From Cryobacterium sp. Y50 (GTDB lineage Bacteria > Actinomycetota > Actinomycetes > Actinomycetales > Microbacteriaceae): a stretch of DNA of 64,000 nucleotides. The position numbers and the translations under genes were made by a program. Where the stretch lies: positions 124,001 to 188,000 of the forward strand of contig NZ_PJJM01000105.1 in assembly GCF_002929805.1 (NCBI RefSeq), read 5' to 3'. Below the pieces are notes generated by a model. The model searched no databases and had not been told where the DNA came from. It saw only the letters and a list, made by a program, of their open reading frames with translations. Shown one piece after another: positions 1-64,000 of this stretch; the stretch's first letter is position 1; every line of letters starts with the position of its first letter.

Positions 1-36
1 CTGGCGGATGAAGCCAGTCTCCGCCTGGCGGTGGAG

Positions 37-732
37 CTACGCTTCGAGGGCGCCGCCGGGCACAATGACGCGGTGCTCGTAGGCGTAGACCACGGCTTGG
101 ATGCGGTCGCGCAGCCCCAGCTTCATCAGCACCTTCGAGACGTGCGATTTCACTGTGGCCTCACCGAGAAAGAGCTGCGCGGCAATTTCAGCGTTAGCCA
201 GCCCTTGGGCGAGCAGCGCAAACACCTCGCACTCGCGTTCGGTCAGCTCATGCAGTGCCTTGGGCGAGGCAGCCGCCAAAACGGACGCCCCGGTCAGGTT
301 CACACACCGCTCAATGACGCGTCGGGTGACGTCGGGGGCCAGCAGGGCATCGCCGCGCGCGAGCACCTGCACGGCCTCGATCAGCGCTTCGGGCGTGGAA
401 TTCTTCAGGATGAATCCGCTCGCGCCGTGTTGCAGCGCTGCAAACAGGTAGTCCTCGCGGTCGAAGGTCGTGAGCATGAGCACTGCGGCGTGGATCGAGC
501 GGTCGTCGACGATCGACCCGGTGGCAGTGAGGCCGCCGACGCCGGGCATCTGTACGTCCATGCAGATGACGTCGGGCTGAAGCGTTCGAGCCAGGACGAG
601 CGCGGCGGCGCCATCGGAGGCCTCGCCCACGACGTGAATACCCGGCTCGGACTGCAGAATGACACGAAACCCCGCGCGCACGAGCGCCTGGTCGTCCACG
701 AGCAGCACGCGAATGCCGGCCGGCTCGCTCAT
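37..732 (-). CDS. LuxR/NarL-family response regulator
   Basis: A 231-residue transcriptional response regulator. The receiver domain spans about residues 7-125, with the acidic pair D13/D14, the predicted phospho-acceptor D59 in the motif CMDVQMPG, and the conserved K110 in GFILK. A LuxR-type helix-turn-helix follows at about 160-222 (LTERECEVFALLAQGLANAEIA, then TVKSHVSKVLMKLGLRDR). Its start overlaps the stop of the upstream histidine kinase as ATGA, so the two are translated as a pair and the kinase is its expected partner. The regulated genes cannot be told from the sequence. Family and length are typical; confidence is high for the class and low for the stimulus. Confidence 0.95.
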   Translation of the reverse strand: MSEPAGIRVLLVDDQALVRAGFRVILQSEPGIHVVGEASDGAAALVLARTLQPDVICMDVQMPGVGGLTATGSIVDDRSIHAAVLMLTTFDREDYLFAALQHGASGFILKNSTPEALIEAVQVLARGDALLAPDVTRRVIERCVNLTGASVLAAASPKALHELTERECEVFALLAQGLANAEIAAQLFLGEATVKSHVSKVLMKLGLRDRIQAVVYAYEHRVIVPGGALEA

Positions 733-2048
733 ACGGTCTCTCGCTTCATGAGCGGGAACCGTGCGCGCACGAGGTAGCCGCCGCGTGGTCGACTGTCGAG
801 GTGCAGTTCGCCGCCAACCGCAGCGACCCGTTCGCGCATGCCACGCTGGCCCAGCCCGGTGGTTTCGGCGCTCGCGCCGCTGGCAACTGCCGCGCCGAAT
901 TGTCGCCGGGGGCCGACTCCGTCGTCGGTGATCTCGAGCTCGATGGCATCCGTTTCGTAGCGCAGGCGTAGGTCCGTGCTGACGCCGGGGCCGGCGTGTT
1001 TGCGGGTGTTGGTCAGGGCTTCCTGGGCGATGCGGTAGATGCTCAGGCCGATCGTGGCAGGAATCGGGCGTTCCTCGCCCACGATTGACAGGCGTACGGG
1101 AACGCCGGCGGTACGGCTCTCGTCGGCGAGTTCGCCGAGCTGAGCGATGCCGCGGGTGCTGCTGCTCTGGTTAGTGGGTTCCGATCCTGGGGCATCGTGG
1201 CCACGCAGGGCTCCGAGCATGGTGTGCAACTCGTCTACCGCGCTGCGTGCGCTCTGTTCGATTATGGTGAGCGCGTCGGCCGCCTGCCCGGGGGCACTCG
1301 AGAGGATGCGCCGGGCTGCGCCAGCCTGCACGCCCATTACCGACACATGGTGGGCGACGACGTCGTGCAACTCGCGGGCGATGCGTACCCGTTCCAGCGT
1401 GATGGCCTGGGCTGCCGTGCGCTCGCGCTCGACGGTGAGCGCGGCGGTGCTGTCCTTCAGGGCGGTGCTGTTGCGGGCGGATTTCCATGCGGATTCGCCG
1501 AAATACCAGGCCGCACCGAAATAGACCAGGTTGATCAAGACCTGCAATACTCCGAACGCCGCATAGGGGGAGAAGAACCCCTCGCGGGAGAGATCGGGCA
1601 TCATGGTGAGCTGGTTGGCCTGCACGATGAGCTGGGCGAATAGCCAGATGAACATGCCGGCAACGATGGTGACCCGCACCCACTTGGCCGCAACGCGGTG
1701 GCGGCTCCATGCTCCGACCGCATAGATGGCCAGATAGAGGCAGATGTTGGAGAAGAGCATGTCGCTGGCTTCGAGCATGGCACCGGCGGCGAAGACCACG
1801 GAGACGGTGACGGCCACAATCTCGGGCCACCGACGGCGCAGCGCGAGGGGCAGGGTGATGAGCGCGACCCACAGTGCTACTTGCCAGACCGGCGCTTCGG
1901 TGAAGACGCCAGCGCTGCGAGTGAGCGACACGCTCAGGGCGGTCGCGGCGGCCAGAACCAGCGTGACCCACAGATCTTTGCGCAGGCTAGGCCCGCTGGG
2001 GGTGGGCCTCTGCCACTCGGCGTTGAGGTGGGAGTCTGTGGTGCTCAT
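729..2048 (-). CDS. Sensor histidine kinase (HisKA_3 type)
   Basis: A 439-residue membrane sensor kinase. Five or six hydrophobic segments lie in residues 28-185, followed by a short coiled linker. The dimerisation and phospho-acceptor region has H228 in RELHDVVAHHVSVM, and an HATPase_c domain at about 315-435 shows the N-box (AQEALTNTRKHAG) and the G-box (ITDDGVG, then GLGQRGMRERV). It phosphorylates the response regulator encoded immediately downstream, with which it overlaps by 4 bp. The integral-membrane N-terminus without a clear extracellular domain resembles kinases that sense membrane stress or work with ABC transporters, but none is adjacent here, so the signal is unknown. Confidence 0.95.
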   Translation of the reverse strand: MSTTDSHLNAEWQRPTPSGPSLRKDLWVTLVLAAATALSVSLTRSAGVFTEAPVWQVALWVALITLPLALRRRWPEIVAVTVSVVFAAGAMLEASDMLFSNICLYLAIYAVGAWSRHRVAAKWVRVTIVAGMFIWLFAQLIVQANQLTMMPDLSREGFFSPYAAFGVLQVLINLVYFGAAWYFGESAWKSARNSTALKDSTAALTVERERTAAQAITLERVRIARELHDVVAHHVSVMGVQAGAARRILSSAPGQAADALTIIEQSARSAVDELHTMLGALRGHDAPGSEPTNQSSSTRGIAQLGELADESRTAGVPVRLSIVGEERPIPATIGLSIYRIAQEALTNTRKHAGPGVSTDLRLRYETDAIELEITDDGVGPRRQFGAAVASGASAETTGLGQRGMRERVAAVGGELHLDSRPRGGYLVRARFPLMKRETV

Positions 2049-2202
2049 GACTCCACGCTAGCGTGGGCTGCCGACTTGAGCGGCCGGGCAGGAGCATCCG
2101 CACCGATCGTCGCGAGGCCGCCGCCAAAAGCTGCAGGGGAGTGCTTGCGGTTGGCGCGTTCGGCAAACTAGCAGCGCGAGCAGTTTCTAGGCCTCAGGTT
2201 TT

Positions 2203-2862
2203 TCAAGTCTCTGGCGCCAGTACGAGCCGACTGTTATTGACGGATGCCGCCGCCTTGCCCCACAGCCCCGTCACCCGGGTAGCCAGCTCGGTTTCGAGCC
2301 CGTCGAGCGAACGTACGACGAAGATTGCAGCCGCGGCGGTGTCGCCGGCTTTTGCAAATCCCGCTCCGACCGCGCGCACCCACGTTTCGGCCGCGGACTT
2401 CGCGGCCGCATAATTCGCGCCGCCAGCGGTCGGCCGGTCTACCGACACGCTCGACACGATGGCGAGCCGCCCGGCCGACGAGGCCAGCAAGTCGGCGTTG
2501 AAGGCCCGAGTCGTGTTGCGCAGCGTGGTGACCACGTGCGAGTGCAGAAAGTCCCAGTCCTCGTCGGTCTGGCCGGCGAGGCCTCCGCCGCCGCGCCAGC
2601 CGCCTACCAGGTGAATCAAGCCGTCGATCGGGCCGGTCGCGCCGGCCAGCGCGGTCACCGCAGCAAAGTCAGTGAGGTCACACTCATAGAGCGCGGCATC
2701 GGGCGCGACCCCGAGCACGGACTGGAGACGTTCGAGATTGGAGCCGACGGCGACGACGCGCGCACCGGAATCCGCGAGTAACGACGCAACGGCCAGGCCG
2801 GCCGTGCTGGTCGCACCGGCGATCAGCACGGTACGACCAGCGACGGCGCGGCTGGCGCCCAT
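2203..2862 (-). CDS. Short-chain dehydrogenase/reductase
   Basis: A 219-residue SDR enzyme. The start at 2862 is chosen because it overlaps the stop of the upstream DUF6421 gene (TGATG) and places the Rossmann motif near the N-terminus (VLIAGATSTAGLAVASLLADSG, residues 11-32). The catalytic region has the Ser in VSSVSVDRP and the YAAAK motif. A longer open frame upstream lies inside the DUF6421 gene and is not used. The glycine motif is GATSTAG rather than the canonical TGxxxGxG, so cofactor preference is uncertain. Translational coupling says it acts with the DUF6421 protein, but the substrate is unknown. Confidence 0.88.
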   Translation of the reverse strand: MGASRAVAGRTVLIAGATSTAGLAVASLLADSGARVVAVGSNLERLQSVLGVAPDAALYECDLTDFAAVTALAGATGPIDGLIHLVGGWRGGGGLAGQTDEDWDFLHSHVVTTLRNTTRAFNADLLASSAGRLAIVSSVSVDRPTAGGANYAAAKSAAETWVRAVGAGFAKAGDTAAAAIFVVRSLDGLETELATRVTGLWGKAAASVNNSRLVLAPET

Positions 2863-4262
2863 CAGTCCACCGCGCTGCCGGTGATGCCGGCCGTCGAGTC
2901 GATGACCGTGCGCATCTTCTTTTCGAGCGCTTCGAAGAACATCGACAGCGGAAATTCGTCGTCGAGAACCTGGTCGGTGTAGCCCTTGGGAGAACCGGCG
3001 AGCACCTCGAGCGGCAGCCCGCGGGCCCAGGTCGAAGCCGGATTGGGCGTGAGGGTCTTCGAGATCATCTCGTAGGCCGCGAGCCAGTGCGCCTTCTTCG
3101 GTCGGTCGATTGACGCCCAGTACAGCTCGTCGATCTGCGCTCCGAGTGCAATGACCACCTCGGGAACGGCGTCCCAATCGAAGGTGAGGCGGGTGTCGGT
3201 CCAGTGCAGCACACCGTGCTGGTGCATCCAGGCGAACAACAGCTGACCGCCGAGGCCGTCATAGTTGCGCACCCGGTTGCCGGTGATCGCGAACCGAAAG
3301 ATGCGGTCGAAGATGACTGCATACTGCACCAGTTTCGCGTGTTGACGCGCGTCCGGGCTCGCCAGTTCACTGCGCTCGATTGTGACCGATTCGCGAAAAG
3401 CGGTCAGGTCGCAGCGCAGCTCTTCGAGTGAATAGAGGAAGAACGGCATGCGCTGCTTGATCATGAACGGGTCGAACGGCAGGTCGCCGCGCATGTGCGT
3501 GCGGTCATGGATGAGGTCCCACATCACGAAGGTCTCTTCGGTGAGGTGCTGGTCGTCGAGCAACAGCGCCGCATCCTTCGGTAGCTCAAGCCGCGTGATC
3601 TCGGCGGCAGCGCGCACGACGCGGCGGAAGCGGGCGGCTTCGCGGTCGGCGAAAATCGCTCCCCAGGTAAACGTCGGAATCTCGCGCATCGCGACCGTCT
3701 CGGGAAAGAGCACGGCCGAATTGGTGTCGTAACCCGGCGTGAAGTCGAGAAAACGAATCGGTACGAACAGCTTGTTCGTGTAGCCCGCCTCCAGTTCGCC
3801 GATGAATTCGGGCCAGATGACCTCGATCAGCACGGCCTCGACCAGGCGATTGGCGCTGCCATTCTGCGTGTACATCGGGAACACCACGAGGTGGCGCAGC
3901 CCGTTGACGCGATGCTGCTGCGGCTGAAAAGCCATCAGGGAATCGTAGAAGTCGGGCACTCCGAATCCGTCGGAGGCCCAGCGGTCAAAGTCCACGATCA
4001 GAGCGTCAAGGTAGGTGGCATCGTGCGTGAACCGTGGCGCCAGGTCGGTAACCGCGGCGGTGATGCGCGAAACGGATGCCGCGGCATCCGCATGCCGCGA
4101 GGCGTCGGCAATCGAGCCGTCCTGCGACTGCAGGCCCTGCAGCGAGGTCGCCGCGACCTTGAGGTCAAGCCAGGACGGATGCTGCGCGAGGCCGTCTTCG
4201 AGAACCTCGGGCTCTCCGACCAGAGCGTTAGCTACGTGTGTTTTTTCAACAGATATCGACAT
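2862..4262 (-). CDS. DUF6421 family protein
   Basis: A 466-residue soluble protein that I assign to DUF6421, an actinobacterial family without a known function. The start at 4262 follows a GGAGG ribosome site. No signal peptide or membrane segment is visible. A striking segment in the middle, LIHDRTHMRGDLPFD, has an HDRTH pattern that could bind a metal, and many conserved-looking aromatic and acidic residues surround it. It is translationally coupled to the SDR gene downstream, so a two-enzyme pathway is plausible. Upstream lies a perfect inverted repeat at 4358-4373 that could be its operator. The family assignment is from memory of the sequence style, with moderate certainty. Confidence 0.7.
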   Translation of the reverse strand: MSISVEKTHVANALVGEPEVLEDGLAQHPSWLDLKVAATSLQGLQSQDGSIADASRHADAAASVSRITAAVTDLAPRFTHDATYLDALIVDFDRWASDGFGVPDFYDSLMAFQPQQHRVNGLRHLVVFPMYTQNGSANRLVEAVLIEVIWPEFIGELEAGYTNKLFVPIRFLDFTPGYDTNSAVLFPETVAMREIPTFTWGAIFADREAARFRRVVRAAAEITRLELPKDAALLLDDQHLTEETFVMWDLIHDRTHMRGDLPFDPFMIKQRMPFFLYSLEELRCDLTAFRESVTIERSELASPDARQHAKLVQYAVIFDRIFRFAITGNRVRNYDGLGGQLLFAWMHQHGVLHWTDTRLTFDWDAVPEVVIALGAQIDELYWASIDRPKKAHWLAAYEMISKTLTPNPASTWARGLPLEVLAGSPKGYTDQVLDDEFPLSMFFEALEKKMRTVIDSTAGITGSAVD

Positions 4263-4357
4263 GGGAACCTCCAGTTCTCGTGAGTGCCGCGGTCGCGGCG
4301 GGCGTGCGCACCGAAAAGAATGCTCCTTCAGAATATCGGGCACGGTGCGGCGTTTTC

Positions 4358-4373
4358 TTGCGATTTTTCGCAA
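4358..4373. promoter_or_regulatory. Candidate operator (inverted repeat) upstream of the DUF6421 operon
   Basis: TTGCGA and TCGCAA form a perfect 6-bp inverted repeat separated by TTTT, about 96 bp upstream of the DUF6421 start. It lies in an AT-richer pocket of an otherwise GC-rich 215-bp gap. It could be a repressor site or chance. Confidence 0.3.
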
Positions 4374-4477
4374 CAAATCGTCGCTCGTGCCGGGTTTGGA
4401 CGCGGAGAATCGACGTTCCGCTCGCGTGCGCGCACTTCATACCGACGTGACCGTGCACCGGAGTGGAGCGTGCATAA

Positions 4478-4661
4478 TCAGGCTCTGATGCGCCTGCCGG
4501 GGACGATTTGGGAAACGCGGCCCTTTGTGATGCCGAGGAGGTGTCCGATATCGCGAACCGAATAACCTGCGTCGGCCAGTTCGACGGCGCGTTCGGACGT
4601 GTCGGTGACCATCGCCCGAGTTTCGGCCTCCCTCGCGTGTGACTTCTACTGTGTAGCTCAC
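4478..4661 (-). pseudogene. HicB-like antitoxin gene with an internal deletion
   Basis: Two pieces of one actinobacterial HicB-like family are visible in different frames. A GTG start at 4661 begins VSYTVEVTREGG, the typical N-terminus. From about 4637 down to the stop at 4478 another frame reads EAETRAMVTDTSERAVELAD and continues through AGYSVRDIGHLLGITKGRVS, the typical C-terminal helix-turn-helix ending. The central 60 or so codons of the usual protein are absent and the ends are out of frame. A 44-residue remnant starting at ATG 4612 could still be translated as a bare helix-turn-helix peptide. It neighbours other broken toxin-antitoxin genes. Confidence 0.5.
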
Positions 4662-4773
4662 CGGAGTCACCCCTTCCCCAGAACCCCTTCGAGGTCTCGT
4701 TCTATCGCGCGGAGCAAGCCAGAGGGGAGGCGTGAGTTCCGCGCGCGATACGTAATGCGAAATCTGAGAGCCC

Positions 4774-5583
4774 TCAGTTTCCCCAGCGTTGACGACGTGC
4801 GCGGGCACCGAAATCGTCCAGCGCGTTCAGTAGTTCTGTCGCCTGCCAGTGGCGATTGCGTCGGCCTGCTGTCGACTGAGACAGGATGCCGGCATCGACG
4901 AGCTTTTTGATGGAGGTGTCTGCGGCTGGTTCACTGACTCCGAGCTCGCGGCAGACTATCGCGATGGTTACGATCGGCTGCCGCAGCAGCAAAATTTTTA
5001 GACCATGCACAGAGGAGTCGCTGCGCGCTTGTACCGTTGCGTCCCATCCGGCGGTGATCGACGTGATTTCCTTCTCCAGCCTGCGACCGTTTGTGACGGC
5101 AGCGAACGCGGCTTCCGTCATCGTCTCGATAATCGGACGCACATCCCCATTGCGATAAGCAGTGAGTGCATCGAAGTAGCCCTTGGTGTCGCCGAGGAGA
5201 CCGGCGGAGACTGGGACCGTCACGTTTTTGGTGACGCCGCCTGCGCGGAGCATCCCCTGCACCAAGGCGCGCCCGGTGCGATCGTTGCCGTCGGGGAAGG
5301 GATGGATGGTTTCGAACTGAGCATGCGCTATCGCGACCTGCGCGATCACAGGGAGATCGCTGCGACGTACGAACTTCATTACGTCATCCATGAATTCGGG
5401 GACTCGGTCTTGGTGCGGGGGAATGAACGAGGCGTTGTGCGGAGAAAATGAACCACCGCCGATCCACACTTGCTCATTCCGCCAGCGTCCGACAATCAGG
5501 GGATTCGACTTCTCCAACAGCGCACGGTGCATGGTGAGAACGGCTTCGAGGTCTAAGCCGTCGGCCAAAGCGATGGCAGCATC
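4774..5583 (-). pseudogene. 5'-truncated Fic family gene
   Basis: The readable protein matches Fic proteins (AMP transfer from ATP onto target hydroxyls), with the core at HAQFETIHPFPDGNDRTGRA and a C-terminal winged-helix region (VCRELGVSEPAADTSIKKLVDAGIL). Fic homology begins abruptly at DAAIALADGLDLEAVL, near 5583. The roughly 100 N-terminal residues usual in this subfamily, and any proper start, are missing. A TTG at 5568 could start a 264-residue product. The motif reads DGNDR where most active Fic enzymes have DGNGR, which may weaken catalysis. The break coincides with the 5' break of an MntA-like gene on the other strand. Confidence 0.75.
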
Positions 5584-5843
5584 GCAGCAAGATAATCGCT
5601 CTGGCCGCCGCTCGCGGGGCTACGAACCTCCGCGTCTTCGGGAGTGCTGCCCGCGGCATCGATACCTCGGAGTCCGATATCGACCTGCTGGCCGACATTG
5701 CGCCAAGAACGGGACTGCTCGCGCTGGCTCGATTGGAACGCGAGCTGGGCGACCTGCTCGGAACCAAAGTTGACGTAGTGCCGGCCAGTGGCCTTCGCGA
5801 ACACCTCCCTGAACGAGTAATGAAAGAGGCCGTGCCACTGTGA
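5580..5843 (+). pseudogene. 5'-truncated MntA-like nucleotidyltransferase antitoxin
   Basis: This frame reads HRSKIIALAAARGATNLRVF, then GSAARGIDTSESDIDLL and a C-terminus ending VMKEAVPL. It has the GS(x)10DxD signature of minimal nucleotidyltransferases that act as MntA antitoxins to HepT toxins. There is no credible start codon or ribosome site. Homology begins at about 5580, exactly where the opposing Fic gene is cut, and the sequence upstream is antisense Fic. It ends with a GTGA overlap into a HepT-like start, the usual arrangement of MntA/HepT pairs. Confidence 0.65.
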
Positions 5844-6007
5844 GCAGGTCCGATGTCGAGCTCGTGCGGGACGCACTCGATCATATTGACGTACTCAACC
5901 GACCACTCTCGAGCAGCGCGCCGCCTACCGCGCCGCGCGGGGCGTGCTCATGGGTGGGACCGACGCTGATGACGGGTATTACGTCGTGGGCGGGGTATCC
6001 GGTCTGA
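5840..6007 (+). pseudogene. HepT-like toxin remnant
   Basis: A GTG overlapping the MntA stop begins VSRSDVELVRDALDHIDVLN, the usual N-terminus of actinobacterial HepT-like (DUF86) RNase toxins. After about 21 residues the similarity stops and the frame runs into low-quality sequence to a stop at 6007. The conserved RX4-6H catalytic motif is absent, so the toxin is dead. Overlapping it, 5911-6036 in another frame reads RAAYRAARGVLMGG and ends in FLLPAAD; this may be the tail of yet another unidentified gene fused at the deletion scar. Confidence 0.5.
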
Positions 6008-6122
6008 GCGATTTTCTACTCCCCGCCGCGGATTGAAGCAGGTCGACCGCCGCCAACGCAAGCCATGCAGGTATCGGCATATGGTGACGACGTGGGCATA
6101 TATCGCCGCGATAAGCTGCATT

Positions 6123-7121
6123 ATGGACTCCCTCGACTTTCGCCCGGATCGCAGCCAGTTCGTGTACACCTTCGGCGGCGCGGCGCCCAGCCACCGGGTG
6201 CGGCCAGGGACCCTGCTCAACCTCTGGTCGGAGGACGCGTTCAACCACGCACTGACGAGCGTCAGCGACGTCGCCAGCCACGTGCTCGACTTTCGCTACC
6301 TCAACCCGCAGACCGGCCCCTTCTACGTAGAAGGGGCTGAACCGGGCGACACTCTGGCCATTCACATCATTGATCTCACCCCGGCGCGCAGCTGGGGAGC
6401 CTCGGCTGCCATCCCCTTCTTTGGCGGCATGACGAGCACCGATCGCACCGCCATGCTGCAACAGGCGCTGCCTGAAGCTACTTGGATCTATGAGGTTGAT
6501 ACGCTGGCTGGCACCGTCGGCTTCCAATCCCGCTTTAGTGATTTTGAGGTAGCACTGCCCCTCGCACCCATGCTCGGCACGGTGGGAGTAGCCCCATCAG
6601 GGGGCGAGGTGCGCTCCTCCCTCGTGCCCGAGCGTTTTGGCGGCAACATGGATACCCCCGAGATCAAGCCCGGCACCACCGTCTTTCTCGGTGTAAATGT
6701 TGAGGGCGCTCTATTCTCTATCGGCGACGGTCACTACCGGCAGGGCGAGGGTGAGAGCTGCGGCACCGCCGTCGAAGGTGCAATGAACTCCGTCATTCTG
6801 GTCGACCTGATCAAGGGCCGCGCTCCGCTATGGCCGCGCCTGGAAACCGACGACTACTGGATGATCGTCGGCTCGTCCCGACCCATGGAAGATTCCTGGC
6901 GGATCGCTCAGCTCGAGATGATCCGCTGGCTCAGCGAGCTCTTCGATCTTCACGAAATGGATGCCTACCAACTGCTCAGCCAGACCGCCGAGGCACCCAT
7001 TGCCAACGTGGTCGACCCCAATTACAGCGTCGTCGTGAAGGTGCGCAAATCGCTATTCCCCACCGTTCACGCTTTCGACGGGATGCACCGCGACCTGCGC
7101 GAGCGGGCCGCCATCCGCTGA
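6123..7121 (+). CDS. Acetamidase/formamidase family protein
   Basis: A 332-residue member of the FmdA/AmdA family, which hydrolyses short-chain amides to ammonia and the acid. The characteristic stretches are present: PGTLLNLWSEDAFNHALTS, GPFYVEGAEPGDTLAIHIID, a central FGGNMDTPEIKPGTTVFL segment, and GDGHYRQGEGE followed by GTAVEG. The start is placed at ATG 6123 (MDSLDFRPDRS); a ribosome site is not obvious and an upstream ATG at 6081 is possible. An SDR gene follows after 55 bp. Together with the facing amidohydrolase and the peptide transporter it suggests a local theme of amide-bond scavenging, but the substrate is inferred only from the family. Confidence 0.85.
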   Translation: MDSLDFRPDRSQFVYTFGGAAPSHRVRPGTLLNLWSEDAFNHALTSVSDVASHVLDFRYLNPQTGPFYVEGAEPGDTLAIHIIDLTPARSWGASAAIPFFGGMTSTDRTAMLQQALPEATWIYEVDTLAGTVGFQSRFSDFEVALPLAPMLGTVGVAPSGGEVRSSLVPERFGGNMDTPEIKPGTTVFLGVNVEGALFSIGDGHYRQGEGESCGTAVEGAMNSVILVDLIKGRAPLWPRLETDDYWMIVGSSRPMEDSWRIAQLEMIRWLSELFDLHEMDAYQLLSQTAEAPIANVVDPNYSVVVKVRKSLFPTVHAFDGMHRDLRERAAIR

Positions 7122-7176
7122 CCTGCTCCGAGACTTTCTCACTCGCTCCGAACCCGCATCACCGAAAGGACCCACC

Positions 7177-7938
7177 TTGGATCTGCGCATCGCCCAAAAA
7201 ACCGCACTCGTCACCGGCGGCACGAAGGGCATCGGGCGCGCGATCGTCGATGCCTTCGTTGCCGAGGGCGCCAACGTCGCCTTCTGTGCCCGCAGTGCAG
7301 CGGAAGTCGCCGCTACCGAATCCGAATTCGCCAATGGCCCAGCCACTGTCGTCGGCACGGTGCTCGACGTACGCGACAGCGAGGCTCTGGGGCGATGGGT
7401 TGCCGACTCCGCCAAGCGCTTCGGCGGCATCGACATGGTGGTGAGCAACGTGAGCGCCCTGGCCATTCCAGATACGGCGGCCAACTGGACGGACTCGATC
7501 GAGGTCGATCTGATGGGAACGGTCAACCTCGTGAAGGCATCGATCCCATTTCTGGAGCAGAGCACCGCGCCGTCGATAGTGGCGTTGTCGAGCGTATCCG
7601 GCCGCGAGGTGGACTTCGCGAGCGGTCCGTATGGCACGGTGAAGACGGCCATCATCGGTTACATTGCCGGTGTCGCCTACCAGCTTGCAGCGAAAGGAAT
7701 CCGTGCAAATACGGTTTCACCGGGCAATACGTACCATGCGGGTGGAGTCTGGGAGAGCCTCGAGACCAGCGATACCGAGTTCTTCACCGAGGCGGTAGGG
7801 CTCAACCCGACCGGTCGCATGGGCACGCCGCAGGAGATTGCAGCGAGCGTAGTGTTCCTATCCAGCCCGGTGTCGAGCCGAACAACGGGCGCGAACCTGC
7901 TGATCGATGGCGCGCTCACCCGCGGAATCCAATTTTGA
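7177..7938 (+). CDS. SDR family oxidoreductase
   Basis: A 253-residue classical SDR. The NAD(P)-binding motif TGGTKGIG lies at residues 10-17, a VSNVSA motif replaces the usual NNAG, the catalytic Ser is in LSSVSGRE, and the Tyr/Lys pair is in YGTVK. The C-terminus has the usual GANLLIDGALTRG sequence. Translation starts at TTG 7177, 7 bp after a GAAAGGA ribosome site. It probably shares a transcript with the amidase gene upstream and converges on an amidohydrolase gene 21 bp downstream. Substrate unknown. Confidence 0.92.
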   Translation: MDLRIAQKTALVTGGTKGIGRAIVDAFVAEGANVAFCARSAAEVAATESEFANGPATVVGTVLDVRDSEALGRWVADSAKRFGGIDMVVSNVSALAIPDTAANWTDSIEVDLMGTVNLVKASIPFLEQSTAPSIVALSSVSGREVDFASGPYGTVKTAIIGYIAGVAYQLAAKGIRANTVSPGNTYHAGGVWESLETSDTEFFTEAVGLNPTGRMGTPQEIAASVVFLSSPVSSRTTGANLLIDGALTRGIQF

Positions 7939-7959
7939 CTTCCTGAGTTCGTTACCGAA

Positions 7960-8853
7960 CTACTCGCCGATCAGGCGCAGCCCGTTGTACCAACAGACGG
8001 CGCGTAGCCAGTCGTCGTCGAGTCGCGGCTCTCGGGCGCGCAGGCGTTCGAGCACCTCCAACTGGTGCGCATACGGGTACGGAATGTTGGGGAAATCGCT
8101 GCCGAGCACCACACGGTCGGGCAGGTCCGCCAGCCGGGACAGCAGGGCGGGGTCGAAGGGCGCGAGCTGCTCGAAAAAGTCGGTGAACACCATCGTCGTA
8201 TCGAGGTGCACCCAGGGATACCGCTCGGCCAGGTCGAGAAACTCGCTGTATTCCGGGGCGCCCATGTGTGCAACGACGACCGTCAACAGCGGATGCCGCA
8301 CCAGCACTCCCGCAAGCGTGTGCGGCCCGGTGATGCCCGGTCGAGAAACCGGCCCGCTGCCGACATGGATCACGACCGGAATCGCTGCGTCGGCCAGTAG
8401 CCCCCAGACCGGGTCGAGGATCGGTTCGCGCAGGTCAAAAGCCCCGATCTGCACATGAATTTTGAATACTCGAGCGCCGCGGTCGAGGGCGGACTGAACC
8501 TGATCGAGCACGCCATCCTCCGGGTAAAACGTGGCACTCGGAACGCAGTCGGCATGCTCGTCCGCGAGGTCCAGTGAGAAATCGGTCAGGGACGCCGCCA
8601 TTCCGGGGCGATGCGCATAGGACAGCGCGGTGAAGCGCCGCACGCCGAGTCGGCGAATCGTCGCGAGTCGCGACTCCTGGTCGTCGCGATAGTGAATCGG
8701 CCACGGGTGACCGATGAGCGGCTCGATCTCGTCGAAGTGAGCCCAGACGCGCCGCAGCATCCGCTCGGGAAGAAAATGGGTGTGCAGGTCGACCAGCCCG
8801 GGCAGGCCGAGCCCCCGCCACCAGGTTGGTACCGCGTTGTCACTGAGACTCAT
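7960..8853 (-). CDS. Amidohydrolase family protein (TIM-barrel metal-dependent hydrolase)
   Basis: A 297-residue amidohydrolase-2 type enzyme. The metal ligands of the HxH motif are H24 and H26 in VDLHTHFLPE. Further conserved His/Asp sites appear in IPVVIHVGSGPVS, VVAHMGAPEYSEF and VVLGSDFPNIPYP. The family includes decarboxylases such as ACMSD as well as lactonases and hydrolases. The start at 8853 puts the metal motif at the expected distance from the N-terminus; the open frame extends upstream only into the neighbouring TauE gene. It lies 35 bp after the permease gene on the same strand and is probably co-transcribed with it. Confidence 0.88.
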   Translation of the reverse strand: MSLSDNAVPTWWRGLGLPGLVDLHTHFLPERMLRRVWAHFDEIEPLIGHPWPIHYRDDQESRLATIRRLGVRRFTALSYAHRPGMAASLTDFSLDLADEHADCVPSATFYPEDGVLDQVQSALDRGARVFKIHVQIGAFDLREPILDPVWGLLADAAIPVVIHVGSGPVSRPGITGPHTLAGVLVRHPLLTVVVAHMGAPEYSEFLDLAERYPWVHLDTTMVFTDFFEQLAPFDPALLSRLADLPDRVVLGSDFPNIPYPYAHQLEVLERLRAREPRLDDDWLRAVCWYNGLRLIGE

Positions 8854-8888
8854 TGCATCCAGTGTGTCAGATTGCCTGACCGGAGTAA

Positions 8889-9665
8889 CTACGTGACCAG
8901 CAACACGGCCGCGGCCGTCAGCGCGACGATCACGAGAATCGTGCGCAGCACTGGAGCGGGCAGGCGCCGCCCGATTCTGGCACCGAGCCAGCCGCCGAGG
9001 GCTGAGCCCACGCCGATCAGGAGGACAATCATCCAGTCGACCGTGCCGCTGGAGATAAAGATCACCGACGACACGACGTTGGCGACACCGGCCAAAACGT
9101 TCTTGGCCCCGTTGGCGCGGTGCATGTCGGTCGACCAGAGAATCCCGAGGAGGGCGAGAAGTACAACGCCCTGGGCTGCACCGAAATAGCCGCCGTACAC
9201 GCCCGTCGCCAGCACGCCGAGGCTGAGACCAATCGTCACCGGGCGGGTGTCGGCATGGGTTGCGGCAGATTTGCGCCGCACGAATCGCGCGATGCGCGGC
9301 TGAATTGCGGAGAGCACACCCGCAAGGATCAGCAGGTACGGAACGACCATGGAAAATGCGGATGCCGGCAGAACCAGCAGCAGGACGCCGCCGACGATCC
9401 CGCCGATGGCGGAGAAGATGGCCATGAGCCCCACGGCGCGCCACTGCCCCTGGAGTTCTCGACGGTAGCCGTAAGCGCCAGTGACGGAGGCCGGTACCAG
9501 GCCAACGGTGTTCGACACATTCGCGGTGATCGGAGGGATGCCAAGGGCGAGCAGGGTCGGAAAAGTGATCAGCGTGCCTGCGCCGGCCACCACGTTGATG
9601 ATTCCGGCCACGATCCCCGCCACGAAGATAATCGAGCCATTGAGCAGGCCTATCTCAATTTCCAT
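8889..9665 (-). CDS. TauE/SafE family sulfite exporter-type membrane permease
   Basis: A 258-residue integral membrane protein with about eight hydrophobic helices and the two TauE/SafE repeats (GIVAGIINVVAGAGTLITFP near the N-terminus and GVYGGYFGAAQGVVLLALLG in the second half). The family moves small organic or sulfonated anions across the membrane, with the direction and substrate varying. The start at 9665 is the first Met before helix 1. The gene is divergent from the Opp-like operon across a 90-bp gap that holds the ATAC-N-GTAT repeats, so both may answer to one regulator. Confidence 0.9.
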   Translation of the reverse strand: MEIEIGLLNGSIIFVAGIVAGIINVVAGAGTLITFPTLLALGIPPITANVSNTVGLVPASVTGAYGYRRELQGQWRAVGLMAIFSAIGGIVGGVLLLVLPASAFSMVVPYLLILAGVLSAIQPRIARFVRRKSAATHADTRPVTIGLSLGVLATGVYGGYFGAAQGVVLLALLGILWSTDMHRANGAKNVLAGVANVVSSVIFISSGTVDWMIVLLIGVGSALGGWLGARIGRRLPAPVLRTILVIVALTAAAVLLVT

Positions 9666-9698
9666 GGGTGTTGTCCTATTCGTAGACGATCTGTCTCT

Positions 9699-9716
9699 AT
9701 ACCGTATACAGTATCC
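9699..9716. promoter_or_regulatory. Candidate GntR-type operator, two overlapping ATAC-N-GTAT palindromes
   Basis: The divergent promoter region between the TauE permease and the Opp-like operon contains ATACCGTAT (9699-9707) and ATACAGTAT (9706-9714), two overlapping palindromes 7 bp apart. The same core, ATACTGTAT, stands before the CoA-transferase gene at 26962. Such short symmetric TAC/GTA half-sites fit regulators of the FadR branch of GntR. A GntR gene closes this operon at 17075. Confidence 0.55.
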
Positions 9717-9755
9717 AGACAACGGACAGACTTTTTCATTACTTCCACTGGAGAC

Positions 9756-11309
9756 ATGATGCTTCGAAGAACGTTGAACATTGGTTGTATAGCCGCGGCA
9801 TCGTTGATGTTGGTTTCGTGTGCCTCTACGCCCTCGGCCTCGCCCAGCGCCGACGAAGTCGTGGCTGGTGGAATTGCCGTTGTCGCGCTGTCGGACGAAC
9901 CGGACACGTTGGACCCCACGGTCGCCAACACGTTTGTGGCCAGGGTCGTGTTCACCGCTTTCTGCGAGAAACTCTACGATTCCAACGACAGCCTCGAACT
10001 CGTGCCGCAACTGGCTGCGTCCCTGCCGGTCACCAGCGCTGACGGTCTGACGGTTGATATCGCGCTGCGTGAAGGCATCCTCTTCAACGACGGAACACCC
10101 TTCAATGCGGATGCCGTGAAGATCACCCTCGACCGCAACCTCACGCTCGATACCTCCTCGCGTAAGAAGGAACTCGCTGCGCTGCAGAGCGTTGAAGTCG
10201 TTGATGAGAACAATATTCGCCTGACCCTCTCGCGCCCATTCAGCCCCCTGGGTGCACAACTCGCCGACCGTGCTGGGGCGATCATGTCGCCCACGGCACT
10301 TGAGACGCTCGGCCTCGACTTTGGAACCGACCCGGTGTGCGTTGGCCCGTTCGATTTCACGGACCGGGTTCCCGGAAGTGAGATCAACTTCACCAAGTCT
10401 GACTATTACTACGACAAGGACCTGGTCAAGCTCGATGGCGTGACCTATAAGTTCATCACCGACCCGAACATTCGGGCGGCGAACCTGCGCTCATCCGATA
10501 TCAACGTTGCAGAACGCCTCAACGCGAGCGATGTCGATCAGCTGGACGCGGACGGAGTCGACGTCCTCGACGTCAGCGCCATTGGCTACCAGGGCCTGAC
10601 CATCAATACCGACCCAACAATGTCGTCCAGCCCCCTGGCCAGCTCGGTCGAACTGCGCAAGGCCTTCGAACTCAGCATTGATCGTGATGCCCTGAACACG
10701 GTGGTCTTCGCCGGTCAGACCACGCCGGACTGCGTGCCGTTGCCGAAACAAATGGCGTTCCGACCCGATGACATCCAGTGCACGGACTTCGACTCCGACG
10801 CCGCCCGCGCATTGGTCGAGGCATCGGGCGAGACGCTCCCGATTCCGGTAGAACTGCTGATCCCCGCGCGCCCGACGGACCAGAAAACGGCTGAAGTCAT
10901 CCAGCAAATGGCGAACGATGTTGGCTTCGACGTCACGATCAAGCCGGTCGAGTTCGTCTCGGCGCTTGACCTGGGCCGGGCCGGCGACTTCGACATGTTC
11001 CTGATCGGGTGGTCTGGCCGCATGGACCCGGACGGCGACATGAACGACCTGCTCACCACCGGCGGCACCAATAACTACTCGCAAATGGCTGATTCCGAGG
11101 TGGATTTCCTGATCTCCGAGGCGGCGTCCGTCACCGAAACGGATGCCCGCCAGGACCTCTACGGGCAGGCCCTCGATCGGATCGATGAGATCAAGCCGCT
11201 CATCTACCTGTATCACGACACCTGGTTCCTCGGTCTGGCCGATATCACCGGGGTGGAGTACTCCGCCGACGCGATCCCGCGCTTCAAGACCGCTGAACTG
11301 ACCAAGTAG
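9756..11309 (+). CDS. ABC transporter substrate-binding lipoprotein (peptide/Opp family, SBP family 5)
   Basis: A 517-residue extracytoplasmic solute receptor. The N-terminus has two Arg, a hydrophobic stretch and a lipobox ending in C22 (LMLVSC), so it is lipid-anchored. The SBP_bac_5 signature is present in the region ALREGILFNDGTPFNADAVK. It begins an operon of five transport genes and would deliver peptides or similar solutes to the two permeases encoded next. The start at ATG 9756 follows a CTGGAG ribosome site; a second ATG comes directly after. Ligand not predictable, although the gamma-glutamyltransferase at the operon end suggests gamma-glutamyl compounds. Confidence 0.93.
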   Translation: MMLRRTLNIGCIAAASLMLVSCASTPSASPSADEVVAGGIAVVALSDEPDTLDPTVANTFVARVVFTAFCEKLYDSNDSLELVPQLAASLPVTSADGLTVDIALREGILFNDGTPFNADAVKITLDRNLTLDTSSRKKELAALQSVEVVDENNIRLTLSRPFSPLGAQLADRAGAIMSPTALETLGLDFGTDPVCVGPFDFTDRVPGSEINFTKSDYYYDKDLVKLDGVTYKFITDPNIRAANLRSSDINVAERLNASDVDQLDADGVDVLDVSAIGYQGLTINTDPTMSSSPLASSVELRKAFELSIDRDALNTVVFAGQTTPDCVPLPKQMAFRPDDIQCTDFDSDAARALVEASGETLPIPVELLIPARPTDQKTAEVIQQMANDVGFDVTIKPVEFVSALDLGRAGDFDMFLIGWSGRMDPDGDMNDLLTTGGTNNYSQMADSEVDFLISEAASVTETDARQDLYGQALDRIDEIKPLIYLYHDTWFLGLADITGVEYSADAIPRFKTAELTK

Positions 11310-11339
11310 CTCGAAAACCGATACGGAACGGCTGGACCA

Positions 11340-12293
11340 GTGGCTCGCTTCATGCTCCAACGGGTGATCACCTCGATCGTCACGCTGTTTCTCGCCAGCA
11401 TCGTCGTCTTCGTCGGGGTTCGCCTTCTTCCCGGTGACCCCGCCCTGGTGCTGGCGGGCGAGACCGCTGATCCAGCCGTTGTCGCGGCAATCCGGGAACA
11501 GTTCGGTCTCAATCAGCCGATCTGGATTCAATACTTCAACTACGTGGGGCAGGCGCTGCAAGGAAACTTCGGGGTGTCCACCCGAGACCGCATTCCCGTT
11601 GCCGAAATTTTGCTGCAGCGGCTGCCCATCACCCTCGAACTGGCCGGGCTGGCCATCCTGGTCGGTGTACTGATCGGTTTGACGGCGGGCATCGTATCGG
11701 CCGTGAAGCGCGGAAGTTTCGCAGATTACGCCGCCAACGCGTTCGGTCTCATCGGGCTGTCCGTGCCGCACTTCTGGCTCGGGATGCTGGCCATTCTGTT
11801 CTTTGCCATCAATCTGCAGGTCCTTCCCGCCTCCGGATACGTGGCGTTCACAGAAGATCCGGGCGAAAATCTGAGACGAATGATCCTCCCGGCTCTGGTG
11901 CTCGGTACCGGACTGTCGGCGGTCTTGATGCGGCAAACCCGAGCGGCTCTGCTGGGACAGCTGTCGGCCGACTACGTGCGAACGGCACGGTCGAAGGGTG
12001 TTAGCCGTAGTCGCGAAGTCAAGCACGCTCTGCGCAACAGCCTGACGACGGTCGTCACGGTGCTCGGACTCCAACTCGGCGCGCTCATTGGCGGCGCCAT
12101 CATTACGGAGCAGATCTTCGTCATTCCTGGCTTTGGCAAGCTCATCATTGACGCCGTGTCGGCGCGCAACTATCCCGTCCTCCAGGGTGCCGTACTCGTA
12201 GCCGTCACCGGGTACGTTCTGGTCAACTTGGCGGTCGATATCGCCTATGCCTACCTGAATCCCCGTATGCGCCTGGCTGGAGGAGCTCGATGA
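11340..12293 (+). CDS. ABC transporter permease (DppB/OppB type)
   Basis: A 317-residue inner-membrane permease with six predicted helices. It has the N-terminal signature LPGDPALVLAGE, a long first periplasmic loop, and the EAA loop in the segment ADYVRTARSKGVSRSREVKH that contacts the ATPases. GTG 11340 is the start, 30 bp after the binding-protein gene, and the end overlaps the next permease by 4 bp. Confidence 0.95.
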   Translation: MARFMLQRVITSIVTLFLASIVVFVGVRLLPGDPALVLAGETADPAVVAAIREQFGLNQPIWIQYFNYVGQALQGNFGVSTRDRIPVAEILLQRLPITLELAGLAILVGVLIGLTAGIVSAVKRGSFADYAANAFGLIGLSVPHFWLGMLAILFFAINLQVLPASGYVAFTEDPGENLRRMILPALVLGTGLSAVLMRQTRAALLGQLSADYVRTARSKGVSRSREVKHALRNSLTTVVTVLGLQLGALIGGAIITEQIFVIPGFGKLIIDAVSARNYPVLQGAVLVAVTGYVLVNLAVDIAYAYLNPRMRLAGGAR

Positions 12294-13177
12294 GCCAGAA
12301 ATTGATCACGGCCAAACGGAAAACCGTCAGCAGCATACCGCGACCGCGGTGGCAGCGCGTTGTTCGGCGTTTCGCCCGGCGCCCGATGGCCGTGACCGGA
12401 TTGATTCTCGTCGTCGGCTTCGTGCTGTTCGCCCTGCTCGGGCCGATCCTGTTGTCCGATCCGAACCAGCAGGACTTCGCCGCCATCCTCCAGACACCCT
12501 CGCTTGCGCATCTGCTGGGCACCGATGATCTGGGCCGGGACGTGTTCGCTCGAATCGCCAACGGCGCCCGCGTTTCGCTCATGGCCGGCGTCATGTCCAC
12601 GGCCTTAGCACTGATCATCGGCATCACCATTGGCCTGATCACCGGCTTCTACCGGGGCTGGGTTGACGTCATCGTCATGCGCATCGTCGATGTGATGCTG
12701 GCCTTCCCCTTCCTCATCTTCGCGGTCGGACTGGCGGCGATTCTCGGCGCATCTCTCACGAACGTCATCATCGCGCTGGCGGTGTCGCAGGTTCCAGAGG
12801 TGATCCGCATCGCGCGTGGCGAGGCGATGGCGATTCGGGAACAGGAATTTGTCAGCGGCGCTGTCGCCGACGGCGCACGTGACGGGACGATCATGTTCCG
12901 GTATATCGCCCCCAACGCTATGGGCGCGTTCATCGTGCAGGCGACCGTCGCCATCCCGGCGGCCATCATCGGCGAAGCCACGCTGAGTTTTCTCGGCCTG
13001 GGCGTTCAGCCACCAATGTCGTCCTGGGGGATCATGCTCACCAGCGCGCAGCAATACCTGGCCCAGGCACCGTACCTGGCTCTCTTCCCCGGAATCGCCA
13101 TTGCCCTCACTGCGCTCGGTTTCAATCTGCTCGGCGATGGACTTCGCGATGTACTCGACCCCAAGGAGACCCGATGA
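12290..13177 (+). CDS. ABC transporter permease (DppC/OppC type)
   Basis: A 295-residue permease that pairs with the DppB-like protein. The N-terminal OppC_N segment (RPMAVTGLILVVGFVLFALL) is followed by the GTDDLGRDVFARI motif that typifies OppC/DppC proteins, and the EAA-loop region has ARGEAMAIREQEFVSGA. It overlaps both neighbours by 4 bp (ATGA), consistent with tight translational coupling in the transport operon. Confidence 0.95.
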   Translation: MSQKLITAKRKTVSSIPRPRWQRVVRRFARRPMAVTGLILVVGFVLFALLGPILLSDPNQQDFAAILQTPSLAHLLGTDDLGRDVFARIANGARVSLMAGVMSTALALIIGITIGLITGFYRGWVDVIVMRIVDVMLAFPFLIFAVGLAAILGASLTNVIIALAVSQVPEVIRIARGEAMAIREQEFVSGAVADGARDGTIMFRYIAPNAMGAFIVQATVAIPAAIIGEATLSFLGLGVQPPMSSWGIMLTSAQQYLAQAPYLALFPGIAIALTALGFNLLGDGLRDVLDPKETR

Positions 13178-14160
13178 GCGTGTTGGAGGTCGAACACCTG
13201 CGGGTTGAGTTCGGCACGGAGAATGGGCCGGTCATCGCCGTCAAAGATGTGTCGTTCACGCTGGAGAAGGGAGAGATCCTCTCGCTCGTAGGCGAGTCGG
13301 GCTGCGGAAAATCTACGGTGGCCATGTCCATCCCCCGACTTCTGGGCGATTCACACGTCACCCTCGGTGGATCGGTGCACCTGAACGGTGTCGATCTGTC
13401 CGCATATTCCGAAAAGCGGATGCAGGAGGTGCGTGGCAAGGAAATCTCGGTGGTCTTTCAGGAACCGATGACCTCGTTGAATCCCGCGTACACCGTGGGA
13501 AACCAAATTTCAGAGGTTCTGCTGCAGCATGAGGGGCTGTCGCGGCGAGCTGCCCTGGCGCGCGCCGTCGAGCTGCTCGAACTGGTGGGGATTCCTGATG
13601 CGCAGCGTCGAACGGCCGCTTTCCCGCACGAACTGTCCGGCGGTATGCGGCAGCGGGTCATGATCGCTATCGCCGTGGCGTGCAACCCGCTCGTACTGAT
13701 CGCCGATGAGCCCACCACCGCCCTTGACGTGACGATTCAGGCCGGTGTGCTCGACATCTTCCGTCGGCTGCGGGACAATCTGGGCACGTCCATCGTGCTC
13801 ATCACGCACGACCTCGGCGTGGTCGCCGATATCGCAGACCGGGTGGCGATTATGTACGCCGGTCGAATCGTAGAGATGGCGTCAACGGCCGAAATCTTCG
13901 CAGCTCCCACCCACCCCTACACGCGTGGACTGCTCGGTGCGCTGCCGTCGCGGGCGATCATGCAGGCCAATGGCCGCCGACGCCTCACCGACATTCCCGG
14001 CCTGGTGCCCTCACCGTCGACCGACCCGGACCAGTGTCAATTCGCCCCGCGTTGCGCCAGCGCCAGCATCGAGTGCACCGCCGCCCGACCCACTGCGGAG
14101 CCCGTCGCGGTCGGGCACACCGTGTCCTGTTACCACCCCGCAGTAGGAGCGATGCTATGA
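13174..14160 (+). CDS. ABC transporter ATP-binding protein (DppD/OppD type)
   Basis: A 328-residue ATPase subunit. Walker A is GESGCGKS (about residues 40-47), the ABC signature is LSGGMRQRV, and Walker B lies in VLIADEPTTALD. The C-terminal oligopeptide-transporter extension with Cys-containing CQFAPRCASASIEC and a later SCYHP is present; in this family these Cys residues bind an iron-sulfur cluster. It overlaps the permease before it and the second ATPase after it by 4 bp each. Confidence 0.95.
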   Translation: MSVLEVEHLRVEFGTENGPVIAVKDVSFTLEKGEILSLVGESGCGKSTVAMSIPRLLGDSHVTLGGSVHLNGVDLSAYSEKRMQEVRGKEISVVFQEPMTSLNPAYTVGNQISEVLLQHEGLSRRAALARAVELLELVGIPDAQRRTAAFPHELSGGMRQRVMIAIAVACNPLVLIADEPTTALDVTIQAGVLDIFRRLRDNLGTSIVLITHDLGVVADIADRVAIMYAGRIVEMASTAEIFAAPTHPYTRGLLGALPSRAIMQANGRRRLTDIPGLVPSPSTDPDQCQFAPRCASASIECTAARPTAEPVAVGHTVSCYHPAVGAML

Positions 14161-15194
14161 GCGAGCAACCAGTCCTCGAGGTTTCCAACCTGGTGAAGCA
14201 CTTTCAATCCGGTTCGCGGTTGGGCGGAGGGCGCACGGTGGTTCGGGCCGTCGACGGCGTCGATCTGACCATCGGGCGTGGTGAAATTCTCGGCCTGGTC
14301 GGTGAATCCGGTAGCGGAAAATCCACCGTCGGCAGCTGTATCGCCCGGCTCACACAGCCCACTAGCGGAACGATTCGTCTGCTGGGCCGCGATATCTCCA
14401 CGCTGAGTCGACGGGAGATGCGCCCGCTCCGCTCCGAAGTGCATGTCGTGTTCCAGGACCCGTACTCGTCGCTGAATCCGCGCATGACGGTCGGCCAGAT
14501 CGTCACCGAGCCGTTGCGTCAGCATCACCGTGGCGGTCGGGCGGAGCGCAACCGGATCGTCTCCGACATGCTCGAACGCACGGGGCTCAGTCTGGAGCTG
14601 GTAGGCCGCTACCCGCATGAACTGTCCGGCGGCCAGCGCCAGCGGGTTGCACTGGCCCGCGCGCTGGTGCTCGGCCCGTCACTCGTGATCGCGGACGAAC
14701 CGGTTTCGGCGCTCGACGTGTCGGTGCAGGCATCCATTCTCAACGTCATTCTCGATTTGCAGGTCGAACTAGGATTCTCCTGCTTGTTCATTACCCATGA
14801 CCTGTCGGTCGTTGAATTCATCAGCGATCGCATCGCGGTGATGTATCTGGGAAAAATCGTAGAAACGGCGACGCGAGCTGAGCTGTTTCGTGACCCGCAG
14901 CATCCGTACACGCAGGCGCTGCTCTCGGCTGCGCCAATGGCTGACCCCTCCAGCGCTCGCGGTCGTGAGCGCATCATTCTCAGCGGAGACCTGCCGAGTC
15001 CGACCGAAGAAATAAGTGGATGCCCGTTCCACGCCCGTTGCCCGGTTGCGATTGATCGCTGCCGAACCGAGGTGCCGCGTCTGCTCGGCGTAACGAGCCC
15101 CGAACACCAGAGCGCATGCCACCTCGTCACCGCAGAAAACGGTGCACCGCACATTAAACAAGGAGACAAGAATCTTGTTCACAACGCGTCCTGA
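14157..15194 (+). CDS. ABC transporter ATP-binding protein (DppF/OppF type)
   Basis: A 345-residue ATPase partner of the DppD-like subunit. Walker A is GESGSGKST (residues 49-57), the signature is LSGGQRQRVALARAL, and Walker B is in LVIADEPVSALD. The C-terminal CPFHARCPVAIDRC motif and a late Cys-His are the family's cluster ligands. The start at 14157 overlaps the upstream stop as ATGA. Its last 20 bp overlap the start of the gamma-glutamyltransferase gene, which links transport and hydrolysis in one transcript. Confidence 0.95.
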   Translation: MSEQPVLEVSNLVKHFQSGSRLGGGRTVVRAVDGVDLTIGRGEILGLVGESGSGKSTVGSCIARLTQPTSGTIRLLGRDISTLSRREMRPLRSEVHVVFQDPYSSLNPRMTVGQIVTEPLRQHHRGGRAERNRIVSDMLERTGLSLELVGRYPHELSGGQRQRVALARALVLGPSLVIADEPVSALDVSVQASILNVILDLQVELGFSCLFITHDLSVVEFISDRIAVMYLGKIVETATRAELFRDPQHPYTQALLSAAPMADPSSARGRERIILSGDLPSPTEEISGCPFHARCPVAIDRCRTEVPRLLGVTSPEHQSACHLVTAENGAPHIKQGDKNLVHNAS

Positions 15195-16953
15195 ACTCAT
15201 CGGAAACGTCGGCATGGTGGCATCAACCCACTGGATCGCCTCGGCCACCGGAATGAGCGTGCTCGAGCGCGGCGGTAATGCCGCCGATGCCGCGGTCGCC
15301 ACCGGCTTCGTACTGCAAATTGTTGAGCCGCACCTCAACGGACCCGGTGGCGAGGTTCCGATTCTGGTCTGGTCGGAAACCGATCAGCAGGTATCCACCA
15401 TTTGTGGTCAGGGCGTGTCGCCAGCTGCGGCAACGATCGAGGCCGTGACCGGGTTGGGCCTTGACGTGATGCCGGGGACGGGCCTGCTGCCCGCGGTCGT
15501 GCCGGGTGCCTTTGGGGCGTGGACGCTGCTCTTGGAACTACACGGAACGATGACGCTGCGTCAGGTGCTCGAACCGGCCATCCACTATGCCGAGGAGGGG
15601 CATCCACTGCTCGAGCGGGTATCCGCAGCCATCGGAACGATGCAGGAGCTGTTCACGAACGAGTGGCCCAGCTCAGCTGCGACCTGGATGCCGGGTGGGC
15701 AGGTGCCCGCAGCGGGGAGTTGCTTCCGAAATCCCGTGCTGGCCACGACCCTGCGCCGGATAATTTCGGAGTCCGAAGCTGCCGGCGGGTCGCGAGAAGT
15801 GCAAATCCGCGCGGCCAGGGATTGCTGGTACCGCGGGTTTATCGCCGAAGCCATCGGCGATTTCTGTGCCCACAATGAGGTGATGGACACCTCGGGGGAG
15901 CGTCATCGGGGGCTGTTGACCGCCGACGACCTGGCCCGGTGGGAGCCGACGGTTGAACAGCCGCTCACCTACGATTATCACAACTACACCGTCTGCAAGA
16001 CGGGCCCATGGGGGCAGGGACCCGTTTTTCTGCAGCAGCTTGCGCTTCTCGAAGGCTTCGATCTGACCGCGATGGGGCCCGGCTCCGCTGATTGGGTGCA
16101 CACCATCCTCGAGAGTTGCAAACTCGCGTTTGCCGATCGCGAGGCCTGGTACGGCGACCCGAATTTCACCGACGTGCCCATGGCGGCATTGCTCAGCGCG
16201 GAATACAACGCCCAGCGGCGCTTGCTAATCACCGACACCGCGTCCGTGGAACTGCGCCCCGGTAACCCCGGTGGAGCCCAGGCGCGACTGCCGCGCTACC
16301 CGGCGTCTCCAGCTGGATATGAGAATTTGATCGGATCCGGCGAGCCGACGATCGCTAAGTCGGGGGAAACCCGCGGGGACACGTGCCACGTCGACGTTGT
16401 CGATTCCAACGGGATGATGATCTCGGCCACGCCCAGTGGTGGCTGGATGCAATCCTCGCCGACCATCCCCGCGCTGGGCTTCTGCCTCAGCACTCGCGCA
16501 CAAATGTTCTGGCTTCAGGAAGGCTTGCCGAACTCCCTGCGCCCCAGCGCTCGCCCACGAACCACGTTGACGCCGTCCTTCGCCCTGCGCGACGGCAAGC
16601 CGTGGCTCGCGTTCGGAACGCCGGGTGGCGACGCGCAGGATCAGTGGTCGTTGAACTACTTCCTGAACCTCGTGCACGGGGATATGAATCTCCAGGAGGG
16701 TATCGATGCGCCCGGTTTTCACTCCACCCACATGCCCAACTCCTTCTTCCCACGGGATGCGCATCCAGCCGAGGTGTATCTGGAGAGCCGGTTTGATTCG
16801 GCCGTTCTCGACGAGTTGCGGTGCCGCGGTCACCTCGTCGTGGTCGGTGAGCCCTGGTCCGAAGGGCGAGTGAGCGCTGTGGCGCGCGATGGCGGCTGGC
16901 TCAAGGCCGCGGCCAACCCCCGGGGCAACCAGGGCTACGCCGTCGGGCGCTAG
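15175..16953 (+). CDS. Gamma-glutamyltransferase family protein
   Basis: A 592-residue Ntn-type enzyme that splits itself into two subunits and then hydrolyses or transfers gamma-glutamyl groups. The predicted nucleophile is T403 in RGDTCHVDVVD, where family members have a conserved Thr; the large-subunit hallmark GGNAADAAVATGF lies near residues 30-42. The TTG start at 15175 follows an AAGGAGA ribosome site. There is no signal peptide, unlike secreted E. coli Ggt, so it should act in the cytoplasm on solutes brought in by the transporter whose last gene it overlaps. An enzyme of the related cephalosporin-acylase type is possible. Confidence 0.9.
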   Translation: MFTTRPELIGNVGMVASTHWIASATGMSVLERGGNAADAAVATGFVLQIVEPHLNGPGGEVPILVWSETDQQVSTICGQGVSPAAATIEAVTGLGLDVMPGTGLLPAVVPGAFGAWTLLLELHGTMTLRQVLEPAIHYAEEGHPLLERVSAAIGTMQELFTNEWPSSAATWMPGGQVPAAGSCFRNPVLATTLRRIISESEAAGGSREVQIRAARDCWYRGFIAEAIGDFCAHNEVMDTSGERHRGLLTADDLARWEPTVEQPLTYDYHNYTVCKTGPWGQGPVFLQQLALLEGFDLTAMGPGSADWVHTILESCKLAFADREAWYGDPNFTDVPMAALLSAEYNAQRRLLITDTASVELRPGNPGGAQARLPRYPASPAGYENLIGSGEPTIAKSGETRGDTCHVDVVDSNGMMISATPSGGWMQSSPTIPALGFCLSTRAQMFWLQEGLPNSLRPSARPRTTLTPSFALRDGKPWLAFGTPGGDAQDQWSLNYFLNLVHGDMNLQEGIDAPGFHSTHMPNSFFPRDAHPAEVYLESRFDSAVLDELRCRGHLVVVGEPWSEGRVSAVARDGGWLKAAANPRGNQGYAVGR

Positions 16954-16991
16954 TTGCACGGGGCACGGAGCGAGGCGTCCAGAGAACTGCG

Positions 16992-17013
16992 GCATAATCA
17001 ACATTGCTTATGC
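16992..17013. promoter_or_regulatory. Candidate autoregulatory inverted repeat before the GntR gene
   Basis: GCATAA and TTATGC form a perfect 6-bp inverted repeat with a 10-bp spacer in the 121-bp gap between the gamma-glutamyltransferase stop and the GntR start. Its position suits an autoregulatory site, but its core differs from the ATAC-N-GTAT repeats. Confidence 0.3.
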
Positions 17014-17074
17014 GCGCCGGGCGGCGGCAGATGACGATCCGCGATGCAGGAACGGCCAAGGAGGAGTAGTTGAA

Positions 17075-17791
17075 GTGTGGGACGTCTTAGAGTCGAAAGG
17101 GGATGATTTGAGCACGTTGGGCTTGCTCAAAGCTGCGCAAACCCTCGGCGAACGGGTTTACGAGGTGTTGGAAGAGTCCATTGTCGACGGTGTCATCGCA
17201 CCGGGTTCCCACCTGCGTGAAGACGAAGTCGCCAGGCAGCTGGGCGTGAGCCGAAACCCGGTGCGTGAGGCCATTCAGCGGCTCGTGCACGACGGATTCG
17301 TCGAACACCGGGCGGGCAAGAAGGGTGCGTTTGTGCACGCCCCCAGTGACAAAGAAGTGCAGGAGGTTTTCCACGCCCGCTCACTGTTGGAAAGCGACTG
17401 CGCACGGTTGGCCGCCGAAAATATTTCAGATATCGATTTATCCCGACTCCAGGAACTGCTGGGGCATGGTGATGCGGCGATCGCGGCCCAGGACGCCAAG
17501 CACCTGCTGGAGCTCAACGACCGTTTTCACAATATTGTCGTGAAGGCCGCCGACAATTCGGTGATTGCGCGAATGCTGGGAGTGCTGCAACGACGAATTC
17601 GCTGGTATTTCTACCAGGTCGTCGTCACGCGGGCCGCCGGCTCGTGGGATCAACACCGCCAGATTTACGAGGCGCTGCGTGACCATGACGGCGACCGGGC
17701 AGCGGTGTGCATGATGGCTCACGTCATGCAGACCGCCGCGACCATCCGTGATCACCAAGACACGGTGGAGGGCGCTGGCCTTCCCAACTAG
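17075..17791 (+). CDS. GntR family regulator (FadR/FCD subfamily)
   Basis: A 238-residue transcription factor. The N-terminal winged helix (about 20-85) reads LGERVYEVLEESIVDGVIAP, then HLREDEVARQLGVSRNPVREAIQRL. The C-terminal FCD ligand domain has the usual metal-binding His pattern (LNDRFHNIVVKAA and later HRQIYEALRDHD). The start is GTG 17075, 9 bp after AAGGAGGA. It closes the transport/gamma-glutamyltransferase cluster and is the best local candidate for controlling it, possibly through the palindromes at 9699-9716. Effectors of this subfamily are usually small organic acids. Confidence 0.92.
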   Translation: MWDVLESKGDDLSTLGLLKAAQTLGERVYEVLEESIVDGVIAPGSHLREDEVARQLGVSRNPVREAIQRLVHDGFVEHRAGKKGAFVHAPSDKEVQEVFHARSLLESDCARLAAENISDIDLSRLQELLGHGDAAIAAQDAKHLLELNDRFHNIVVKAADNSVIARMLGVLQRRIRWYFYQVVVTRAAGSWDQHRQIYEALRDHDGDRAAVCMMAHVMQTAATIRDHQDTVEGAGLPN

Positions 17792-17939
17792 CCAGCGCAA
17801 CCTTGACAAGAGCGCACCGCAGGCTTTTTTTCCCTGCGAGAAGAGGCCACACGATGCACCCTCCGCAGGTCAGTATTGTCCGCAGCACTCCATTTATCGG
17901 GTATTTGCGAGAGTTCGACGCTCCGGTGGCTCTGGTGGT

Positions 17940-18190
17940 CCAGGCCTTTTTCATGATTCGCACGCCCTCGTCGAGGCGGGCCAGGCGCTCGCCGGGTAGG
18001 GGAAACCCGTAACCAGAGGCTCGCCACTCGTGCTCGTACCAGCCAGCTCCAATGCCCATCTCTCCCAAATAAATTCCCAGGTACCGGCATCGGCGTGGGC
18101 GGCCAGGCGGCTCATGGTTGCCCACTGCTCGGCAGGTTCGATTCCGACCAGATCGCGGCGCCAGCCCCGGGGATACAAACAGTATGAATC
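17940..18190 (-). pseudogene. Remnant of an LLM-class (F420/FMN luciferase-like) oxidoreductase gene
   Basis: Two fragments of a luciferase-like oxidoreductase are visible in different frames. An upstream piece reads DLVGIEPAEQWATMSRLAAH. A downstream piece reads MGIGAGWYEHEWRASGYGF, then ERLARLDEGVRIMKKAWT, the classic LLM segment. The beta-strand region normally between them, and both ends of the protein, are missing. Nothing else is recognisable between the GntR stop at 17791 and the next gene at 18307. Confidence 0.55.
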
Positions 18191-18306
18191 GTATGGTTTC
18201 AGCCTGGACCGCCGCATTGAAGGGGCGTCAAACGTTACTCTGGAGCCAGGACGACAACAATAAACGGACGGCGGTGGCAGTGCACGCTCTCGACTTCGCC
18301 GGCATC

Positions 18307-18675
18307 ATGAGCGAGATCCTCACCTTCGTCGGCCTCATCATCGGAGCGCTGCTCTACATTGTCGGTCTGTCCGTGCGCGGCATCAGCGGCCGCTGGACCC
18401 GCACGACCGCGGTGATCGCCGCGTCGGGGCCGGCCACGGTCATCCGCTGGTTTGATGGCGACGGAGATGTACACGAATGCCCGGCCGATACGCACGAGAC
18501 GCACCACCTGGTGCCCGGCGACGACGTGTGTGTGTGGTTTCGTAACCGCCACCCCGAGCGTTGCCGCACACACGACCCCGAACTCGACGGCAAGGGCCTG
18601 CGCCTGATCGGCCTGGTCTTGCTCGGCATCGGCGTGCTCGCCGGCCTGACCGGCATCGTGCTGATGTTCGTCTAA
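18307..18675 (+). CDS. DUF3592-like small membrane protein
   Basis: A 122-residue protein with one hydrophobic helix near the N-terminus (ILTFVGLIIGALLYIVGLSV) and one at the C-terminus (LRLIGLVLLGIGVLAGLTGI), framing a soluble domain containing IRWFDGDGDVHE and HHLVPGDDVCVWFRNRHPER. This resembles DUF3592 proteins, which place a small beta domain between two helices; no function is established. ATG 18307 is the likely start, but upstream GTG codons in frame could add some 15 residues. Its stop overlaps the convergent antiporter stop by 4 bp. Confidence 0.65.
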   Translation: MSEILTFVGLIIGALLYIVGLSVRGISGRWTRTTAVIAASGPATVIRWFDGDGDVHECPADTHETHHLVPGDDVCVWFRNRHPERCRTHDPELDGKGLRLIGLVLLGIGVLAGLTGIVLMFV

Positions 18676-19823
18676 CCAACCGTTTTTTCGGCAGCGGATG
18701 CCGCGCGCGGCCGCGCCCATCCGCTCGCCGCCGCGGCCACCACGATTGTCACGAGTGCGCCGAGCAGCAGCGCCGCCGCCTCCCCGGGGGCGAGTACGTG
18801 CAGCTGGGAGCCGATCGTCGCGGCCGCGATCGGAATTCCGAGCTGGGCCGCCGACAGCAGCCCGAACGACAGGGGAAGGCCCACCATACGGGTGGTCGCG
18901 TGGGTCAGCAGGGTCGCCAGGCCGAGTGTCAGGCCGAGGGCGATCATCTGCGGGTGGTCGGCTAGGTCGCGCAGCGCGAGCGAAGCGCCGAGCCAGACGA
19001 AGAACAGCGGGCCGAAGAATCCGTCGGCGAGGGCGAAGAGCTGGCGGGCCAGGCGGCGCGGTTCACCGAGCATCGCGACGGCAAGCCCGAACGCGAACCC
19101 CGCGAGCATGACCGAGACATGGCTGAACACAGCCACCGCCGAGAGGGCAAACAGAATGGCCAGCTGGATGCGCAGCTCGAGGGCGAACTTGCGGTTCGCC
19201 GACAGCTTGTGCAGCCGTGCGCGGGAGCCGTTTTTTTCCAAACGGGACAGCAAGAGGTACACGGCCACGGTCAGCGCCGCGATCAGGGCGGCGCCGAGCG
19301 CCGCGCGGCCCGCATTGGGCGGGTCGATGGCCAGGGGCAGCGCCACGATGGCCGCGATGTCCGCGATCGCAACCTGCGCCGTGAGTTCGAGTATCGAGCG
19401 CCCACGCAGCCCCAGGGAGTGGATGAGCGGCAGCACGAGCGCGGCCGATGAGGAGGCCAACAACACTATATAGAGAGGTGCGTGATTCGTTCCGAACATC
19501 ATCGCAATGGCTACGCCGAGGGCGCTCGCCGAGACCGTGACGAGCATCGCCCGCACCAGGCCGGCCGAGAACGCCGCGCGAATCGCGCCGGTACGAACCG
19601 GTACATGCGTGCCGGCCACGAACATGATCAACGCGAATCCGACATCCGCTAGCAGGGTCAGGGTGGGGTCGGCGGCATCGACGAGGCCGAAGCCGGTTCG
19701 ACCGACGATGATGCCGGCGGCGAGCTGGCCGATGACGACCGGGATATTCCAGCGGCGCGGCGTCGCCAGGAGTGGCCCGAGCAGCGCGACCACGGAGATG
19801 ATCGCGAGGGTCTGAAAGTCCAT
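18672..19823 (-). CDS. Cation:proton antiporter (CPA2/Kef-type membrane domain)
   Basis: A 383-residue, strongly hydrophobic protein with about 11-12 helices of the Na+/H+ exchanger fold. Recognisable pieces include IGQLAAGIIVGRTGFG, ADVGFALIMFVAGTHV, and DGFFGPLFFVWLGASL. There is no C-terminal TrkA-N domain, so it is the short form. It exchanges protons for Na+ or K+ across the cytoplasmic membrane by family. It stands alone between convergent and divergent neighbours, so no pathway partner is evident. Confidence 0.9.
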   Translation of the reverse strand: MDFQTLAIISVVALLGPLLATPRRWNIPVVIGQLAAGIIVGRTGFGLVDAADPTLTLLADVGFALIMFVAGTHVPVRTGAIRAAFSAGLVRAMLVTVSASALGVAIAMMFGTNHAPLYIVLLASSSAALVLPLIHSLGLRGRSILELTAQVAIADIAAIVALPLAIDPPNAGRAALGAALIAALTVAVYLLLSRLEKNGSRARLHKLSANRKFALELRIQLAILFALSAVAVFSHVSVMLAGFAFGLAVAMLGEPRRLARQLFALADGFFGPLFFVWLGASLALRDLADHPQMIALGLTLGLATLLTHATTRMVGLPLSFGLLSAAQLGIPIAAATIGSQLHVLAPGEAAALLLGALVTIVVAAAASGWARPRAASAAEKTVG

Positions 19824-19906
19824 CCGCGCCTCCTCCTGTTGCTAGATCGAGCGTAGTACTGCTGCAGACTGCGCCGAACGGCCCGTGCAGGCGGCATGAT
19901 GGGAGT

Positions 19907-20743
19907 ATGAGTCGAACCGTCGCCGGAGCCCGCGTGCTGATAACCGGAGCAGCCAGGGGTATGGGCCGCCTGTACGCCGAACGCTGCGTTGCGGAGGGGG
20001 CCAAAGCCGTCATTCTCTGGGACCGTGACGGTGCTGCCCTCGCCCAGGCCGCTGCCATCCTGACGGAACGTTCCAACGGGCTCACCCGGATCGCGCCCTA
20101 CGTTCTGGATATCGCCGATCTGGGCGCCATTGCGCAGACCGCGCAGCGCGTGCGTACCGAGATCGGCGACCCCGACGTCGTCATCAACAATGCCGGAATC
20201 GTGCGTGGCAAATATTTTTGGGAGCACGACAACGGCGCAGACACCCGCCCGACCATGCAGATCAACGCGCTCGCCCCGATGTACATCACCCGCGAGTTTC
20301 TCCCCGCCATGATTTCGAGCGGATGGCGTGAGTCACGCATCGTGAACATCGCCTCCGCCGCCGGCACCCTCAGCAACCCGCGCATGAGTGTTTATGCCGC
20401 TTCGAAGGCGGCCCTGATCGGCTGGAGCGATTCGCTGCGGCTCGAGCTAGTGCAGCAGGGTCACGGCCACGTCAAAGTCACCACGGTCTGCCCGAGCTAC
20501 ATCGACACCGGCATGTTCGAGGGCGCGCGCGGGCCGCTGCTCACCCCGCTTATGACCCCGCAGTATGTCGTCGATCGGGTCTGGCGGGCGATGCTCGCCG
20601 GCAAGCCGCAGCTGCTGTTGCCCTGGACGGTCAGCCTGTCGAAGGTGCTGCGCGGAGTGCTGCCGCTGGCTGCCTGGGACGCCGTCGCCGGTCGCGTCTT
20701 CGGCGTGTACCGCTCGATGGATCGGTGGGTCGGTCGCGGGTAG
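19907..20743 (+). CDS. SDR family NAD(P)-dependent oxidoreductase
   Basis: A 278-residue classical SDR with TGAARGMG (residues 13-20), NNAG (VINNAGIVRG), the Ser of NIASAAG and YAASK. A long C-terminal region ending near SMDRWVGRG carries basic and hydrophobic residues typical of SDRs acting on lipophilic substrates (retinol-dehydrogenase-like). It is divergent from the antiporter gene with an 83-bp gap. Substrate unknown. Confidence 0.92.
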   Translation: MSRTVAGARVLITGAARGMGRLYAERCVAEGAKAVILWDRDGAALAQAAAILTERSNGLTRIAPYVLDIADLGAIAQTAQRVRTEIGDPDVVINNAGIVRGKYFWEHDNGADTRPTMQINALAPMYITREFLPAMISSGWRESRIVNIASAAGTLSNPRMSVYAASKAALIGWSDSLRLELVQQGHGHVKVTTVCPSYIDTGMFEGARGPLLTPLMTPQYVVDRVWRAMLAGKPQLLLPWTVSLSKVLRGVLPLAAWDAVAGRVFGVYRSMDRWVGRG

Positions 20744-20905
20744 CGGCCCCCGTTCGCCGCGCGAGATCGCCGAAGAAAGTGTGAATTTCGACAAATATCA
20801 AGCTTGCGCGGTGCCAAAATCTGAGTGTTCCCCTGTGTGGCTGTGGCACTCGCGCTCCCATTGTTGGCTCTCTTCCCGCAGTAAGGTGACCACGGTGACG
20901 GACCG

Positions 20906-20927
20906 GGGCACCAACCTTTTGGTGCCC
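20906..20927. terminator. Bidirectional hairpin between convergent genes
   Basis: GGGCACCAA and TTGGTGCCC form a perfect 9-bp stem with a CCTT loop, placed between the convergent SDR (ends 20743) and hydrolase (ends 20947). There is no long T-run. It sits 20 bp past the hydrolase stop, so it most likely ends that transcript. Confidence 0.6.
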
Positions 20928-20946
20928 GTGCCCGCGCAGTGGCCAG

Positions 20947-21762
20947 TCAGAGGTTGTTGGTCGCCAGCCAACTGATCAGTACTCGCTGAAACTCGAGCGG
21001 CTGCTCCACGCTGGGCAGGTGCGCGGTGCCGCGAAATGTGCATCCGCTTGATTGCGGCAGCATCTCCAACAGGAATTCGTAGTGGGCCAGCGCCGAGGTG
21101 ACGTCGAGTTCGCCCACGGTGACGAGCGCCGGAACATCGATGTCGCTGACCCGGTCGAGCGCGGGCGGCTCGAGCGGTACCAAAATCGGCGCCTCCGTGG
21201 CGTGGATGACGTTGCGCAGGTTGAGCTCTTGCGCCAGGGCGAGAAAGGCCGGGTCGACGTCGGCCGGTTTGCGGGTCGGCCCGACCGCCCACAGGGTGAC
21301 CTCAAGCCGGGCCAGCCGGGGCCACTGGCGGGCGGTGAAGGCCGCATCCAGTTTGTCGAACAGGGCGTCTTCCCGCTCGGTGAGCTCCACGTCGGGGAAT
21401 CCGCTTGGGCCGGATCCGATCGTGACCAGACCGGCCACTCGCTCGGGACTAGCCACGGCCAGGTCGATCGCAATCGTGCCACCGCGCGAGCATCCGATCA
21501 GGGTCGCCCGAGCCACGTCGAGATGATCGAGCAGCGCCGTGGCATCCGCTCGATTGGAGAATTCCACATTCTCGGTTGTCGTCTGGCCGAAACCGCGGGC
21601 GTCGAAGCGAATGACGTAGTGGTGGGCAGCGAGAGCGGCGACCTGTGGATCCCACATGCGCAGAGTCGCAATGCCGGCGTGGAGCAACAGCAGTGCGGGA
21701 GATTGGGGGTTGCCCAATGTTTCGTAGTAGAGCGAAGCGCCTGGAACGTCGAGTCTGGGCAT
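20947..21762 (-). CDS. Alpha/beta hydrolase
   Basis: A 271-residue alpha/beta-hydrolase-fold enzyme. It has the oxyanion region LLLHAGIATLRMWDPQVAAL, the strand-4 motif RFDARGFGQT, the nucleophile elbow GCSRGG with Ser near residue 96, and a late His in FRGTAHLPSVEQP. It resembles 3-oxoadipate enol-lactonases and related small esterases. The start at 21762 (MPRLDVPGASLYYE) is chosen because family proteins begin there; a longer frame to 21882 lacks similarity. Its 5' region faces an AEC transporter gene. Confidence 0.9.
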   Translation of the reverse strand: MPRLDVPGASLYYETLGNPQSPALLLLHAGIATLRMWDPQVAALAAHHYVIRFDARGFGQTTTENVEFSNRADATALLDHLDVARATLIGCSRGGTIAIDLAVASPERVAGLVTIGSGPSGFPDVELTEREDALFDKLDAAFTARQWPRLARLEVTLWAVGPTRKPADVDPAFLALAQELNLRNVIHATEAPILVPLEPPALDRVSDIDVPALVTVGELDVTSALAHYEFLLEMLPQSSGCTFRGTAHLPSVEQPLEFQRVLISWLATNNL

Positions 21763-21875
21763 GCTTGAGCGTAGCGCTACGTCTGGTGCGCCCGAAAGGA
21801 CGCGCTCGTGCGATGGCTGGAATTGGCTGAGACTGCTGTGACCTGATGCGCGGTCCGGGTGAAGCATCACCGCCC

Positions 21876-22820
21876 ATGACAACCCCTAGGCTCAACATAA
21901 TGGGCGGTGTACTGGTCGGGTTTTCGATTATCGGATTTGTGATCCTGATCGGGTACTTCGTCGAGCGGTTCGGCATCGTCGGCGTCGGTACCGGACGAGT
22001 GCTCAACCGAATGGCCTTCTTCGTGGCGACTCCCGCGCTGCTGTTCACGGTTCTCGCGCACGCGGATGTCACCGTTCTGTTCTCCGAGTTTCTGCTCTCC
22101 ACCGTCTGCACCATCGCGGTCGGTGTCGTCGTGTATATCATCGCCGCCCGCCTTTTTTTTCGTCGACCGCTGGCCGAGACGGTGCTCGGCGCCTCGACCG
22201 CGACCTATGTCAATGCCAACAACATCGGGCTTCCGGTAGCCATCTATGTGCTCGGCAGTGCGCAGTACGTGGCTCCCGTGCTGCTGCTGCAGCTGGTCAT
22301 TCTGGCCCCGACCATTCTGACCATTCTCGACCTGGCCACCCAGGGCCGGGCGTCGTTTCGGTCGATCGTGACCCAGCCCATTCGTAACCCGATGATTATT
22401 GCTTCGCTCGCCGGTGTGTTCGTGGCCATGCTGGGAATCACGCTGCCCGAACCCGTGCTCGCCCCGTTCGAACTGATCGGCGGCGCCGCCATTCCCTTGG
22501 TGCTGCTGTCGTTTGGCATGTCGCTGCACGGTCAGCGACTGCTGAAGGCTGGAACCGGACGCAAACAGGTCGTCGCCGCGACCGTGATCAAGGTCGCGCT
22601 CATGCCGATCGTTGCGTACCTGTTCGGGCACGTCGTGTTCAACCTCGCTGGCGCCGAACTGTTCGCCGTCGTCGCCGTGGCGGCGCTGCCGACCGCGCAG
22701 AACATCTTCAACTTCGCCTCGCGCTACGACCGGGCCATGGTCGTCACCCGCGACACCGTGTTGCTCACTACGATCCTGTCTATGCCCGCCCTGCTCGTGA
22801 TTGCGGCCCTCCTTGCCTGA
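21876..22820 (+). CDS. AEC family transporter (auxin efflux carrier/malonate permease type)
   Basis: A 314-residue membrane protein with about ten helices. Typical segments are GVLVGFSIIGFVILIGYFVE, LNRMAFFVATPALLFT, the conserved STATYVNANNIGLPVA loop and a LPTAQNIFNFASRYD motif in the second half. The family exports or imports small carboxylates. Start at ATG 21876; the Met at 21900 is an alternative. The gene precedes a fumarylacetoacetate-hydrolase-family gene by 117 bp. Confidence 0.9.
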   Translation: MTTPRLNIMGGVLVGFSIIGFVILIGYFVERFGIVGVGTGRVLNRMAFFVATPALLFTVLAHADVTVLFSEFLLSTVCTIAVGVVVYIIAARLFFRRPLAETVLGASTATYVNANNIGLPVAIYVLGSAQYVAPVLLLQLVILAPTILTILDLATQGRASFRSIVTQPIRNPMIIASLAGVFVAMLGITLPEPVLAPFELIGGAAIPLVLLSFGMSLHGQRLLKAGTGRKQVVAATVIKVALMPIVAYLFGHVVFNLAGAELFAVVAVAALPTAQNIFNFASRYDRAMVVTRDTVLLTTILSMPALLVIAALLA

Positions 22821-22937
22821 GTGCCGGCAGAACTGCGAAGATTTTACTCAAATCCCTCGAAATCGAACGGGTCACCGCACGGCCGTTTCGCGGGTGTGCA
22901 CGGGCACCTAGTGATTTTGCCCCTCGAAAGGATGAAA

Positions 22938-23681
22938 ATGTCGCACAGCACCCCCGAGACCGGCTTGCCGGCTCCGTTCTCCCCACCGAAACCCACCAGC
23001 CTGCCGATTAGTGACTCGGCCGGCCGGTTCTATCTAAACCGGGTCTACTGCGTCGGCCGCAACTATGCCGATCATGCGCGAGAAATGGGCAATAACCCCG
23101 ATCGGGAGCCGCCGTTCTTCTTCGCCAAACCGGCCGACGCTGTGTTCGCCGTGACCGAGGGCGTTCCCGCGCGGGGCGTGTTGACGCATGAGGTTCCCTA
23201 CCCGCCCGAGACCGACAACCTGCACTTCGAGATGGAACTCGTTGTCGCGATCGGTGTTGGCGGCGCGGACATCGCGGCAGCGGATGCCCTCGGTCACGTC
23301 TTCGGCTACGGCGCGGGCGTCGACCTCACCCGCCGCGACCTACAGGATGCAGCCAAGGCCTTGCGCCGCCCGTGGGACCTTTCCAAGGGCTTCGACTTTT
23401 CCGGACCGTGCTCGCCGATCGTCGCCGCGGCCGCGATCGGTCATCCGACCGAGGCCCGCATTTGGCTCGACGTCGACGCTGCCACCCGTCAAGACGGGAA
23501 CCTCGCCGACCAAATCTGGCCCGTCCCCGGCGTTATTGCCGCGCTGTCCCGCTTTGTTATGCTGCGTCCGGGTGACCTCATCTTCACCGGAACTCCCGCC
23601 GGCGTCGGCCGCATCGAGCCCGGTAACGACGTCACCGCCGGAATCGACGGGATTGGCAAGCTCGCGTTCCGCGTCATCTGA
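22938..23681 (+). CDS. Fumarylacetoacetate hydrolase family protein
   Basis: A 247-residue FAH-family enzyme resembling fumarylpyruvate hydrolases and YcgM. Conserved parts are FYLNRVYCVGRNYADHAREM, the metal-binding NLHFEMELVVAIG, GYGAGVDLTRRDLQ, KGFDFSGPC and GDLIFTGTPAGVG. It cleaves C-C bonds in 2,4-diketo acids during aromatic catabolism, or decarboxylates oxaloacetate in some members. ATG 22938 is preferred because GAAAGG lies 7 bp upstream; ATG 22932 is a close alternative. A GntR gene lies convergently after it. Confidence 0.9.
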   Translation: MSHSTPETGLPAPFSPPKPTSLPISDSAGRFYLNRVYCVGRNYADHAREMGNNPDREPPFFFAKPADAVFAVTEGVPARGVLTHEVPYPPETDNLHFEMELVVAIGVGGADIAAADALGHVFGYGAGVDLTRRDLQDAAKALRRPWDLSKGFDFSGPCSPIVAAAAIGHPTEARIWLDVDAATRQDGNLADQIWPVPGVIAALSRFVMLRPGDLIFTGTPAGVGRIEPGNDVTAGIDGIGKLAFRVI

Positions 23682-23724
23682 TCCGCGGCGGCATCCGATT
23701 GCCCGCAGAGCAGAGCAGAGCAGC

Positions 23725-24396
23725 TCAGGCCAGCAGCGCGCCGAGGGCGGTCGTGGCGTGGCCGCGATGCTCATCGAGCAGGCGGATGACGAGCACGGCG
23801 TCCCCGACGGCGAAGGCGTCGACGATGCTGGCATGCTCGTGCTCGACCAAGGTCCTGTTGCTGGACTGCTCGTAGTAGAGCCGGCGGTAGGCTTCGGTCG
23901 AATCCCAGAGCGCGCGCAAAATACGTTCCAGGCGGGGGAGCCCGGATGACGTCACGAGTATGAAGTGAAATCGCCGGTTGGCCGCGTTCATGGCGAGCAG
24001 GTTGCCGGCCGCATTGGCCTGTTCTACCTCGGCGGCGGCCGCGCGCAGATCGGCGAGCACCTGTTTGCCGTCGCGCGCGATCGTGGCGCGCACGGCCTCC
24101 GCCTCGAGCAGCTGCCGCAGTCGGTACACCTCGAGCAGGTCGGCGAGCGAAAGCTCGGTCACCCGGTAGCCGCGATGCGGCTCGTGCACGACGTGCCCCT
24201 CGGTTTCGAGCGTGTTGAGGGCCTCCCGCACCGGCACCCGGCTGACGCCAAGGCGTACGGCCAGATCCTCTTGCCGCAGCGGCTGCCCGGGAGCAAACTC
24301 GCCGACGGCGATCAGGCGTCGCAGCTCAGCGAGCACGAACGCCGGAACGGTCGGCGGGCGCTGGGTGGGAAGCGGGGTTCGCTCGGGGGCAGGCAT
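23725..24396 (-). CDS. GntR family regulator (FCD subfamily)
   Basis: A 223-residue regulator with an N-terminal winged helix (VLAELRRLIAVGEFAPGQPL, then LAVRLGVSRVPVREALNTLE) and a C-terminal FCD domain with metal-binding His (FHFILVTSSG, EHEHASIVDAF, EHRGHA). It is encoded downstream of, and on the same strand as, the acyl-CoA dehydrogenase and CoA-transferase pair, with a 180-bp gap. It is the natural candidate to bind the ATACTGTAT palindrome before the CoA-transferase gene. Confidence 0.92.
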   Translation of the reverse strand: MPAPERTPLPTQRPPTVPAFVLAELRRLIAVGEFAPGQPLRQEDLAVRLGVSRVPVREALNTLETEGHVVHEPHRGYRVTELSLADLLEVYRLRQLLEAEAVRATIARDGKQVLADLRAAAAEVEQANAAGNLLAMNAANRRFHFILVTSSGLPRLERILRALWDSTEAYRRLYYEQSSNRTLVEHEHASIVDAFAVGDAVLVIRLLDEHRGHATTALGALLA

Positions 24397-24576
24397 GTTG
24401 AAAACCCTAACTCAGCATTCGGCTGTTCGTCTGACTGGCCCATTGTGCCCGAATAGCACCGGGCTGCGGTATAACTTCTGCAATTCGTGCACGGTTCTCA
24501 AGGGTTGCTCGGGTAGATGGATGAACAGCCAGAGAATACTGGCGTTATGCATCGCCCAAGCTCAGCAGTTGAGGCC

Positions 24577-25761
24577 CTAGCGGAAGGCGGCGATGCCGGT
24601 GATGTGCTGGCCGAGAATGAGGGTGTGTACCTCGTCGGTGCCCTCGTAGGTGCGCACGCTCTCGAGGTTGTTGGCGTGGCGCATCGGGGAATAGTCCAGG
24701 GTGATGCCGTTGCCGCCGAGCATGGCGCGGGCCTCCCGGCAAATGGCAATGGCCTCGCGGCAGTTGTTGAGCTTGCCGACCGAGATCTGGTGCGGTGCGA
24801 GCGTCCCGGCGTCCTTGAGCCGGCCGAGCTGCAGTGCGAGCAGGGTTCCCTTGTTGATTTCGAGGGCCATGTTGACAAGTTTCTGCTGGGTCAGTTGGTA
24901 GCCGGCGAGCGGCTTGCCGAACTGCATCCGCTCCTGCGAGAAGGCCAGCGCAGTGAGGTAGCTGTCGCGGGCCGCACCCATGACGCCCCAGACGATGCCG
25001 TAGCGGGCCTCGTTCAGGCACTCGAACGGGCCGCGCAGACCGCGGGCCTTGGGCAGCATCGCCGAGTCGGGCAGGCGCAGCTCGGTCAGTTCAATCTCGC
25101 ACTGAATCGAGGCCCGCATCGAGAGCTTTTGCTCGATCGGCGTGGCGACGAATCCGGGGGTGTCGGTGGGCACGACGAAGCCGCGGATCCCATCATCCGT
25201 CATGGCCCAGATGATGGCGACCTGCGCGACCGAGGCCAAGCCAATCCAGCGCTTGGTGCCATTCAGAACCCAGTCGGTGCCGTCGCGGCGCGCGAAAGTG
25301 GTCATGCCGGCCGGGTCGGAGCCGGCGGTCGGTTCGGTCAGCCCGAAGCAACCGATCACCGAACCGGCGGCCATGCGCGGCAGCCACTCGTTTTTCTGCT
25401 CCTCGGAGCCGTGCTTGTGGATCGCGCTCATCGCGAGCGAGCCCTGCACGCTCACGAAGGTGCGCAGCCCAGAGTCGCCGGCCTCGAGTTCGAGCGCGGC
25501 GAGGCCGTATTCGACCGAGCTGCGCCCGGGGCAGCCGTAGCCCGTGAGGTGCATGCCGAGCAGGCCGAGCCTGGCCAGCTGGGGAATGATCTCGAATGGA
25601 AAGATCGCATTTTCGTACCAGAGCGCGATGTTGGGCTTGATGGTCATGTTGACGAAGGCGCGCACCTTGCCCCGCAGGGCGATCTCGGTCTCGGACAGCA
25701 GGGAATCGATGCCAACGAGGTCGGCGGCGTCGGTCAGATCGGTTTCATTGAGGGTAGTCAT
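24577..25761 (-). CDS. Acyl-CoA dehydrogenase, glutaryl-CoA dehydrogenase-like
   Basis: A 394-residue FAD flavoenzyme. The N-terminal helical domain, the middle domain (CFGLTEPTAGSDPAGM; WVLNGTKRWIG) and the C-terminal domain are complete. The catalytic base is predicted at E373 in RTYEGTDEVHTLILG, matching the position and context of the Glu in glutaryl-CoA dehydrogenase (TYEGT motif). It would oxidise and decarboxylate glutaryl-CoA to crotonyl-CoA in lysine or glutarate breakdown, passing electrons to ETF. It follows a CoA-transferase gene by 35 bp. Confidence 0.88.
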   Translation of the reverse strand: MTTLNETDLTDAADLVGIDSLLSETEIALRGKVRAFVNMTIKPNIALWYENAIFPFEIIPQLARLGLLGMHLTGYGCPGRSSVEYGLAALELEAGDSGLRTFVSVQGSLAMSAIHKHGSEEQKNEWLPRMAAGSVIGCFGLTEPTAGSDPAGMTTFARRDGTDWVLNGTKRWIGLASVAQVAIIWAMTDDGIRGFVVPTDTPGFVATPIEQKLSMRASIQCEIELTELRLPDSAMLPKARGLRGPFECLNEARYGIVWGVMGAARDSYLTALAFSQERMQFGKPLAGYQLTQQKLVNMALEINKGTLLALQLGRLKDAGTLAPHQISVGKLNNCREAIAICREARAMLGGNGITLDYSPMRHANNLESVRTYEGTDEVHTLILGQHITGIAAFR

Positions 25762-25796
25762 GAGTCGCCTTCTTTCAGTAGAGCGGATGCTTATGG

Positions 25797-26957
25797 TCAG
25801 AAAAAGGTCGCCCCATTGTGTTCCCCGAGTAGTGGCGGTGGGCGCCGGTATTGTGCGGGGGTGGCGGAGAGGCTGATCGGATTGGCAATCTGCTGGCTCA
25901 CCCGCGACCGGTCCGAATCGGTCACCGGCACGACCGGGACCAAGCCGAGTTCAGTGGCCAGTTCGAGCGCCTCGGCGATCGAGTTCACCTTGCCGGCCGG
26001 CACACGCACGGTCGCCAGCAGCGTGGTCCATTCTGTGGCCGGACGGGTGGCGAGGCGCGCTTCGAGAAGCTCCTTGAGCGCAGCGCGATGCGCGAGGCGG
26101 TCGGCGTTGCAAACGAACCGTTGGTCGACTGCCAGCTCGGGGTGGTCGAGCACCTGCACGAGCGCGCTGAACTGCTTATCGGTGCCGACCGCGATCGCGA
26201 TCGGATCGTCCAGAGTTCGAAACGTTTCATAGGGCGCGATGCTCGGGTGGGCGTTGCCAAGGCGTTTGGGGGCGACCCCGGTGGCGAGGGTACTCGAGGC
26301 CTGGTTGACCAGCCCAGCCAGCAGCGAGGAGAGCAGATTCACTTCGACGCGCTGACCCAGACCGGTCTGCTCGCGCGCGCGTAGTGCGGCGAGAATGCCG
26401 ACGACTGCGTTCTGCCCGGTCAGTACATCGACGAGGGCGACCCCGACCTTGCTCGGTTCTTCGGCGGCCGAGCCGGTCACGCTCATCAGCCCGCCGACCG
26501 CCTGCACGAGCAGGTCGTAGCCGGGTAGGGCGGCGCCGCCAGCGCGGCCGAATCCGGTGATCGAGCAGTAGACGAGCTCGGGGCGCTCCGCGGTCAAACT
26601 GGCGTAATCGAGGCCGTACTGTTCCATGACGCCCGGACGGAAGTTTTCGATCACGACGTCGGCACTCAGCGCGAGGGTACGCGCTTCGGCCAGGGCGTTC
26701 TCGGCGCGCAAATCGCAGACCACAGAGCGCTTATTGCGGTTGACGCTCGCGAAATAGCTGCCCATGCCGTTCGGGTCGACCGGGGGCACCCAGGCGCGAG
26801 TGTCATCGCCGAGCGGATGCTCGATCTTGATCACGTCGGCGCCGAAATCGGCCAGCATCATCGATGCAAAAGGCCCGGCGAGCACGCGAGAAAAATCCGC
26901 AACACGAATGCCGTCCAACGGCCCAATCGCAGGTGCCGAACCATCGTTTCCACTCAT
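25797..26957 (-). CDS. CaiB/BaiF (family III) CoA-transferase
   Basis: A 386-residue family III CoA-transferase. Hallmarks are the N-terminal LDGIRVADFSRVLAGPFASM, ADVIKIEHPLGDDTR, NRNKRSV and VIENFRPGVME; the candidate catalytic Asp is D148 in PGYDLLVQAVGG. Paired with a glutaryl-CoA-dehydrogenase-like gene, the best guess is succinyl-CoA:glutarate CoA transfer, which activates glutarate for the dehydrogenase. No ribosome site precedes ATG 26957, and the palindrome ends 3 bp before it, so translation may be leaderless. Confidence 0.88.
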   Translation of the reverse strand: MSGNDGSAPAIGPLDGIRVADFSRVLAGPFASMMLADFGADVIKIEHPLGDDTRAWVPPVDPNGMGSYFASVNRNKRSVVCDLRAENALAEARTLALSADVVIENFRPGVMEQYGLDYASLTAERPELVYCSITGFGRAGGAALPGYDLLVQAVGGLMSVTGSAAEEPSKVGVALVDVLTGQNAVVGILAALRAREQTGLGQRVEVNLLSSLLAGLVNQASSTLATGVAPKRLGNAHPSIAPYETFRTLDDPIAIAVGTDKQFSALVQVLDHPELAVDQRFVCNADRLAHRAALKELLEARLATRPATEWTTLLATVRVPAGKVNSIAEALELATELGLVPVVPVTDSDRSRVSQQIANPISLSATPAQYRRPPPLLGEHNGATFF

Positions 26958-26959
26958 TC

Positions 26960-26972
26960 GGATACTGTATCC
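26960..26972. promoter_or_regulatory. Candidate GntR-type operator before the CoA-transferase operon
   Basis: GGATAC and GTATCC are perfect inverted arms around a single T, ending 3 bp upstream of the CoA-transferase ATG. The core ATACTGTAT matches the ATAC-N-GTAT pattern of the paired sites at 9699-9714. Occupancy here would block a leaderless promoter. Confidence 0.55.
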
Positions 26973-27199
26973 AATTTGAGATGGGACGGGAAGGGGTGGG
27001 CGCCTCCTGCGGTCATTGTGGGCCCGCTCAGCCCGACCTCGGACAGGGGGTAAGCCCTCCGTTATCAAACGGTTACGGGGGCGAATAGGCGGTTAAAGAT
27101 GGCGCAATGCCCATATTTCTGCGAGACTAGAGCTTTGAGCTTGCTCGCACCTCGAGTAATCACGTCCAGTACGTCGGGCATCCCAACAAAGGAATCCCA

Positions 27200-28702
27200 T
27201 TGACGGATCAAACATTTCAACTCATCGCAATCGTTTTATATCTCGCAGGCATGGTCGTCATCGGCTACTTTGCCTTTCGTCAGACCAAAGACCTTGACGA
27301 CTATATGCTCGCCGGTCGCGGACTCAAACCGGGCACAGCGGCCCTGAGTGCGGGTGCTTCGGACATGTCCGGCTGGCTGTTGCTGGGCCTCCCCGGAGCC
27401 ATCTACGTGTCCGGTCTCGTTGAGGCCTGGATCGCCATCGGTCTTACCATCGGTGCCTGGCTGAACTGGAAATACGTGGCCCCGCGGCTGCGCTCCTACA
27501 CCTTCGTGTCAAAGAACTCGATCACCATCCCGAGCTTCTTCGAAAACCGGCTGAAAGACTCGTCGCGGCTATTGCGCGTGGTCTCCGGCCTCATTATTTT
27601 GGTGTTCTTCACCTTCTACGTCTCCTCCGGCATGGTGGCCGGTGGCGTGTTCTTCGAGGAGTCCTTCGGCTCCACCTTCCTCACCGGCATGTTGATCGTG
27701 GGCGGCATCACCCTGCTCTACACGCTGTTCGGTGGCTTTCTCGGTGCCACCCTCACCGACGTTGCCCAGGGCATCCTCATGCTCATCGCGCTGATCGCCG
27801 TTCCCCTCGTAGCACTGAACGCCACTGGCGGAGTCGTTGCGACCCTCGACTCCATCCGCGAAGTCAATCCCGACCTGCTGTCCATCACCGCCGGCGGATC
27901 CGTGCTCGGTGTCATCTCGGCCGCTGCCTGGGGCCTCGGTTATGTTGGCCAGCCGCACATTATCGTGCGTTTCATGGCCATGCGCACCCCGCAGGACGCC
28001 AAGGCCGGTCGTCGCATTGGCATCGGCTGGATGGTCGCCACCGCCCTGGGTGCTGTTGCGACCGCCCTGATCGGTATCGCGTACTTTCAGCAGAACCCAG
28101 ACCTGGATCTCGCAAACCCAGAGACGGTGTTCCTGATCCTCTCGCAAACCCTGTTCCACCCCTTCATTGCAGGCCTCGTGTTGGCCGCTGTGCTCGCCGC
28201 AATTATGAGCACCATTTCCTCGCAGCTGATCGTGTCATCCTCGGCGTTGGTTGAGGACCTCTACAAGATCGTCGGCAAGAAGGCTTCGCCGAAGCAGCTG
28301 GTCATGCTCGGCCGTAGCGGCGTGCTGCTCGTGGCCGTCATCGCCGCACTGATCGCGCTGCAGCAGAACTCGACCATTCTCGACCTGGTCGGCTTCGCCT
28401 GGGCCGGCTTCGGTGCCGCCTTCGGACCAGTGGTCATCCTCTCGCTGTACTGGAAGAAGCTGTCCACCTGGGGGGCGCTAGCCTCCATGATCACCGGTGC
28501 TGTCGTCGTGTTCGTCTGGGGCAACTCGGCCCTGGGCGACATCCTGTATGAGATCGTGCCGGGCTTTGCGGCCAGCCTGATCGTGGCCGTCGTGGTCTCC
28601 CTGGCTACGTTCAAGCCGAACGCCGAAATCGACGCCGAATTCGACCTTGCTGCGGAACAAGCGCACCCGAAGTACCAGGCTCCCAACAAGGTTTCGGTCT
28701 AA
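27200..28702 (+). CDS. putP: Sodium/proline symporter
   Basis: A 500-residue sodium:solute symporter with about 13 helices. PutP-specific features include AGRGLKPGTAALSAGASDMS near the N-terminus, the GWLLLGLPGAIYVSGL stretch of helix 2, YVGQPHIIVRFMAMR and the SSQLIVSSSALVEDLY segment. It imports proline with Na+. The TTG start at 27200 follows AAAGGAA by 6 bp. It is monocistronic, with a 242-bp upstream gap shared with the divergent CoA-transferase gene. Confidence 0.95.
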   Translation: MTDQTFQLIAIVLYLAGMVVIGYFAFRQTKDLDDYMLAGRGLKPGTAALSAGASDMSGWLLLGLPGAIYVSGLVEAWIAIGLTIGAWLNWKYVAPRLRSYTFVSKNSITIPSFFENRLKDSSRLLRVVSGLIILVFFTFYVSSGMVAGGVFFEESFGSTFLTGMLIVGGITLLYTLFGGFLGATLTDVAQGILMLIALIAVPLVALNATGGVVATLDSIREVNPDLLSITAGGSVLGVISAAAWGLGYVGQPHIIVRFMAMRTPQDAKAGRRIGIGWMVATALGAVATALIGIAYFQQNPDLDLANPETVFLILSQTLFHPFIAGLVLAAVLAAIMSTISSQLIVSSSALVEDLYKIVGKKASPKQLVMLGRSGVLLVAVIAALIALQQNSTILDLVGFAWAGFGAAFGPVVILSLYWKKLSTWGALASMITGAVVVFVWGNSALGDILYEIVPGFAASLIVAVVVSLATFKPNAEIDAEFDLAAEQAHPKYQAPNKVSV

Positions 28703-28812
28703 CCAGCCTCAGACCGCGCGCTGCAACGGCATCCGCCGCTGGCCTCACGGTCGGCTGCCGGTGCCGTTGGTGTTGATATCAGCCCACAGGCGCCACGACG
28801 AGCAGATCATCG

Positions 28813-29013
28813 ATGGTGCAGATCATCGAAGCGTTGGTCGGGAACACGGTGGCGTCCGGCGGTTTTGCCGGGCTGACCGAGCGCGTTGTGCTGGCGACGG
28901 TGCCGTCCGGGTCTGACGACGCTGTCGCATCCACGCTACAGGTCAAGCTGGGACAGACGGCGGTGAAGGAGGCTGCCGGGGGCTGGTTTTCCTGCGGACC
29001 CCCAGCAGGCTAG
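28813..29013 (+). CDS. Unrecognised short open frame in the gap after putP
   Basis: A 66-codon frame (MVQIIEALVGNTVASG...) with high GC at third positions, as in real genes here, but with no ribosome site and no family I recognise. The tail runs into a short tandem repeat. It could be a fragment of a lost gene. The rest of the 376-bp gap between putP and the exonuclease gene shows nothing clear. Confidence 0.2.
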   Translation: MVQIIEALVGNTVASGGFAGLTERVVLATVPSGSDDAVASTLQVKLGQTAVKEAAGGWFSCGPPAG

Positions 29014-29037
29014 ACCCAGCAGGCTAGACCCAGCAGG
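29001..29037. repeat. Short tandem repeat, 14-bp unit
   Basis: CCCAGCAGGCTAGA occurs twice in direct tandem, followed by a partial third copy (CCCAGCAGG). It lies in non-coding sequence 40 bp downstream of the exonuclease III stop. Confidence 0.7.
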
Positions 29038-29078
29038 TGGGTGGGACAACCCCTCGGTGCGGCAGAACAGCGCAGGGC

Positions 29079-29915
29079 TTAGAAGATCATCGGGCGGTCG
29101 TCGTCATCGCCGCCCAGGTCGAGGTCGACGAGCACTGGAACGTGGTCGCTCGGGGCGTCGCCCTTGCGCTCGTTGCGGTGGATGCTGGCATCCGTTACCA
29201 GATCGGCGAAGGCGGGCGAGCCGAGAATGAAGTCGATGCGCATACCCTCGTTGCGCGGAAATCGCAGCTGTTTGTAGTCCCAGAAGGTGAACCCTTCCGG
29301 CACGATCGGCCGCACGACATCGGTCAAGCCGGCCTGCTCGAAGGCGTCGAACGCCGCGCGCTCAAGCGCCGAAATGTGAGTAGAAACGCCGAGTACGAAG
29401 CTCGGGTCACCCATATCTTCGTCGCGCGGCGCGACGTTCCAGTCGCCCATCATGGCCAGCGCGAGCGCCGGATGCTGGCTAAGTTCCGCGGCCGCGTGGG
29501 TCTCGAGGGCCCTCAGCCAGGCCAGCTTGTAGTCGTAGTGCGGGTCGCCGAGCGCGCGCCCGTTCGGCACGTACAAGCTCCACAGGCGCAGGTCGTTCAC
29601 GGTCACGCCGAGCGCGCGCGCCTCGAGCGGCTGGTCTGGACCGACCGCACCCTTCAGGAAGCCGGGCATATTCGGAAAATTGGTGACGACATCGGTCATC
29701 GGCTCGCGGCTGGCAAACGCAACGCCATTCCACTGGCTCAGACCGTGGATGGCGAGGTCGTAGCCTGCGTCCTCGAACACCTGCGAGGGAAACTGCTCGG
29801 GCTTGCACTTGATCTCCTGCATGGCCAGAACGTCGATATCCTCGCGTTCCATCCAGTCGACGATTCGTCCGGAGCGGGCACGAACGGAGTTGACGTTCCA
29901 GGTGGCGATGCGCAT
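29079..29915 (-). CDS. xth: Exodeoxyribonuclease III
   Basis: A 278-residue AP endonuclease/3'-exonuclease of the ExoIII family, acting in base excision repair. Catalytic motifs are complete: N-terminal MRIATWNVNSVRAR, LAMQEIKCKPEQF with the metal-binding Glu, GDWNVAPRDEDM with the Asp/Asn pair, RIDFILGS, and the terminal SDHVPVLVDLDL with the catalytic Asp-His. Length is normal. It is divergent from the F420-dependent dehydrogenase gene. Confidence 0.95.
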   Translation of the reverse strand: MRIATWNVNSVRARSGRIVDWMEREDIDVLAMQEIKCKPEQFPSQVFEDAGYDLAIHGLSQWNGVAFASREPMTDVVTNFPNMPGFLKGAVGPDQPLEARALGVTVNDLRLWSLYVPNGRALGDPHYDYKLAWLRALETHAAAELSQHPALALAMMGDWNVAPRDEDMGDPSFVLGVSTHISALERAAFDAFEQAGLTDVVRPIVPEGFTFWDYKQLRFPRNEGMRIDFILGSPAFADLVTDASIHRNERKGDAPSDHVPVLVDLDLGGDDDDRPMIF

Positions 29916-30040
29916 GCCACCAGCCTATAAGCCGCGAAGCGGATGCTGCTGCTCGTGGTATCGAATGCGGCCCGAGCCGTGTTGCGATTGAATGGGTACG
30001 CAGTTGATAGGTACAGTCACCAATGCGCAGGAAGGTCACA

Positions 30041-31042
30041 ATGACGGAGTTGCAGATTGGCTATGCGGCCATGTTGGAGCAGTTCGCACCGGCCGAGGCG
30101 GTCGCTCTTTCGGCCTACGCCGAGGAGCACGGCTTCACCGGCGTGATGGCGGCCGACCACTTTCAACCGTGGGTTCCGGCCCAGGGCCAGTCGAGTTTCG
30201 TCTGGAGCGTGCTTGCCTCGATCGCCGAGCGCACCACGGGTGACTTCGGCCCCGGCGTGACCGCGCCGACCTTTCGCTGGCACCCGGCCATGGTCGCCCA
30301 GGCCTCCGCAACGCTTGCTTCGATGTATCCCGGCCGGCACTGGCTGGGCCTGGGTTCGGGTGAAGCCCTGAACGAGCACATCGTCGGCGGCTACTGGCCC
30401 GAAGCTCCCGAACGCATCAACCGCATGTTCGAGGCCATCGAAATCATCTCGAAGCTGTTCACCGGCTCGATCGCCGGTAAGGACGTCAAGCATTCCGGCC
30501 AGTTCTTCAAGCTCGAGTCAACCCGGTTATGGACCATGCCCGAGATCGCTCCGGAGATTCTGGTTGCCACCGCCGGACCGGTCACCGCTAAGCGCGCCGG
30601 TCGCCTGGCCGATGGCCTCATCACGGTCGGCGCTCCGCTGGAGAAGATCTCAATGCTGTTCGGCAAGTTCGATGACGGTGCCCGCGAGGCCGGCAAGGAC
30701 CCTTCGGCGATGCCCAAGGTGCTGCAGCTGCACATGAGCTGGGCCGAAACCGACGAAGAGGCCAGGACCAACGCGCTGCACGAGTGGCCGAACGGTGGCA
30801 TGAAGTTTCCGAAGGGGGACATTCGTTCACCGTTCGAGTTCGAGCAGATGGCCAAGCTGGTGCGCCCCGAAGATTTCGAGGGCCGCATGATCATCTCGGC
30901 CGACCCCGACGAACACCGCAAGTACATTCAGAAGTTCGTCGACCTCGGCTTCGATCGCATCTACCTGCACAACGTGGGCCGCAATCAGAAGCAGTGGATC
31001 GACGTCTTCGGTGCATCCGTTCTGCCGAAGCTCGTTCGGTAG
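30041..31042 (+). CDS. LLM-class F420-dependent oxidoreductase, glucose-6-phosphate dehydrogenase-like
   Basis: A 333-residue TIM-barrel oxidoreductase related to F420-dependent glucose-6-phosphate dehydrogenase. Family segments include LSAYAEEHGFTGVMAADHFQ, WSVLASIAERT, GLGSGEALNEHIVG and DPDEHRKYIQKFVDLGFDRI. F420 enzymes of this group reduce F420 or use F420H2. The start at 30041 follows AGGAAGG by 6 bp; an ATG 18 bp earlier is weaker. The stop touches the ATG of cofE, so this enzyme and the last step of F420 synthesis are co-expressed. Confidence 0.9.
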   Translation: MTELQIGYAAMLEQFAPAEAVALSAYAEEHGFTGVMAADHFQPWVPAQGQSSFVWSVLASIAERTTGDFGPGVTAPTFRWHPAMVAQASATLASMYPGRHWLGLGSGEALNEHIVGGYWPEAPERINRMFEAIEIISKLFTGSIAGKDVKHSGQFFKLESTRLWTMPEIAPEILVATAGPVTAKRAGRLADGLITVGAPLEKISMLFGKFDDGAREAGKDPSAMPKVLQLHMSWAETDEEARTNALHEWPNGGMKFPKGDIRSPFEFEQMAKLVRPEDFEGRMIISADPDEHRKYIQKFVDLGFDRIYLHNVGRNQKQWIDVFGASVLPKLVR

Positions 31043-31888
31043 ATGACGTACGATTCCCGGCCCGACGCCGCGGCCGCTGAAGTGGGCGCTATGGAGCTAT
31101 TCGGCCTCAAGGTGTTCACCCTCGGTGGTTTTGGCGAGATTCAGGCTGGCGACGACCTCGCCGACCTGATCGCCGAGGCCGCACAGTCGCGCCTGATAGA
31201 CGGCGATATTCTGGTCGTGACCAGCAAAATCGTCTCCAAAGCCGAAGGACGTTTCGCCCGCGCCGCCGATCGGGAACAAGCGATCACCGACGAGACCGTG
31301 CGCATCGTGGCGTCGCGGGCGTACCCCGGCGGCCTCACCCGCATCGTCGAGAACCGGCAGGGCCTGGTCATGGCGGCGGCCGGCGTCGACACCAGCAATG
31401 CGCCCGACGGGGTGGTGCTGTTGCTGCCGGTTGATCCGGATAAGTCGGCGCGTGCCATCTGCGCGGCCCTGCGCGAACGCACCGGACTGCGGCTCGGCGT
31501 GCTCGTGACCGACACCGCCGGACGCCCGTGGCGGGAAGGCCAGACCGACATTGCCATTGGTGCGGCCGGGCTCGCGGTACTCGATGACCTGCGCGGCACA
31601 ACGGATGCCTCCGGTCGCCGCCTCGACGTCACCGTCGCGGCGGTCGCCGACGAGATCGCCGGCGCCGCCGACCTGGTCCAAGGCAAGACCAGCGGCAACC
31701 CGGTCGCTGTGATCCGCGGTCTCGGTCGACTGGTCGGAGAAATGGATGTCGCCGGTGCGCGGGCGCTGCAACGGCCGAGCGACACCGACATGTTTCGACT
31801 CGGCACGGCTGAGGCCCGCGCCGAAGGGTACGCGGAGGGTTTCGCGGCCGGGCGCGCCGCCGGCGGTGCGACGGGTTCGGCCAGCTGA
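31043..31888 (+). CDS. cofE: Coenzyme F420-0:L-glutamate ligase
   Basis: A 281-residue single-domain CofE, which adds gamma-linked glutamates to F420-0 using GTP. Family segments are [17 protein letters not shown], the [22 protein letters not shown] region that includes the conserved GVDTSN, and [20 protein letters not shown]. Mycobacterial FbiB carries an extra C-terminal nitroreductase-like domain; it is absent here, replaced by an Ala/Gly-rich tail of about 30 residues. It directly follows the F420-dependent dehydrogenase gene. A 232-bp stretch after it shows nothing clear. Confidence 0.92.
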
Positions 31889-32120
31889 GCTTCGCGGGGC
31901 GGGCCGGGCAGTGCGCGGCCGTTTCCTGCAGGCGCTGTCGTGACCGGCTCGCGCGCCTGGCTTGTCAGCCGCGCGAGCAACAGCGAGGTGCTGGCGCAGC
32001 ACATGGCAGCGCGACCCGTGCCGTCCGCCAGCCGGAGCCGGGCGTGTCTGCAGCAATTGGTCCCGCCATCCACTCTGCTGGAAACCGGGCCTGCCGGACG
32101 CGCCTCGCAGGCGAAGAATC

Positions 32121-32522
32121 CTAGATCGAGATGGTGAGGTTCTGGATCAGGCCGGTCTCGGGCTCGAGTTCGAAGCGGTAGCTCAGGTCGACGCTGCGGC
32201 CCGGAAAGTTGCCCTCGATGCGATTGATGACGGTCGTCGCTGACTCGTCTGTCTCGGTACCCAGCAGCGTCGTGGTGTACTCAAACTCCGCGGCGCTGCC
32301 CGCCAGCCAGGCCGCGATGGCCGCTTCGCCGGTGTACGTCTTGCCGTCATCCACGACGACAGCGTTTTCGACGAAGGTCTGGCGGGCTGACGCTGGCTTG
32401 GCGCTGACGCTGCGCTCAAGGTAGGTGACAACCGCCATGGGGAGCGCCCGAGCCTGTGCGGTGGGTGACTGTGTGGTGGGTGACTGTGCGGTAAGTGACT
32501 GTGCGGTGAGTGACGCTGACAT
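32121..32522 (-). CDS. NTF2/SnoaL-like protein with a repetitive N-terminus
   Basis: A 133-residue protein. The region from about residue 29 (MAVVTYLERSVSAKPAS, then FVENAVVVDDGKTYTGEAAI) has the cone-shaped NTF2/SnoaL-like pattern, a fold used for ligand binding or for varied enzymes. The first 28 residues are four near-copies of a five-residue repeat (SPTAQ-like) encoded by a 60-bp tandem repeat. A strong AGGAGG site 5 bp before ATG 32522 says the repeats are translated, rather than the internal Met being the start. Function unknown. Confidence 0.75.
   Translation of the reverse strand: MSASLTAQSLTAQSPTTQSPTAQARALPMAVVTYLERSVSAKPASARQTFVENAVVVDDGKTYTGEAAIAAWLAGSAAEFEYTTTLLGTETDESATTVINRIEGNFPGRSVDLSYRFELEPETGLIQNLTISI
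32456..32515. repeat. Tandem repeat, four 15-bp units
   Basis: Four imperfect copies of a 15-bp unit (GTGCGGTGGGTGACT and variants) encode the repeated N-terminus of the NTF2-like protein. As the unit is a multiple of three, copy-number change would keep the frame. Confidence 0.85.
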
Positions 32523-32654
32523 GGGACCTCCTGGGCCGTTCCAACGAACGTAGTCGGGTCGATGGATGTATCTACTCGACCCTTGAGGCTACCGCGCCGG
32601 GTGGTCCCTGGAGCGTGCTCGCCAGAGAGGGAAAGCGCTGGTAACGTAATCCCT

Positions 32655-32891
32655 ATGGAAGTAACTCTCGATGCCGTCGGCCGGCTCATGGTCCCCAAGG
32701 CCCTGCGCGATGCACTGGGACTCCACCCCGGGTCAACCGTGGATATTTCTCAATACGGTAGTGGGCTGCAGGTTCTGCCAGCGGGACGGACAGCCCGACT
32801 CGTCGACGAAGCCGGGGTGCTGGTGGCTGCGTCCTCGACTCCCATCGACGATGACATCGTCTTTGGCCTGATCGATGCCGGACGCCGTTGA
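32655..32891 (+). CDS. AbrB/MazE-type antitoxin of a VapBC-like pair
   Basis: A 78-residue protein with a swapped-hairpin AbrB fold at the N-terminus ([22 protein letters not shown] followed by [17 protein letters not shown]) and a short toxin-binding tail. It should bind its own promoter and neutralise the PIN-domain toxin encoded next, whose TTG start overlaps its TGA. ATG 32655 is the likely start; no strong ribosome site is seen. Confidence 0.88.
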
Positions 32892-33304
32892 AGACGCTCG
32901 TCGCACTCGATACCAGCGTCGCGATTCCCCTGCTCGTAACGAGCCACCGGGCGCACCGAGCGGTTGTCGACTGGTGGCAGGGACGTGAGGTGGCGCTTGC
33001 CGGGCACGCGCTGGCTGAGACCTATTCGGTGCTCACGCGGTTGCCCGGTGACGCACGGCTTGACCCCGAATCGGCGTCCCGACTCTTGGCGACGCGGTTT
33101 GTGACACCGGTCCTGATGTCCGCTGAAACGGCACGTCGGTTGCCGACAGTCCTCGCAGACCTGGGTCTTGCCGGTGGTGCTGTCTACGATGCATTAGTGG
33201 CCCTCGCGGCACAGGAGAATGACTGTGTTCTCGCCACCCGAGATGCTCGTGCCAAAGCGACCTATGATGCCATTGGCGTTCGGCTTGAAGTCGTTGGCCG
33301 CTAA
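32888..33304 (+). CDS. PIN-domain ribonuclease toxin (VapC family)
   Basis: A 138-residue PIN-domain protein. The acidic residues that bind Mg2+ are visible in [12 protein letters not shown] (first Asp), [14 protein letters not shown] (Glu), [14 protein letters not shown] (Asp) and VLATRDARA (Asp). VapC toxins cut tRNA or rRNA. It is translationally coupled to the AbrB-type antitoxin. The cofC gene starts within or just after its 3' end, so toxin-antitoxin and F420 genes share a transcript. Confidence 0.9.
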
Positions 33305-33308
33305 CTCG

Positions 33309-33950
33309 TTGGCCGCCGGCTGGGTCGTCGTGGTGCCGGTCAAAGGAAGCTCGGGCGCCAAGAGCCGGCTCGGGAACATGCCGGAGCGGGCGGCGCTCGC
33401 CGACACGATCGCTCTCGACACGGTGACGGCGCTACTCGCAGCATCCGCCGTGGACCGCGTGTTCGTGGTGACCGGCAGCGGGCGCCTCGGTATTCGCCTC
33501 GCTGCCCTCGGGGCGGTGATCGTGCCGGAAACGGTGGCCAACACCACGGGGCACGACCGGCTAAACGCCGCGATCGAGCAGGGCATCGCCGCGGCCCGGC
33601 TCGTTTGCCCGGATGCGAACCTAGCCGTGATGACCGGGGACCTGCCCGCCCTGCGATTGGCCGATGTCGACACCGTGTTCGGGCTCGCCGCGGCACATCT
33701 GCGCTCGATGGTGCCGGACGCCGAAGGCATTGGCACGACGACTCTGTTGGCCCGAGCGGGCGTCATGTTGGTGCCCCGGTTCGGCCTGGACTCCCGCGCC
33801 GCGCACGAGAAGGCCGGCCACGTGGTGCTCGATCTACCGTCGCGCTCATCGATTCGGCGCGACGTGGATACCGCCGCCGACCTCGACGTGGCACGCGCGC
33901 TCGGGCTCGGGCCGAACACGAGCGTGCTGCTCGATAGTGTTCAGCACTGA
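33309..33950 (+). CDS. cofC: 2-phospho-L-lactate guanylyltransferase (or phosphoenolpyruvate guanylyltransferase)
   Basis: A protein of about 213 residues that activates 2-phospholactate or phosphoenolpyruvate with GTP for F420 synthesis. Family segments are the N-terminal WVVVVPVKGSSGAKSRLG, TGHDRLNAAIEQGI, AVMTGDLPALRLADVD, GTTTLLA and SRAAHEKAGHVVLD, all typical of CofC. The start is uncertain. TTG 33309 fits the family length, TTG 33294 is equally possible, and the frame is open from 33219 inside vapC. No clear ribosome site precedes either. It converges on cofD with a 3-bp gap. Confidence 0.9.
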   Translation: MAAGWVVVVPVKGSSGAKSRLGNMPERAALADTIALDTVTALLAASAVDRVFVVTGSGRLGIRLAALGAVIVPETVANTTGHDRLNAAIEQGIAAARLVCPDANLAVMTGDLPALRLADVDTVFGLAAAHLRSMVPDAEGIGTTTLLARAGVMLVPRFGLDSRAAHEKAGHVVLDLPSRSSIRRDVDTAADLDVARALGLGPNTSVLLDSVQH

Positions 33951-33953
33951 AGT

Positions 33954-34943
33954 TTAGTTAGCGGCAACCAGACGCAGCGCGGCGCCGGCCAGCGCGGTCG
34001 TGGTGGGCAGGTCGGTCATCCACAGTGGCACCGCAGCTGAGCGGATGCCGGCGGCCGCCAGCGCGGGCAGCGCCGTGGCATCCGTTTCATCGATCAGCCA
34101 GCCATCGAGTATCCCGCCGGAATGCCGCGACCCATAGTGCAAACCCACGCCCACAGCGGTCGTCTCCACTCCAATTGTCGACAGACACGCGTCGGCCATC
34201 CCACGCACCGCCACGCCGCCGATGATCGGGGACACCCCGACCACTTGGGCGGCCGTGGAGCGCAGGGCGTCGCGCACGCCAGGCACCGCCAGAATCGTGC
34301 CGACCGACACAACCGGATTCGACGGCGGAAGCACAACGAAGTCGGCCGTGTTGATGGCTTTGAGTACACCCGGAGCGGCGACCGCGTCGGTGAGTCCGCG
34401 CTGGATGAATCCGCTCACGGCTACCCGAGCGCGGTACCGAACCCACCATTCCTCAAAGTGAATATAATCGCCACTAGCATGTTCGTCAATATTCTCCGCG
34501 AGGCATACGTGAGTTTCGACCGGCTGATCGCTCATCGGCAACAGCCGCACCCCCGGCTGCCAGCGGCGGCAGAGAAACTCGGTCGCCTCCGACAGGGTAG
34601 AGCCATTTCGCAGCAGATCGGTTCGTACGATGTGCGTGGCGAGGTCGAGGTCCCCGAGTGTAAACCACGACCAGCCGCGACCATAGGCGGCGATCTCGGC
34701 TGAGGTCCGGCGGGTTTCAGCGGGTCGGCCCCAGCCCTGCTCCTCGTTGATACCACCGCCCAGCGTGTACATGATTGTGTCGAGGTCGGGGCAGATCCGC
34801 AGCCCGTCGAGCCACAGGTCGTCGCCGGTGTTCACGATCACAGTGACCGCCGTATCGGGTGCTGCAACGGCGAGGTGCGCCAGCAGCCCCCGGGTGAAGC
34901 GGGCGCCTCCGACCCCTCCGGCCAGGACAGTGACATTTCTCAT
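33954..34943 (-). CDS. cofD: 2-phospho-L-lactate transferase
   Basis: A 329-residue CofD/FbiA, which joins the phospholactyl (or enolpyruvyl) group from CofC's product onto FO to give F420-0 or its dehydro form. Family motifs are the N-terminal VTVLAGGVGGARFTRGL, VIVNTGDDLWLDGLRICPDL, TLGGGINEEQGWGR, WFTLGDLDLATHIVRT and VLPPSNPVVSVGTIL. Its start overlaps the stop of the importer ATPase by 4 bp, making it the last gene of the uptake operon. That arrangement is the strongest hint that the importer supplies CofD's substrate. Confidence 0.94.
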   Translation of the reverse strand: MRNVTVLAGGVGGARFTRGLLAHLAVAAPDTAVTVIVNTGDDLWLDGLRICPDLDTIMYTLGGGINEEQGWGRPAETRRTSAEIAAYGRGWSWFTLGDLDLATHIVRTDLLRNGSTLSEATEFLCRRWQPGVRLLPMSDQPVETHVCLAENIDEHASGDYIHFEEWWVRYRARVAVSGFIQRGLTDAVAAPGVLKAINTADFVVLPPSNPVVSVGTILAVPGVRDALRSTAAQVVGVSPIIGGVAVRGMADACLSTIGVETTAVGVGLHYGSRHSGGILDGWLIDETDATALPALAAAGIRSAAVPLWMTDLPTTTALAGAALRLVAAN

Positions 34944-35728
34944 ATGTTTCCCTTCGATGTGGGGGCCGAGTAGACGATAACCGGATGCCCTCCGCGTGGA
35001 TGCGCCAGAATGAAACAGTCCACCCCATAGACGGCTCCGATAATTTCGGGGGTCAGCACCTCGGCGGGCGTGCCAGCGGCGACCAGTCGACCCGCGTCGA
35101 GCAGCAGAATGTGGTCACAGTACGCGGCGGCGAGGTTGAGGTCGTGCAGCGCCATGATCGCCGTCAATTGCAGGTCGCGCACCTGAGCAAGCAGCGACAG
35201 CTGGGCGCTTACATCGAGGTGGTTGGTTGGTTCGTCGAGTAGCAACAGGCTCGGTTGCTGCGCCATCGCCCGGGCAATTTGCACGCGCTGCTGCTGCCCG
35301 CCACTGAGGGTCTGCCAGGATCGGTCGGTGAGTGATGCCGCGCCGACCGAGGCGAGGGCTCTCAGGGCGACAGCGCGGTCATCCCCGGCGGCGAACGAGC
35401 CGAGCAGTCGGCTGCGATGCGGAATACGCCCGAGCAGCACTACCTCGAGCACGGTGAGTTCCACACTCGGCGACGCGTTCTGTTCGAGCAGGGCGATGCG
35501 GCGGGCCGCTTCGCGGCGCGGTAGGGATCCAACCGTGACGCCGTCGAGGTCGACGGTGCCTCCAGCCGCTTGTTCGATGCCAGCCACGAGGCGCAGCAGC
35601 GTGGATTTTCCGGCACCGTTCGGCCCGAGCAGCCCGGTCACGCTGCCGGTGGGCATCGACGCGGAGATGTCGCGCAAAATCATGCTGCCGTCGATGCCGA
35701 ACGACAGACCGTTCAGGTCTACGCCCAC
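34940..35728 (-). CDS. ABC transporter ATP-binding protein, putative F420-precursor importer
   Basis: A 262-residue ATPase of the FecE/BtuD type. Walker A is GPNGAGKST (35-43), the signature is LSGGQQQRVQIARAM, Walker B is LLLLDEPTNHLD. The sequence and setting match the actinobacterial three-gene cassette described in protein-family collections as a probable F420-0 importer. It overlaps the permease upstream by 10 bp and cofD downstream by 4 bp. Confidence 0.9.
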   Translation of the reverse strand: MGVDLNGLSFGIDGSMILRDISASMPTGSVTGLLGPNGAGKSTLLRLVAGIEQAAGGTVDLDGVTVGSLPRREAARRIALLEQNASPSVELTVLEVVLLGRIPHRSRLLGSFAAGDDRAVALRALASVGAASLTDRSWQTLSGGQQQRVQIARAMAQQPSLLLLDEPTNHLDVSAQLSLLAQVRDLQLTAIMALHDLNLAAAYCDHILLLDAGRLVAAGTPAEVLTPEIIGAVYGVDCFILAHPRGGHPVIVYSAPTSKGNI

Positions 35729-36744
35729 AAATGCGATTTCTTTCTCTTGATCAGCAAAATAAACACCGGCACGCCGATGAAGGCTGTGATGATGCCGACC
35801 GGAAGCTCGCGCGGATCGAACACCGTGCGAGCGAGCGTGTCGGCGATGACCAAAAACAGCGCGCCGCAGACGGCGACGAGCGGCAGCAGCCGGCGATGGC
35901 CCGGCCCGCTGATGCCGCGCACGAGGTGCGGCAGAATGAGTCCGACGAACCCGATCGATCCACTGACGGCCACCATGGCTCCGGTCAACAGCGCGACCGC
36001 ACCGAGCAGCGCCCAGCGGGTGCGGTTGACATTGATACCGAGGCTCGCCGCCGAGGTATCACCGAAGGCGAATGCGTCAAGCCGGGTCGCCGACAAAAGG
36101 ATGCCGGTGCCGACGACCGCCACGGCCGTCGCCGCGATCGCGACGCTCTCCCAGGTGGCGCCGGCCACCGAGCCGAGCAGCCAGTTGAGAATCTCCCGGT
36201 AGGAGTCGCCCTTGGCCGCCCAGAAAATGATGAACGAGGTCAGGGCGCCGGCGAGTTGGGCGATGGCCAGCCCGGCGAGCACAGCCCGCACCGGGGTGAT
36301 TGTTCCGCCGACCTTGGCGATGCTGAGCGTCGCCACGAGGGCCAGCAATGCCCCGGCAAACGCTGCAACCGGCAGGGCGAAGCCGATGCTGAGAATGACC
36401 ACGCAGACCGCGCCGACGGATGCCCCGCTCGAGAGTCCGAGCAGGTACGGGTCGGCGAGGGGGTTACGCGTCACGCTCTGCATCACCGCGCCGCTGATGG
36501 CGAGGCCGGCGCCGACCAGCGCGGCCGTGAGTACCCGTGGCAGTCGCAGTTGCCAGACGATCGAGTCGACCAGCAAAGGCACCGGCTCGGTCGCGAGGCC
36601 GAGGTGCGCGCCGATACTGCCGGCCACCTGCGCCAGGCTGACTGCGGCTGGCCCGATGGTCACCGCTACCCCGCACACGACGACGAGGGCAACCGCCGCG
36701 GCCACGAGCCAGGCGAGGTACCTGCTCCGGGTCACGAACCCCAC
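35719..36744 (-). CDS. ABC transporter permease (FecCD family), putative F420-precursor importer
   Basis: A 341-residue permease with about nine to ten helices. FecCD landmarks are LRLPRVLTAALVGAGLAISG, NPLADPYLLGLSSGASVGAV, GSIGFVGLILPHLVRGISGP and the C-terminal ELPVGIITAFIGVPVFILLI. It forms the channel for a cobalamin/siderophore-type importer. GTG 36744 is used as the start but lacks a strong ribosome site; the gene begins only about 30 bp after the binding-protein stop. Confidence 0.88.
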   Translation of the reverse strand: MGFVTRSRYLAWLVAAAVALVVVCGVAVTIGPAAVSLAQVAGSIGAHLGLATEPVPLLVDSIVWQLRLPRVLTAALVGAGLAISGAVMQSVTRNPLADPYLLGLSSGASVGAVCVVILSIGFALPVAAFAGALLALVATLSIAKVGGTITPVRAVLAGLAIAQLAGALTSFIIFWAAKGDSYREILNWLLGSVAGATWESVAIAATAVAVVGTGILLSATRLDAFAFGDTSAASLGINVNRTRWALLGAVALLTGAMVAVSGSIGFVGLILPHLVRGISGPGHRRLLPLVAVCGALFLVIADTLARTVFDPRELPVGIITAFIGVPVFILLIKRKKSHLWA

Positions 36745-36775
36745 CGAACGGGACGCGAGAGCGGCCAGGAGCGGC

Positions 36776-37762
36776 TCACTCGAAGCTGGAGAGTTGGGCG
36801 ATGGCGGAAGAGGCAGCCTCGACGTTGCGCGGGCCGGCCTCGGTCGCCGCGAACGGCAAAATGACGTAGCGCTGGTTTTTCACGGCGTCGAGCACCTGAG
36901 TGGCCGGGTCGGATTCCAGGTGGGCGATCTTGGCCGCCGCGGTGTTCCACGTGGCGTCAACGAGCACGATGACGCTCGGGTTGGCCTCGATGATCGATTC
37001 CCAGCCGACCGAGGTCCAGGTGTCGACCACGTCAGCAAAGATATTGCTGAGCCCGGCGGCCTCCATAATTATGGCCGGCGAGCCGATGCCCGCGCCAACG
37101 TAGGGGGTGGTCGTGCCGCTCGAGTACCAGACTGCGGTGGTCCCCGCCGAGGCCGGTTCGAGCGCGGCGAGCTCGGTCTCCAGGGTGCTGACCAGATCGG
37201 CGGCGGCATCCGCTGCCCCGAAGAGCTCACCGGCCTCGGTGATTTCGGTGAACACGGTCTCGAAGGTGAGCGGGCTGGGCATGGCGTCGCCCTTGCAGGC
37301 GGCCGGCGAGACGTAGCTTCCGATGCCGAGTTCGGCGAGACCGGCCCGTTCGCCCACGCCGTCGGCGGTGAAGTTGGACTCCCACCCGCCGTAGATGAAG
37401 TCGGGGTTCAGACCGAGCACGGCCTCCCGCCCGGGCAGAAAGTCGCTGATCACGTTGAGGTCGGCGCCTTCGGCGGCGAGTGAATCGGGCAGCGGGCCGT
37501 CGAGAAAGGCCGATCCGACAATGCGGTCGCCGAGCCCGAGGGCGAGCAACAGTTCGGTCGCCGAGGACTTGATCGACACGATGCGTTCCGGCGCGGCCGC
37601 GACGGTCAGGCTCGTGCCGCAGTTGTCGACGGTGACCGGGTAGTTCGCACTGGCGGCTGGAGTCTCGGTGGGTGAGACGGCGGGGGTGGCCGTGGCGGCG
37701 CATCCGCTCAAAAACAGGGCCCCGGCGGCAAGAGCGGCGGCGCGCGCGGTAATTCGAAACAT
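36776..37762 (-). CDS. ABC transporter substrate-binding lipoprotein, putative F420-precursor importer
   Basis: A 328-residue lipoprotein of the FecB/BtuF fold. The signal peptide ends in a lipobox with C21 (LFLSGC). The first lobe begins at ERIVSIKSSATELLLALGLG, a long interdomain helix follows (about residues 185-205), and the second lobe contains VGWESIIEANPSVIVLVDA. GAAAGAGA lies upstream of ATG 37762. This is the first gene of an operon with the permease, the ATPase and cofD. The ligand is inferred to be FO or F420-0 from gene context, not from residues. Confidence 0.88.
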   Translation of the reverse strand: MFRITARAAALAAGALFLSGCAATATPAVSPTETPAASANYPVTVDNCGTSLTVAAAPERIVSIKSSATELLLALGLGDRIVGSAFLDGPLPDSLAAEGADLNVISDFLPGREAVLGLNPDFIYGGWESNFTADGVGERAGLAELGIGSYVSPAACKGDAMPSPLTFETVFTEITEAGELFGAADAAADLVSTLETELAALEPASAGTTAVWYSSGTTTPYVGAGIGSPAIIMEAAGLSNIFADVVDTWTSVGWESIIEANPSVIVLVDATWNTAAAKIAHLESDPATQVLDAVKNQRYVILPFAATEAGPRNVEAASSAIAQLSSFE

Positions 37763-37923
37763 GAGGTCTCTTTCGACTCGTCACGGTGGGCTGCACGAAG
37801 CAGCGCGGGCGCAAACTGGCACGGTGTCGTTGGCACAGTATTGGTGGACCTCAGCCCAAATCCAGGCCAGCGGGGCCGGTCAAAGCAAACCGGTGGTCTG
37901 CCTCAACTCTAAACCCGGCGGCA

Positions 37924-39288
37924 CTACGCCCAGCGCGCACCGATCGGGTGTACGGCCGAATCAGACGGATGCGCCGCCGCGGCCAGCGCTTCGGCTACCG
38001 GTCGCACGTCATCGGGCAGGGCGCCGGCGGTCACCCGAATGAACGCGGGACCGCCCTTGGTCGCCAGGAACGGCGAGCCGCCGGCCACCCGAATGCCCGA
38101 GGCGGCGAGGCGTACCAGGGCATCGCGCTCGTTCTGCACCGGCAGCCAGGTGTTGATGCCGTCGGCTTGCCTGACGTTGAGTCCGAACTCGCGGAGCGCC
38201 TCGGAGAGGGCGCGTTGCCGCGCAAAGTAGATGTGACGGGCCTCGCTGACCCGCGCCAGGCTGTCGCCGGTGGTGAGCAGGTCGTGCAGAATAGTCTGCA
38301 GCATGCGACTGGTCCAGCCGGGGCCGAGTAGGCGCCGCGACACAATCGGTTCGATGAGCGCAGCGGGACCGCCCAGCGCGGCCATGCGCAGGTCGGGGCC
38401 GTGCGTCTTCGAGAAGCTGCGCACGTGCAGGGTGCGCTCGGGCAGCCACCGGCCGAGACTCACATCGGGCGCGATGCTGATATCCGCCGAGTGATCGTCC
38501 TCGATCACGATGGTCTTCGACGCGGCGCCCGCGCGCAACAGCCCGGCTAGCTGCTCGGCACGCTTGAGGCTCATCGACGTCCCGGTCGGGTTGTGGGCGC
38601 GCGGCTGCAGAATGACAGCGACCGGGCCGAGCTTGAGCGCTGCGGCAAAATCGGCGGGAACCAGGCCGTGCTGATCGACGGCCACCGGCAGGCGTTCGAG
38701 GCCGAGCTGGTCGAGCAGGTCGAAGAACGGCGGAAACGATGGGTTCTCCACGATGACCCGGTCGCCGAACCGGGTCACTGCGTCGAGGCTGCGCGAAATG
38801 GCGTCGAGAGCGCCGTCCACGATGGTGATCGTCTCCACCGGGTACGGCCATGAAGCCTGCAGCACCTCGAGGAGCTCCGGAATGATCGGCAGGTCGTGAT
38901 AGCTCGGGGTAACCGCGCGCTGTGCAACCCGGGAGAGCGCAGGTCCCAGCGGCGGCAACAACCGCGGGTCTGGCGTACCGCGGGAGAGGTCGAGCCGGGC
39001 GGGGCCAACCGCGCCGATCATGGACTGGCTGCGAGCCGGCAACCAGTTGGGCGCTTTGTCCTGCACGAAAGTGCCGCCGCGGCCGCGCGACACGATCAGC
39101 CCGACCGCCGCGAGCGCCTGCCAGGCGTGGCTGACGGTCGCGGGGCTCACACCGAGCTCGCCGGCCAGCACCCGCACGGTGGGCAGGCGGTCGCCCGGTG
39201 TGAGGCGCCCAGAGGTGATCAGCCGCCCAATGGCAGCGGCGATCCCCGCGGGGGTGCGTTGCTCAATTTCGTCGATAAAGTTCTGCAT
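37924..39288 (-). CDS. MocR-type regulator (GntR helix-turn-helix fused to aminotransferase domain)
   Basis: A 454-residue PLP-dependent transcription factor. The N-terminal winged helix is at about 10-75 (IGRLITSGRLTPGDRLPTVR, then LAGELGVSPATVSHAWQAL). The rest is an aminotransferase class I-like domain in which K294 of RSFSKTHGPDLR is the predicted PLP lysine and VIEDDHSADI holds the Asp. MocR proteins usually sense an amino compound as an aldimine. It is divergent from the pyrimidine catabolism operon, which yields beta-alanine, a plausible effector. Confidence 0.92.
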   Translation of the reverse strand: MQNFIDEIEQRTPAGIAAAIGRLITSGRLTPGDRLPTVRVLAGELGVSPATVSHAWQALAAVGLIVSRGRGGTFVQDKAPNWLPARSQSMIGAVGPARLDLSRGTPDPRLLPPLGPALSRVAQRAVTPSYHDLPIIPELLEVLQASWPYPVETITIVDGALDAISRSLDAVTRFGDRVIVENPSFPPFFDLLDQLGLERLPVAVDQHGLVPADFAAALKLGPVAVILQPRAHNPTGTSMSLKRAEQLAGLLRAGAASKTIVIEDDHSADISIAPDVSLGRWLPERTLHVRSFSKTHGPDLRMAALGGPAALIEPIVSRRLLGPGWTSRMLQTILHDLLTTGDSLARVSEARHIYFARQRALSEALREFGLNVRQADGINTWLPVQNERDALVRLAASGIRVAGGSPFLATKGGPAFIRVTAGALPDDVRPVAEALAAAAHPSDSAVHPIGARWA

Positions 39289-39350
39289 TGCCCTTGCCTC
39301 TGACTGCGTTGGCCGACAGGATGATTAATGCGTGCGATACACAGAGAAAC

Positions 39351-39401
39351 ACATTTGAAATGTTTACGTCAAATAATAACAATACGAACAACGCGGTTCG
39401 T
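39351..39401. promoter_or_regulatory. Candidate MocR operator region
   Basis: The 152-bp divergent gap has unusually AT-rich DNA with two inverted repeats: ACATTT/AAATGT around a single G (39351-39363) and ACGAAC/GTTCGT with a 6-bp spacer (39384-39401). Both lie upstream of the beta-ureidopropionase start at 39441. Confidence 0.45.
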
Positions 39402-39440
39402 AACGGTCATTGACTAACGAAAGCAAGTGGAAGGCACAGC

Positions 39441-40316
39441 ATGAGTAACGGCACCACCTCCGATACCAGGAACATTGTTCGTACGGCTATCACTCAGGCC
39501 ACCTGGACCGGCGACGAAGAATCGATGATTCAAAAGCACGAGGGCTTCGTGCGTACCGCGGCCGCTCAGGGCGTGCAGGTGATCTGCTTTCAGGAACTCT
39601 TTCACGGTCCCTACTTCGGCATCGTGCAAGACGCCAAGTATTACGACTACGCCCAGCCCGTGCCCGGCCCCATTGTTGAGCGGTTTCAAAAGCTCGCCGC
39701 CGAGTACAACATGGTCATCGTCGTGCCGATGTACGAAGAAGAACAGCCCGGCGTGCTCTACAACACCGCAGTGGTCATCGACGCCGACGGAACCTATCTC
39801 GGCAAGTACCGCAAGCACCACATCCCGCACCTGCCGCAGTTCTGGGAGAAGTTCTACTTTCGCCCGGGCAACACTGACTACCCGGTTTTTGACACCAAGT
39901 ACGGCAAGATCGGCGTCTACATTTGCTACGACCGCCATTTTCCCGAGGGTTGGCGAGTACTCGGCCTAAACGGCGCCGAGATCGTGTTCAATCCCTCGGC
40001 GACCAAGCCGGGGCTGTCCAACCGCCTGTGGGAGCTCGAGCAGCCAGCTGCCGCGGTCGCCAACCAATACTACGTCGGCGCGAACAACCGTATCGGCAAT
40101 GAGAAGTCCGAATTCGGCGACGAGGCCGTGACGTTCTACGGAAGCTCTTACTTCGTTGACCCCAAGGGCAACTACGTGGGCGAGCGAGCCTCGACCGACA
40201 CCGAGGAGATCGTCGTGCGCGACCTCGACCTCGGCGTCATTCGCGAGGTGCGCAACTCCTGGCAGTTCTACCGCGACCGTCGCCCCGACTCGTATGAGGC
40301 CCTCGTCGCTCCTTGA
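39441..40316 (+). CDS. Beta-ureidopropionase-like nitrilase-superfamily amidohydrolase
   Basis: A 291-residue C-N hydrolase. The catalytic triad is complete: E52 in ICFQELFHGPYFG, K125 in GKYRKHHIPHLP and C162 in GVYICYDRHFPEGW. The tyrosine-rich surroundings and EQPAAAVANQYYVGANNRIG match N-carbamoyl-beta-alanine amidohydrolases, which release beta-alanine (or beta-aminoisobutyrate), CO2 and ammonia. It is the first gene of the pyrimidine catabolism operon, and the next gene encodes the enzyme that makes its substrate. Confidence 0.92.
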   Translation: MSNGTTSDTRNIVRTAITQATWTGDEESMIQKHEGFVRTAAAQGVQVICFQELFHGPYFGIVQDAKYYDYAQPVPGPIVERFQKLAAEYNMVIVVPMYEEEQPGVLYNTAVVIDADGTYLGKYRKHHIPHLPQFWEKFYFRPGNTDYPVFDTKYGKIGVYICYDRHFPEGWRVLGLNGAEIVFNPSATKPGLSNRLWELEQPAAAVANQYYVGANNRIGNEKSEFGDEAVTFYGSSYFVDPKGNYVGERASTDTEEIVVRDLDLGVIREVRNSWQFYRDRRPDSYEALVAP

Positions 40317-40327
40317 AGCGCATAGAA

Positions 40328-40362
40328 CGGATGCTGCCGACCGACCCGGTCGGCGGCATCCG
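40328..40362. terminator. Strong intergenic hairpin with CGGATGC arms
   Basis: Arms CGGATGCTGCCGACCG and CGGTCGGCGGCATCCG flank an ACC loop, giving a 16-bp stem with one G-U wobble. It lies between the first two genes of the pyrimidine operon and has no T-run. It may be an attenuator or an mRNA processing or stability element that sets different levels for the two genes. Confidence 0.5.
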
Positions 40363-40395
40363 CTGGCCCTGACACTTTTGAGCGAAGAGGATGCC

Positions 40396-41829
40396 ATGAA
40401 GACTTTGATCAAGAACGGCACCGTGGTCAATGCCACGGGCCGAGGAGTCGCCGATGTGCTCATCGACGGGGAGCAAATCGCTGCCGTGCTCGCGCCCGGC
40501 TCGAACCTGCTCGGCTTCGATGTCGCGGGCAATGTCGACCGCATCATCGACGCCAGCGGCAAATACGTCATCCCCGGCGGTATCGACGCCCACACCCACA
40601 TGGAGATGCCGTTCGGTGGCACCCAGGCCAGCGACACCTTCGAAACCGGAACCCGTGCTGCTGCCTGGGGCGGAACGACGAGCATCGTCGACTTCGTCGT
40701 GCAGTACACCGGCGAGGACGTGCTCGAGCGCTACGCCGCCTGGCAGCAGAAGGCTGCCGGCCAGTGCGCCATCGACTACGGCTTTCACCAGATCCTCAGT
40801 GACGTGCAAGACAGCTCACTGACCGCAATGGACGAACTCGTCAACGAGGGCGTCTCGAGTTTCAAACTGTTCATGGCCTACAAGGGCGTGTTCCTCAGTG
40901 ATGACGGTCAGATCGTCAAAGCCATGCAGCGCGCGGCCACGAACGGCAGCATGATCATGATGCACGCCGAGAACGGCAGTGTCATCGACCTGCTCGTGCA
41001 GCAGGCGGTCGCCGCCGGTAACACCAGCCCGCTGTACCACGGCCTCACCCGGCCCTGGCAGGCCGAAGAAGAGGCCACCCATCGGGCGATCATGCTCGCC
41101 AACCTCACCGGCGCTCCTCTCTATATAGTGCACGTTTCAGCTAAACAGGCCGTGGACCAGATTGCCGAAGCTCGGCACAACGGGCAGAACGTGTTCGGCG
41201 AGACCTGCCCGCAGTACCTCTACCTCTCCCTCGAAGACAATCTCGGCGCTCCGGGTTTTGAGGGGGCCAAGTGGGTGTGCTCGACGCCGCTGCGCGCCAG
41301 GGTCGAGGGTCATCAGCATCACATGTGGCAGAGCCTGCGCACGAACGACATCCAGATGGTCTCCACCGACCACTGCCCGTTTTGCATGAAAGGGCAGAAG
41401 GACATGGGCCTGACCGACTTCTCCAAGATTCCCAACGGCATCGGCTCGGTCGAGCACCGGATGGACCTGCTGTATCAGGGCGTCGTTGACGGCAAGATTT
41501 CCCTCGAACGCTGGGTCGAGGTCTGCTCCACCACCCCGGCGCGCATGTTCGGCATGTACGGCCAGAAGGGCGTGATCGCGCCCGGCGCCGACGGCGACGT
41601 CGTCATCTACGACCCGAACGGGCACACGTCGATCGGGATGCCTGAAACGGGAAGGGTGAAGACCCATCACATGAACATGGACTACTCCGCCTGGGAGGGC
41701 TACGAGATCGACGGCCACGTCGACACCGTCATCTCCCGCGGCAAGGTCGTCATCGACGGCTTCGCCTACCTGGGCACCAAGGGTGATGGCCGCTACATCA
41801 AGCGCGGCCTGAGCCAGTACCTGATCTAA
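40396..41829 (+). CDS. hydA: Dihydropyrimidinase (D-hydantoinase)
   Basis: A 477-residue cyclic amidase that opens dihydrouracil or dihydrothymine to N-carbamoyl-beta-amino acids. Metal-site residues are H66 and H68 in DAHTHMEMPFGG, the lysine expected to be carboxylated K157 in SSFKLFMAYKG, and His in MMHAENGSVID and IVHVSAKQAVDQI. STDHCPFCMKGQK carries the last Asp. Length and order match the family. ATG 40396 follows an AAGAGG site; an ATG 5 bp earlier is out of frame. Confidence 0.95.
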   Translation: MKTLIKNGTVVNATGRGVADVLIDGEQIAAVLAPGSNLLGFDVAGNVDRIIDASGKYVIPGGIDAHTHMEMPFGGTQASDTFETGTRAAAWGGTTSIVDFVVQYTGEDVLERYAAWQQKAAGQCAIDYGFHQILSDVQDSSLTAMDELVNEGVSSFKLFMAYKGVFLSDDGQIVKAMQRAATNGSMIMMHAENGSVIDLLVQQAVAAGNTSPLYHGLTRPWQAEEEATHRAIMLANLTGAPLYIVHVSAKQAVDQIAEARHNGQNVFGETCPQYLYLSLEDNLGAPGFEGAKWVCSTPLRARVEGHQHHMWQSLRTNDIQMVSTDHCPFCMKGQKDMGLTDFSKIPNGIGSVEHRMDLLYQGVVDGKISLERWVEVCSTTPARMFGMYGQKGVIAPGADGDVVIYDPNGHTSIGMPETGRVKTHHMNMDYSAWEGYEIDGHVDTVISRGKVVIDGFAYLGTKGDGRYIKRGLSQYLI

Positions 41830-41838
41830 GGGAAAACC

Positions 41839-42855
41839 ATGGATTTCGGAGCAGTACTGCAGACCAACCCGCCGTCGGCGCGTACCGTGCAACTGGCAAA
41901 ACTGGCCGAGGCACACGGTTACAGCCACGTCTGGACTTTTGACTCACACCTGCTCTGGCAGGAACCCTATGTGATCTACAGCCGCATCCTGGCCGAGACC
42001 AGCAAGATCATCGTCGGACCCATGGTCACCAACCCGGCGACGCGCGACTGGACCGTGACGGCGTCGACCTTCGCGACCCTCAACGAGATGTTCGGGAACC
42101 GTACCATCTGCGGCATCGGCCGCGGCGACTCGGCGGTGCGCACCACCAACGGCGCCCCGACCACCCTCAAGACCCTGCACGAATCGATCCACGTCATTCG
42201 CGAGCTCGCCAACTCCCGCCCGGTCGAATACAACGGTGCCACGGTGCAGTTTCCGTGGAGCCACGGCTCGAGCCTGGAACTGTGGGTCGCCGCCTACGGT
42301 CCGCTCGCGCTCAAACTTGCCGGTGAGGTCGGCGACGGTTTCATTCTGCAAATGGCTGACCTCGATGTCGCCAAGTGGATGATCGAGAGTGTGCGCACCG
42401 CCGCCTCGAACGCCGGCCGCGACCCATTAAGGATTAAATTCTGCGTCGCCGCCCCGGCCTACATCGGCGAAGACTGGGAACACATGCGCAACCAGTGCCG
42501 CTGGTTCGGGGGCATGGTCGGCAATCACGTGGCCGACATCGTTGCCAAGTACGGCGCCGATTCCAATATCCCCACTGCTCTCACCGACTACATCAAAAAC
42601 CGTGAGGGTTACGACTACAACCAGCACGGTAAGGCGGGCAACGAGCACGCCGCTTTCGTGCCCGACGAGATCGTCGACCGGTTCTGCCTGCTCGGCACCG
42701 CGAAAGACCACCTCGAGAAGCTCGAGGCACTCAAGGAGCTCGGCGTCGACCAGTTCGCCAGCTATCTGCAGCACGACAACAAGGAAGAAACCATGCGCGT
42801 CTACGGCGAAACCCTGATTCCAGCCCTCACCGACTCCATCATGGCCACGAAGTAG
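41839..42855 (+). CDS. LLM-class F420-dependent oxidoreductase of the hydantoinase-associated type
   Basis: A 338-residue TIM-barrel oxidoreductase of the luciferase-like superfamily. It has the family pieces LAEAHGYSHVWTFDSHLLW, RTICGIGRGDSAVRTTNGAP and LELWVAAYGPLALKLAGEVGDG. I recognise it as a TIGR03842-like F420 group. It begins 9 bp after hydA and is followed by the omega-aminotransferase, so it belongs to the pyrimidine operon. No classical dihydropyrimidine dehydrogenase is present in the window; this gene is the obvious candidate for the pyrimidine-ring reduction, an inference rather than a known role. A RutA-like monooxygenase role fits less well, since ring-opening by hydA would then be redundant. 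Confidence 0.88.
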   Translation: MDFGAVLQTNPPSARTVQLAKLAEAHGYSHVWTFDSHLLWQEPYVIYSRILAETSKIIVGPMVTNPATRDWTVTASTFATLNEMFGNRTICGIGRGDSAVRTTNGAPTTLKTLHESIHVIRELANSRPVEYNGATVQFPWSHGSSLELWVAAYGPLALKLAGEVGDGFILQMADLDVAKWMIESVRTAASNAGRDPLRIKFCVAAPAYIGEDWEHMRNQCRWFGGMVGNHVADIVAKYGADSNIPTALTDYIKNREGYDYNQHGKAGNEHAAFVPDEIVDRFCLLGTAKDHLEKLEALKELGVDQFASYLQHDNKEETMRVYGETLIPALTDSIMATK

Positions 42856-42901
42856 CATTTTTCATCTCCACCACCACCGACCCAGAAAGCCAGCGATATA
42901 C

Positions 42902-44257
42902 GTGACTGACACCAGCACACACACTGTCCCTCCCGCAGCCACCGGAGGGACGCCAAGTCTCAATGCGCACACGAGCGAACTCGACCGGGCCCATGTCTTC
43001 CATTCCTGGTCGGCGCAGGCGGCGCTGAAGCCGCTCGTCATCGCCGGCGGGCTCGGCTGCCGAGTCTGGGACCACGATGGGCGCAGTTATCTCGACTTTT
43101 CGAGTCAATTGGTGAACGTGAATATCGGCCATCAGCATCCGTCGGTGGTGAAAGCCATCACCGAGCAGGCCGCTCTGCTGAGCACCATTGCACCGTCGAC
43201 GGCGAACCTGGCGCGCGGCCAAGCCGCCCAGCGCATCACCGATCGCGCCCCGGCGGGATTCAACAAGGTCTTCTTCACCAACGGGGGAGCGGATGCGAAT
43301 GAGAACGCCATGCGCATGGCCCGCCTGCACACGGGTCGTGACAAGGTGCTCTCCCTCTATAAGTCGTATCACGGCAACACCGGGGCGGCCGTGGTCGCCA
43401 CCGGCGACTGGCGCCGCATTCCGAACGAATACGCGCGTGGCCACGTGCACTTCTTCGGCCCGTTTCTCTACCGCAGCGAATTCTGGGCCAGCAGCGAAGA
43501 GGAGGAATGCGCCCGCGCGCTGCACCACCTCGAACGCGTCATCCAGGGTGAAGGCGTCTCGGCGGTTGCGGCCATTTTGCTCGAGTCGATTCCCGGAACC
43601 GCTGGAATCATGATGCCTCCGGCCGGCTACCTGCCCGGGGTGCGCGCGCTCTGCGACAAGTACGGCATCGTGCTCATCCTCGACGAGGTCATGTGTGGCT
43701 TCGGTCGCACCGGCAACTGGTTCGCCTTCGAGGCGTACGACGTCGTGCCCGACCTGATCACTTTCGCCAAGGGCGTCAATTCCGGTTACGTACCCACCGG
43801 CGGCGTGATCATCTCCGACGCCATCGCGGCGACCTTTGACGAGACGGTCTTTCCCGGCGGACTGACCTATAGCGGGCATCCGCTCGCCATGGCGTCGATC
43901 GTAGGTGCGCTCGATGCGATGAAAGCCGAGGGCATCGTCGAGAACGCCGCCCGCATCGGCCACGACGTGCTCGAGCCGGGGCTGCAGGCGCTGCAGGCCC
44001 GGCATTCGATCATCGGCGAAGTGCGCGGTGTCGGCGTGTTCTGGGTACTCGAACTCGTCGCCGACCCGCAGACTCGCGAGCCGGTGAGCGGCGCCGTCAT
44101 GGCTCGGGTCAAGGCCGAGCTGCTCGGGCGCGGCCTGCTGCCGTTTTTGGTGGAGAACCGCATCCACGTCGTGCCGCCGTGCGTCGTCACCGACGCCGAG
44201 GTCGCCGAGGCACTCGCCATCTACGACGAGGTACTCAGCCTCGACCTGCTCTCTTAA
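42902..44257 (+). CDS. Class III omega-aminotransferase (beta-alanine/beta-aminoisobutyrate type)
   Basis: A 451-residue fold-type I PLP aminotransferase. The PLP lysine is predicted at K290 in LITFAKGVNSGYVPTGG, the cofactor Asp in VLILDEVMCGFGRTG, and the phosphate-binding region in GGADANENAMRMARLHTG. It would move the amino group of beta-alanine or beta-aminoisobutyrate to pyruvate or 2-oxoglutarate, giving malonate or methylmalonate semialdehyde for the dehydrogenase encoded next. GTG 42902 start, with only a weak ribosome site. Confidence 0.92.
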   Translation: MTDTSTHTVPPAATGGTPSLNAHTSELDRAHVFHSWSAQAALKPLVIAGGLGCRVWDHDGRSYLDFSSQLVNVNIGHQHPSVVKAITEQAALLSTIAPSTANLARGQAAQRITDRAPAGFNKVFFTNGGADANENAMRMARLHTGRDKVLSLYKSYHGNTGAAVVATGDWRRIPNEYARGHVHFFGPFLYRSEFWASSEEEECARALHHLERVIQGEGVSAVAAILLESIPGTAGIMMPPAGYLPGVRALCDKYGIVLILDEVMCGFGRTGNWFAFEAYDVVPDLITFAKGVNSGYVPTGGVIISDAIAATFDETVFPGGLTYSGHPLAMASIVGALDAMKAEGIVENAARIGHDVLEPGLQALQARHSIIGEVRGVGVFWVLELVADPQTREPVSGAVMARVKAELLGRGLLPFLVENRIHVVPPCVVTDAEVAEALAIYDEVLSLDLLS

Positions 44258-44393
44258 CCCCACTCCGGTAGTCGGGTCCCCCATTGGCCTCGATCACCAA
44301 AACGCGCGTTGGTCTAGCCGGTCGAGACCGCCATGCGAAAACCGATGGCGATTTCGAAAAGCCAGCCCAGCGCATCCACTGAAAGGATCACCC

Positions 44394-45893
44394 ATGACCG
44401 ACACTCCCACCATTCAGCACTACATTGACGGCGCCGCTGCCACCGGAACCTCGACCCGTACCGCTCCCGTTTTCAACCCGGCCACCGGCAAAGTCGCCAA
44501 GAACGTGCTGCTTGCGAGCACCGCCGACCTCGACGCGGCCGTCGCCGTTGCCCAGGCGGCCTACCCCGCCTGGCGCGACCTGAGCCAGGCTCGCCGCCAG
44601 ACCATCATGTTCAACTTTCGCGAACTGCTGAACGCGCGCAAGGGCGACCTAGCCGAGATTCTCACGGCCGAACACGGCAAGGTCACCTCCGATGCGCTCG
44701 GTGAGATCGTTCGAGGCCTCGAGGTTGTCGAATTCGCGCTCGGTATGCCGCACCTTTCCAAGGGTGACTACTCCGAGAACGTCTCGACCGGCGTCGACGT
44801 GTACACGCTGCGCCAGCCGCTCGGCGTCGTCGGTATCATCAGCCCGTTCAACTTTCCGGCGATGGTGCCGCTGTGGTACTTCCCGATCGCGATCGCGGCC
44901 GGCAACACTGTTGTGCTCAAGCCGAGCGAGAAGGACCCGTCCTCGTCGAATTGGCTGGCCGAGTTGTTCACCGAAGCCGGCCTGCCCGCCGGGGTGTTCA
45001 ACGTCGTGCACGGCGACAAGGAAGCTGTCGATGCGTTACTCGTGCACCCCAACGTGCAGGCGATCTCCTTCGTAGGCTCCACCCCGATCGCTCGCTACAT
45101 CTACGAGGAGGCCGCCAAGCACGGCAAGCGCGTGCAGTCACTCGGCGGCGCCAAGAATCACATGCTCGTGCTGCCCGATGCCGACCTCGACCTGGCAGCG
45201 GATGCCGCCGTCAACGCCGGTTTCGGATCCGCCGGTGAGCGCTGCATGGCCATCAGCGTCATCGTCGCCGTTGAGCCCGTCGCCGACGAGCTCATCGCAA
45301 AGATCGCCGAACGGGTCAAGAGCCTCACCGTCGGCGACGGCATGCGCGGCTGCAACATGGGCCCGCTGATCACAAAGGTGCACCGCGACAAGGTTGCCGG
45401 GTACATCGACATTGCCCAGGCCGACGGGGCCGACGTCGTCATCGACGGGCGCGACATCACGGTGGACGGCGACCCGGACGGCTTCTGGCTCGGCCCGACA
45501 TTATTCGACAAGGTCAGTGTCGACTCGGCCGTGTACCTCGACGAGATCTTCGGACCGGTGTTGTCGATCGTGCGCGTGGCAAGCTACCAGGAAGGCCTCG
45601 ACCTCATCAACGCGAGCCAGTACGGCAACGGCACCGCGATCTTCACCAACGACGGCGGGGCCGCTCGTCGGTTCCAGAACGAGGTGCAGGTCGGCATGGT
45701 CGGCATCAACGTGCCGATTCCGGTGCCGGTCGCGTACCACTCCTTCGGTGGTTGGAAGAACTCGCTGTTCGGCGACGCGAAGGCCTACGGTCCCGCCGGT
45801 GTCAACTTCTTCACCCGCGAGAAGGCGGTAACGAGTCGGTGGCTAGACCCGAGCCACGGAGGTATCAACCTGGGTTTCCCGCAGAACCACTAG
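44394..45893 (+). CDS. mmsA: CoA-acylating methylmalonate-semialdehyde dehydrogenase
   Basis: A 499-residue aldehyde dehydrogenase of the MmsA/IolA group. The catalytic cysteine is C284 in SAGERCMAISVIVA; IISPFNFPAMVPLWYFPIAI and LKPSEKDPSSS are typical of this CoA-dependent class. It converts malonate or methylmalonate semialdehyde to acetyl-CoA or propionyl-CoA with NAD+ and CoA, releasing CO2. It ends the pyrimidine catabolism operon; a 136-bp gap before it with GAAAGGA at the start could hold a second promoter. It converges on a LysR gene. Confidence 0.94.
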   Translation: MTDTPTIQHYIDGAAATGTSTRTAPVFNPATGKVAKNVLLASTADLDAAVAVAQAAYPAWRDLSQARRQTIMFNFRELLNARKGDLAEILTAEHGKVTSDALGEIVRGLEVVEFALGMPHLSKGDYSENVSTGVDVYTLRQPLGVVGIISPFNFPAMVPLWYFPIAIAAGNTVVLKPSEKDPSSSNWLAELFTEAGLPAGVFNVVHGDKEAVDALLVHPNVQAISFVGSTPIARYIYEEAAKHGKRVQSLGGAKNHMLVLPDADLDLAADAAVNAGFGSAGERCMAISVIVAVEPVADELIAKIAERVKSLTVGDGMRGCNMGPLITKVHRDKVAGYIDIAQADGADVVIDGRDITVDGDPDGFWLGPTLFDKVSVDSAVYLDEIFGPVLSIVRVASYQEGLDLINASQYGNGTAIFTNDGGAARRFQNEVQVGMVGINVPIPVPVAYHSFGGWKNSLFGDAKAYGPAGVNFFTREKAVTSRWLDPSHGGINLGFPQNH

Positions 45894-45907
45894 GTTCTCT
45901 CGCGAAG

Positions 45908-46822
45908 CTATTTGGCGGTCTGGGATTGTTGCACCCTCGACGCCTCGCGGCGCAGGGACTCTATTACGGTGCGCACGGCCAGGCGTTCGGCACGGTCTGG
46001 GCGCATGAGCGCCACAATTTGACGCTCGGATTCGATGCCGCGCAGGGGTTTCAGCACGAGGCGGCCCGGCTGTCCGCCGCCGGAGGTGTAGCGCGGCACG
46101 AGCGCGATACCGAGCCCGGCGATCACGAACGATTCGATCAGCGCGAGGTCGGCGAACCGCTGCGACATCGACAGCCGTGCGCCGGCCTCCTGCTCGATCG
46201 CGTGCAGAATGCGCTCGAACGGGTACCCTTCGGTCACGCCGATCCAGGTCTCGCCGATCAGGTCGCTCGGGCGCACCCAGGTGCGATCAGCAAGCGGATG
46301 CCCCACCGGCAGTCCCACATCCAGCGGCTCGGTCATCAACGGCACCACTTTCAGGCCGCGGCCCGCCCAGGACAGCTGCCCGCTCATCGAGTGCGCCAGC
46401 ACGATGTCGTACTCGGCTGTGAACGCGGGAAAGTCGCTCAGCTCGGGGTCCTCGTCGGCGCAATTGAGTACGAGGTCGGGCCTGAGGTGCTTGATCACGC
46501 CGGGCAGCAGCATCTGGCCGGCGGTGGGAAAGGTCACGAGGCTCACTTCGCCGGTGGCGAGGTTTCGAAATTCGTCCCAGAGGGCGGTCGCCTTCGCGAG
46601 TGACACCGCGACATCCGTTGCGCTCCGGGCGAGGGCGCGGCCGGCGTCGGTGAGTACGAGGCCGCGACCCTGACGCTGGGTGAGTGGCAGACCGGCTTCG
46701 CGTTCGAGCACTTTCAGCTGTTGGGAGACGGCTGAGGGGGTGCGGTGGGTGGCCAGGGCGACCGCCGTGACGCTGCCTCGGTCGGCGAGTTCGCGGAGTA
46801 GTTCAAGTCGTTGCACGTCCAT
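45908..46822 (-). CDS. LysR family transcriptional regulator
   Basis: A 304-residue LysR-type regulator. The N-terminal winged helix is at 1-60 (MDVQRLELLRELADRGSVTAV and HRTPSAVSQQLKVLEREAGL), followed by a linker helix and a two-lobe effector domain ending in a VQQSQTAK tail. It is convergent with mmsA, so it is not arranged to control that operon directly. It is divergent from a small membrane-protein gene and pyrE. Effector and targets are unknown. Confidence 0.93.
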   Translation of the reverse strand: MDVQRLELLRELADRGSVTAVALATHRTPSAVSQQLKVLEREAGLPLTQRQGRGLVLTDAGRALARSATDVAVSLAKATALWDEFRNLATGEVSLVTFPTAGQMLLPGVIKHLRPDLVLNCADEDPELSDFPAFTAEYDIVLAHSMSGQLSWAGRGLKVVPLMTEPLDVGLPVGHPLADRTWVRPSDLIGETWIGVTEGYPFERILHAIEQEAGARLSMSQRFADLALIESFVIAGLGIALVPRYTSGGGQPGRLVLKPLRGIESERQIVALMRPDRAERLAVRTVIESLRREASRVQQSQTAK

Positions 46823-46954
46823 GTAGTTAGCCTAAACAGTTCGTGCAGTATAAAACGATTGTGCTGCACGGTTACTGGTGGTGTAGTGAAAGAGTCGTTT
46901 ACGAGCAGTGTCGCCTCCGTGCCGGGCTACTTCTTCTCCTCTGAAAGGCACCTC

Positions 46955-47074
46955 GTGTTCATCCTCATCGCACTCCTGCTCGTTGCCGTTGTCTCTATCG
47001 CCGCCCTCGTTGTCGAGGTTCGCCGTGATGGCTACCGTCAGGTCGAGCGTCGCAACCTGGTGCGCGTCTTCTAG
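46955..47074 (+). CDS. Small single-pass membrane protein
   Basis: A 39-residue protein, mostly one hydrophobic helix (FILIALLLVAVVSIAALVVE) followed by a short basic tail (VRRDGYRQVERRNLVRVF). GTG 46955 is supported by GAAAGG 8 bp upstream; longer frames from 46811 lack a site. Such mini-proteins are common and often overlooked in this bacterial group. It lies 93 bp before pyrE and may share its promoter. Function unknown. Confidence 0.55.
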   Translation: MFILIALLLVAVVSIAALVVEVRRDGYRQVERRNLVRVF

Positions 47075-47167
47075 CTCGCACTTCTCTTCCCTTCTCTCCA
47101 CCCTGCTGGAATCCCCACCGCTGCCTCGACTGCAGTCGGCTGTGAGCCATGCCCTAAGCTGGCGAGC

Positions 47168-47716
47168 GTGACTGATACGCGGCAGAGACTCATCGACTTC
47201 ATCTCGGCCGAGGCCGTCTTTCACGGCGACTTCGTTCTCACGAGCGGCAAGAAGGCCACGTATTACGTGGACATGCGCCGGGTGAGCCTCGACCATCGAG
47301 TCGCCCCGCTCATCGGGCAGGTCATGCTCGACCTCATTCAGGACGTTCCCGACGTCGTCGCCGTCGGCGGCATGACCATGGGCGCCGACCCGATCGCCGC
47401 CGCCGTCATGCACCAGGGCGTGGCCCGCGGCGCGAGCTACGACGCGTTCGTGGTGCGTAAAGAGCCGAAGGACCACGGCCGCGGCCGCCAGGTCGAGGGC
47501 CCCGAACTCGCTGGCAAGCGCGTGATCGTGCTCGAAGACACTTCGACGACTGGGGGTTCGCCACTCGCCGCCATCGAAGCCCTGCAGAAGATCGGGGCTG
47601 AGATCGCCGGCGTCGCCGTGGTGGTAGACCGCGACACCGGTGCCCGCGAAGTGATCGAAGCCGCCGGCTACCCCTACCTCGCTGCGATCTCCCTTGAGGA
47701 CCTGGGGCTGAGCTAG
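47168..47716 (+). CDS. pyrE: Orotate phosphoribosyltransferase
   Basis: A 182-residue enzyme that joins orotate to PRPP to make orotidine 5'-phosphate in pyrimidine synthesis. The PRPP-binding motif is VIVLEDTSTTGGS (about 118-130), with VFHGDFVLTSGKKATYYVDM near the N-terminus and VAVGGMTMGADPIAAAV in the middle. GTG start at 47168. Its stop overlaps the GTG of the next gene by one base, so a membrane protein of the septum-formation type is co-translated. Confidence 0.94.
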   Translation: MTDTRQRLIDFISAEAVFHGDFVLTSGKKATYYVDMRRVSLDHRVAPLIGQVMLDLIQDVPDVVAVGGMTMGADPIAAAVMHQGVARGASYDAFVVRKEPKDHGRGRQVEGPELAGKRVIVLEDTSTTGGSPLAAIEALQKIGAEIAGVAVVVDRDTGAREVIEAAGYPYLAAISLEDLGLS

Positions 47717-48861
47717 TGGCACCAGACGACGACGAGCGCGGAATCGACTGGCTCGCGTCGCAGCTCGGCCAGCCCGTCGGTCAGTCGGGTGTGGAATCCG
47801 GTGCGGATTCGACGGTGGCATCCGGTCCTGACGAAGCTGATGCCACCGCTTCTGTTGTTCCTGTCACGCTTGCTTCGGCCAAGCTCGGGCGAAGGGCCCG
47901 ACGCGTCGCTGAGGCAACGGCCGAGCCGGTTGCCGCTGTCGAGCCGGCACCCGTCACTCCTACAGCCCCGGCGGAGACCGTCACCGTGCCCATCTCTGAA
48001 ACGGATGCTGTCGCGCAGGGCCCGGCGGCGAGCATCCGCTCTCAGGCCGGTGAGGACGTCGTCGATCAGCCGACCGAACTGCTGGCGGTACCGGGTGCTT
48101 TCGATCAGCCGACCGAGTTGCTGCCTACCCCGGGCACGTTCGGTGCCGCGCAGTCTGGGGCCAGCGGCGCTACGGCCGCCACGACCGTCATCGCCGGAGC
48201 CGCGACCCCGATCGAGGCGCCGACAGCCACCGAGCCGCCGAGCCGCCACCGCTCCCGGCGTGGCACCGGCGGTGCCCGCCAGGCCGGCCTAGTCTGGACA
48301 GCCGTCGGATTGCTTGCGGCCATCGTGCTTGCTGCACTGTTTTATCTGGGCCAACGGCTCGTCGCGAGCCCGGTTCCGATGTCCGCGCCCACCCAATCCG
48401 CTTCGCCCACACCAACACCAACACCAACTCCCACGCCGACCCCGACCCCGACGCCGGAGATCACCGCGATGCAGCCGGCTGGCGTGCACGAGTGGAACAC
48501 CCTGTTCGGCGGGGAATGCCTTGAACCCTACGTCTCGCCGTGGGAAGAAGATTTCACGGTCGTCGATTGCGCGGCCTCGCATGCGGCTCAGCTGGTGTTT
48601 CGCGGCGACTTTGGCGGCGACCAGACCACGGTCTTTCCGGGCGAGGCTGCATTGGCTGCGCAGATCAACCTGCTCTGCACGAGCCCCGGAATTCTGGACC
48701 TGAACGCGGCCAGTGCCTACCCGAACCTGCAGATGCAGGGCAGCTACCCGATCACCGAAGAACAGTGGACAGACGAGCCGCGCAACTTCTACTGCTTCGC
48801 CAGCCGTGCCTCGGCCGAGCCGCTCAGCATGAGCATCATGGGAGCCGGCCCCGGAGTCTGA
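47716..48861 (+). CDS. Membrane-anchored protein with septum-formation-like C-terminal domain
   Basis: A 381-residue bitopic protein. A long acidic, Ala/Pro/Thr-rich cytoplasmic part (1-185) precedes one helix (LVWTAVGLLAAIVLAALFYL). A Thr-Pro repeat linker follows, then an extracellular domain of about 130 residues with three cysteines (ECLEPY, VVDCAAS, LLCTSPG) plus a fourth in FYCFAS. That domain resembles the actinobacterial Septum_form family, whose function is poorly known. Translational coupling to pyrE is conserved-looking but unexplained. Confidence 0.75.
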   Translation: MAPDDDERGIDWLASQLGQPVGQSGVESGADSTVASGPDEADATASVVPVTLASAKLGRRARRVAEATAEPVAAVEPAPVTPTAPAETVTVPISETDAVAQGPAASIRSQAGEDVVDQPTELLAVPGAFDQPTELLPTPGTFGAAQSGASGATAATTVIAGAATPIEAPTATEPPSRHRSRRGTGGARQAGLVWTAVGLLAAIVLAALFYLGQRLVASPVPMSAPTQSASPTPTPTPTPTPTPTPTPEITAMQPAGVHEWNTLFGGECLEPYVSPWEEDFTVVDCAASHAAQLVFRGDFGGDQTTVFPGEAALAAQINLLCTSPGILDLNAASAYPNLQMQGSYPITEEQWTDEPRNFYCFASRASAEPLSMSIMGAGPGV

Positions 48862-48866
48862 ACGGC

Positions 48867-49667
48867 CTAGAGTTCGTCGCTCTCGATCAGCTCGGTGGCG
48901 AGTAGTTCGTGCACGCCAGCCACGATTTCATCTGGCCGAAATGGGTACCGGTTGATCTCGGCCTCGTCACTGATGCCGGTCATCACGAGAATCGTGTGCA
49001 ACCCCGCCTCGATACCGGCGACAATGTCAGTGTCCATCCGGTCACCGATCATGCCGGTGTTCTCCGAGTGCGCGCCGATCTTGTTCATCGCCGAGCGAAA
49101 CATCATCGGGTTGGGCTTGCCGACAACATAGGGTTCCATGCCGGTGGCCTTGGTGATGAGCGCTGCAATTGCCCCGGTCGCCGGCATCGGGCCGTCCTTG
49201 CTCGGTCCGGTCGCATCCGGATTCGTCGCGATGAACCGCGCCCCGCCCAGAATCAGCCGAATCGCCTTGGTGATGGCCTCGAACGAATAGTTGCGCGTCT
49301 CGCCAACCACGACATAGTCCGGAGAGGTTTCGGTCATGATGAACCCGGCTTCGTGCAGCGCGGTCGTGATGCCGACCTCGCCGATCACAAACGCGGTGCC
49401 GCCGGAGACCTGCGACTTAAGAAAGTCCGCCGTCGCGAGCGCCGAGGTCCAGATGCGGTCCTCCGGCACGTTCAGCCCGCTCGAACGCAGCCGGGCGCTC
49501 AGGTCACGCGGCGTGAAAATGGAGTTATTGGTGAGCACCAGAAACGGCGTTCCGGAGTCGGTCCACTGCTGCAGCAGCTCGGCTGCACCGGGCAGGGCCT
49601 GGTTCTCGTGCACGAGCACACCGTCCATGTCGGTGAGCCAGCATTCGATTTCGTCGCGTCGTGCCAT
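48867..49667 (-). CDS. HAD-IIA family phosphatase (NagD-like)
   Basis: A 266-residue HAD hydrolase with a C2 cap. Motif I is WLTDMDGVLVHE with the nucleophilic Asp, motif II is VLTNNSIFTPRDLSARL, motif III Lys lies in VVGKPNPMMFRSAM and motif IV in MIGDRMDTDIVAGIEAG. NagD-type enzymes dephosphorylate small sugar phosphates or nucleotides. It is convergent with the gene downstream of pyrE, with 5 bp between stops. Substrate unknown. Confidence 0.93.
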   Translation of the reverse strand: MARRDEIECWLTDMDGVLVHENQALPGAAELLQQWTDSGTPFLVLTNNSIFTPRDLSARLRSSGLNVPEDRIWTSALATADFLKSQVSGGTAFVIGEVGITTALHEAGFIMTETSPDYVVVGETRNYSFEAITKAIRLILGGARFIATNPDATGPSKDGPMPATGAIAALITKATGMEPYVVGKPNPMMFRSAMNKIGAHSENTGMIGDRMDTDIVAGIEAGLHTILVMTGISDEAEINRYPFRPDEIVAGVHELLATELIESDEL

Positions 49668-49845
49668 CAGGCCCTCCTTCTCGTCGACTCTCAGCCTAGC
49701 CGCGCGAGGTTGTGCCTCGGTTACATCTCAGGCAATGAAGCGGAGGCCGCGGTCTCACCCGAAATCGCCCGCCCGCTACTAACCGTGAACTTTCTGGGTT
49801 GCATCTTAGACTTCTGAGCTGGGGTCCACACGGCTGGCCTGCACC

Positions 49846-50490
49846 TCAGGCGGTGACCCAGATCGACGCGGCAGCAGCGGGCGTGACCAGCCGGCTCTGG
49901 CCATCCGCTAACACGATGGTCAGCGGCGCCGCGAGCGTGAACGTGGTACCGGGGCCGATCAGGTCGGCGGCGAGCTCGCGCAGCACGAGTGGGTCGCGGT
50001 CGCTGATGCGCAGCACGACTCCGGCGTGCCCGACCGAGGCGTCGGCGAACAGCACGGCGGGCTCCCGTAAGACAGTACCGTCGGCGGCGGGAATGGGGTC
50101 ACCGTGCGGATCGTGCGTCGGAAATCCGAGCCGGGCGCTGATCGCCTCGAGCAGACGATCCGAGATGGAGTGCTCGAGAATCTCGGCCTCGTCGTGCACC
50201 TGATCCCAGTCATAGCCCATCTCGCCGACCAGCCAGGTTTCGATCAGGCGATGCCGGCGCACAACGGCGGTCGCGCGCAGCCGGCCGGCATCCGTTAGCG
50301 CGAGCGGACCATAGGGAACGTGGGTGATCAGCCCGCCGGCAGCGAGCTTCTTCACCATTTCGGTAACGGATGACGGCGCCACCCCCAGCCGCACCGCCAG
50401 CGCCGACGGGGTGATCAGGTCGCTCTGCCACTCGGTATGGGAGTAGATGGTCTTGAGGTAGTCCTCGGCGGCGCCGGTCGTGTAGGTCAT
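49846..50490 (-). CDS. mntR: Metal-dependent repressor of the DtxR/MntR family
   Basis: A 214-residue DtxR-type regulator. The N-terminal winged helix contains AAEDYLKTIYSHTEW and PSALAVRLGVAPSSVTEMVK; metal-binding and dimer residues are in HRLIETWLVGEMGYDWDQVH, then EAEILEHSISDRLLEAI. A C-terminal FeoA/SH3-like domain follows (about 140-214). An Mn-responsive role is inferred from the nearby NRAMP gene, whose promoter carries a candidate MntR box. It is divergent from the leucine-rich-repeat gene. Confidence 0.88.
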   Translation of the reverse strand: MTYTTGAAEDYLKTIYSHTEWQSDLITPSALAVRLGVAPSSVTEMVKKLAAGGLITHVPYGPLALTDAGRLRATAVVRRHRLIETWLVGEMGYDWDQVHDEAEILEHSISDRLLEAISARLGFPTHDPHGDPIPAADGTVLREPAVLFADASVGHAGVVLRISDRDPLVLRELAADLIGPGTTFTLAAPLTIVLADGQSRLVTPAAAASIWVTA

Positions 50491-50781
50491 TTCCCTTTCA
50501 GAGTAGCAAGTTGGCTGACGGGGCAGCCAATGCCAGGCGAGTCGATACCGTCGGCCAACACTCGAGAGCTACCGAAGCTGCCGGGGGGCACGTTGTTGGG
50601 CGGAATTTGGGCGATCTCGGTACTGGGATTTCGGCACTGGTTTTCTGCACAAATTGACCCAGATGGGGGGTAAATGGGCAATTCACACCATACGATCAGA
50701 ATTCGGCGTCTCGCCGAGAAATTGCTGTGCACGACGGGCTCTGCCGGCGTGACAGGGATGGGTTAGCTAATGGAGGTCGCA

Positions 50782-52524
50782 GTGCGCAGGTTTTTTTCGG
50801 TTTCGCGAGGTAATTCGTCGCGGGTAGTGGCGGCATCCGTTGCAGGAGCGCTGATTCTAGGCTCGGCGCTGGTCGCGGCTCCCGCGCAGGCAGCGATGAC
50901 CGACCTGACCATAGATGACGTCGTTTACGCATTCGACGATGCAACGATGAGCGCAACAGCGACAATATATGAAGGCTCCGCGACGACGCTCGCGTTTCCC
51001 GAGAGTTTCCCGGGTGTGTACGCGCCCTATACCCTCACCGCTATTGGCGAGGAAGCCTTCCAATTTGCCTCGTTGACCTCGGTAACCCTCCCCGAGGGGC
51101 TGCGCACCATTGGTGCGGCAGCCTTCCAATATGCCTCGTTGGCCTCGGTAACCCTCCCCGAGGGGCTGCGCACCATTGGTGACAACGCGTTTTCCGGCAC
51201 AATCTTGGGTGCGTCTGTTGCCATTCCGGCGTCGGTGACCAGTATCGGCAACTCCGCTTTCTCCGGAAATAATATGACCGCGGTCACCTTTCAGGACGCG
51301 GGGGCTCTCGCCACTATTGGCAACACTGCCTTCTCGTATAACGAATTCACCTCCATTAACATTCCGGGGTCCGTGACCGAAATTGGCAACGATGCATTCG
51401 ACCACAACCTATTCCTGACCGAGGTGACCCTGAATGAGGGGCTGGAGACGCTCGGCAACTGGGTCTTTGCCCACGCCAATATCCCGTCAGTCGTCATTCC
51501 TTCGACGGTTACGAGCCTGGGGCAGGGTGTCTTCTATAACAACACGTCGCTGGCGTCGGTGACGTTTGCCGGCCGTGCGCCCACGTCTTGGGCAGCTCCC
51601 GGAAGCAGCGCGTCGCTGGGCGAATCCAACGCGTTGGTCGTTAGCTACCTGGCGGAGTGGGGCTTCGAAATCGTCGGAGACGGCGGGTTCACCTACCCGA
51701 CTTGGAAGGGCCACAACACTGCGCTCTACGTGGCCGAAGTGCTTGACCCGACCGTGACGTTTGAGCTGAACGGGCACGGCACCGCCGTGAACGCCCAGTC
51801 GGTGAGTGCTGGGGATTCAGCAGTTCGTCCAGATGCTCCGTCGGAATCGGGCTGGTTGTTCAGCGGCTGGTACAGCGATGCAGAAGTTCTCCAGGTTCCG
51901 TTCGACTTCAGCGCGCCAATGACCGCCGATGTGACCGCGTATGCGAAATGGACGGCAGTGGCCGATGCCCCGACCGATACCCCGACCGATGCCCCGACCG
52001 ATACCCCGACCGATAACCCGACCGATAACCCGACCGATAACCCGACCGATAACCCTGTTGCCGCAGCGCTGACCCTTGACCTCGACCTGGCTATCGGCGA
52101 TGTCGTGGCCGGCTCCACGGTCACAGTCTCGGCAGTGGGGTTGCTGGCAGAGTCCGCCTACACGGTGGTCGTGCGTTCGACCCCGGTCACGATCGCGTTT
52201 GGATCCGCCAGCCTCGACGGTACGGTCACCGGCACGGGCGTCATACCCGCCGGGCTGGAAGTCGGCGCGCACACCGTCACGTTCAGCGGAACGGCTGCCG
52301 ACGGCAGCGCTCTCAGCAGCGTCGTGTACTTCACTGTTGGCGCCGGGGGCATTGTGACCTATCTGTCATCCGTTGAAGCGGATGCTGCCTCCGCGGTTAC
52401 GGCTGCTGCCGCGGCTTCCCTGGCTTCCACTGGCTTCGCTGGTGCGCCGCTCGGCGTCGCTGCGCTGCTGCTGCTGGTGGCCGGAGCCGCGCTCGTCGTT
52501 CGGCGTCGTCGGGTCGCCGCGTAG
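50782..52524 (+). CDS. Surface protein with BspA-type leucine-rich repeats, InlB-type repeat and cell-wall anchor
   Basis: A 580-residue exported protein. A signal peptide (1-35, ending APAQA) is followed by BspA-like leucine-rich repeats at about 60-260 (units such as SVTLPEGLRTIGAAAFQ). An InlB B-repeat-like module follows (VTFELNGHGTAVNAQ to DVTAYAKWT), then an Asp/Pro/Thr spacer and a domain of about 110 residues. The C-terminus has an LASTG-like sorting motif, a hydrophobic helix and an RRRR tail, so sortase anchoring is likely. GTG 50782 is chosen over ATG 50770 because GGAGG sits 5 bp before it. It probably mediates adhesion or binding. Confidence 0.87.
   Translation: MRRFFSVSRGNSSRVVAASVAGALILGSALVAAPAQAAMTDLTIDDVVYAFDDATMSATATIYEGSATTLAFPESFPGVYAPYTLTAIGEEAFQFASLTSVTLPEGLRTIGAAAFQYASLASVTLPEGLRTIGDNAFSGTILGASVAIPASVTSIGNSAFSGNNMTAVTFQDAGALATIGNTAFSYNEFTSINIPGSVTEIGNDAFDHNLFLTEVTLNEGLETLGNWVFAHANIPSVVIPSTVTSLGQGVFYNNTSLASVTFAGRAPTSWAAPGSSASLGESNALVVSYLAEWGFEIVGDGGFTYPTWKGHNTALYVAEVLDPTVTFELNGHGTAVNAQSVSAGDSAVRPDAPSESGWLFSGWYSDAEVLQVPFDFSAPMTADVTAYAKWTAVADAPTDTPTDAPTDTPTDNPTDNPTDNPTDNPVAAALTLDLDLAIGDVVAGSTVTVSAVGLLAESAYTVVVRSTPVTIAFGSASLDGTVTGTGVIPAGLEVGAHTVTFSGTAADGSALSSVVYFTVGAGGIVTYLSSVEADAASAVTAAAAASLASTGFAGAPLGVAALLLLVAGAALVVRRRRVAA
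51067..51198 (+). repeat. In-frame tandem duplication, 66-bp unit
   Basis: Two adjacent 66-bp units inside the leucine-rich-repeat gene are nearly identical over their first 50 bp. They encode ASLTSVTLPEGLRTIGAAAF-type 22-residue repeats. The near-identity at DNA level points to a recent duplication or slippage. Confidence 0.85.
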
Positions 52525-52539
52525 GGCATCCGCTTGTTG

Positions 52540-52583
52540 CGGCCGTCACCTCGCCAATTGGGCGGGTGGCGGCCGTTTTATTG
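52540..52583 (+). terminator. Rho-independent terminator after the surface-protein gene
   Basis: CGGCCGTCACC and GGTGGCGGCCG pair (one G-U) across a short inner loop and are followed by TTTTATT, 16 bp past the surface-protein stop. It is also placed to end the convergent mntH transcript from the other side. Confidence 0.8.
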
Positions 52584-52631
52584 CGGTCGGCGAACTCGAG
52601 CAGCGGGAGGCGCCGACACGTTGGCCGGCCG

Positions 52632-53903
52632 TTACGCCCCGGTGAAAACGAGCACGAGCAGCACGACGTTCAGCGCTACCAGCGCGAGGGCGCACACTAC
52701 GCCGGCGGCCGTCGTGAACCAGCGGTTGGTGAAAGTGCCGAGCAGTCCGCGCTGCGCGGTGAGCCAGACCAGCGGAATCAGCGCGAACGGAATGCCGAAC
52801 GAGAGCACCACCTGGCTGAGCACGAGCGCCTGGGTGGGATCGAACCCGACCCCCAGAATAAGCAGCGCCGGAATCAGCGTCACGAGTCTTCTGAGCAACA
52901 GGGGAATACGCACGTGCAGCAGCCCCTGCATAATCTCTGCCCCGGCATAGGCGCCGACCGACGTCGACGCGAGCCCCGATGCGAGCAGTCCCACCGCGAA
53001 CAGTGTCGCGACGATCGGTCCGAGCGTGTCTTTCAGCGCCGCGTACGCTCCCTCAAGCGTGTCGGTTCCGTCTACACCCTGCAAAGCGGATGCCGCCAGC
53101 AGCAGAATCGCGAGGTTCACGGTGCCTGCAATTGCCATGGCGATCGTGACGTCCCATTTTGTTGCCCAGATCAGGCGGCGGGTCGCCTGAACGCCCTGCC
53201 ATTCCGGGAATCGGTCGCGAGTGAGCGAGGAGTGCGCGTAGATCGCGTGCGGCATGATCGTGGCGCCGAGAATCGAGGCGGCGAGCAGTACCGAGTTGGA
53301 GCCCTCGAATCGGGGCACCATTCCGGCGAGCACCCCACCGCCGTCGGGCGGTGAGATGAAAACACCGGCCGTGAACCCCACGGTGATGATGAGCATGAGC
53401 ATGATGATGACGCGTTCGAAAATGCGCGGTCCCCGCCGCGAGTGCACCATGAGCACGATCATCGAAATGGTTCCGGTGATCACGCCACCCCAGATCAGCG
53501 GCAGGTTGAACAGCAGATTGAGGGCGACGGCGCCGCCGATGATCTCGGCGAGGTCGGTGGCCATGGCGACCAGTTCGGCCTGCACCCAGTACAACCGACG
53601 GGCGGTGGGCCGTTTCATGCGCACCCCGAGAATCTCGGGGAGGCTCTGCCCGGTGACGATACCGAGCTTGGCCGAGAGGTATTGAATGAGCCAGGCCATC
53701 ACGTTGCCGGCCACGACCACCCAGACCAGCAGGTAGCCGTAGCGGGCTCCGGCGGTCATATTGCTCGCGACATTACCCGGGTCGAGGTAGGCGACCCCAG
53801 CGACGAGGGCGGGCCCGAGTAGCCACAGCAGGCGGCTGGAGGCGACCGTGGTGGGAGCTTGGGCGAGCACACGATCGGCAGCGGGGGCATCCGTTTTAGT
53901 CAT
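52632..53903 (-). CDS. mntH: NRAMP family divalent metal (Mn2+) transporter
   Basis: A 423-residue proton-coupled metal importer with about 11 helices. The metal-binding motif of helix 1 is D41-PGN-44 in YLDPGNVASNMTAG, and the helix 6 motif is MPHAIYAHSS. These are the defining Mn2+/Fe2+ ligands of NRAMP proteins. The start at 53903 is preceded at 53923-53938 by a near-palindrome of the MntR-box type, so repression by the DtxR-family protein encoded at 49846 is likely. It stands alone in its transcript. Confidence 0.95.
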   Translation of the reverse strand: MTKTDAPAADRVLAQAPTTVASSRLLWLLGPALVAGVAYLDPGNVASNMTAGARYGYLLVWVVVAGNVMAWLIQYLSAKLGIVTGQSLPEILGVRMKRPTARRLYWVQAELVAMATDLAEIIGGAVALNLLFNLPLIWGGVITGTISMIVLMVHSRRGPRIFERVIIMLMLIITVGFTAGVFISPPDGGGVLAGMVPRFEGSNSVLLAASILGATIMPHAIYAHSSLTRDRFPEWQGVQATRRLIWATKWDVTIAMAIAGTVNLAILLLAASALQGVDGTDTLEGAYAALKDTLGPIVATLFAVGLLASGLASTSVGAYAGAEIMQGLLHVRIPLLLRRLVTLIPALLILGVGFDPTQALVLSQVVLSFGIPFALIPLVWLTAQRGLLGTFTNRWFTTAAGVVCALALVALNVVLLVLVFTGA

Positions 53904-53922
53904 GCCGAAACCCTAGTCGGAA

Positions 53923-53938
53923 TTTAGGCAGACCGAAA
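53923..53938. promoter_or_regulatory. Candidate MntR box upstream of mntH
   Basis: TTTAGG-CAGA-CCGAAA is a 16-bp near-palindrome with one mismatch to the symmetric form TTTAGG-N4-CCTAAA. It lies 20-35 bp before the mntH ATG, where a repressor would block initiation. Confidence 0.5.
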
Positions 53939-53978
53939 GTCCGAATCTGGGTGCGCGCTGGCGGGTTACGGTTAATCA

Positions 53979-54629
53979 GTGATCGAACCAGCCGCCCCCA
54001 CCTTCGCCGCCGACAGCTCCTCACCCGAACGCTCTACCTACGGGGTCGGTCCATGGTCAGGGGAGTGGCCGAGCGAAGATCGTTACGACGCCGAGCTGCT
54101 CGAACACGGCGACACCCGAAACGTGATCGACCGGTATCGCTACTGGAATATGGCCGCGATCGTGGCTGACCTGGATGAGCACCGGCATCCGTTTCACGTG
54201 GCCATTGAGAACTGGCAGCACGACATGAACATCGGTTCGATCGTGCGCAGCGCCAACGCGTTCGGTGCCGACACCGTGCACATCATTGGACGCCGCCGAT
54301 GGAACAAGCGCGGCGCCATGGTCACCGACCGCTACCAGCACGTGCTGCACCACGGTGATGTCGCCGCGTTCGTTCAATGGTGTGCCGCAGAGGCGCTGCC
54401 GGTGATCGCGATCGACAACGTGCCCGGAAGCGTCATCATCGAGACCTTCAGCTTTCCAGAGCGCTGCGTGCTGCTGTTCGGCCAGGAGGGCCCCGGCCTG
54501 TCCGAGCAGGCCATCGCCGCCGCTGAATCCGTCGTCGAAATCAGCCAGTTCGGGTCGACCCGGTCGATCAACGCTTCCGCGGCTGCGGCCGTCACCATGC
54601 ATTCCTGGGTGGTTCAGCACCGGTTCTGA
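53979..54629 (+). CDS. TrmH/SpoU family RNA 2'-O-methyltransferase
   Basis: A 216-residue SPOUT methyltransferase. SpoU motif 1 is in WQHDMNIGSIVRSANAFGAD, motif 2 in CVLLFGQEGPGLSEQAI, and motif 3 in QFGSTRSINASAAAAV. It methylates a ribose in tRNA or rRNA using S-adenosylmethionine through a knotted fold. GTG 53979 is the start. An N-terminal extension of about 65 residues before the fold is present, as in actinobacterial members. Target RNA is not predictable. Confidence 0.92.
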   Translation: MIEPAAPTFAADSSSPERSTYGVGPWSGEWPSEDRYDAELLEHGDTRNVIDRYRYWNMAAIVADLDEHRHPFHVAIENWQHDMNIGSIVRSANAFGADTVHIIGRRRWNKRGAMVTDRYQHVLHHGDVAAFVQWCAAEALPVIAIDNVPGSVIIETFSFPERCVLLFGQEGPGLSEQAIAAAESVVEISQFGSTRSINASAAAAVTMHSWVVQHRF

Positions 54630-54671
54630 TTTTTCCTTCATACGGTGACCGTTTGGGGCTAGCGTGACGGT

Positions 54672-55040
54672 ATGACTGCGATCACTGACGATCTACCCGC
54701 CCGCTTGCTCCACGAAGAAAACGCGGGATGGGAGGCCATTCTGGGCGGTACGGGCGGAGCCTACTACCAGCGCGAAATGACCGACGACGGGTTGATGATC
54801 GTGCCCGGCGCTGTCATCACGCGCGACCAGGTCACCGCCTACTTTGACCAAGCGGCGCCGTGGGAGAGCTACGGCATCCACGAGCCCGCCATCATCCGCC
54901 TGGGCGAGCACGCCGGCGTCGTCGTCTACAAGGCAATCGCCCGGCGCGGTGAGGTGGTGGCCGAACTGAATATGTCCACTACGTATCTCTTCGTCAACGG
55001 CGGCTGGCGCGTCGCGGCCCGGCAGCAGAGTCCGGCGTAG
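54672..55040 (+). CDS. NTF2-like/DUF4440-type protein
   Basis: A 122-residue soluble protein with the NTF2-like pattern: N-terminal helices (LLHEENAGWEAILGG), a YYQREMTDDGLMIVP strand, TRDQVTAYFDQA, and C-terminal strands ending LNMSTTYLFVNGGWRVAARQQ. This family binds small ligands or forms enzyme pockets; no catalytic residues are assigned. It lies alone, 42 bp after the RNA methyltransferase gene, with an unremarkable 153-bp gap before the DUF3151 gene. Confidence 0.8.
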   Translation: MTAITDDLPARLLHEENAGWEAILGGTGGAYYQREMTDDGLMIVPGAVITRDQVTAYFDQAAPWESYGIHEPAIIRLGEHAGVVVYKAIARRGEVVAELNMSTTYLFVNGGWRVAARQQSPA

Positions 55041-55193
55041 CCTCCGTTCAGCAGCCTGGCGACGGTGAACGCGCCCGATGTGGGTAGTCGCTACGGTGAC
55101 CCGGTGTAGCGCCCACTGGTATCGAGCGCGGTTACGAGACATGGGGCGGCAGCGCACCGAAAGCGACCGGCCCGGGTCTTGGTAGGATTCAGT

Positions 55194-55679
55194 GTGACCG
55201 GCGACAATTTGATTTCAGAGCCCGAGACCCTTCTTCCCGCGGAACCGGAGGTGCTCGAGGCTCTTCGCCGAACCGCGAGGAGCGAGATTGCTGCCGTGGT
55301 GCAGGTTCATCCGACCTCCCCGTTGGCCTGGGCTGAACTGGCCGATGTCACCCACTCCGAGGGCCGCATGCTCGAGTCGTACGCCTATGCCCGGGTTGGT
55401 TATCACCGCGGACTCGACGCTCTGCGCAAGGCCGGCTGGCGCGGCCACGGCCCCATTCCGTGGCGCCACGAACCCAACCGCGGGGTGCTTCGCACCCTGT
55501 TCGCGCTGCGGCGCGGTGCCGAAGAGATCGGCGAGACCGACGAGGTCGCCCGTCTCACTGCTTTTCTGACCGATGCCGATGCGAGCGCCATCTCGATCAT
55601 CGCTACCCTGCACACCGGCAGCCCCGGCTTCGATCCGGCGCCGCCGACCGAAGCCTTTGTTATTCGAGGAGAAGACTAG
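55194..55679 (+). CDS. DUF3151 family protein
   Basis: A 161-residue protein of DUF3151, an actinobacterial family of unknown function. The recognisable parts are VQVHPTSPLAWAELADVTHS, SYAYARVGYHRGLDALRKAG and the Trp/Gly-rich GWRGHGPIPWRHEPNRGVLR. GTG 55194 is the start. The stop abuts the purA ATG with no gap, so the two are co-translated. A role linked to purine metabolism or tetratricopeptide-like binding is conceivable but unproven. Confidence 0.9.
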   Translation: MTGDNLISEPETLLPAEPEVLEALRRTARSEIAAVVQVHPTSPLAWAELADVTHSEGRMLESYAYARVGYHRGLDALRKAGWRGHGPIPWRHEPNRGVLRTLFALRRGAEEIGETDEVARLTAFLTDADASAISIIATLHTGSPGFDPAPPTEAFVIRGED

Positions 55680-56966
55680 ATGCCCGCGATCGTACTCATC
55701 GGAGCCCAGTGGGGCGACGAGGGCAAGGGCAAAGCCACCGACCTGCTCGGCAGTCGGGTCGACTATGTCGTCAAGTTCAACGGCGGGAACAACGCCGGGC
55801 ACACAGTGGTCATCGGTGATGAGAAGTACGCGCTGCACCTGCTGCCCTCCGGCATCCTGAGCCCCGGCGTCACCCCGGTCATCGCAAACGGCGTCGTCGT
55901 CGACGTCGAGGTGCTGTTCGAAGAGCTCGACGCGCTGATCGAGCGCGGTGTCGACGTCTCCCGGCTCAAGGTCAGCCTCAACGCGCACGTCATCACCGCG
56001 TATCACCGCACCCTTGACAAGGTCACCGAGCGTTTTCTTGGAAAACGCCAGATCGGCACGACCGGGCGTGGCATCGGACCGGCTTACGCCGACAAGATCA
56101 ACCGCGTCGGCATTCGCGTGCAGGACCTGTTCGACGAGAATATTCTGCGCCAGAAAGTCGAGGGCGCCCTCGACCAGAAGAACCACATGCTGGTCAAGGT
56201 CTACAACCGTCGCGCCATCGAGACTGAGGAGATCGTCACCGAGCTGCTCGGTTATGCCGAACGCCTGCGCCCGATGGTCACCGACACCGCGTTGCTGCTG
56301 CACCAGGCGCTGACGGCGGGCAAAACCGTGCTGTTCGAGGGCGGCCAGGCTACCATGCTCGACGTCGACCACGGTACCTACCCCTTCGTGACCTCGTCGA
56401 ACGCGACGTCGGGCGGCGCGGTCACCGGTTCCGGTATCGCCCCGAATCGCATCGACCGAGTTATCGCCGTGGTCAAGGCGTACACCACCCGGGTCGGCAG
56501 CGGACCATTCCCGACCGAGCTGTTCGACGATTCCGGCGAATACCTGCGCGTCAACGGCTTCGAGTTCGGCACTACCACCGGTCGCCCGCGTCGCTGCGGC
56601 TGGTATGACGCCCCGATCGCCCGCTACACTGCGCGCATCAACGGTGTCACCGACTTCGTGCTCACCAAGCTCGACGTGCTCACCGGCCTGGCCGAGATTC
56701 CGGTCTGCGTGGCCTACTCGGTCGACGGCGTGCGCGTCGACGAGGTGCCCGTCTCGCAGAGCGACTTTCACCACGCCGTGCCGATCTACGAGAACTACCC
56801 CGGTTGGACCGAGGACATAACCGGTGTGCGCACGTTCGAGGAGCTGCCGCAGGCCGCGCAGGATTACGTGCTCGCCCTCGAAGCCATGAGCGGATCGCGC
56901 ATGTCGGCGATCGGCGTCGGCCCGGGCCGTGAAGCCATCGTGGTGCGGCACGACCTGATCGACTAA
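55680..56966 (+). CDS. purA: Adenylosuccinate synthetase
   Basis: A 428-residue enzyme that condenses IMP and aspartate with GTP to adenylosuccinate, the first committed step to AMP. The P-loop-like [15 protein letters not shown] begins at residue 9, with [12 protein letters not shown], the [14 protein letters not shown] signature and the [13 protein letters not shown] loop in order. Full length with a normal C-terminus. It directly follows the DUF3151 gene. Confidence 0.98.
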
Positions 56967-57016
56967 AGCCGCAGGCTCGTCTACCCGGTTCGGGGTTGAC
57001 CTGCCACACTGGGCGG

Positions 57017-57196
57017 GTGACCGCCCTGAGACCCCATTCCCTGACCCTGACCGGTCGTTTTGTGCAGCTGCAACCGCTCGGCAGCGCGGTGCTGCCCAAC
57101 TTGCACCGCGCCATCGCTCGTCCCGAGGTGTTCGCGGCCGGCTATGGCGGTGGCCCGGCAGCGCTACGCCGTGACCGGCGGTGGTCCGCAGGGTAG
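57017..57196 (+). pseudogene. Remnant of a GNAT acetyltransferase gene
   Basis: From GTG 57017 the frame reads MTALRPHSLTLTGRFVQLQP and on to LGSAVLPNLHRAIARPEVFA, a typical start of RimJ/RimL-like acetyltransferases. Similarity is lost near 57150 and the frame stops at 57196. The remaining acetyl-CoA-binding region is absent. From here to the repeats at 57354 nothing is recognisable. Confidence 0.5.
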
Positions 57197-57353
57197 CTTC
57201 CGCCCGGCAACCGGACGCGCGCCGGACGTGCCGGACGTGCCCGGGAGTCCCCCGCAGCCGACTGGTGCGGTGCCCGGTTTCGACGCCGAGCAGAACGCCG
57301 AGGCCGACACCTCGCAGTAGGCGAGCCATTCGTCTTCGTGAGGGGGCCGCTGG

Positions 57354-57451
57354 GTGGCTAATTCAGGACGAGCGGGTCGAGCGGGCGTAGCTGCCCTGGA
57401 ACCATGCGGGTTCCAGGGCGGCTGGTGTGCCCGTTTTCCTGAATTAGCCAC
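57354..57451. repeat. 98-bp inverted-repeat element, copy 1
   Basis: The element is bounded by GTGGCTAATTCAGGA and its reverse complement TCCTGAATTAGCCAC with one terminal mismatch position to check. Inside lies a second hairpin with arms CCTGGAACC and GGTTCCAGG. A second copy of equal length lies 64 bp downstream. No transposase is nearby. Confidence 0.8.
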
Positions 57452-57515
57452 CGAGGGGGTGCCGGTCGGCCGGCAGCCGCCTGGCGCGTCCAGGTGGCGA
57501 GGTCCCGCGGCGCTG

Positions 57516-57613
57516 GTGGCTAATTCAGGATGAGCGGGTCGGGCGGGCGTGGGCGCCCCCGGAACCATGCGGGTTCCTAGTAGCAAGTGGGCCGGATTTC
57601 CTGAATTAGCCAC
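57516..57613. repeat. 98-bp inverted-repeat element, copy 2
   Basis: Same terminal arms as copy 1 (GTGGCTAATTCAGGA and TCCTGAATTAGCCAC on either end) and the same length. The internal hairpin keeps GGAACC-ATGCG-GGTTCC but has diverged outside it. Spurious frames through these elements would encode VANSG/ELAT-type peptides. Confidence 0.8.
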
Positions 57614-57717
57614 AGAGGGCGCGTGCTGGTCCGGCATCAGCTGCCATTGTTCGGCGCATTTCAGACGTTGCGCTCAGACGGCCGCGCGGCCGGTTGGGCC
57701 CGCTATAGGCTCGAACC

Positions 57718-58677
57718 GTGCCCCCAACGCCTGCCGCCAGCAAGACCCTCATCACCGTGCAATTTCTCGGGATGGGACTGATCTGGGGCTCCAGTTTTCT
57801 GTTCATGAAGGTCGCGCTCGACGGCGTCAGTTTCGGGCAGGTCGCTTGGTCCAGGCTCGTACTCGGCGGACTCACCCTCGGCCTGATCGTGCTTGTGAAC
57901 CGGCCGCGCGTGGGCAATGGGCCGGTGCTGCCGCGCGAGCCCGTGGTCTGGCTGCACTTCTTGGTGATTGCGATCAGCGGATGTGTGATTCCCCACCTGC
58001 TGTTCGCCTGGGCCGAACAGTACGTGTCGTCGAGCCTCGCGAGCATCTACAACGCGGTCACCCCGATCATGACGGCGCTGATGGCGACCCTGGTGTTTCG
58101 AGTGGAGAAACTCGTGCGGGCGCAGGTCGCCGGAATCGTGGTCGGCATCAGCGGCGTCGTGGTGATCATCGGTCCGTGGCAGTATTCCTCCCTCACCGGC
58201 GATCTCTGGGGCCAGCTCGCCTGTCTCGGCGCCGCCATCTGCTACGGCTTCACCTTCAGCTATACCCGCCGCTTTTTGAGCGGTCGGCCAATTGCCGGCA
58301 GCACCTTCGCCTTTCTCAACATCGGCATTGCCGGGTTCATCATGCTGCTGCTCACCCCTGTGATCGCGTGGATCCCGGTGGCGCTCACCGTGCCGATCGT
58401 GCTGTGCCTGCTCGCGCTGGGCGCGCTCGGCACCGGCGTCGCCTACATCTGGAACATCAACGTGTTGCGTGCCTGGGGCCCGACCAACGCGTCCACGGTG
58501 ACCTACGTGACGCCGGTCGTCGGCGTGATTCTGGGGGTGCTCGTGCTCTCCGAAACGTTCTCCTGGCACGAACCGAGCGGTGCGTTGCTGGTGCTCGTGG
58601 GCATCCTGCTGACGCAGAAACGGTTGCGGCTCGGGTGGTTCGGGGCGCGCGGTAGGGAGGCGGCGGCATCCGTGTGA
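57718..58677 (+). CDS. EamA family (DMT superfamily) transporter
   Basis: A 319-residue membrane protein with ten helices in two EamA repeats. The first repeat holds GMGLIWGSSFLFMKVALDG and EQYVSSSLASIYNAVTPIMT; the second ends TYVTPVVGVILGVLVLSE and GALLVLVGILL. DMT transporters export amino acids or other metabolites. GTG 57718 is used as the start, shortly after the repeat elements. It ends 28 bp before the chorismate mutase gene, so aromatic amino acids would be a reasonable but unproven cargo. Confidence 0.9.
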   Translation: MPPTPAASKTLITVQFLGMGLIWGSSFLFMKVALDGVSFGQVAWSRLVLGGLTLGLIVLVNRPRVGNGPVLPREPVVWLHFLVIAISGCVIPHLLFAWAEQYVSSSLASIYNAVTPIMTALMATLVFRVEKLVRAQVAGIVVGISGVVVIIGPWQYSSLTGDLWGQLACLGAAICYGFTFSYTRRFLSGRPIAGSTFAFLNIGIAGFIMLLLTPVIAWIPVALTVPIVLCLLALGALGTGVAYIWNINVLRAWGPTNASTVTYVTPVVGVILGVLVLSETFSWHEPSGALLVLVGILLTQKRLRLGWFGARGREAAASV

Positions 58678-58705
58678 CGCGTGCAGCATGCATTATCGTG
58701 AAACC

Positions 58706-59152
58706 ATGGCCGTACACGAGGAGTTACCCGCCGGCGCCGGCGCGGACGCGATTGACCAGCTGCACAGCATCCGCGAAAGTATCGACAATATTGACGCGGC
58801 GCTGATCCATCTGCTGGCCGAGCGGTTTAAATTCACCCAGCAAGTCGGCCGCCTGAAGGCTACCCACGGGCTGCCCGCCGCCGACCCGGCCCGCGAGCTG
58901 ATGCAGATCGACCGCCTGCGCGGCCTCGCCGAAGAGGCCCACCTCGACCCGGCGTTCGCCGAGAAGTTCCTCAATTTCATCATCGCCGAGGTGATCCACC
59001 ACCACGTAAAAATCGCCGGCGGAGACCCGGTCGTGCTGGGGCGCGCCGCTGGGGCTGCGGCCGGAGTTCCGGCTGGGTCGGTGACTGTGCCCGCTGCGAC
59101 GCAACCGGTGCCGCACCCGCCGACCGCGCATGCACCGAGCCCGGCGTCGTGA
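58706..59152 (+). CDS. Chorismate mutase (AroQ type)
   Basis: A 148-residue cytoplasmic protein with the all-helical AroQ domain at about 17-110. Active-site residues typical of the fold are the Arg of LHSIRESIDNIDAALIHLLA, the Arg/Lys of ERFKFTQQVGRLKATHG and the Arg/Glu of PARELMQIDRLRGLAEE. It converts chorismate to prephenate for Phe and Tyr synthesis. A Pro/Ala-rich tail of about 35 residues follows the domain. ATG 58706 is preferred to 58688. Confidence 0.92.
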   Translation: MAVHEELPAGAGADAIDQLHSIRESIDNIDAALIHLLAERFKFTQQVGRLKATHGLPAADPARELMQIDRLRGLAEEAHLDPAFAEKFLNFIIAEVIHHHVKIAGGDPVVLGRAAGAAAGVPAGSVTVPAATQPVPHPPTAHAPSPAS

Positions 59153-59278
59153 TCGTGTGGCGGCCTGATCTCTTCTGTGAGAAGCGGCACCGGCGAAACT
59201 CGACCTGGCCAGGCTGGGCGCCGCGCCCTGGGCGCAACGCCGTGGGCGCCGCGCTGTGGGCACAGTGTGGTCAGTAGC

Positions 59279-60202
59279 GTGAGCTGGGATCCGCGCTCCC
59301 TGCCCGACCAGAGCGGCAAGACCTTTGTAGTCACCGGCGCCAACGCGGGCCTTGGCTACTTCACCAGTGAGCAACTCGCTGGGGCTGGCGCACACGTCAT
59401 TCTGGCCTGCCGCAACCTGATGAAAGCGGATGCCGCGGCGGCGGCCATCCGCGATCGCACGCCCGGGGCATCCGTTTCTGTGCTGCAGCTGGATGTATCA
59501 GACCTGCAGTCGGTGCGTGAGGTCAGCGAGACCATGCGGGCTCTGCCGCGTCTTGACGGTCTGATTCTGAACGCCGGAATCGTGCACCCGTCTGCGGACC
59601 GGCAGGTCAGCCTCGATGGCAACGAGCTCATCTTCGCGACGAACTTTCTGGGGCATTTTGCCCTCACCGCGGGCACCCTTATGGCGCTGCGCCGCACGCC
59701 CGGCAGCCGTGTGGTGTCGCTCGGGTCGCTGATTTCCCGGCTGATGGATTCCCCCCTCGACGATCTGCAGCTCGCCACGACCTACAACGGGTGGAAGGCG
59801 TACGCGCAGTCCAAGATTGCCATGCAGGTGTTCGGATTCGAGCTTGACCGGCGGTTACGCGCGAACGGTGCCGGAATGGTGCAATCGCTCGTGGCGCAGC
59901 CGGGATATTCCATCTCGGGGCTGACTCCGACCATTCCCGGTGTTAATAGGGTCTCGCCAATCAAGCGGGTGATTGACGGTGCGCAAACCGTGGTCGGCGC
60001 GCAGGGAAAGCACCACGGCGCCTGGTCGACCGTGCGAGCCGCTATCGACCCGGATGCCCACGGCGGCGACTACTTCGGCCCGCGCCTGCTGACCCGCGGC
60101 CGCCCCGTGCGCCAGCCCGCCACCCGCACCTCCCGCGACCGCGCCGTGGCCGCCAAACTCTGGGAGCGAGCCGAGACGCTCATCGGTGAGCCCTTCCTCT
60201 AA
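59279..60202 (+). CDS. SDR family oxidoreductase (retinol-dehydrogenase-like)
   Basis: A 307-residue SDR. The cofactor motif TGANAGLG begins near residue 18, DLQSVREVSETM and LILNAGIV replace the NNAG region, and the catalytic Ser is in VVSLGSLISRL, with YAQSK carrying Tyr/Lys. This style resembles WW-domain/retinol dehydrogenase-like SDRs that take lipophilic or unknown substrates. The GTG 59279 start (MSWDPRSLPDQSGKTF) is chosen since the upstream extension has no similarity. Confidence 0.88.
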   Translation: MSWDPRSLPDQSGKTFVVTGANAGLGYFTSEQLAGAGAHVILACRNLMKADAAAAAIRDRTPGASVSVLQLDVSDLQSVREVSETMRALPRLDGLILNAGIVHPSADRQVSLDGNELIFATNFLGHFALTAGTLMALRRTPGSRVVSLGSLISRLMDSPLDDLQLATTYNGWKAYAQSKIAMQVFGFELDRRLRANGAGMVQSLVAQPGYSISGLTPTIPGVNRVSPIKRVIDGAQTVVGAQGKHHGAWSTVRAAIDPDAHGGDYFGPRLLTRGRPVRQPATRTSRDRAVAAKLWERAETLIGEPFL

Positions 60203-60210
60203 TATGCCCC

Positions 60211-60268
60211 GCGAAAGCGGGTGAAGTGTTGCTTCAGCCACCTCGAAGCACCACTTCACCCGCTTCCG
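60211..60268. terminator. Long perfect-stem hairpin between convergent genes
   Basis: GCGGGTGAAGTG and CACTTCACCCGC begin a stem that continues with TTGCTTC/GAAGCA to over 18 bp around a short loop. It lies 8 bp after the SDR stop. Its near-perfect symmetry and length exceed an ordinary terminator, so it could also be a mobile or regulatory repeat. Confidence 0.6.
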
Positions 60269-60269
60269 C

Positions 60270-60491
60270 GAGACGGGGCGGAGCGAGGAGCTCAGAGACC
60301 GGGCGCCAGTCGGCAGCACGGAGCACCGTTTCCACCTTGCGGATTGCCGTCGGTGCACGGCTGCGCAGGTCTGCCATCGTGGCGAGCGGATGCTGCCGGC
60401 ACACGAGCGCATCCCCGATTTGGATCAGGTCATCGAGTCCGAGAATAGTAGACAACGGGCACCAAGTGTCGACCGTACACGCGACGCGCAA
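60270..60491 (-). pseudogene. Remnant of a DUF559/Vsr-like endonuclease-domain gene
   Basis: On the minus strand a frame reads RVACTVDTWCPLSTILGLDD, then a central PLATMADLRSRAPTAIRKVE segment. This looks like the middle of the actinobacterial proteins that join an AbiEi-type N-terminus to a DUF559 endonuclease domain. Both the start and the catalytic end are missing, and stops precede it. The remaining 150 bp up to purL shows nothing recognisable. Confidence 0.4.
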
Positions 60492-60643
60492 CCCTCACGA
60501 AACGCTAATCCTCGACTCGCGAGTTGTGGGGAAAGCCCAGTGGCACGTTTCATATCGCAGAGCATGCCCCCGATTCGTGGTGCGTGCCGGGTTATTCACA
60601 GGTCGACTGCGCAACCCATTTCGCGCGCAGTTGGGGAGAGAAG

Positions 60644-62950
60644 CTACGCGAAGGCGGCGGGGAGAGCAGACTGGTGACGATTACGCATGCCAGACAGGGA
60701 GGCTGAGAAGACGTCCTGCACCTCCAGGGCGTGCAGGGTAGCGTCGGTCACGCCGATGCGCAGCACCGGAATGTACCGGCCGGCACACAGACCGAGAAAC
60801 TTCACGTCGTCTTCGCGCGGCACGCTTACGATGACTCGACCGGCCGACTCAGAGAACAGGGCAGTGGATGCGTCTACCTCGTCCCGATCCAGAATGTCAC
60901 CCAGCCAGACCCGCGCGCCCACCCCGAATCGCATCACGGCTTCGGCGAGGGCCTGGGCGAGCCCGCCCTCGCTGAGGTCGTGCGCACTGTCGATGAGCGC
61001 TTCCTTCGCCGCGGCGTGCAGCAGTCCGGCGAGGGCCTTCTCGCGGCCGAGATCCACAACCGGCGGACGACCACCGAGGTGGTTGTGCACCACACCGGCC
61101 CAGGCCGACCCGTCGAGCTCAAGCCGGGTCTCGCCGAGCAGGTAGATGTTGTGTCCGTCGTCCTGCCAGCCGCTCGGGATGCGGCGGGCGACGTCGTCGA
61201 TCACGCCGAGCACGGCCACGACCGGGGTCGGGTGAATCGGCTGGTCACCGGTCTGGTTGTAGAACGAGACGTTGCCGCCGGTGACCGGGATCTCAAGCTC
61301 GAGGCATCCGTCGGCGAGGGCTGTGACGGCCTCACGGAACTGCCACATGACCTCGGGGTTCTCGGGGGAGCCAAAGTTGAGGCAGTCGCTGACGCCGGCT
61401 GGAACCGCGCCGGTCGCGGCGACGTTGCGATAGGCCTCGGCCAGGGCGAGCTGCGCGCCGCGGTACGGGTCGAGCTGGCAGTAGCGGCCGTTCGCATCCG
61501 TGGCGATCGCGAAGCCGAGGCCGCTCTCCTCGTCGACGCGGATCATGCCACCGTCGTCGGGAAAAGCCAGAGCAGTGTTGCCCTGTACGTAATGGTCGTA
61601 CTGGTCGGTGATCCAGCTCGGGTCGGCGAGGTTCGGCGAGCCGAGCAGGTCGAGGAACTGCTCGCGCAGGGTCTCGCCGTCGAGCGCGCGCGGCAGCACG
61701 GCGGCGGTGTCGGCCTGCAGGGCGTCGATCCAGGTCGGGTAGGCGAGCGGACGCTCGTAGACCGGGCCATCGACGGCGACGGTGCGTGGCAGTACGTTGA
61801 CGATTTCTTCGCCGTGCCAGTTGATGATCAACCGGCCGGTATCGGTGACCTCGCCGAGCACGCTGGTCTCGACATCCCACTTCTTCGTGACGGCGAGAAA
61901 GCCCTCGAGCTTTTCGGGTGTGACGATCGCCATCATGCGCTCCTGGCTCTCGCTCATGAGAATCTCTTCGGCGGTGAGCGTGGGGTCGCGCAGCAGCACC
62001 TTCTCGAGTTCGATGAACATGCCGCCGTCGCCGTTGGAGGCGAGCTCCGACGTCGCGCAGCTGATTCCGGCGGCTCCGAGGTCTTGAATGCCCTCGACGA
62101 GCTTGCCCGCGAACAGCTCGAGACAGCACTCGATCAGCACCTTCTCGGCGAACGGGTCGCCGACCTGCACCGCTGGTCGCTTGGTGGGCCCGCCGGCACT
62201 GAAGGTATCCGAGGCGAGAATGGATGCCCCACCGATGCCGTCGCCACCGGTGCGGGCTCCAAACAACACGACCTGGTTGCCGACGCCGCGGGCGTTGGCA
62301 AGGTGCAGGTCTTCGTGCCGCAGCACGCCGACCGACAGAGCGTTGACCAGCGGGTTGCCCTGGTAGACCCGGTCGAACACGGTTTCGCCGCCGATGTTGG
62401 GCAGGCCGAGACAATTGCCGTAGAAGCTGATGCCCGAGACCACGCCGTGCACGACGCGGGCGGTGTCGGGGTCGTTAATGTCCCCGAAGCGCAGGGCGTC
62501 CATGACAGCGACCGGGCGGGCACCCATCGAGATGATGTCGCGCACGATTCCGCCGACGCCGGTCGCGGCGCCCTGGAACGGTTCGATGTACGAGGGATGG
62601 TTATGCGATTCGATTTTGAAGGTGACGGCCCAGCCCTCGCCGACGTCGAGCACACCGGCGTTTTCGCCCATGCCGACCATGAGGTTTTTCTTCATGGCGG
62701 GGGTGACCTTCTCGCCGAACTGGCGCAGATACATCTTGGAGCTCTTGTAGGAGCAGTGCTCGCTCCACATGACGGAGTACATGGCCAGCTCGCCCGATGT
62801 TGGGCGGCGACCTAGAATTTCGCGAATCTTCGCGTACTCGTCGGCCTTGAGCCCGAGCGCCCCGTAGGGCTGCTCCTTCTCCGGCGTCGCAATGGCGTTG
62901 GAAACGGTGTCGGCGACGCCGCGGGAAGAGGTTTTGGAAACAGCGGTCAC
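60644..62950 (-). CDS. purL: Phosphoribosylformylglycinamidine synthase subunit PurL
   Basis: A 768-residue small-type PurL, the amidotransfer subunit that makes FGAM from FGAR, ATP and ammonia in purine synthesis. Landmarks are [71 protein letters not shown] and the C-terminal [19 protein letters not shown] 62950 follows GGGAGAA; the open frame upstream is not conserved. It works with PurQ and PurS, which are not in this window. PurA (55680) is the second purine gene here. Confidence 0.97.
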
Positions 62951-63158
62951 GTGTGGAATTCTCCCCGAGATAGCGGATGCTTGACCCGGCAAGTCTACCG
63001 GTCGCCTCGACCCCGTCCGCAGGCAGCGAACGGGCGATGGTGGGACGGCATTGAAACTCTGCGAATCACCTATGGCGCCGCGTGCGTGTTCGGGTGCCCT
63101 GGTCACTGTCCTCTTTGCGGGTTCGGATGATTTGAGTACCGTGTGGGAGCATTCATGA

Positions 63159-63743
63159 ATGTCTGCGACTACTCGTCTCATATCCGTCAACGATGTAGAG
63201 CGACTTGCCGACCTTCAGCTAGCTGACCGGCCCTTCTTTGCTCCGTGGGACCCAGTCCGCGCGGATCCCTACTTCACGGTTGCCGGTCAGCAGGCGGAAG
63301 TCGAAAAAGCGCTCGCTCGGCAGAGCCGGGGCGAGGCCTTGCCACACGTGATTCTCGACGAGGATGCGCAGGTTGTAGGTCAGATCACGTTCAGTGGCAT
63401 CACTTACGGCGCCTTTCAGTCGTGCAACATGGGTTACTGGGTCGCCCAAGAGAGCAACGGACGTGGCTATGCCACCGATGCAGTTCGAGCAATGACCGCG
63501 TTGGCATTCAAAGAGTTGGGCCTGCACAGGGTTCAGGCTGAGACACTGATCCCGAACGCGCGTTCTCAACGAGTCCTCGAACGCGTGGGCTTCGTGCGTT
63601 ATGGAACGGCACCCGAATACCTGAAAATAGCGGGTCGGTGGCAAGACCACCTCATGTATCAGCTACTCACCGCACCCAGATCGCAGCGAACGGCGGTCGA
63701 GGGAACGATCTGCAACGCGGCCCACTTAGGCTCATCACGATGA
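63159..63743 (+). CDS. GNAT family N-acetyltransferase (RimJ/RimL type)
   Basis: A 194-residue acetyltransferase. The fold's acetyl-CoA loop is in [20 protein letters not shown], preceded by [10 protein letters not shown] and followed by [20 protein letters not shown], then [16 protein letters not shown]. Proteins of this type acetylate N-termini of ribosomal proteins or small amines. ATG 63159 is taken as the start. It overlaps the next gene by 4 bp. Confidence 0.9.
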
Positions 63744-64000
63744 CAACGAAGACTCGGCTTCTGGCCCTGTACGACGCCCAGCTTCGACTGCAGGTGCCGG
63801 AGCACCCGCCGGCAGGACAGGAATTCCACAGCGACGGACGCCTTTTGCGCGTTGCAGGGCAGAACCGCGGCTTCATCGAGACCGCACAGACGCTGCACGT
63901 CGGCGGCGTGGCATTGGACCGCCTCATCATGGAAAATCGGGACTTCTTCGCCCGCCGGGGTGAAGCTGTGGAGTGGAAGACCAGGGGTCATGATCACCCG
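63740..64000 (+). CDS. GNAT family N-acetyltransferase, partial at the window edge
   Basis: The first 87 residues ([20 protein letters not shown] onward) of a gene that continues beyond the window. The opening resembles actinobacterial acetyltransferases with an N-terminal alpha/beta segment including FHSDGRLLRVAGQNRGFIET and ENRDFFARRGEAVEWKTRGH. ATG overlaps the upstream stop as ATGA, so the two acetyltransferase-like genes are coupled. Confidence 0.65.
   Translation, partial: MTTKTRLLALYDAQLRLQVPEHPPAGQEFHSDGRLLRVAGQNRGFIETAQTLHVGGVALDRLIMENRDFFARRGEAVEWKTRGHDHP

Follow-up and report, generated by a model that had tools for sequence, protein, structure and literature searches.

The 64,000-nucleotide stretch of Cryobacterium sp. 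Y50 DNA analyzed here (the window) carries an operon of five genes on a single strand (39441-45893; intergenic gaps of 79, 9, 46, and 136 bp), and it raises the question of which enzyme takes the first step of pyrimidine breakdown in this bacterium. A sequence-only reading had proposed that a luciferase-like oxidoreductase (LLM) does so with F420, and the comparisons below leave that proposal well supported. We put at roughly 0.8 the probability that the operon serves the reductive catabolism of pyrimidines (Pyd) and that its first enzyme is a luciferase-like (beta/alpha)8 LLM working with F420H2, and not the iron-sulfur flavoprotein PydA/PreAT.

Genes of the operon

The operon and the regulator gene beside it consist of the following features, with bit scores set against profile cut-offs where these are given.

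37924-39288, minus strand, divergent from the operon: MocR-like regulator (GntR and aminotransferase domains, PF00392 and PF00155), candidate regulator of the operon
39441-40316, plus strand: CN-hydrolase family amidase (PF00795, 232 bits), proposed N-carbamoyl-beta-alanine / N-carbamoyl-beta-aminoisobutyrate amidohydrolase (PydC role)
40396-41829, plus strand: dihydropyrimidinase (PydB, hydA; TIGR02033, 550 bits against 393)
41839-42855, plus strand: LLM oxidoreductase of family TIGR03842 (581 bits against a curated 295.45; PF00296), proposed F420H2-dependent dihydropyrimidine dehydrogenase (first step)
42902-44257, plus strand: class-III aminotransferase (NF004718/PRK06062, 737 bits against 472), proposed beta-alanine / beta-aminoisobutyrate aminotransferase (PydD role)
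44394-45893, plus strand: CoA-acylating (methyl)malonate-semialdehyde dehydrogenase (MMSDH; TIGR01722, 676 bits against 448)

All of the genes were found where they had been read, with the LLM, a member of a curated family without characterized function, between hydA and the aminotransferase. The listed open reading frame of the dihydropyrimidinase (40156-41829) starts too early, and the homologous part begins at the ATG at 40396; its nearest solved structure is itself a dihydropyrimidinase (3sfw, E 1.5e-144). The view that the operon encodes every later step held for the dihydropyrimidinase and MMSDH, which both exceed their cut-offs; for the amidase and the aminotransferase it is a proposal. 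The solved structure nearest to the CN-hydrolase is an N-carbamoylputrescine amidohydrolase (5h8i, E 3e-59), so its label as a beta-ureidopropionase rests on gene context; next come 2vhh (titled CG3027-PA, which we take to be a beta-ureidopropionase; E 5e-56) and the beta-ureidopropionase 8pt4 (E 3e-51). The aminotransferase lies nearest to taurine:2-oxoglutarate aminotransferase (6jix, E 1e-106). The sequences of the CN-hydrolase and the aminotransferase are too unspecific to fix the substrate, and this counts against our main reading.

Search for the usual first enzymes

The operon had been described as having no PreA/PreT or DPYD-like dehydrogenase, and its genes do belong to other families. 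We extended the search to the whole genome, a draft in 105 contigs that is 99.5% complete, and no other dihydropyrimidine dehydrogenase was found there: the best profile match to PreA reached 33.6 bits against a cut-off of 335, and the one enzyme over the cut-off for the DHODH fold (PF01180) was a quinone-type PyrD. RutA was likewise not found: scans covered 7 of the 11 LLM matches, and a search at E 1e-100 yielded nothing for RutA. The window LLM itself was rejected as PydA/PreA (DHODH domain PF01180 plus an iron-sulfur partner), since it carries PF00296 only, and as RutA (TIGR03612, cut-off 498 bits), which it did not match at E 1e-3.

Co-occurrence across Actinomycetota

We surveyed 296 Actinomycetota genomes, scoring profile matches over curated cut-offs. 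TIGR03842 was present in 62 of them, and a dihydropyrimidinase accompanied it in 61 of these 62 genomes versus 28 of the 234 without it (Fisher p 4e-40, uncorrected for phylogeny). Stratified by family, the association persisted (chi2 25.6, p 4e-7; 101 genomes in 14 families), whereas TIGR03619, an F420-LLM family used as a control, lost its own on stratification (odds ratio 3.6 with Fisher p 1e-6 before, p 0.44 after). PreA exceeded its cut-off in two genomes, neither of which had TIGR03842 over cut-off, and RutA in none of the 296.

Some genomes count against the proposal. One (G194) has TIGR03842 and no dihydropyrimidinase over cut-off, and 28 have a dihydropyrimidinase without TIGR03842. 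The latter weigh less in that 23 of them showed no other gene of the pathway, among those queried, in the sequence read, but in another (G266) a CN-hydrolase-dihydropyrimidinase pair is followed by sugar-nucleotide genes, with neither LLM nor PreA.

Conserved gene neighborhoods

We compared the loci of 80 named relatives and a further set of 60 TIGR03842 stretches of 9.9-19.5 kb each. Among the named loci, the dihydropyrimidinase lies directly upstream of the LLM in 80 of 80 (median gap of 27 bp between matches), in 79 the CN-hydrolase is found upstream in the same orientation, and a match to the MocR-like regulator lies just upstream of the CN-hydrolase in 51. The further set was more varied, with a dihydropyrimidinase in 47 of the 60 stretches. 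Its absence from the other 13 counts against the proposal, although in some of them this is because contigs end; the gene was found about 12, 13, 16, and 50 kb from TIGR03842 in four genomes (G031, G274, G279, and G044, respectively) and on another contig in a fifth (G059). At E 1e-15, none of 143 loci gave a match to E. coli PreA/PreT queries.

The amidase and the transporter give way to members of unrelated families, while the TIGR03842 LLM is kept. In the 60 further stretches, the amidase is a CN-hydrolase in 33 and an M20 carbamoylase in 22 (never both, and neither in 5), and an NCS1 permease occurs in 28 and an NMT1-type binding protein in 18. The proposed replacement of the usual first enzyme by TIGR03842 recurs in many actinobacteria, and it does so in some proteobacteria as well. 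On an alphaproteobacterial Leisingera plasmid, NCS1-hydA-Zn-hydrolase-aminotransferase-pntBA is divergent from an adjoining cofGHDCE-npdG-TIGR03842, which places F420 synthesis, NADPH:F420 reductase, and the LLM beside the rest of the pathway. Paracoccus alcaliphilus has cofGHDCE-npdG-TIGR03842-ABC transporter; the lack of hydA in the 29 kb read there counts against the proposal.

The operon might instead break down some other cyclic ureide, either hydantoins or a heterocycle resembling a dihydropyrimidine, which the LLM would reduce or isomerize. The dihydropyrimidinase family is also named D-hydantoinase, M20 carbamoylases and NCS1 permeases also occur in hydantoin pathways, and the CN-hydrolase and aminotransferase are undiagnostic. 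However, MMSDH and an omega-type aminotransferase suit beta-alanine and beta-aminoisobutyrate, not alpha-amino acids. In addition, the gene after the LLM in one locus (L146) encodes a cytosine deaminase (568 bits against a cut-off of 483), and a genome without TIGR03842 (G196) reads PreT-PreA-M20-hydA, with PreT-PreA in the LLM's place. We therefore regard a substrate other than pyrimidines as unlikely.

Fold and cofactor of the LLM

An AlphaFold2 model of the window LLM (pLDDT 80.8, pTM 0.84) places its barrel closest to F420-dependent members (Mer, Adf, and FGD), ahead of FMN enzymes, among the structures listed. Of the 50 entries that VIA-align listed, the best 15 were F420 enzymes (Mer, Adf, FGD2, FGD1, and other FGD), and the best 12 entries of Foldseek were Mer, FGD2, and Adf, with FGD1 from rank 27. 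Against our main reading, the model is least reliable in the loops of the active site, where residues 36-39 and 97-103 fall under pLDDT 50.

Mer, the F420-dependent methylene-H4MPT reductase, is among the closest structures (1z69, Z 33.6, rmsd 2.8, 312 aligned) and also supplies the closest PDB sequences (best E 3e-31). Its Asp96 and residue 178 correspond to Asp97 and Gln171. Val62 of Mer, which an excerpt of a published study describes as part of a backstop cis-peptide (PMC11094777), corresponds to Val63, and this residue is invariant in the 140 sequences over which we counted conservation. Against this, Met62 of the LLM takes the place of the glycine in the cis-peptide of Mer (M/F/C/L across the 140). 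The LLM was rejected as a Mer, scoring 126 and 133 bits in the Mer models against cut-offs of 349 and 276 and having no Glu6: the position of that catalytic residue holds Val6, and V, T, or C in 140 of 140 sequences (V113/T24/C3). Unlike Mer, the family has its own conserved block at residues 217-264 (RxQxRWF..NH, YDY..HG).

The window also contains a set of F420-related genes:

30023-31042, plus strand: second LLM, F420 glucose-6-phosphate dehydrogenase (Fgd-like) family (TIGR03557, 280 bits against 210; TIGR03885, 315 bits, under its cut-off of 399), candidate F420-reducing partner
31043-31888, plus strand: CofE, F420-0:L-glutamate ligase (TIGR01916, 240 bits against 181)
33219-33950, plus strand: CofC, 2-phospho-L-lactate guanylyltransferase, F420 synthesis (TIGR03552, 118 bits against 105)
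33954-34943, minus strand: CofD, 2-phospho-L-lactate transferase, F420 synthesis (TIGR01819, 337 bits against 257)
34940-37762, minus strand: three-gene "F420-0" ABC transporter of substrate-binding protein, permease, and ATPase (TIGR03868, 416 bits, and TIGR03869, 469 bits, over cut-off; TIGR03873, 343 bits, under its cut-off of 372)

This block is upstream of the operon as had been read, but not immediately so, the minus-strand MocR gene separating the two. A gene 58-61% identical to the Fgd-like LLM occurs in 6 of the 60 further stretches. CofH had no match anywhere in the genome, which leaves its set of F420 genes without the initial step of the synthesis.

A first enzyme using FMN and NAD(P)H would be in keeping with the many LLMs that have FMN as cofactor, with that lack of CofH, and with the 3 of 62 TIGR03842 genomes that have no CofD match. 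The other 59 have CofD, though, TIGR03842 follows cofGHDCE-npdG in Leisingera and Paracoccus, and the structural ranking and invariant Val63 also speak against FMN. We consider an FMN enzyme very unlikely and conclude from these comparisons that the LLM very probably uses F420, a rare cofactor.

Proposed pathway

Together, the gene content, co-occurrence, conserved neighborhood, residue conservation, absence of PreA and RutA matches, and predicted F420-type fold lead us to propose that the LLM is an F420H2-dependent dihydropyrimidine dehydrogenase; its cofactor, substrate, direction, mechanism, and regulation are what we infer from them. In the predicted F420-using variant of reductive pyrimidine catabolism, which would be new, F420H2 would donate a hydride from its deazaflavin C5 to the C6 position of uracil or thymine, C5 of the pyrimidine would be protonated, and dihydrouracil or dihydrothymine would result. 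The dihydropyrimidinase would open the ring, the CN-hydrolase would remove CO2 and ammonia, the aminotransferase would yield malonate or methylmalonate semialdehyde, and MMSDH would form acetyl- or propionyl-CoA. F420H2 may be regenerated by the Fgd-like LLM in the window genome and by NADPH:F420 reductase in Leisingera and Paracoccus.

FGD and Adf are LLMs that act as F420-reducing dehydrogenases, and the window LLM could similarly act later or in reverse, for instance oxidizing an intermediate with F420 to provide F420H2 for other enzymes. We find this more doubtful still: other genes of the window operon account for the later steps, and the redox step that remains is uracil reduction. The Leisingera cluster includes npdG and pntAB, in line with a supply of reduced F420 to an enzyme that consumes it. 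That the LLM is a chance neighbor, with pyrimidines reduced by an enzyme undetected in this draft assembly, is close to negligible in a nearly complete genome with no PreA, with gene order kept in every named locus and co-occurrence within families.

Relation to known systems

PydA/PreT-PreA shares the proposed reaction and operon place of the LLM but is a DHODH-type FMN/iron-sulfur enzyme using NAD(P)H or ferredoxin, whereas the LLM has an unrelated fold, a single-domain barrel, with F420 as proposed cofactor. A ferredoxin-dependent dihydropyrimidine dehydrogenase, PydAc, is described in part of an earlier report (PMC7332683). RutA, the uracil-cleaving LLM, has the fold in common (6sgl, Z 24.0) and uracil as substrate, but it is an FMN monooxygenase that cleaves the ring, and it shares 12-13% identity with the LLM in structural alignments.

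Two further systems are known to us from portions of their reports. In Chloroflexota uric-acid clusters, a putative F420-dependent LLM has likewise been proposed, on bioinformatic grounds, to catalyze the reduction in a nucleobase pathway (PMC12507026), although substrate, phylum, and cluster differ from those of the TIGR03842 operon. In uridyl-peptide antibiotic clusters, the putative F420/FMN oxidoreductase NpsU/SSGG-03002 is needed in vivo for uracil C5-C6 reduction (PMC10714638); it acts on the antibiotic's uracil moiety in biosynthesis, whereas catabolism is proposed here. In vitro, according to that report, SSGG-03002 formed no product, which counts against our main reading.

Implications

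For the family as a whole, we think it probable, if somewhat less so than for the window operon, that TIGR03842 is an independently evolved F420H2-dependent dihydropyrimidine dehydrogenase, the prevailing entry to reductive pyrimidine catabolism in Actinomycetota, and, in Leisingera and Paracoccus, the apparent client of a whole F420 biosynthesis operon. If 5-fluorouracil were also a substrate, the enzyme would offer biocatalysis a dihydropyrimidine dehydrogenase made of one protein and free of iron-sulfur clusters. According to an excerpt of a 2021 review of F420, not one F420H2-dependent reductase from bacteria other than Actinobacteria had been examined by experiment, and experiments are needed to establish what F420 does in those bacteria (PMC8498797); the Leisingera and Paracoccus clusters make such a role directly testable. 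If our reading is true, a curated, uncharacterized family would receive a function, the missing first step of pyrimidine catabolism would be filled across a whole phylum, and F420 would gain a core role in nitrogen salvage.

The window operon and its LLM oxidoreductase

The genome that carries the window is a 4.40-Mb draft in 105 contigs (99.5% complete), and its nearest named relatives at the operon locus are Cryobacterium species. The sequence-only reading had proposed that an LLM oxidoreductase takes the first step of reductive pyrimidine breakdown here, and the five genes it named (dihydropyrimidinase, beta-ureidopropionase, LLM oxidoreductase, omega-aminotransferase, and methylmalonate-semialdehyde dehydrogenase) are all present on a single strand, with profile scores that agree and gaps between consecutive genes of 79, 9, 46, and 136 bp. 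The features that matter here are as follows:

30023-31042, Fgd-like LLM oxidoreductase gene, adjoining cofE
31043-37762, genes for CofC, CofD, CofE, and an "F420-0" ABC transporter
39441-45893, proposed pyrimidine-breakdown operon
41839-42855, + strand, LLM oxidoreductase gene of the operon
42856-42901, interval between the LLM and aminotransferase genes

The operon LLM matches the family TIGR03842 at 581 bits (cut-off, 295), a family labelled in NCBIfam as a hypothetical equivalog and carrying no assigned reaction. Open frames of about 820 amino acids matching TIGR03842 in several genomes prompted us to consider an LLM-dihydropyrimidinase fusion, which we rejected: in all 101 adjacent pairs of these genes the two either differ in frame (70 pairs) or share a frame with an intervening stop (31 pairs), so the genes are not fused, and we take the long frames to be an effect of high GC. 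Elsewhere in the window, at 50770-52524, lies a gene for an adhesin-like leucine-rich-repeat surface protein, with a match to a LAVTG sorting motif that fell under the cut-off.

The usual first enzyme is not found in the draft genome

A search of the whole genome turned up, as far as the assembly goes, no PreA-type dehydrogenase. The PreA family scored 33.6 bits at best (cut-off, 335), and the single protein over the cut-off in a PF01180 search scored as a quinone-dependent PyrD. A route through RutA, the uracil-cleaving FMN member of the LLM fold, was rejected on similar grounds. The operon LLM gave no match to the RutA model at an E value of 1e-3, and the second LLM of the window scored 29 bits (cut-off, 498); scanning singly 7 of the 11 LLM matches in the genome (these two and five encoded elsewhere, the latter at an E limit of 1e-25) found RutA in none. 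Nor was a RutA match found in the whole genome at 1e-100, or over the cut-off in any of 296 Actinomycetota genomes.

TIGR03842 co-occurs with dihydropyrimidinase across Actinomycetota

We searched these same 296 genomes, for which a completeness of at least 90% was requested, with six families. TIGR03842 exceeded its cut-off in 62 genomes, dihydropyrimidinase (TIGR02033) in 89, and PreA in 2. Both TIGR03842 and dihydropyrimidinase were found in 61 genomes, TIGR03842 alone in 1, dihydropyrimidinase alone in 28, and neither in 206, which gives an odds ratio of 449. Since relatedness inflates this value, we stratified the test by family, and the link held (chi2 = 25.6, p = 4e-7) across 101 listed, family-labelled genomes of the 14 families that hold TIGR03842, other members of those families being left out. 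A control LLM family, TIGR03619, was over the cut-off in 119 of the 296 genomes and gave an odds ratio of 3.6 overall and a stratified p of 0.44; this control covered nine of the fourteen families, because dihydropyrimidinase does not vary in the other five, which would add nothing.

CofD was detected in 170 of the 296 genomes at an E value of 1e-10 (163 over the cut-off) and in 59 of the 62 genomes with TIGR03842, the three without a match being drafts of 190 to 370 contigs. The converse association, from dihydropyrimidinase to TIGR03842, is weaker, given the 28 genomes that have the former without the latter.

We read the dihydropyrimidinase neighborhoods of all 28 of these genomes, scanning with the pathway-gene query set only. 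Another pathway match, in some cases weak, was present in five (G196, G155, G290, G202, and G266), and the other 23 neighborhoods, several of them on short contigs, held no other pathway gene among the queries. PreA/PreT was found in one genome, G196, which is one of the two with PreA over the cut-off and carries the operon PreT-PreA-M20-hydA (stretch L223, from 8337). PreAT there keeps company with the same later genes as TIGR03842 does elsewhere and is thus a positive control. In G266 (stretch L222, 7017-11487) a CN-hydrolase gene and a dihydropyrimidinase gene are followed by rmlA and rmlB, and neither an LLM nor PreA was found in the stretch; with no visible first enzyme, it is an unexplained exception.

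In two of the 23, G083 and G179, the stretch also encodes a distantly related LLM (26-27% identity). The one in G083 is Mer-like and is not TIGR03842 (105 bits); it belongs to a gene set at 8108-13582 of stretch L212, together with a dihydropyrimidinase-like gene and OTCase-family genes, one of them YgeW-like, and this set resembles an F420 version of the published Chloroflexota reductive uric-acid cluster.

Conserved gene neighborhoods of the LLM

Of at least 592 named relatives, the 80 best were compared: dihydropyrimidinase lies directly upstream on the same strand in all 80 and CN-hydrolase upstream on the same strand in 79. The same best 80 contain genes for an NMT1/THI5-type substrate-binding protein, ABC permeases, and an ATPase in 55 cases, and CofD and an F420 transporter permease inside the locus in 35 each. 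This four-gene transporter usually sits between the LLM and aminotransferase genes, an interval in which the window, L011, L017, L021, and some other stretches have no such transporter. Chosen as the top matches, these relatives are close kin (79-95% identity, mostly Microbacteriaceae); the more divergent evidence comes from the 296-genome set.

That evidence comprises 60 stretches drawn from 59 of the 62 genomes with TIGR03842; the genome of the window itself and two others, in which the contig was very short, were set aside. Dihydropyrimidinase is present in 47 of the 60 stretches, an NCS1 permease in 28, and an NMT1-type protein in 18. CN-hydrolase occurs in 33 and M20 carbamoylase in 22, never together, with neither in 5. 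The amidase and the transporter thus each come in two non-homologous kinds, which alternate around the same LLM. PreA or PreT was found in none of the 60, nor in any of 143 loci when the relatives and plasmid loci were included (tblastn, E value of 1e-15). In genome family f18 (for example, stretch L146) the genes run as follows: Fgd-like LLM, dihydropyrimidinase, aminotransferase, M20 carbamoylase, NCS1 permease, TIGR03842, and cytosine deaminase; this last gene, a relative of which occurs in 3 of the 60 stretches, points to a pyrimidine.

F420 supply and clusters outside Actinomycetota

CofC, CofD, and CofE are encoded in the window, and CofH had no match in the window genome, so F420 can probably be built only from imported Fo. 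The "F420-0" ABC transporter would better be read as an Fo importer in this genome. A gene 58-61% identical to the Fgd-like LLM beside cofE occurs in 6 of the 60 TIGR03842 stretches, and for this reason that enzyme may supply F420H2 to the pathway.

Beyond Actinomycetota we sampled plasmid records only, and these contained TIGR03842 proteins (42-44% identity) in Leisingera and Paracoccus alcaliphilus. As annotated, the L. aquaemixtae locus (L190) has an NCS1 symporter, hydA, a Zn-dependent hydrolase, an aminotransferase, and pntBA on one side and, divergently, cofG-cofH-cofD-cofC-cofE-npdG followed by TIGR03842. The P. alcaliphilus locus (L189) has cofG-cofH-cofD-cofC-cofE-npdG-TIGR03842 and then an ABC transporter, and hydA was not found in the 29 kb read. 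These clusters tie the TIGR03842 enzyme to F420, and the presence of pntAB and npdG suggests that electrons would pass from NADPH to F420H2 and on to the LLM.

Predicted structure and conserved residues

An AlphaFold2 model of the LLM, built from 26 sequences (pLDDT, 80.8; pTM, 0.84), had Mer as its best structural match, followed by Adf, FGD2, and FGD1. With VIA-align, F420 enzymes filled rows 1 to 15 of 50, and RutA appeared at a Z of 24; with Foldseek, Mer, FGD2, and Adf filled rows 1 to 12, FMN enzymes came next, and FGD1 appeared from rank 27. Membership in Mer itself was rejected, since the catalytic Glu6 of Mer is replaced by Val6.

Conservation was assessed in 140 distinct sequences, each no less than 38% identical across at least 300 residues and free of stops; shorter or more divergent ones (such as L191, at 34%) were dropped. 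Asp35, Ser36, Trp40, Val63, Arg69, Arg95, Ser98, Tyr153, Gln171, Trp222, Phe223, Asn229, Tyr258, Asp259, Tyr260, and His263 are invariant in all 140, down to 42% identity, and Asp97 varies just once. According to PMC11094777, Asp96 of Mer makes contact with the pterin's pyrimidine ring. Our alignment places Asp97 and Gln171 opposite Asp96 and residue 178 of Mer, the latter being Asn in the printed sequence and Gln in the text of that paper, and the Mer cis-peptide Gly61-Val62 described there corresponds to the nonconserved Met62 and the invariant Val63. Asp97 and Gln171 would position the pyrimidine, by its NH-CO edge, against the deazaflavin, and residues 217-264, a block specific to the family, would make up the rest of the pocket; this is a suggestion only, because the pocket loops are poorly modelled.

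A probable variant first step in a known pathway

Related ideas are in print. For uric-acid clusters in Chloroflexota, one paper assigns the reductive step to a putative LLM that would depend on F420 (PMC12507026, 2025). Another gives genetic evidence that reduction of the uracil C5-C6 bond in mureidomycins requires a putative F420/FMN oxidoreductase, with failed enzyme assays (PMC10714638), and a third shows the electron donor of PydA to be itself variable (PMC7332683). Passages of PMC13367373, PMC8305020, and PMC8097209 were not relevant here. Among the best-matching open-licence PMC papers (subscription papers and preprints lying outside this scope), we found no proposal or test of an F420-dependent dihydropyrimidine dehydrogenase of TIGR03842; in the open-licence PMC literature searched, no paper contained the name TIGR03842 or combined "F420" with "pyrimidine catabolism." The idea is therefore near print yet unclaimed for pyrimidine catabolism, within the reach of these searches.

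The observation of the sequence-only reading was right, and its interpretation is very probably right as well. With a probability that we put at roughly 0.8, this is a known pathway in a new variant, in which a putative non-homologous and very probably F420-dependent enzyme takes the first step, and this enzyme is apparently the common one in Actinomycetota.
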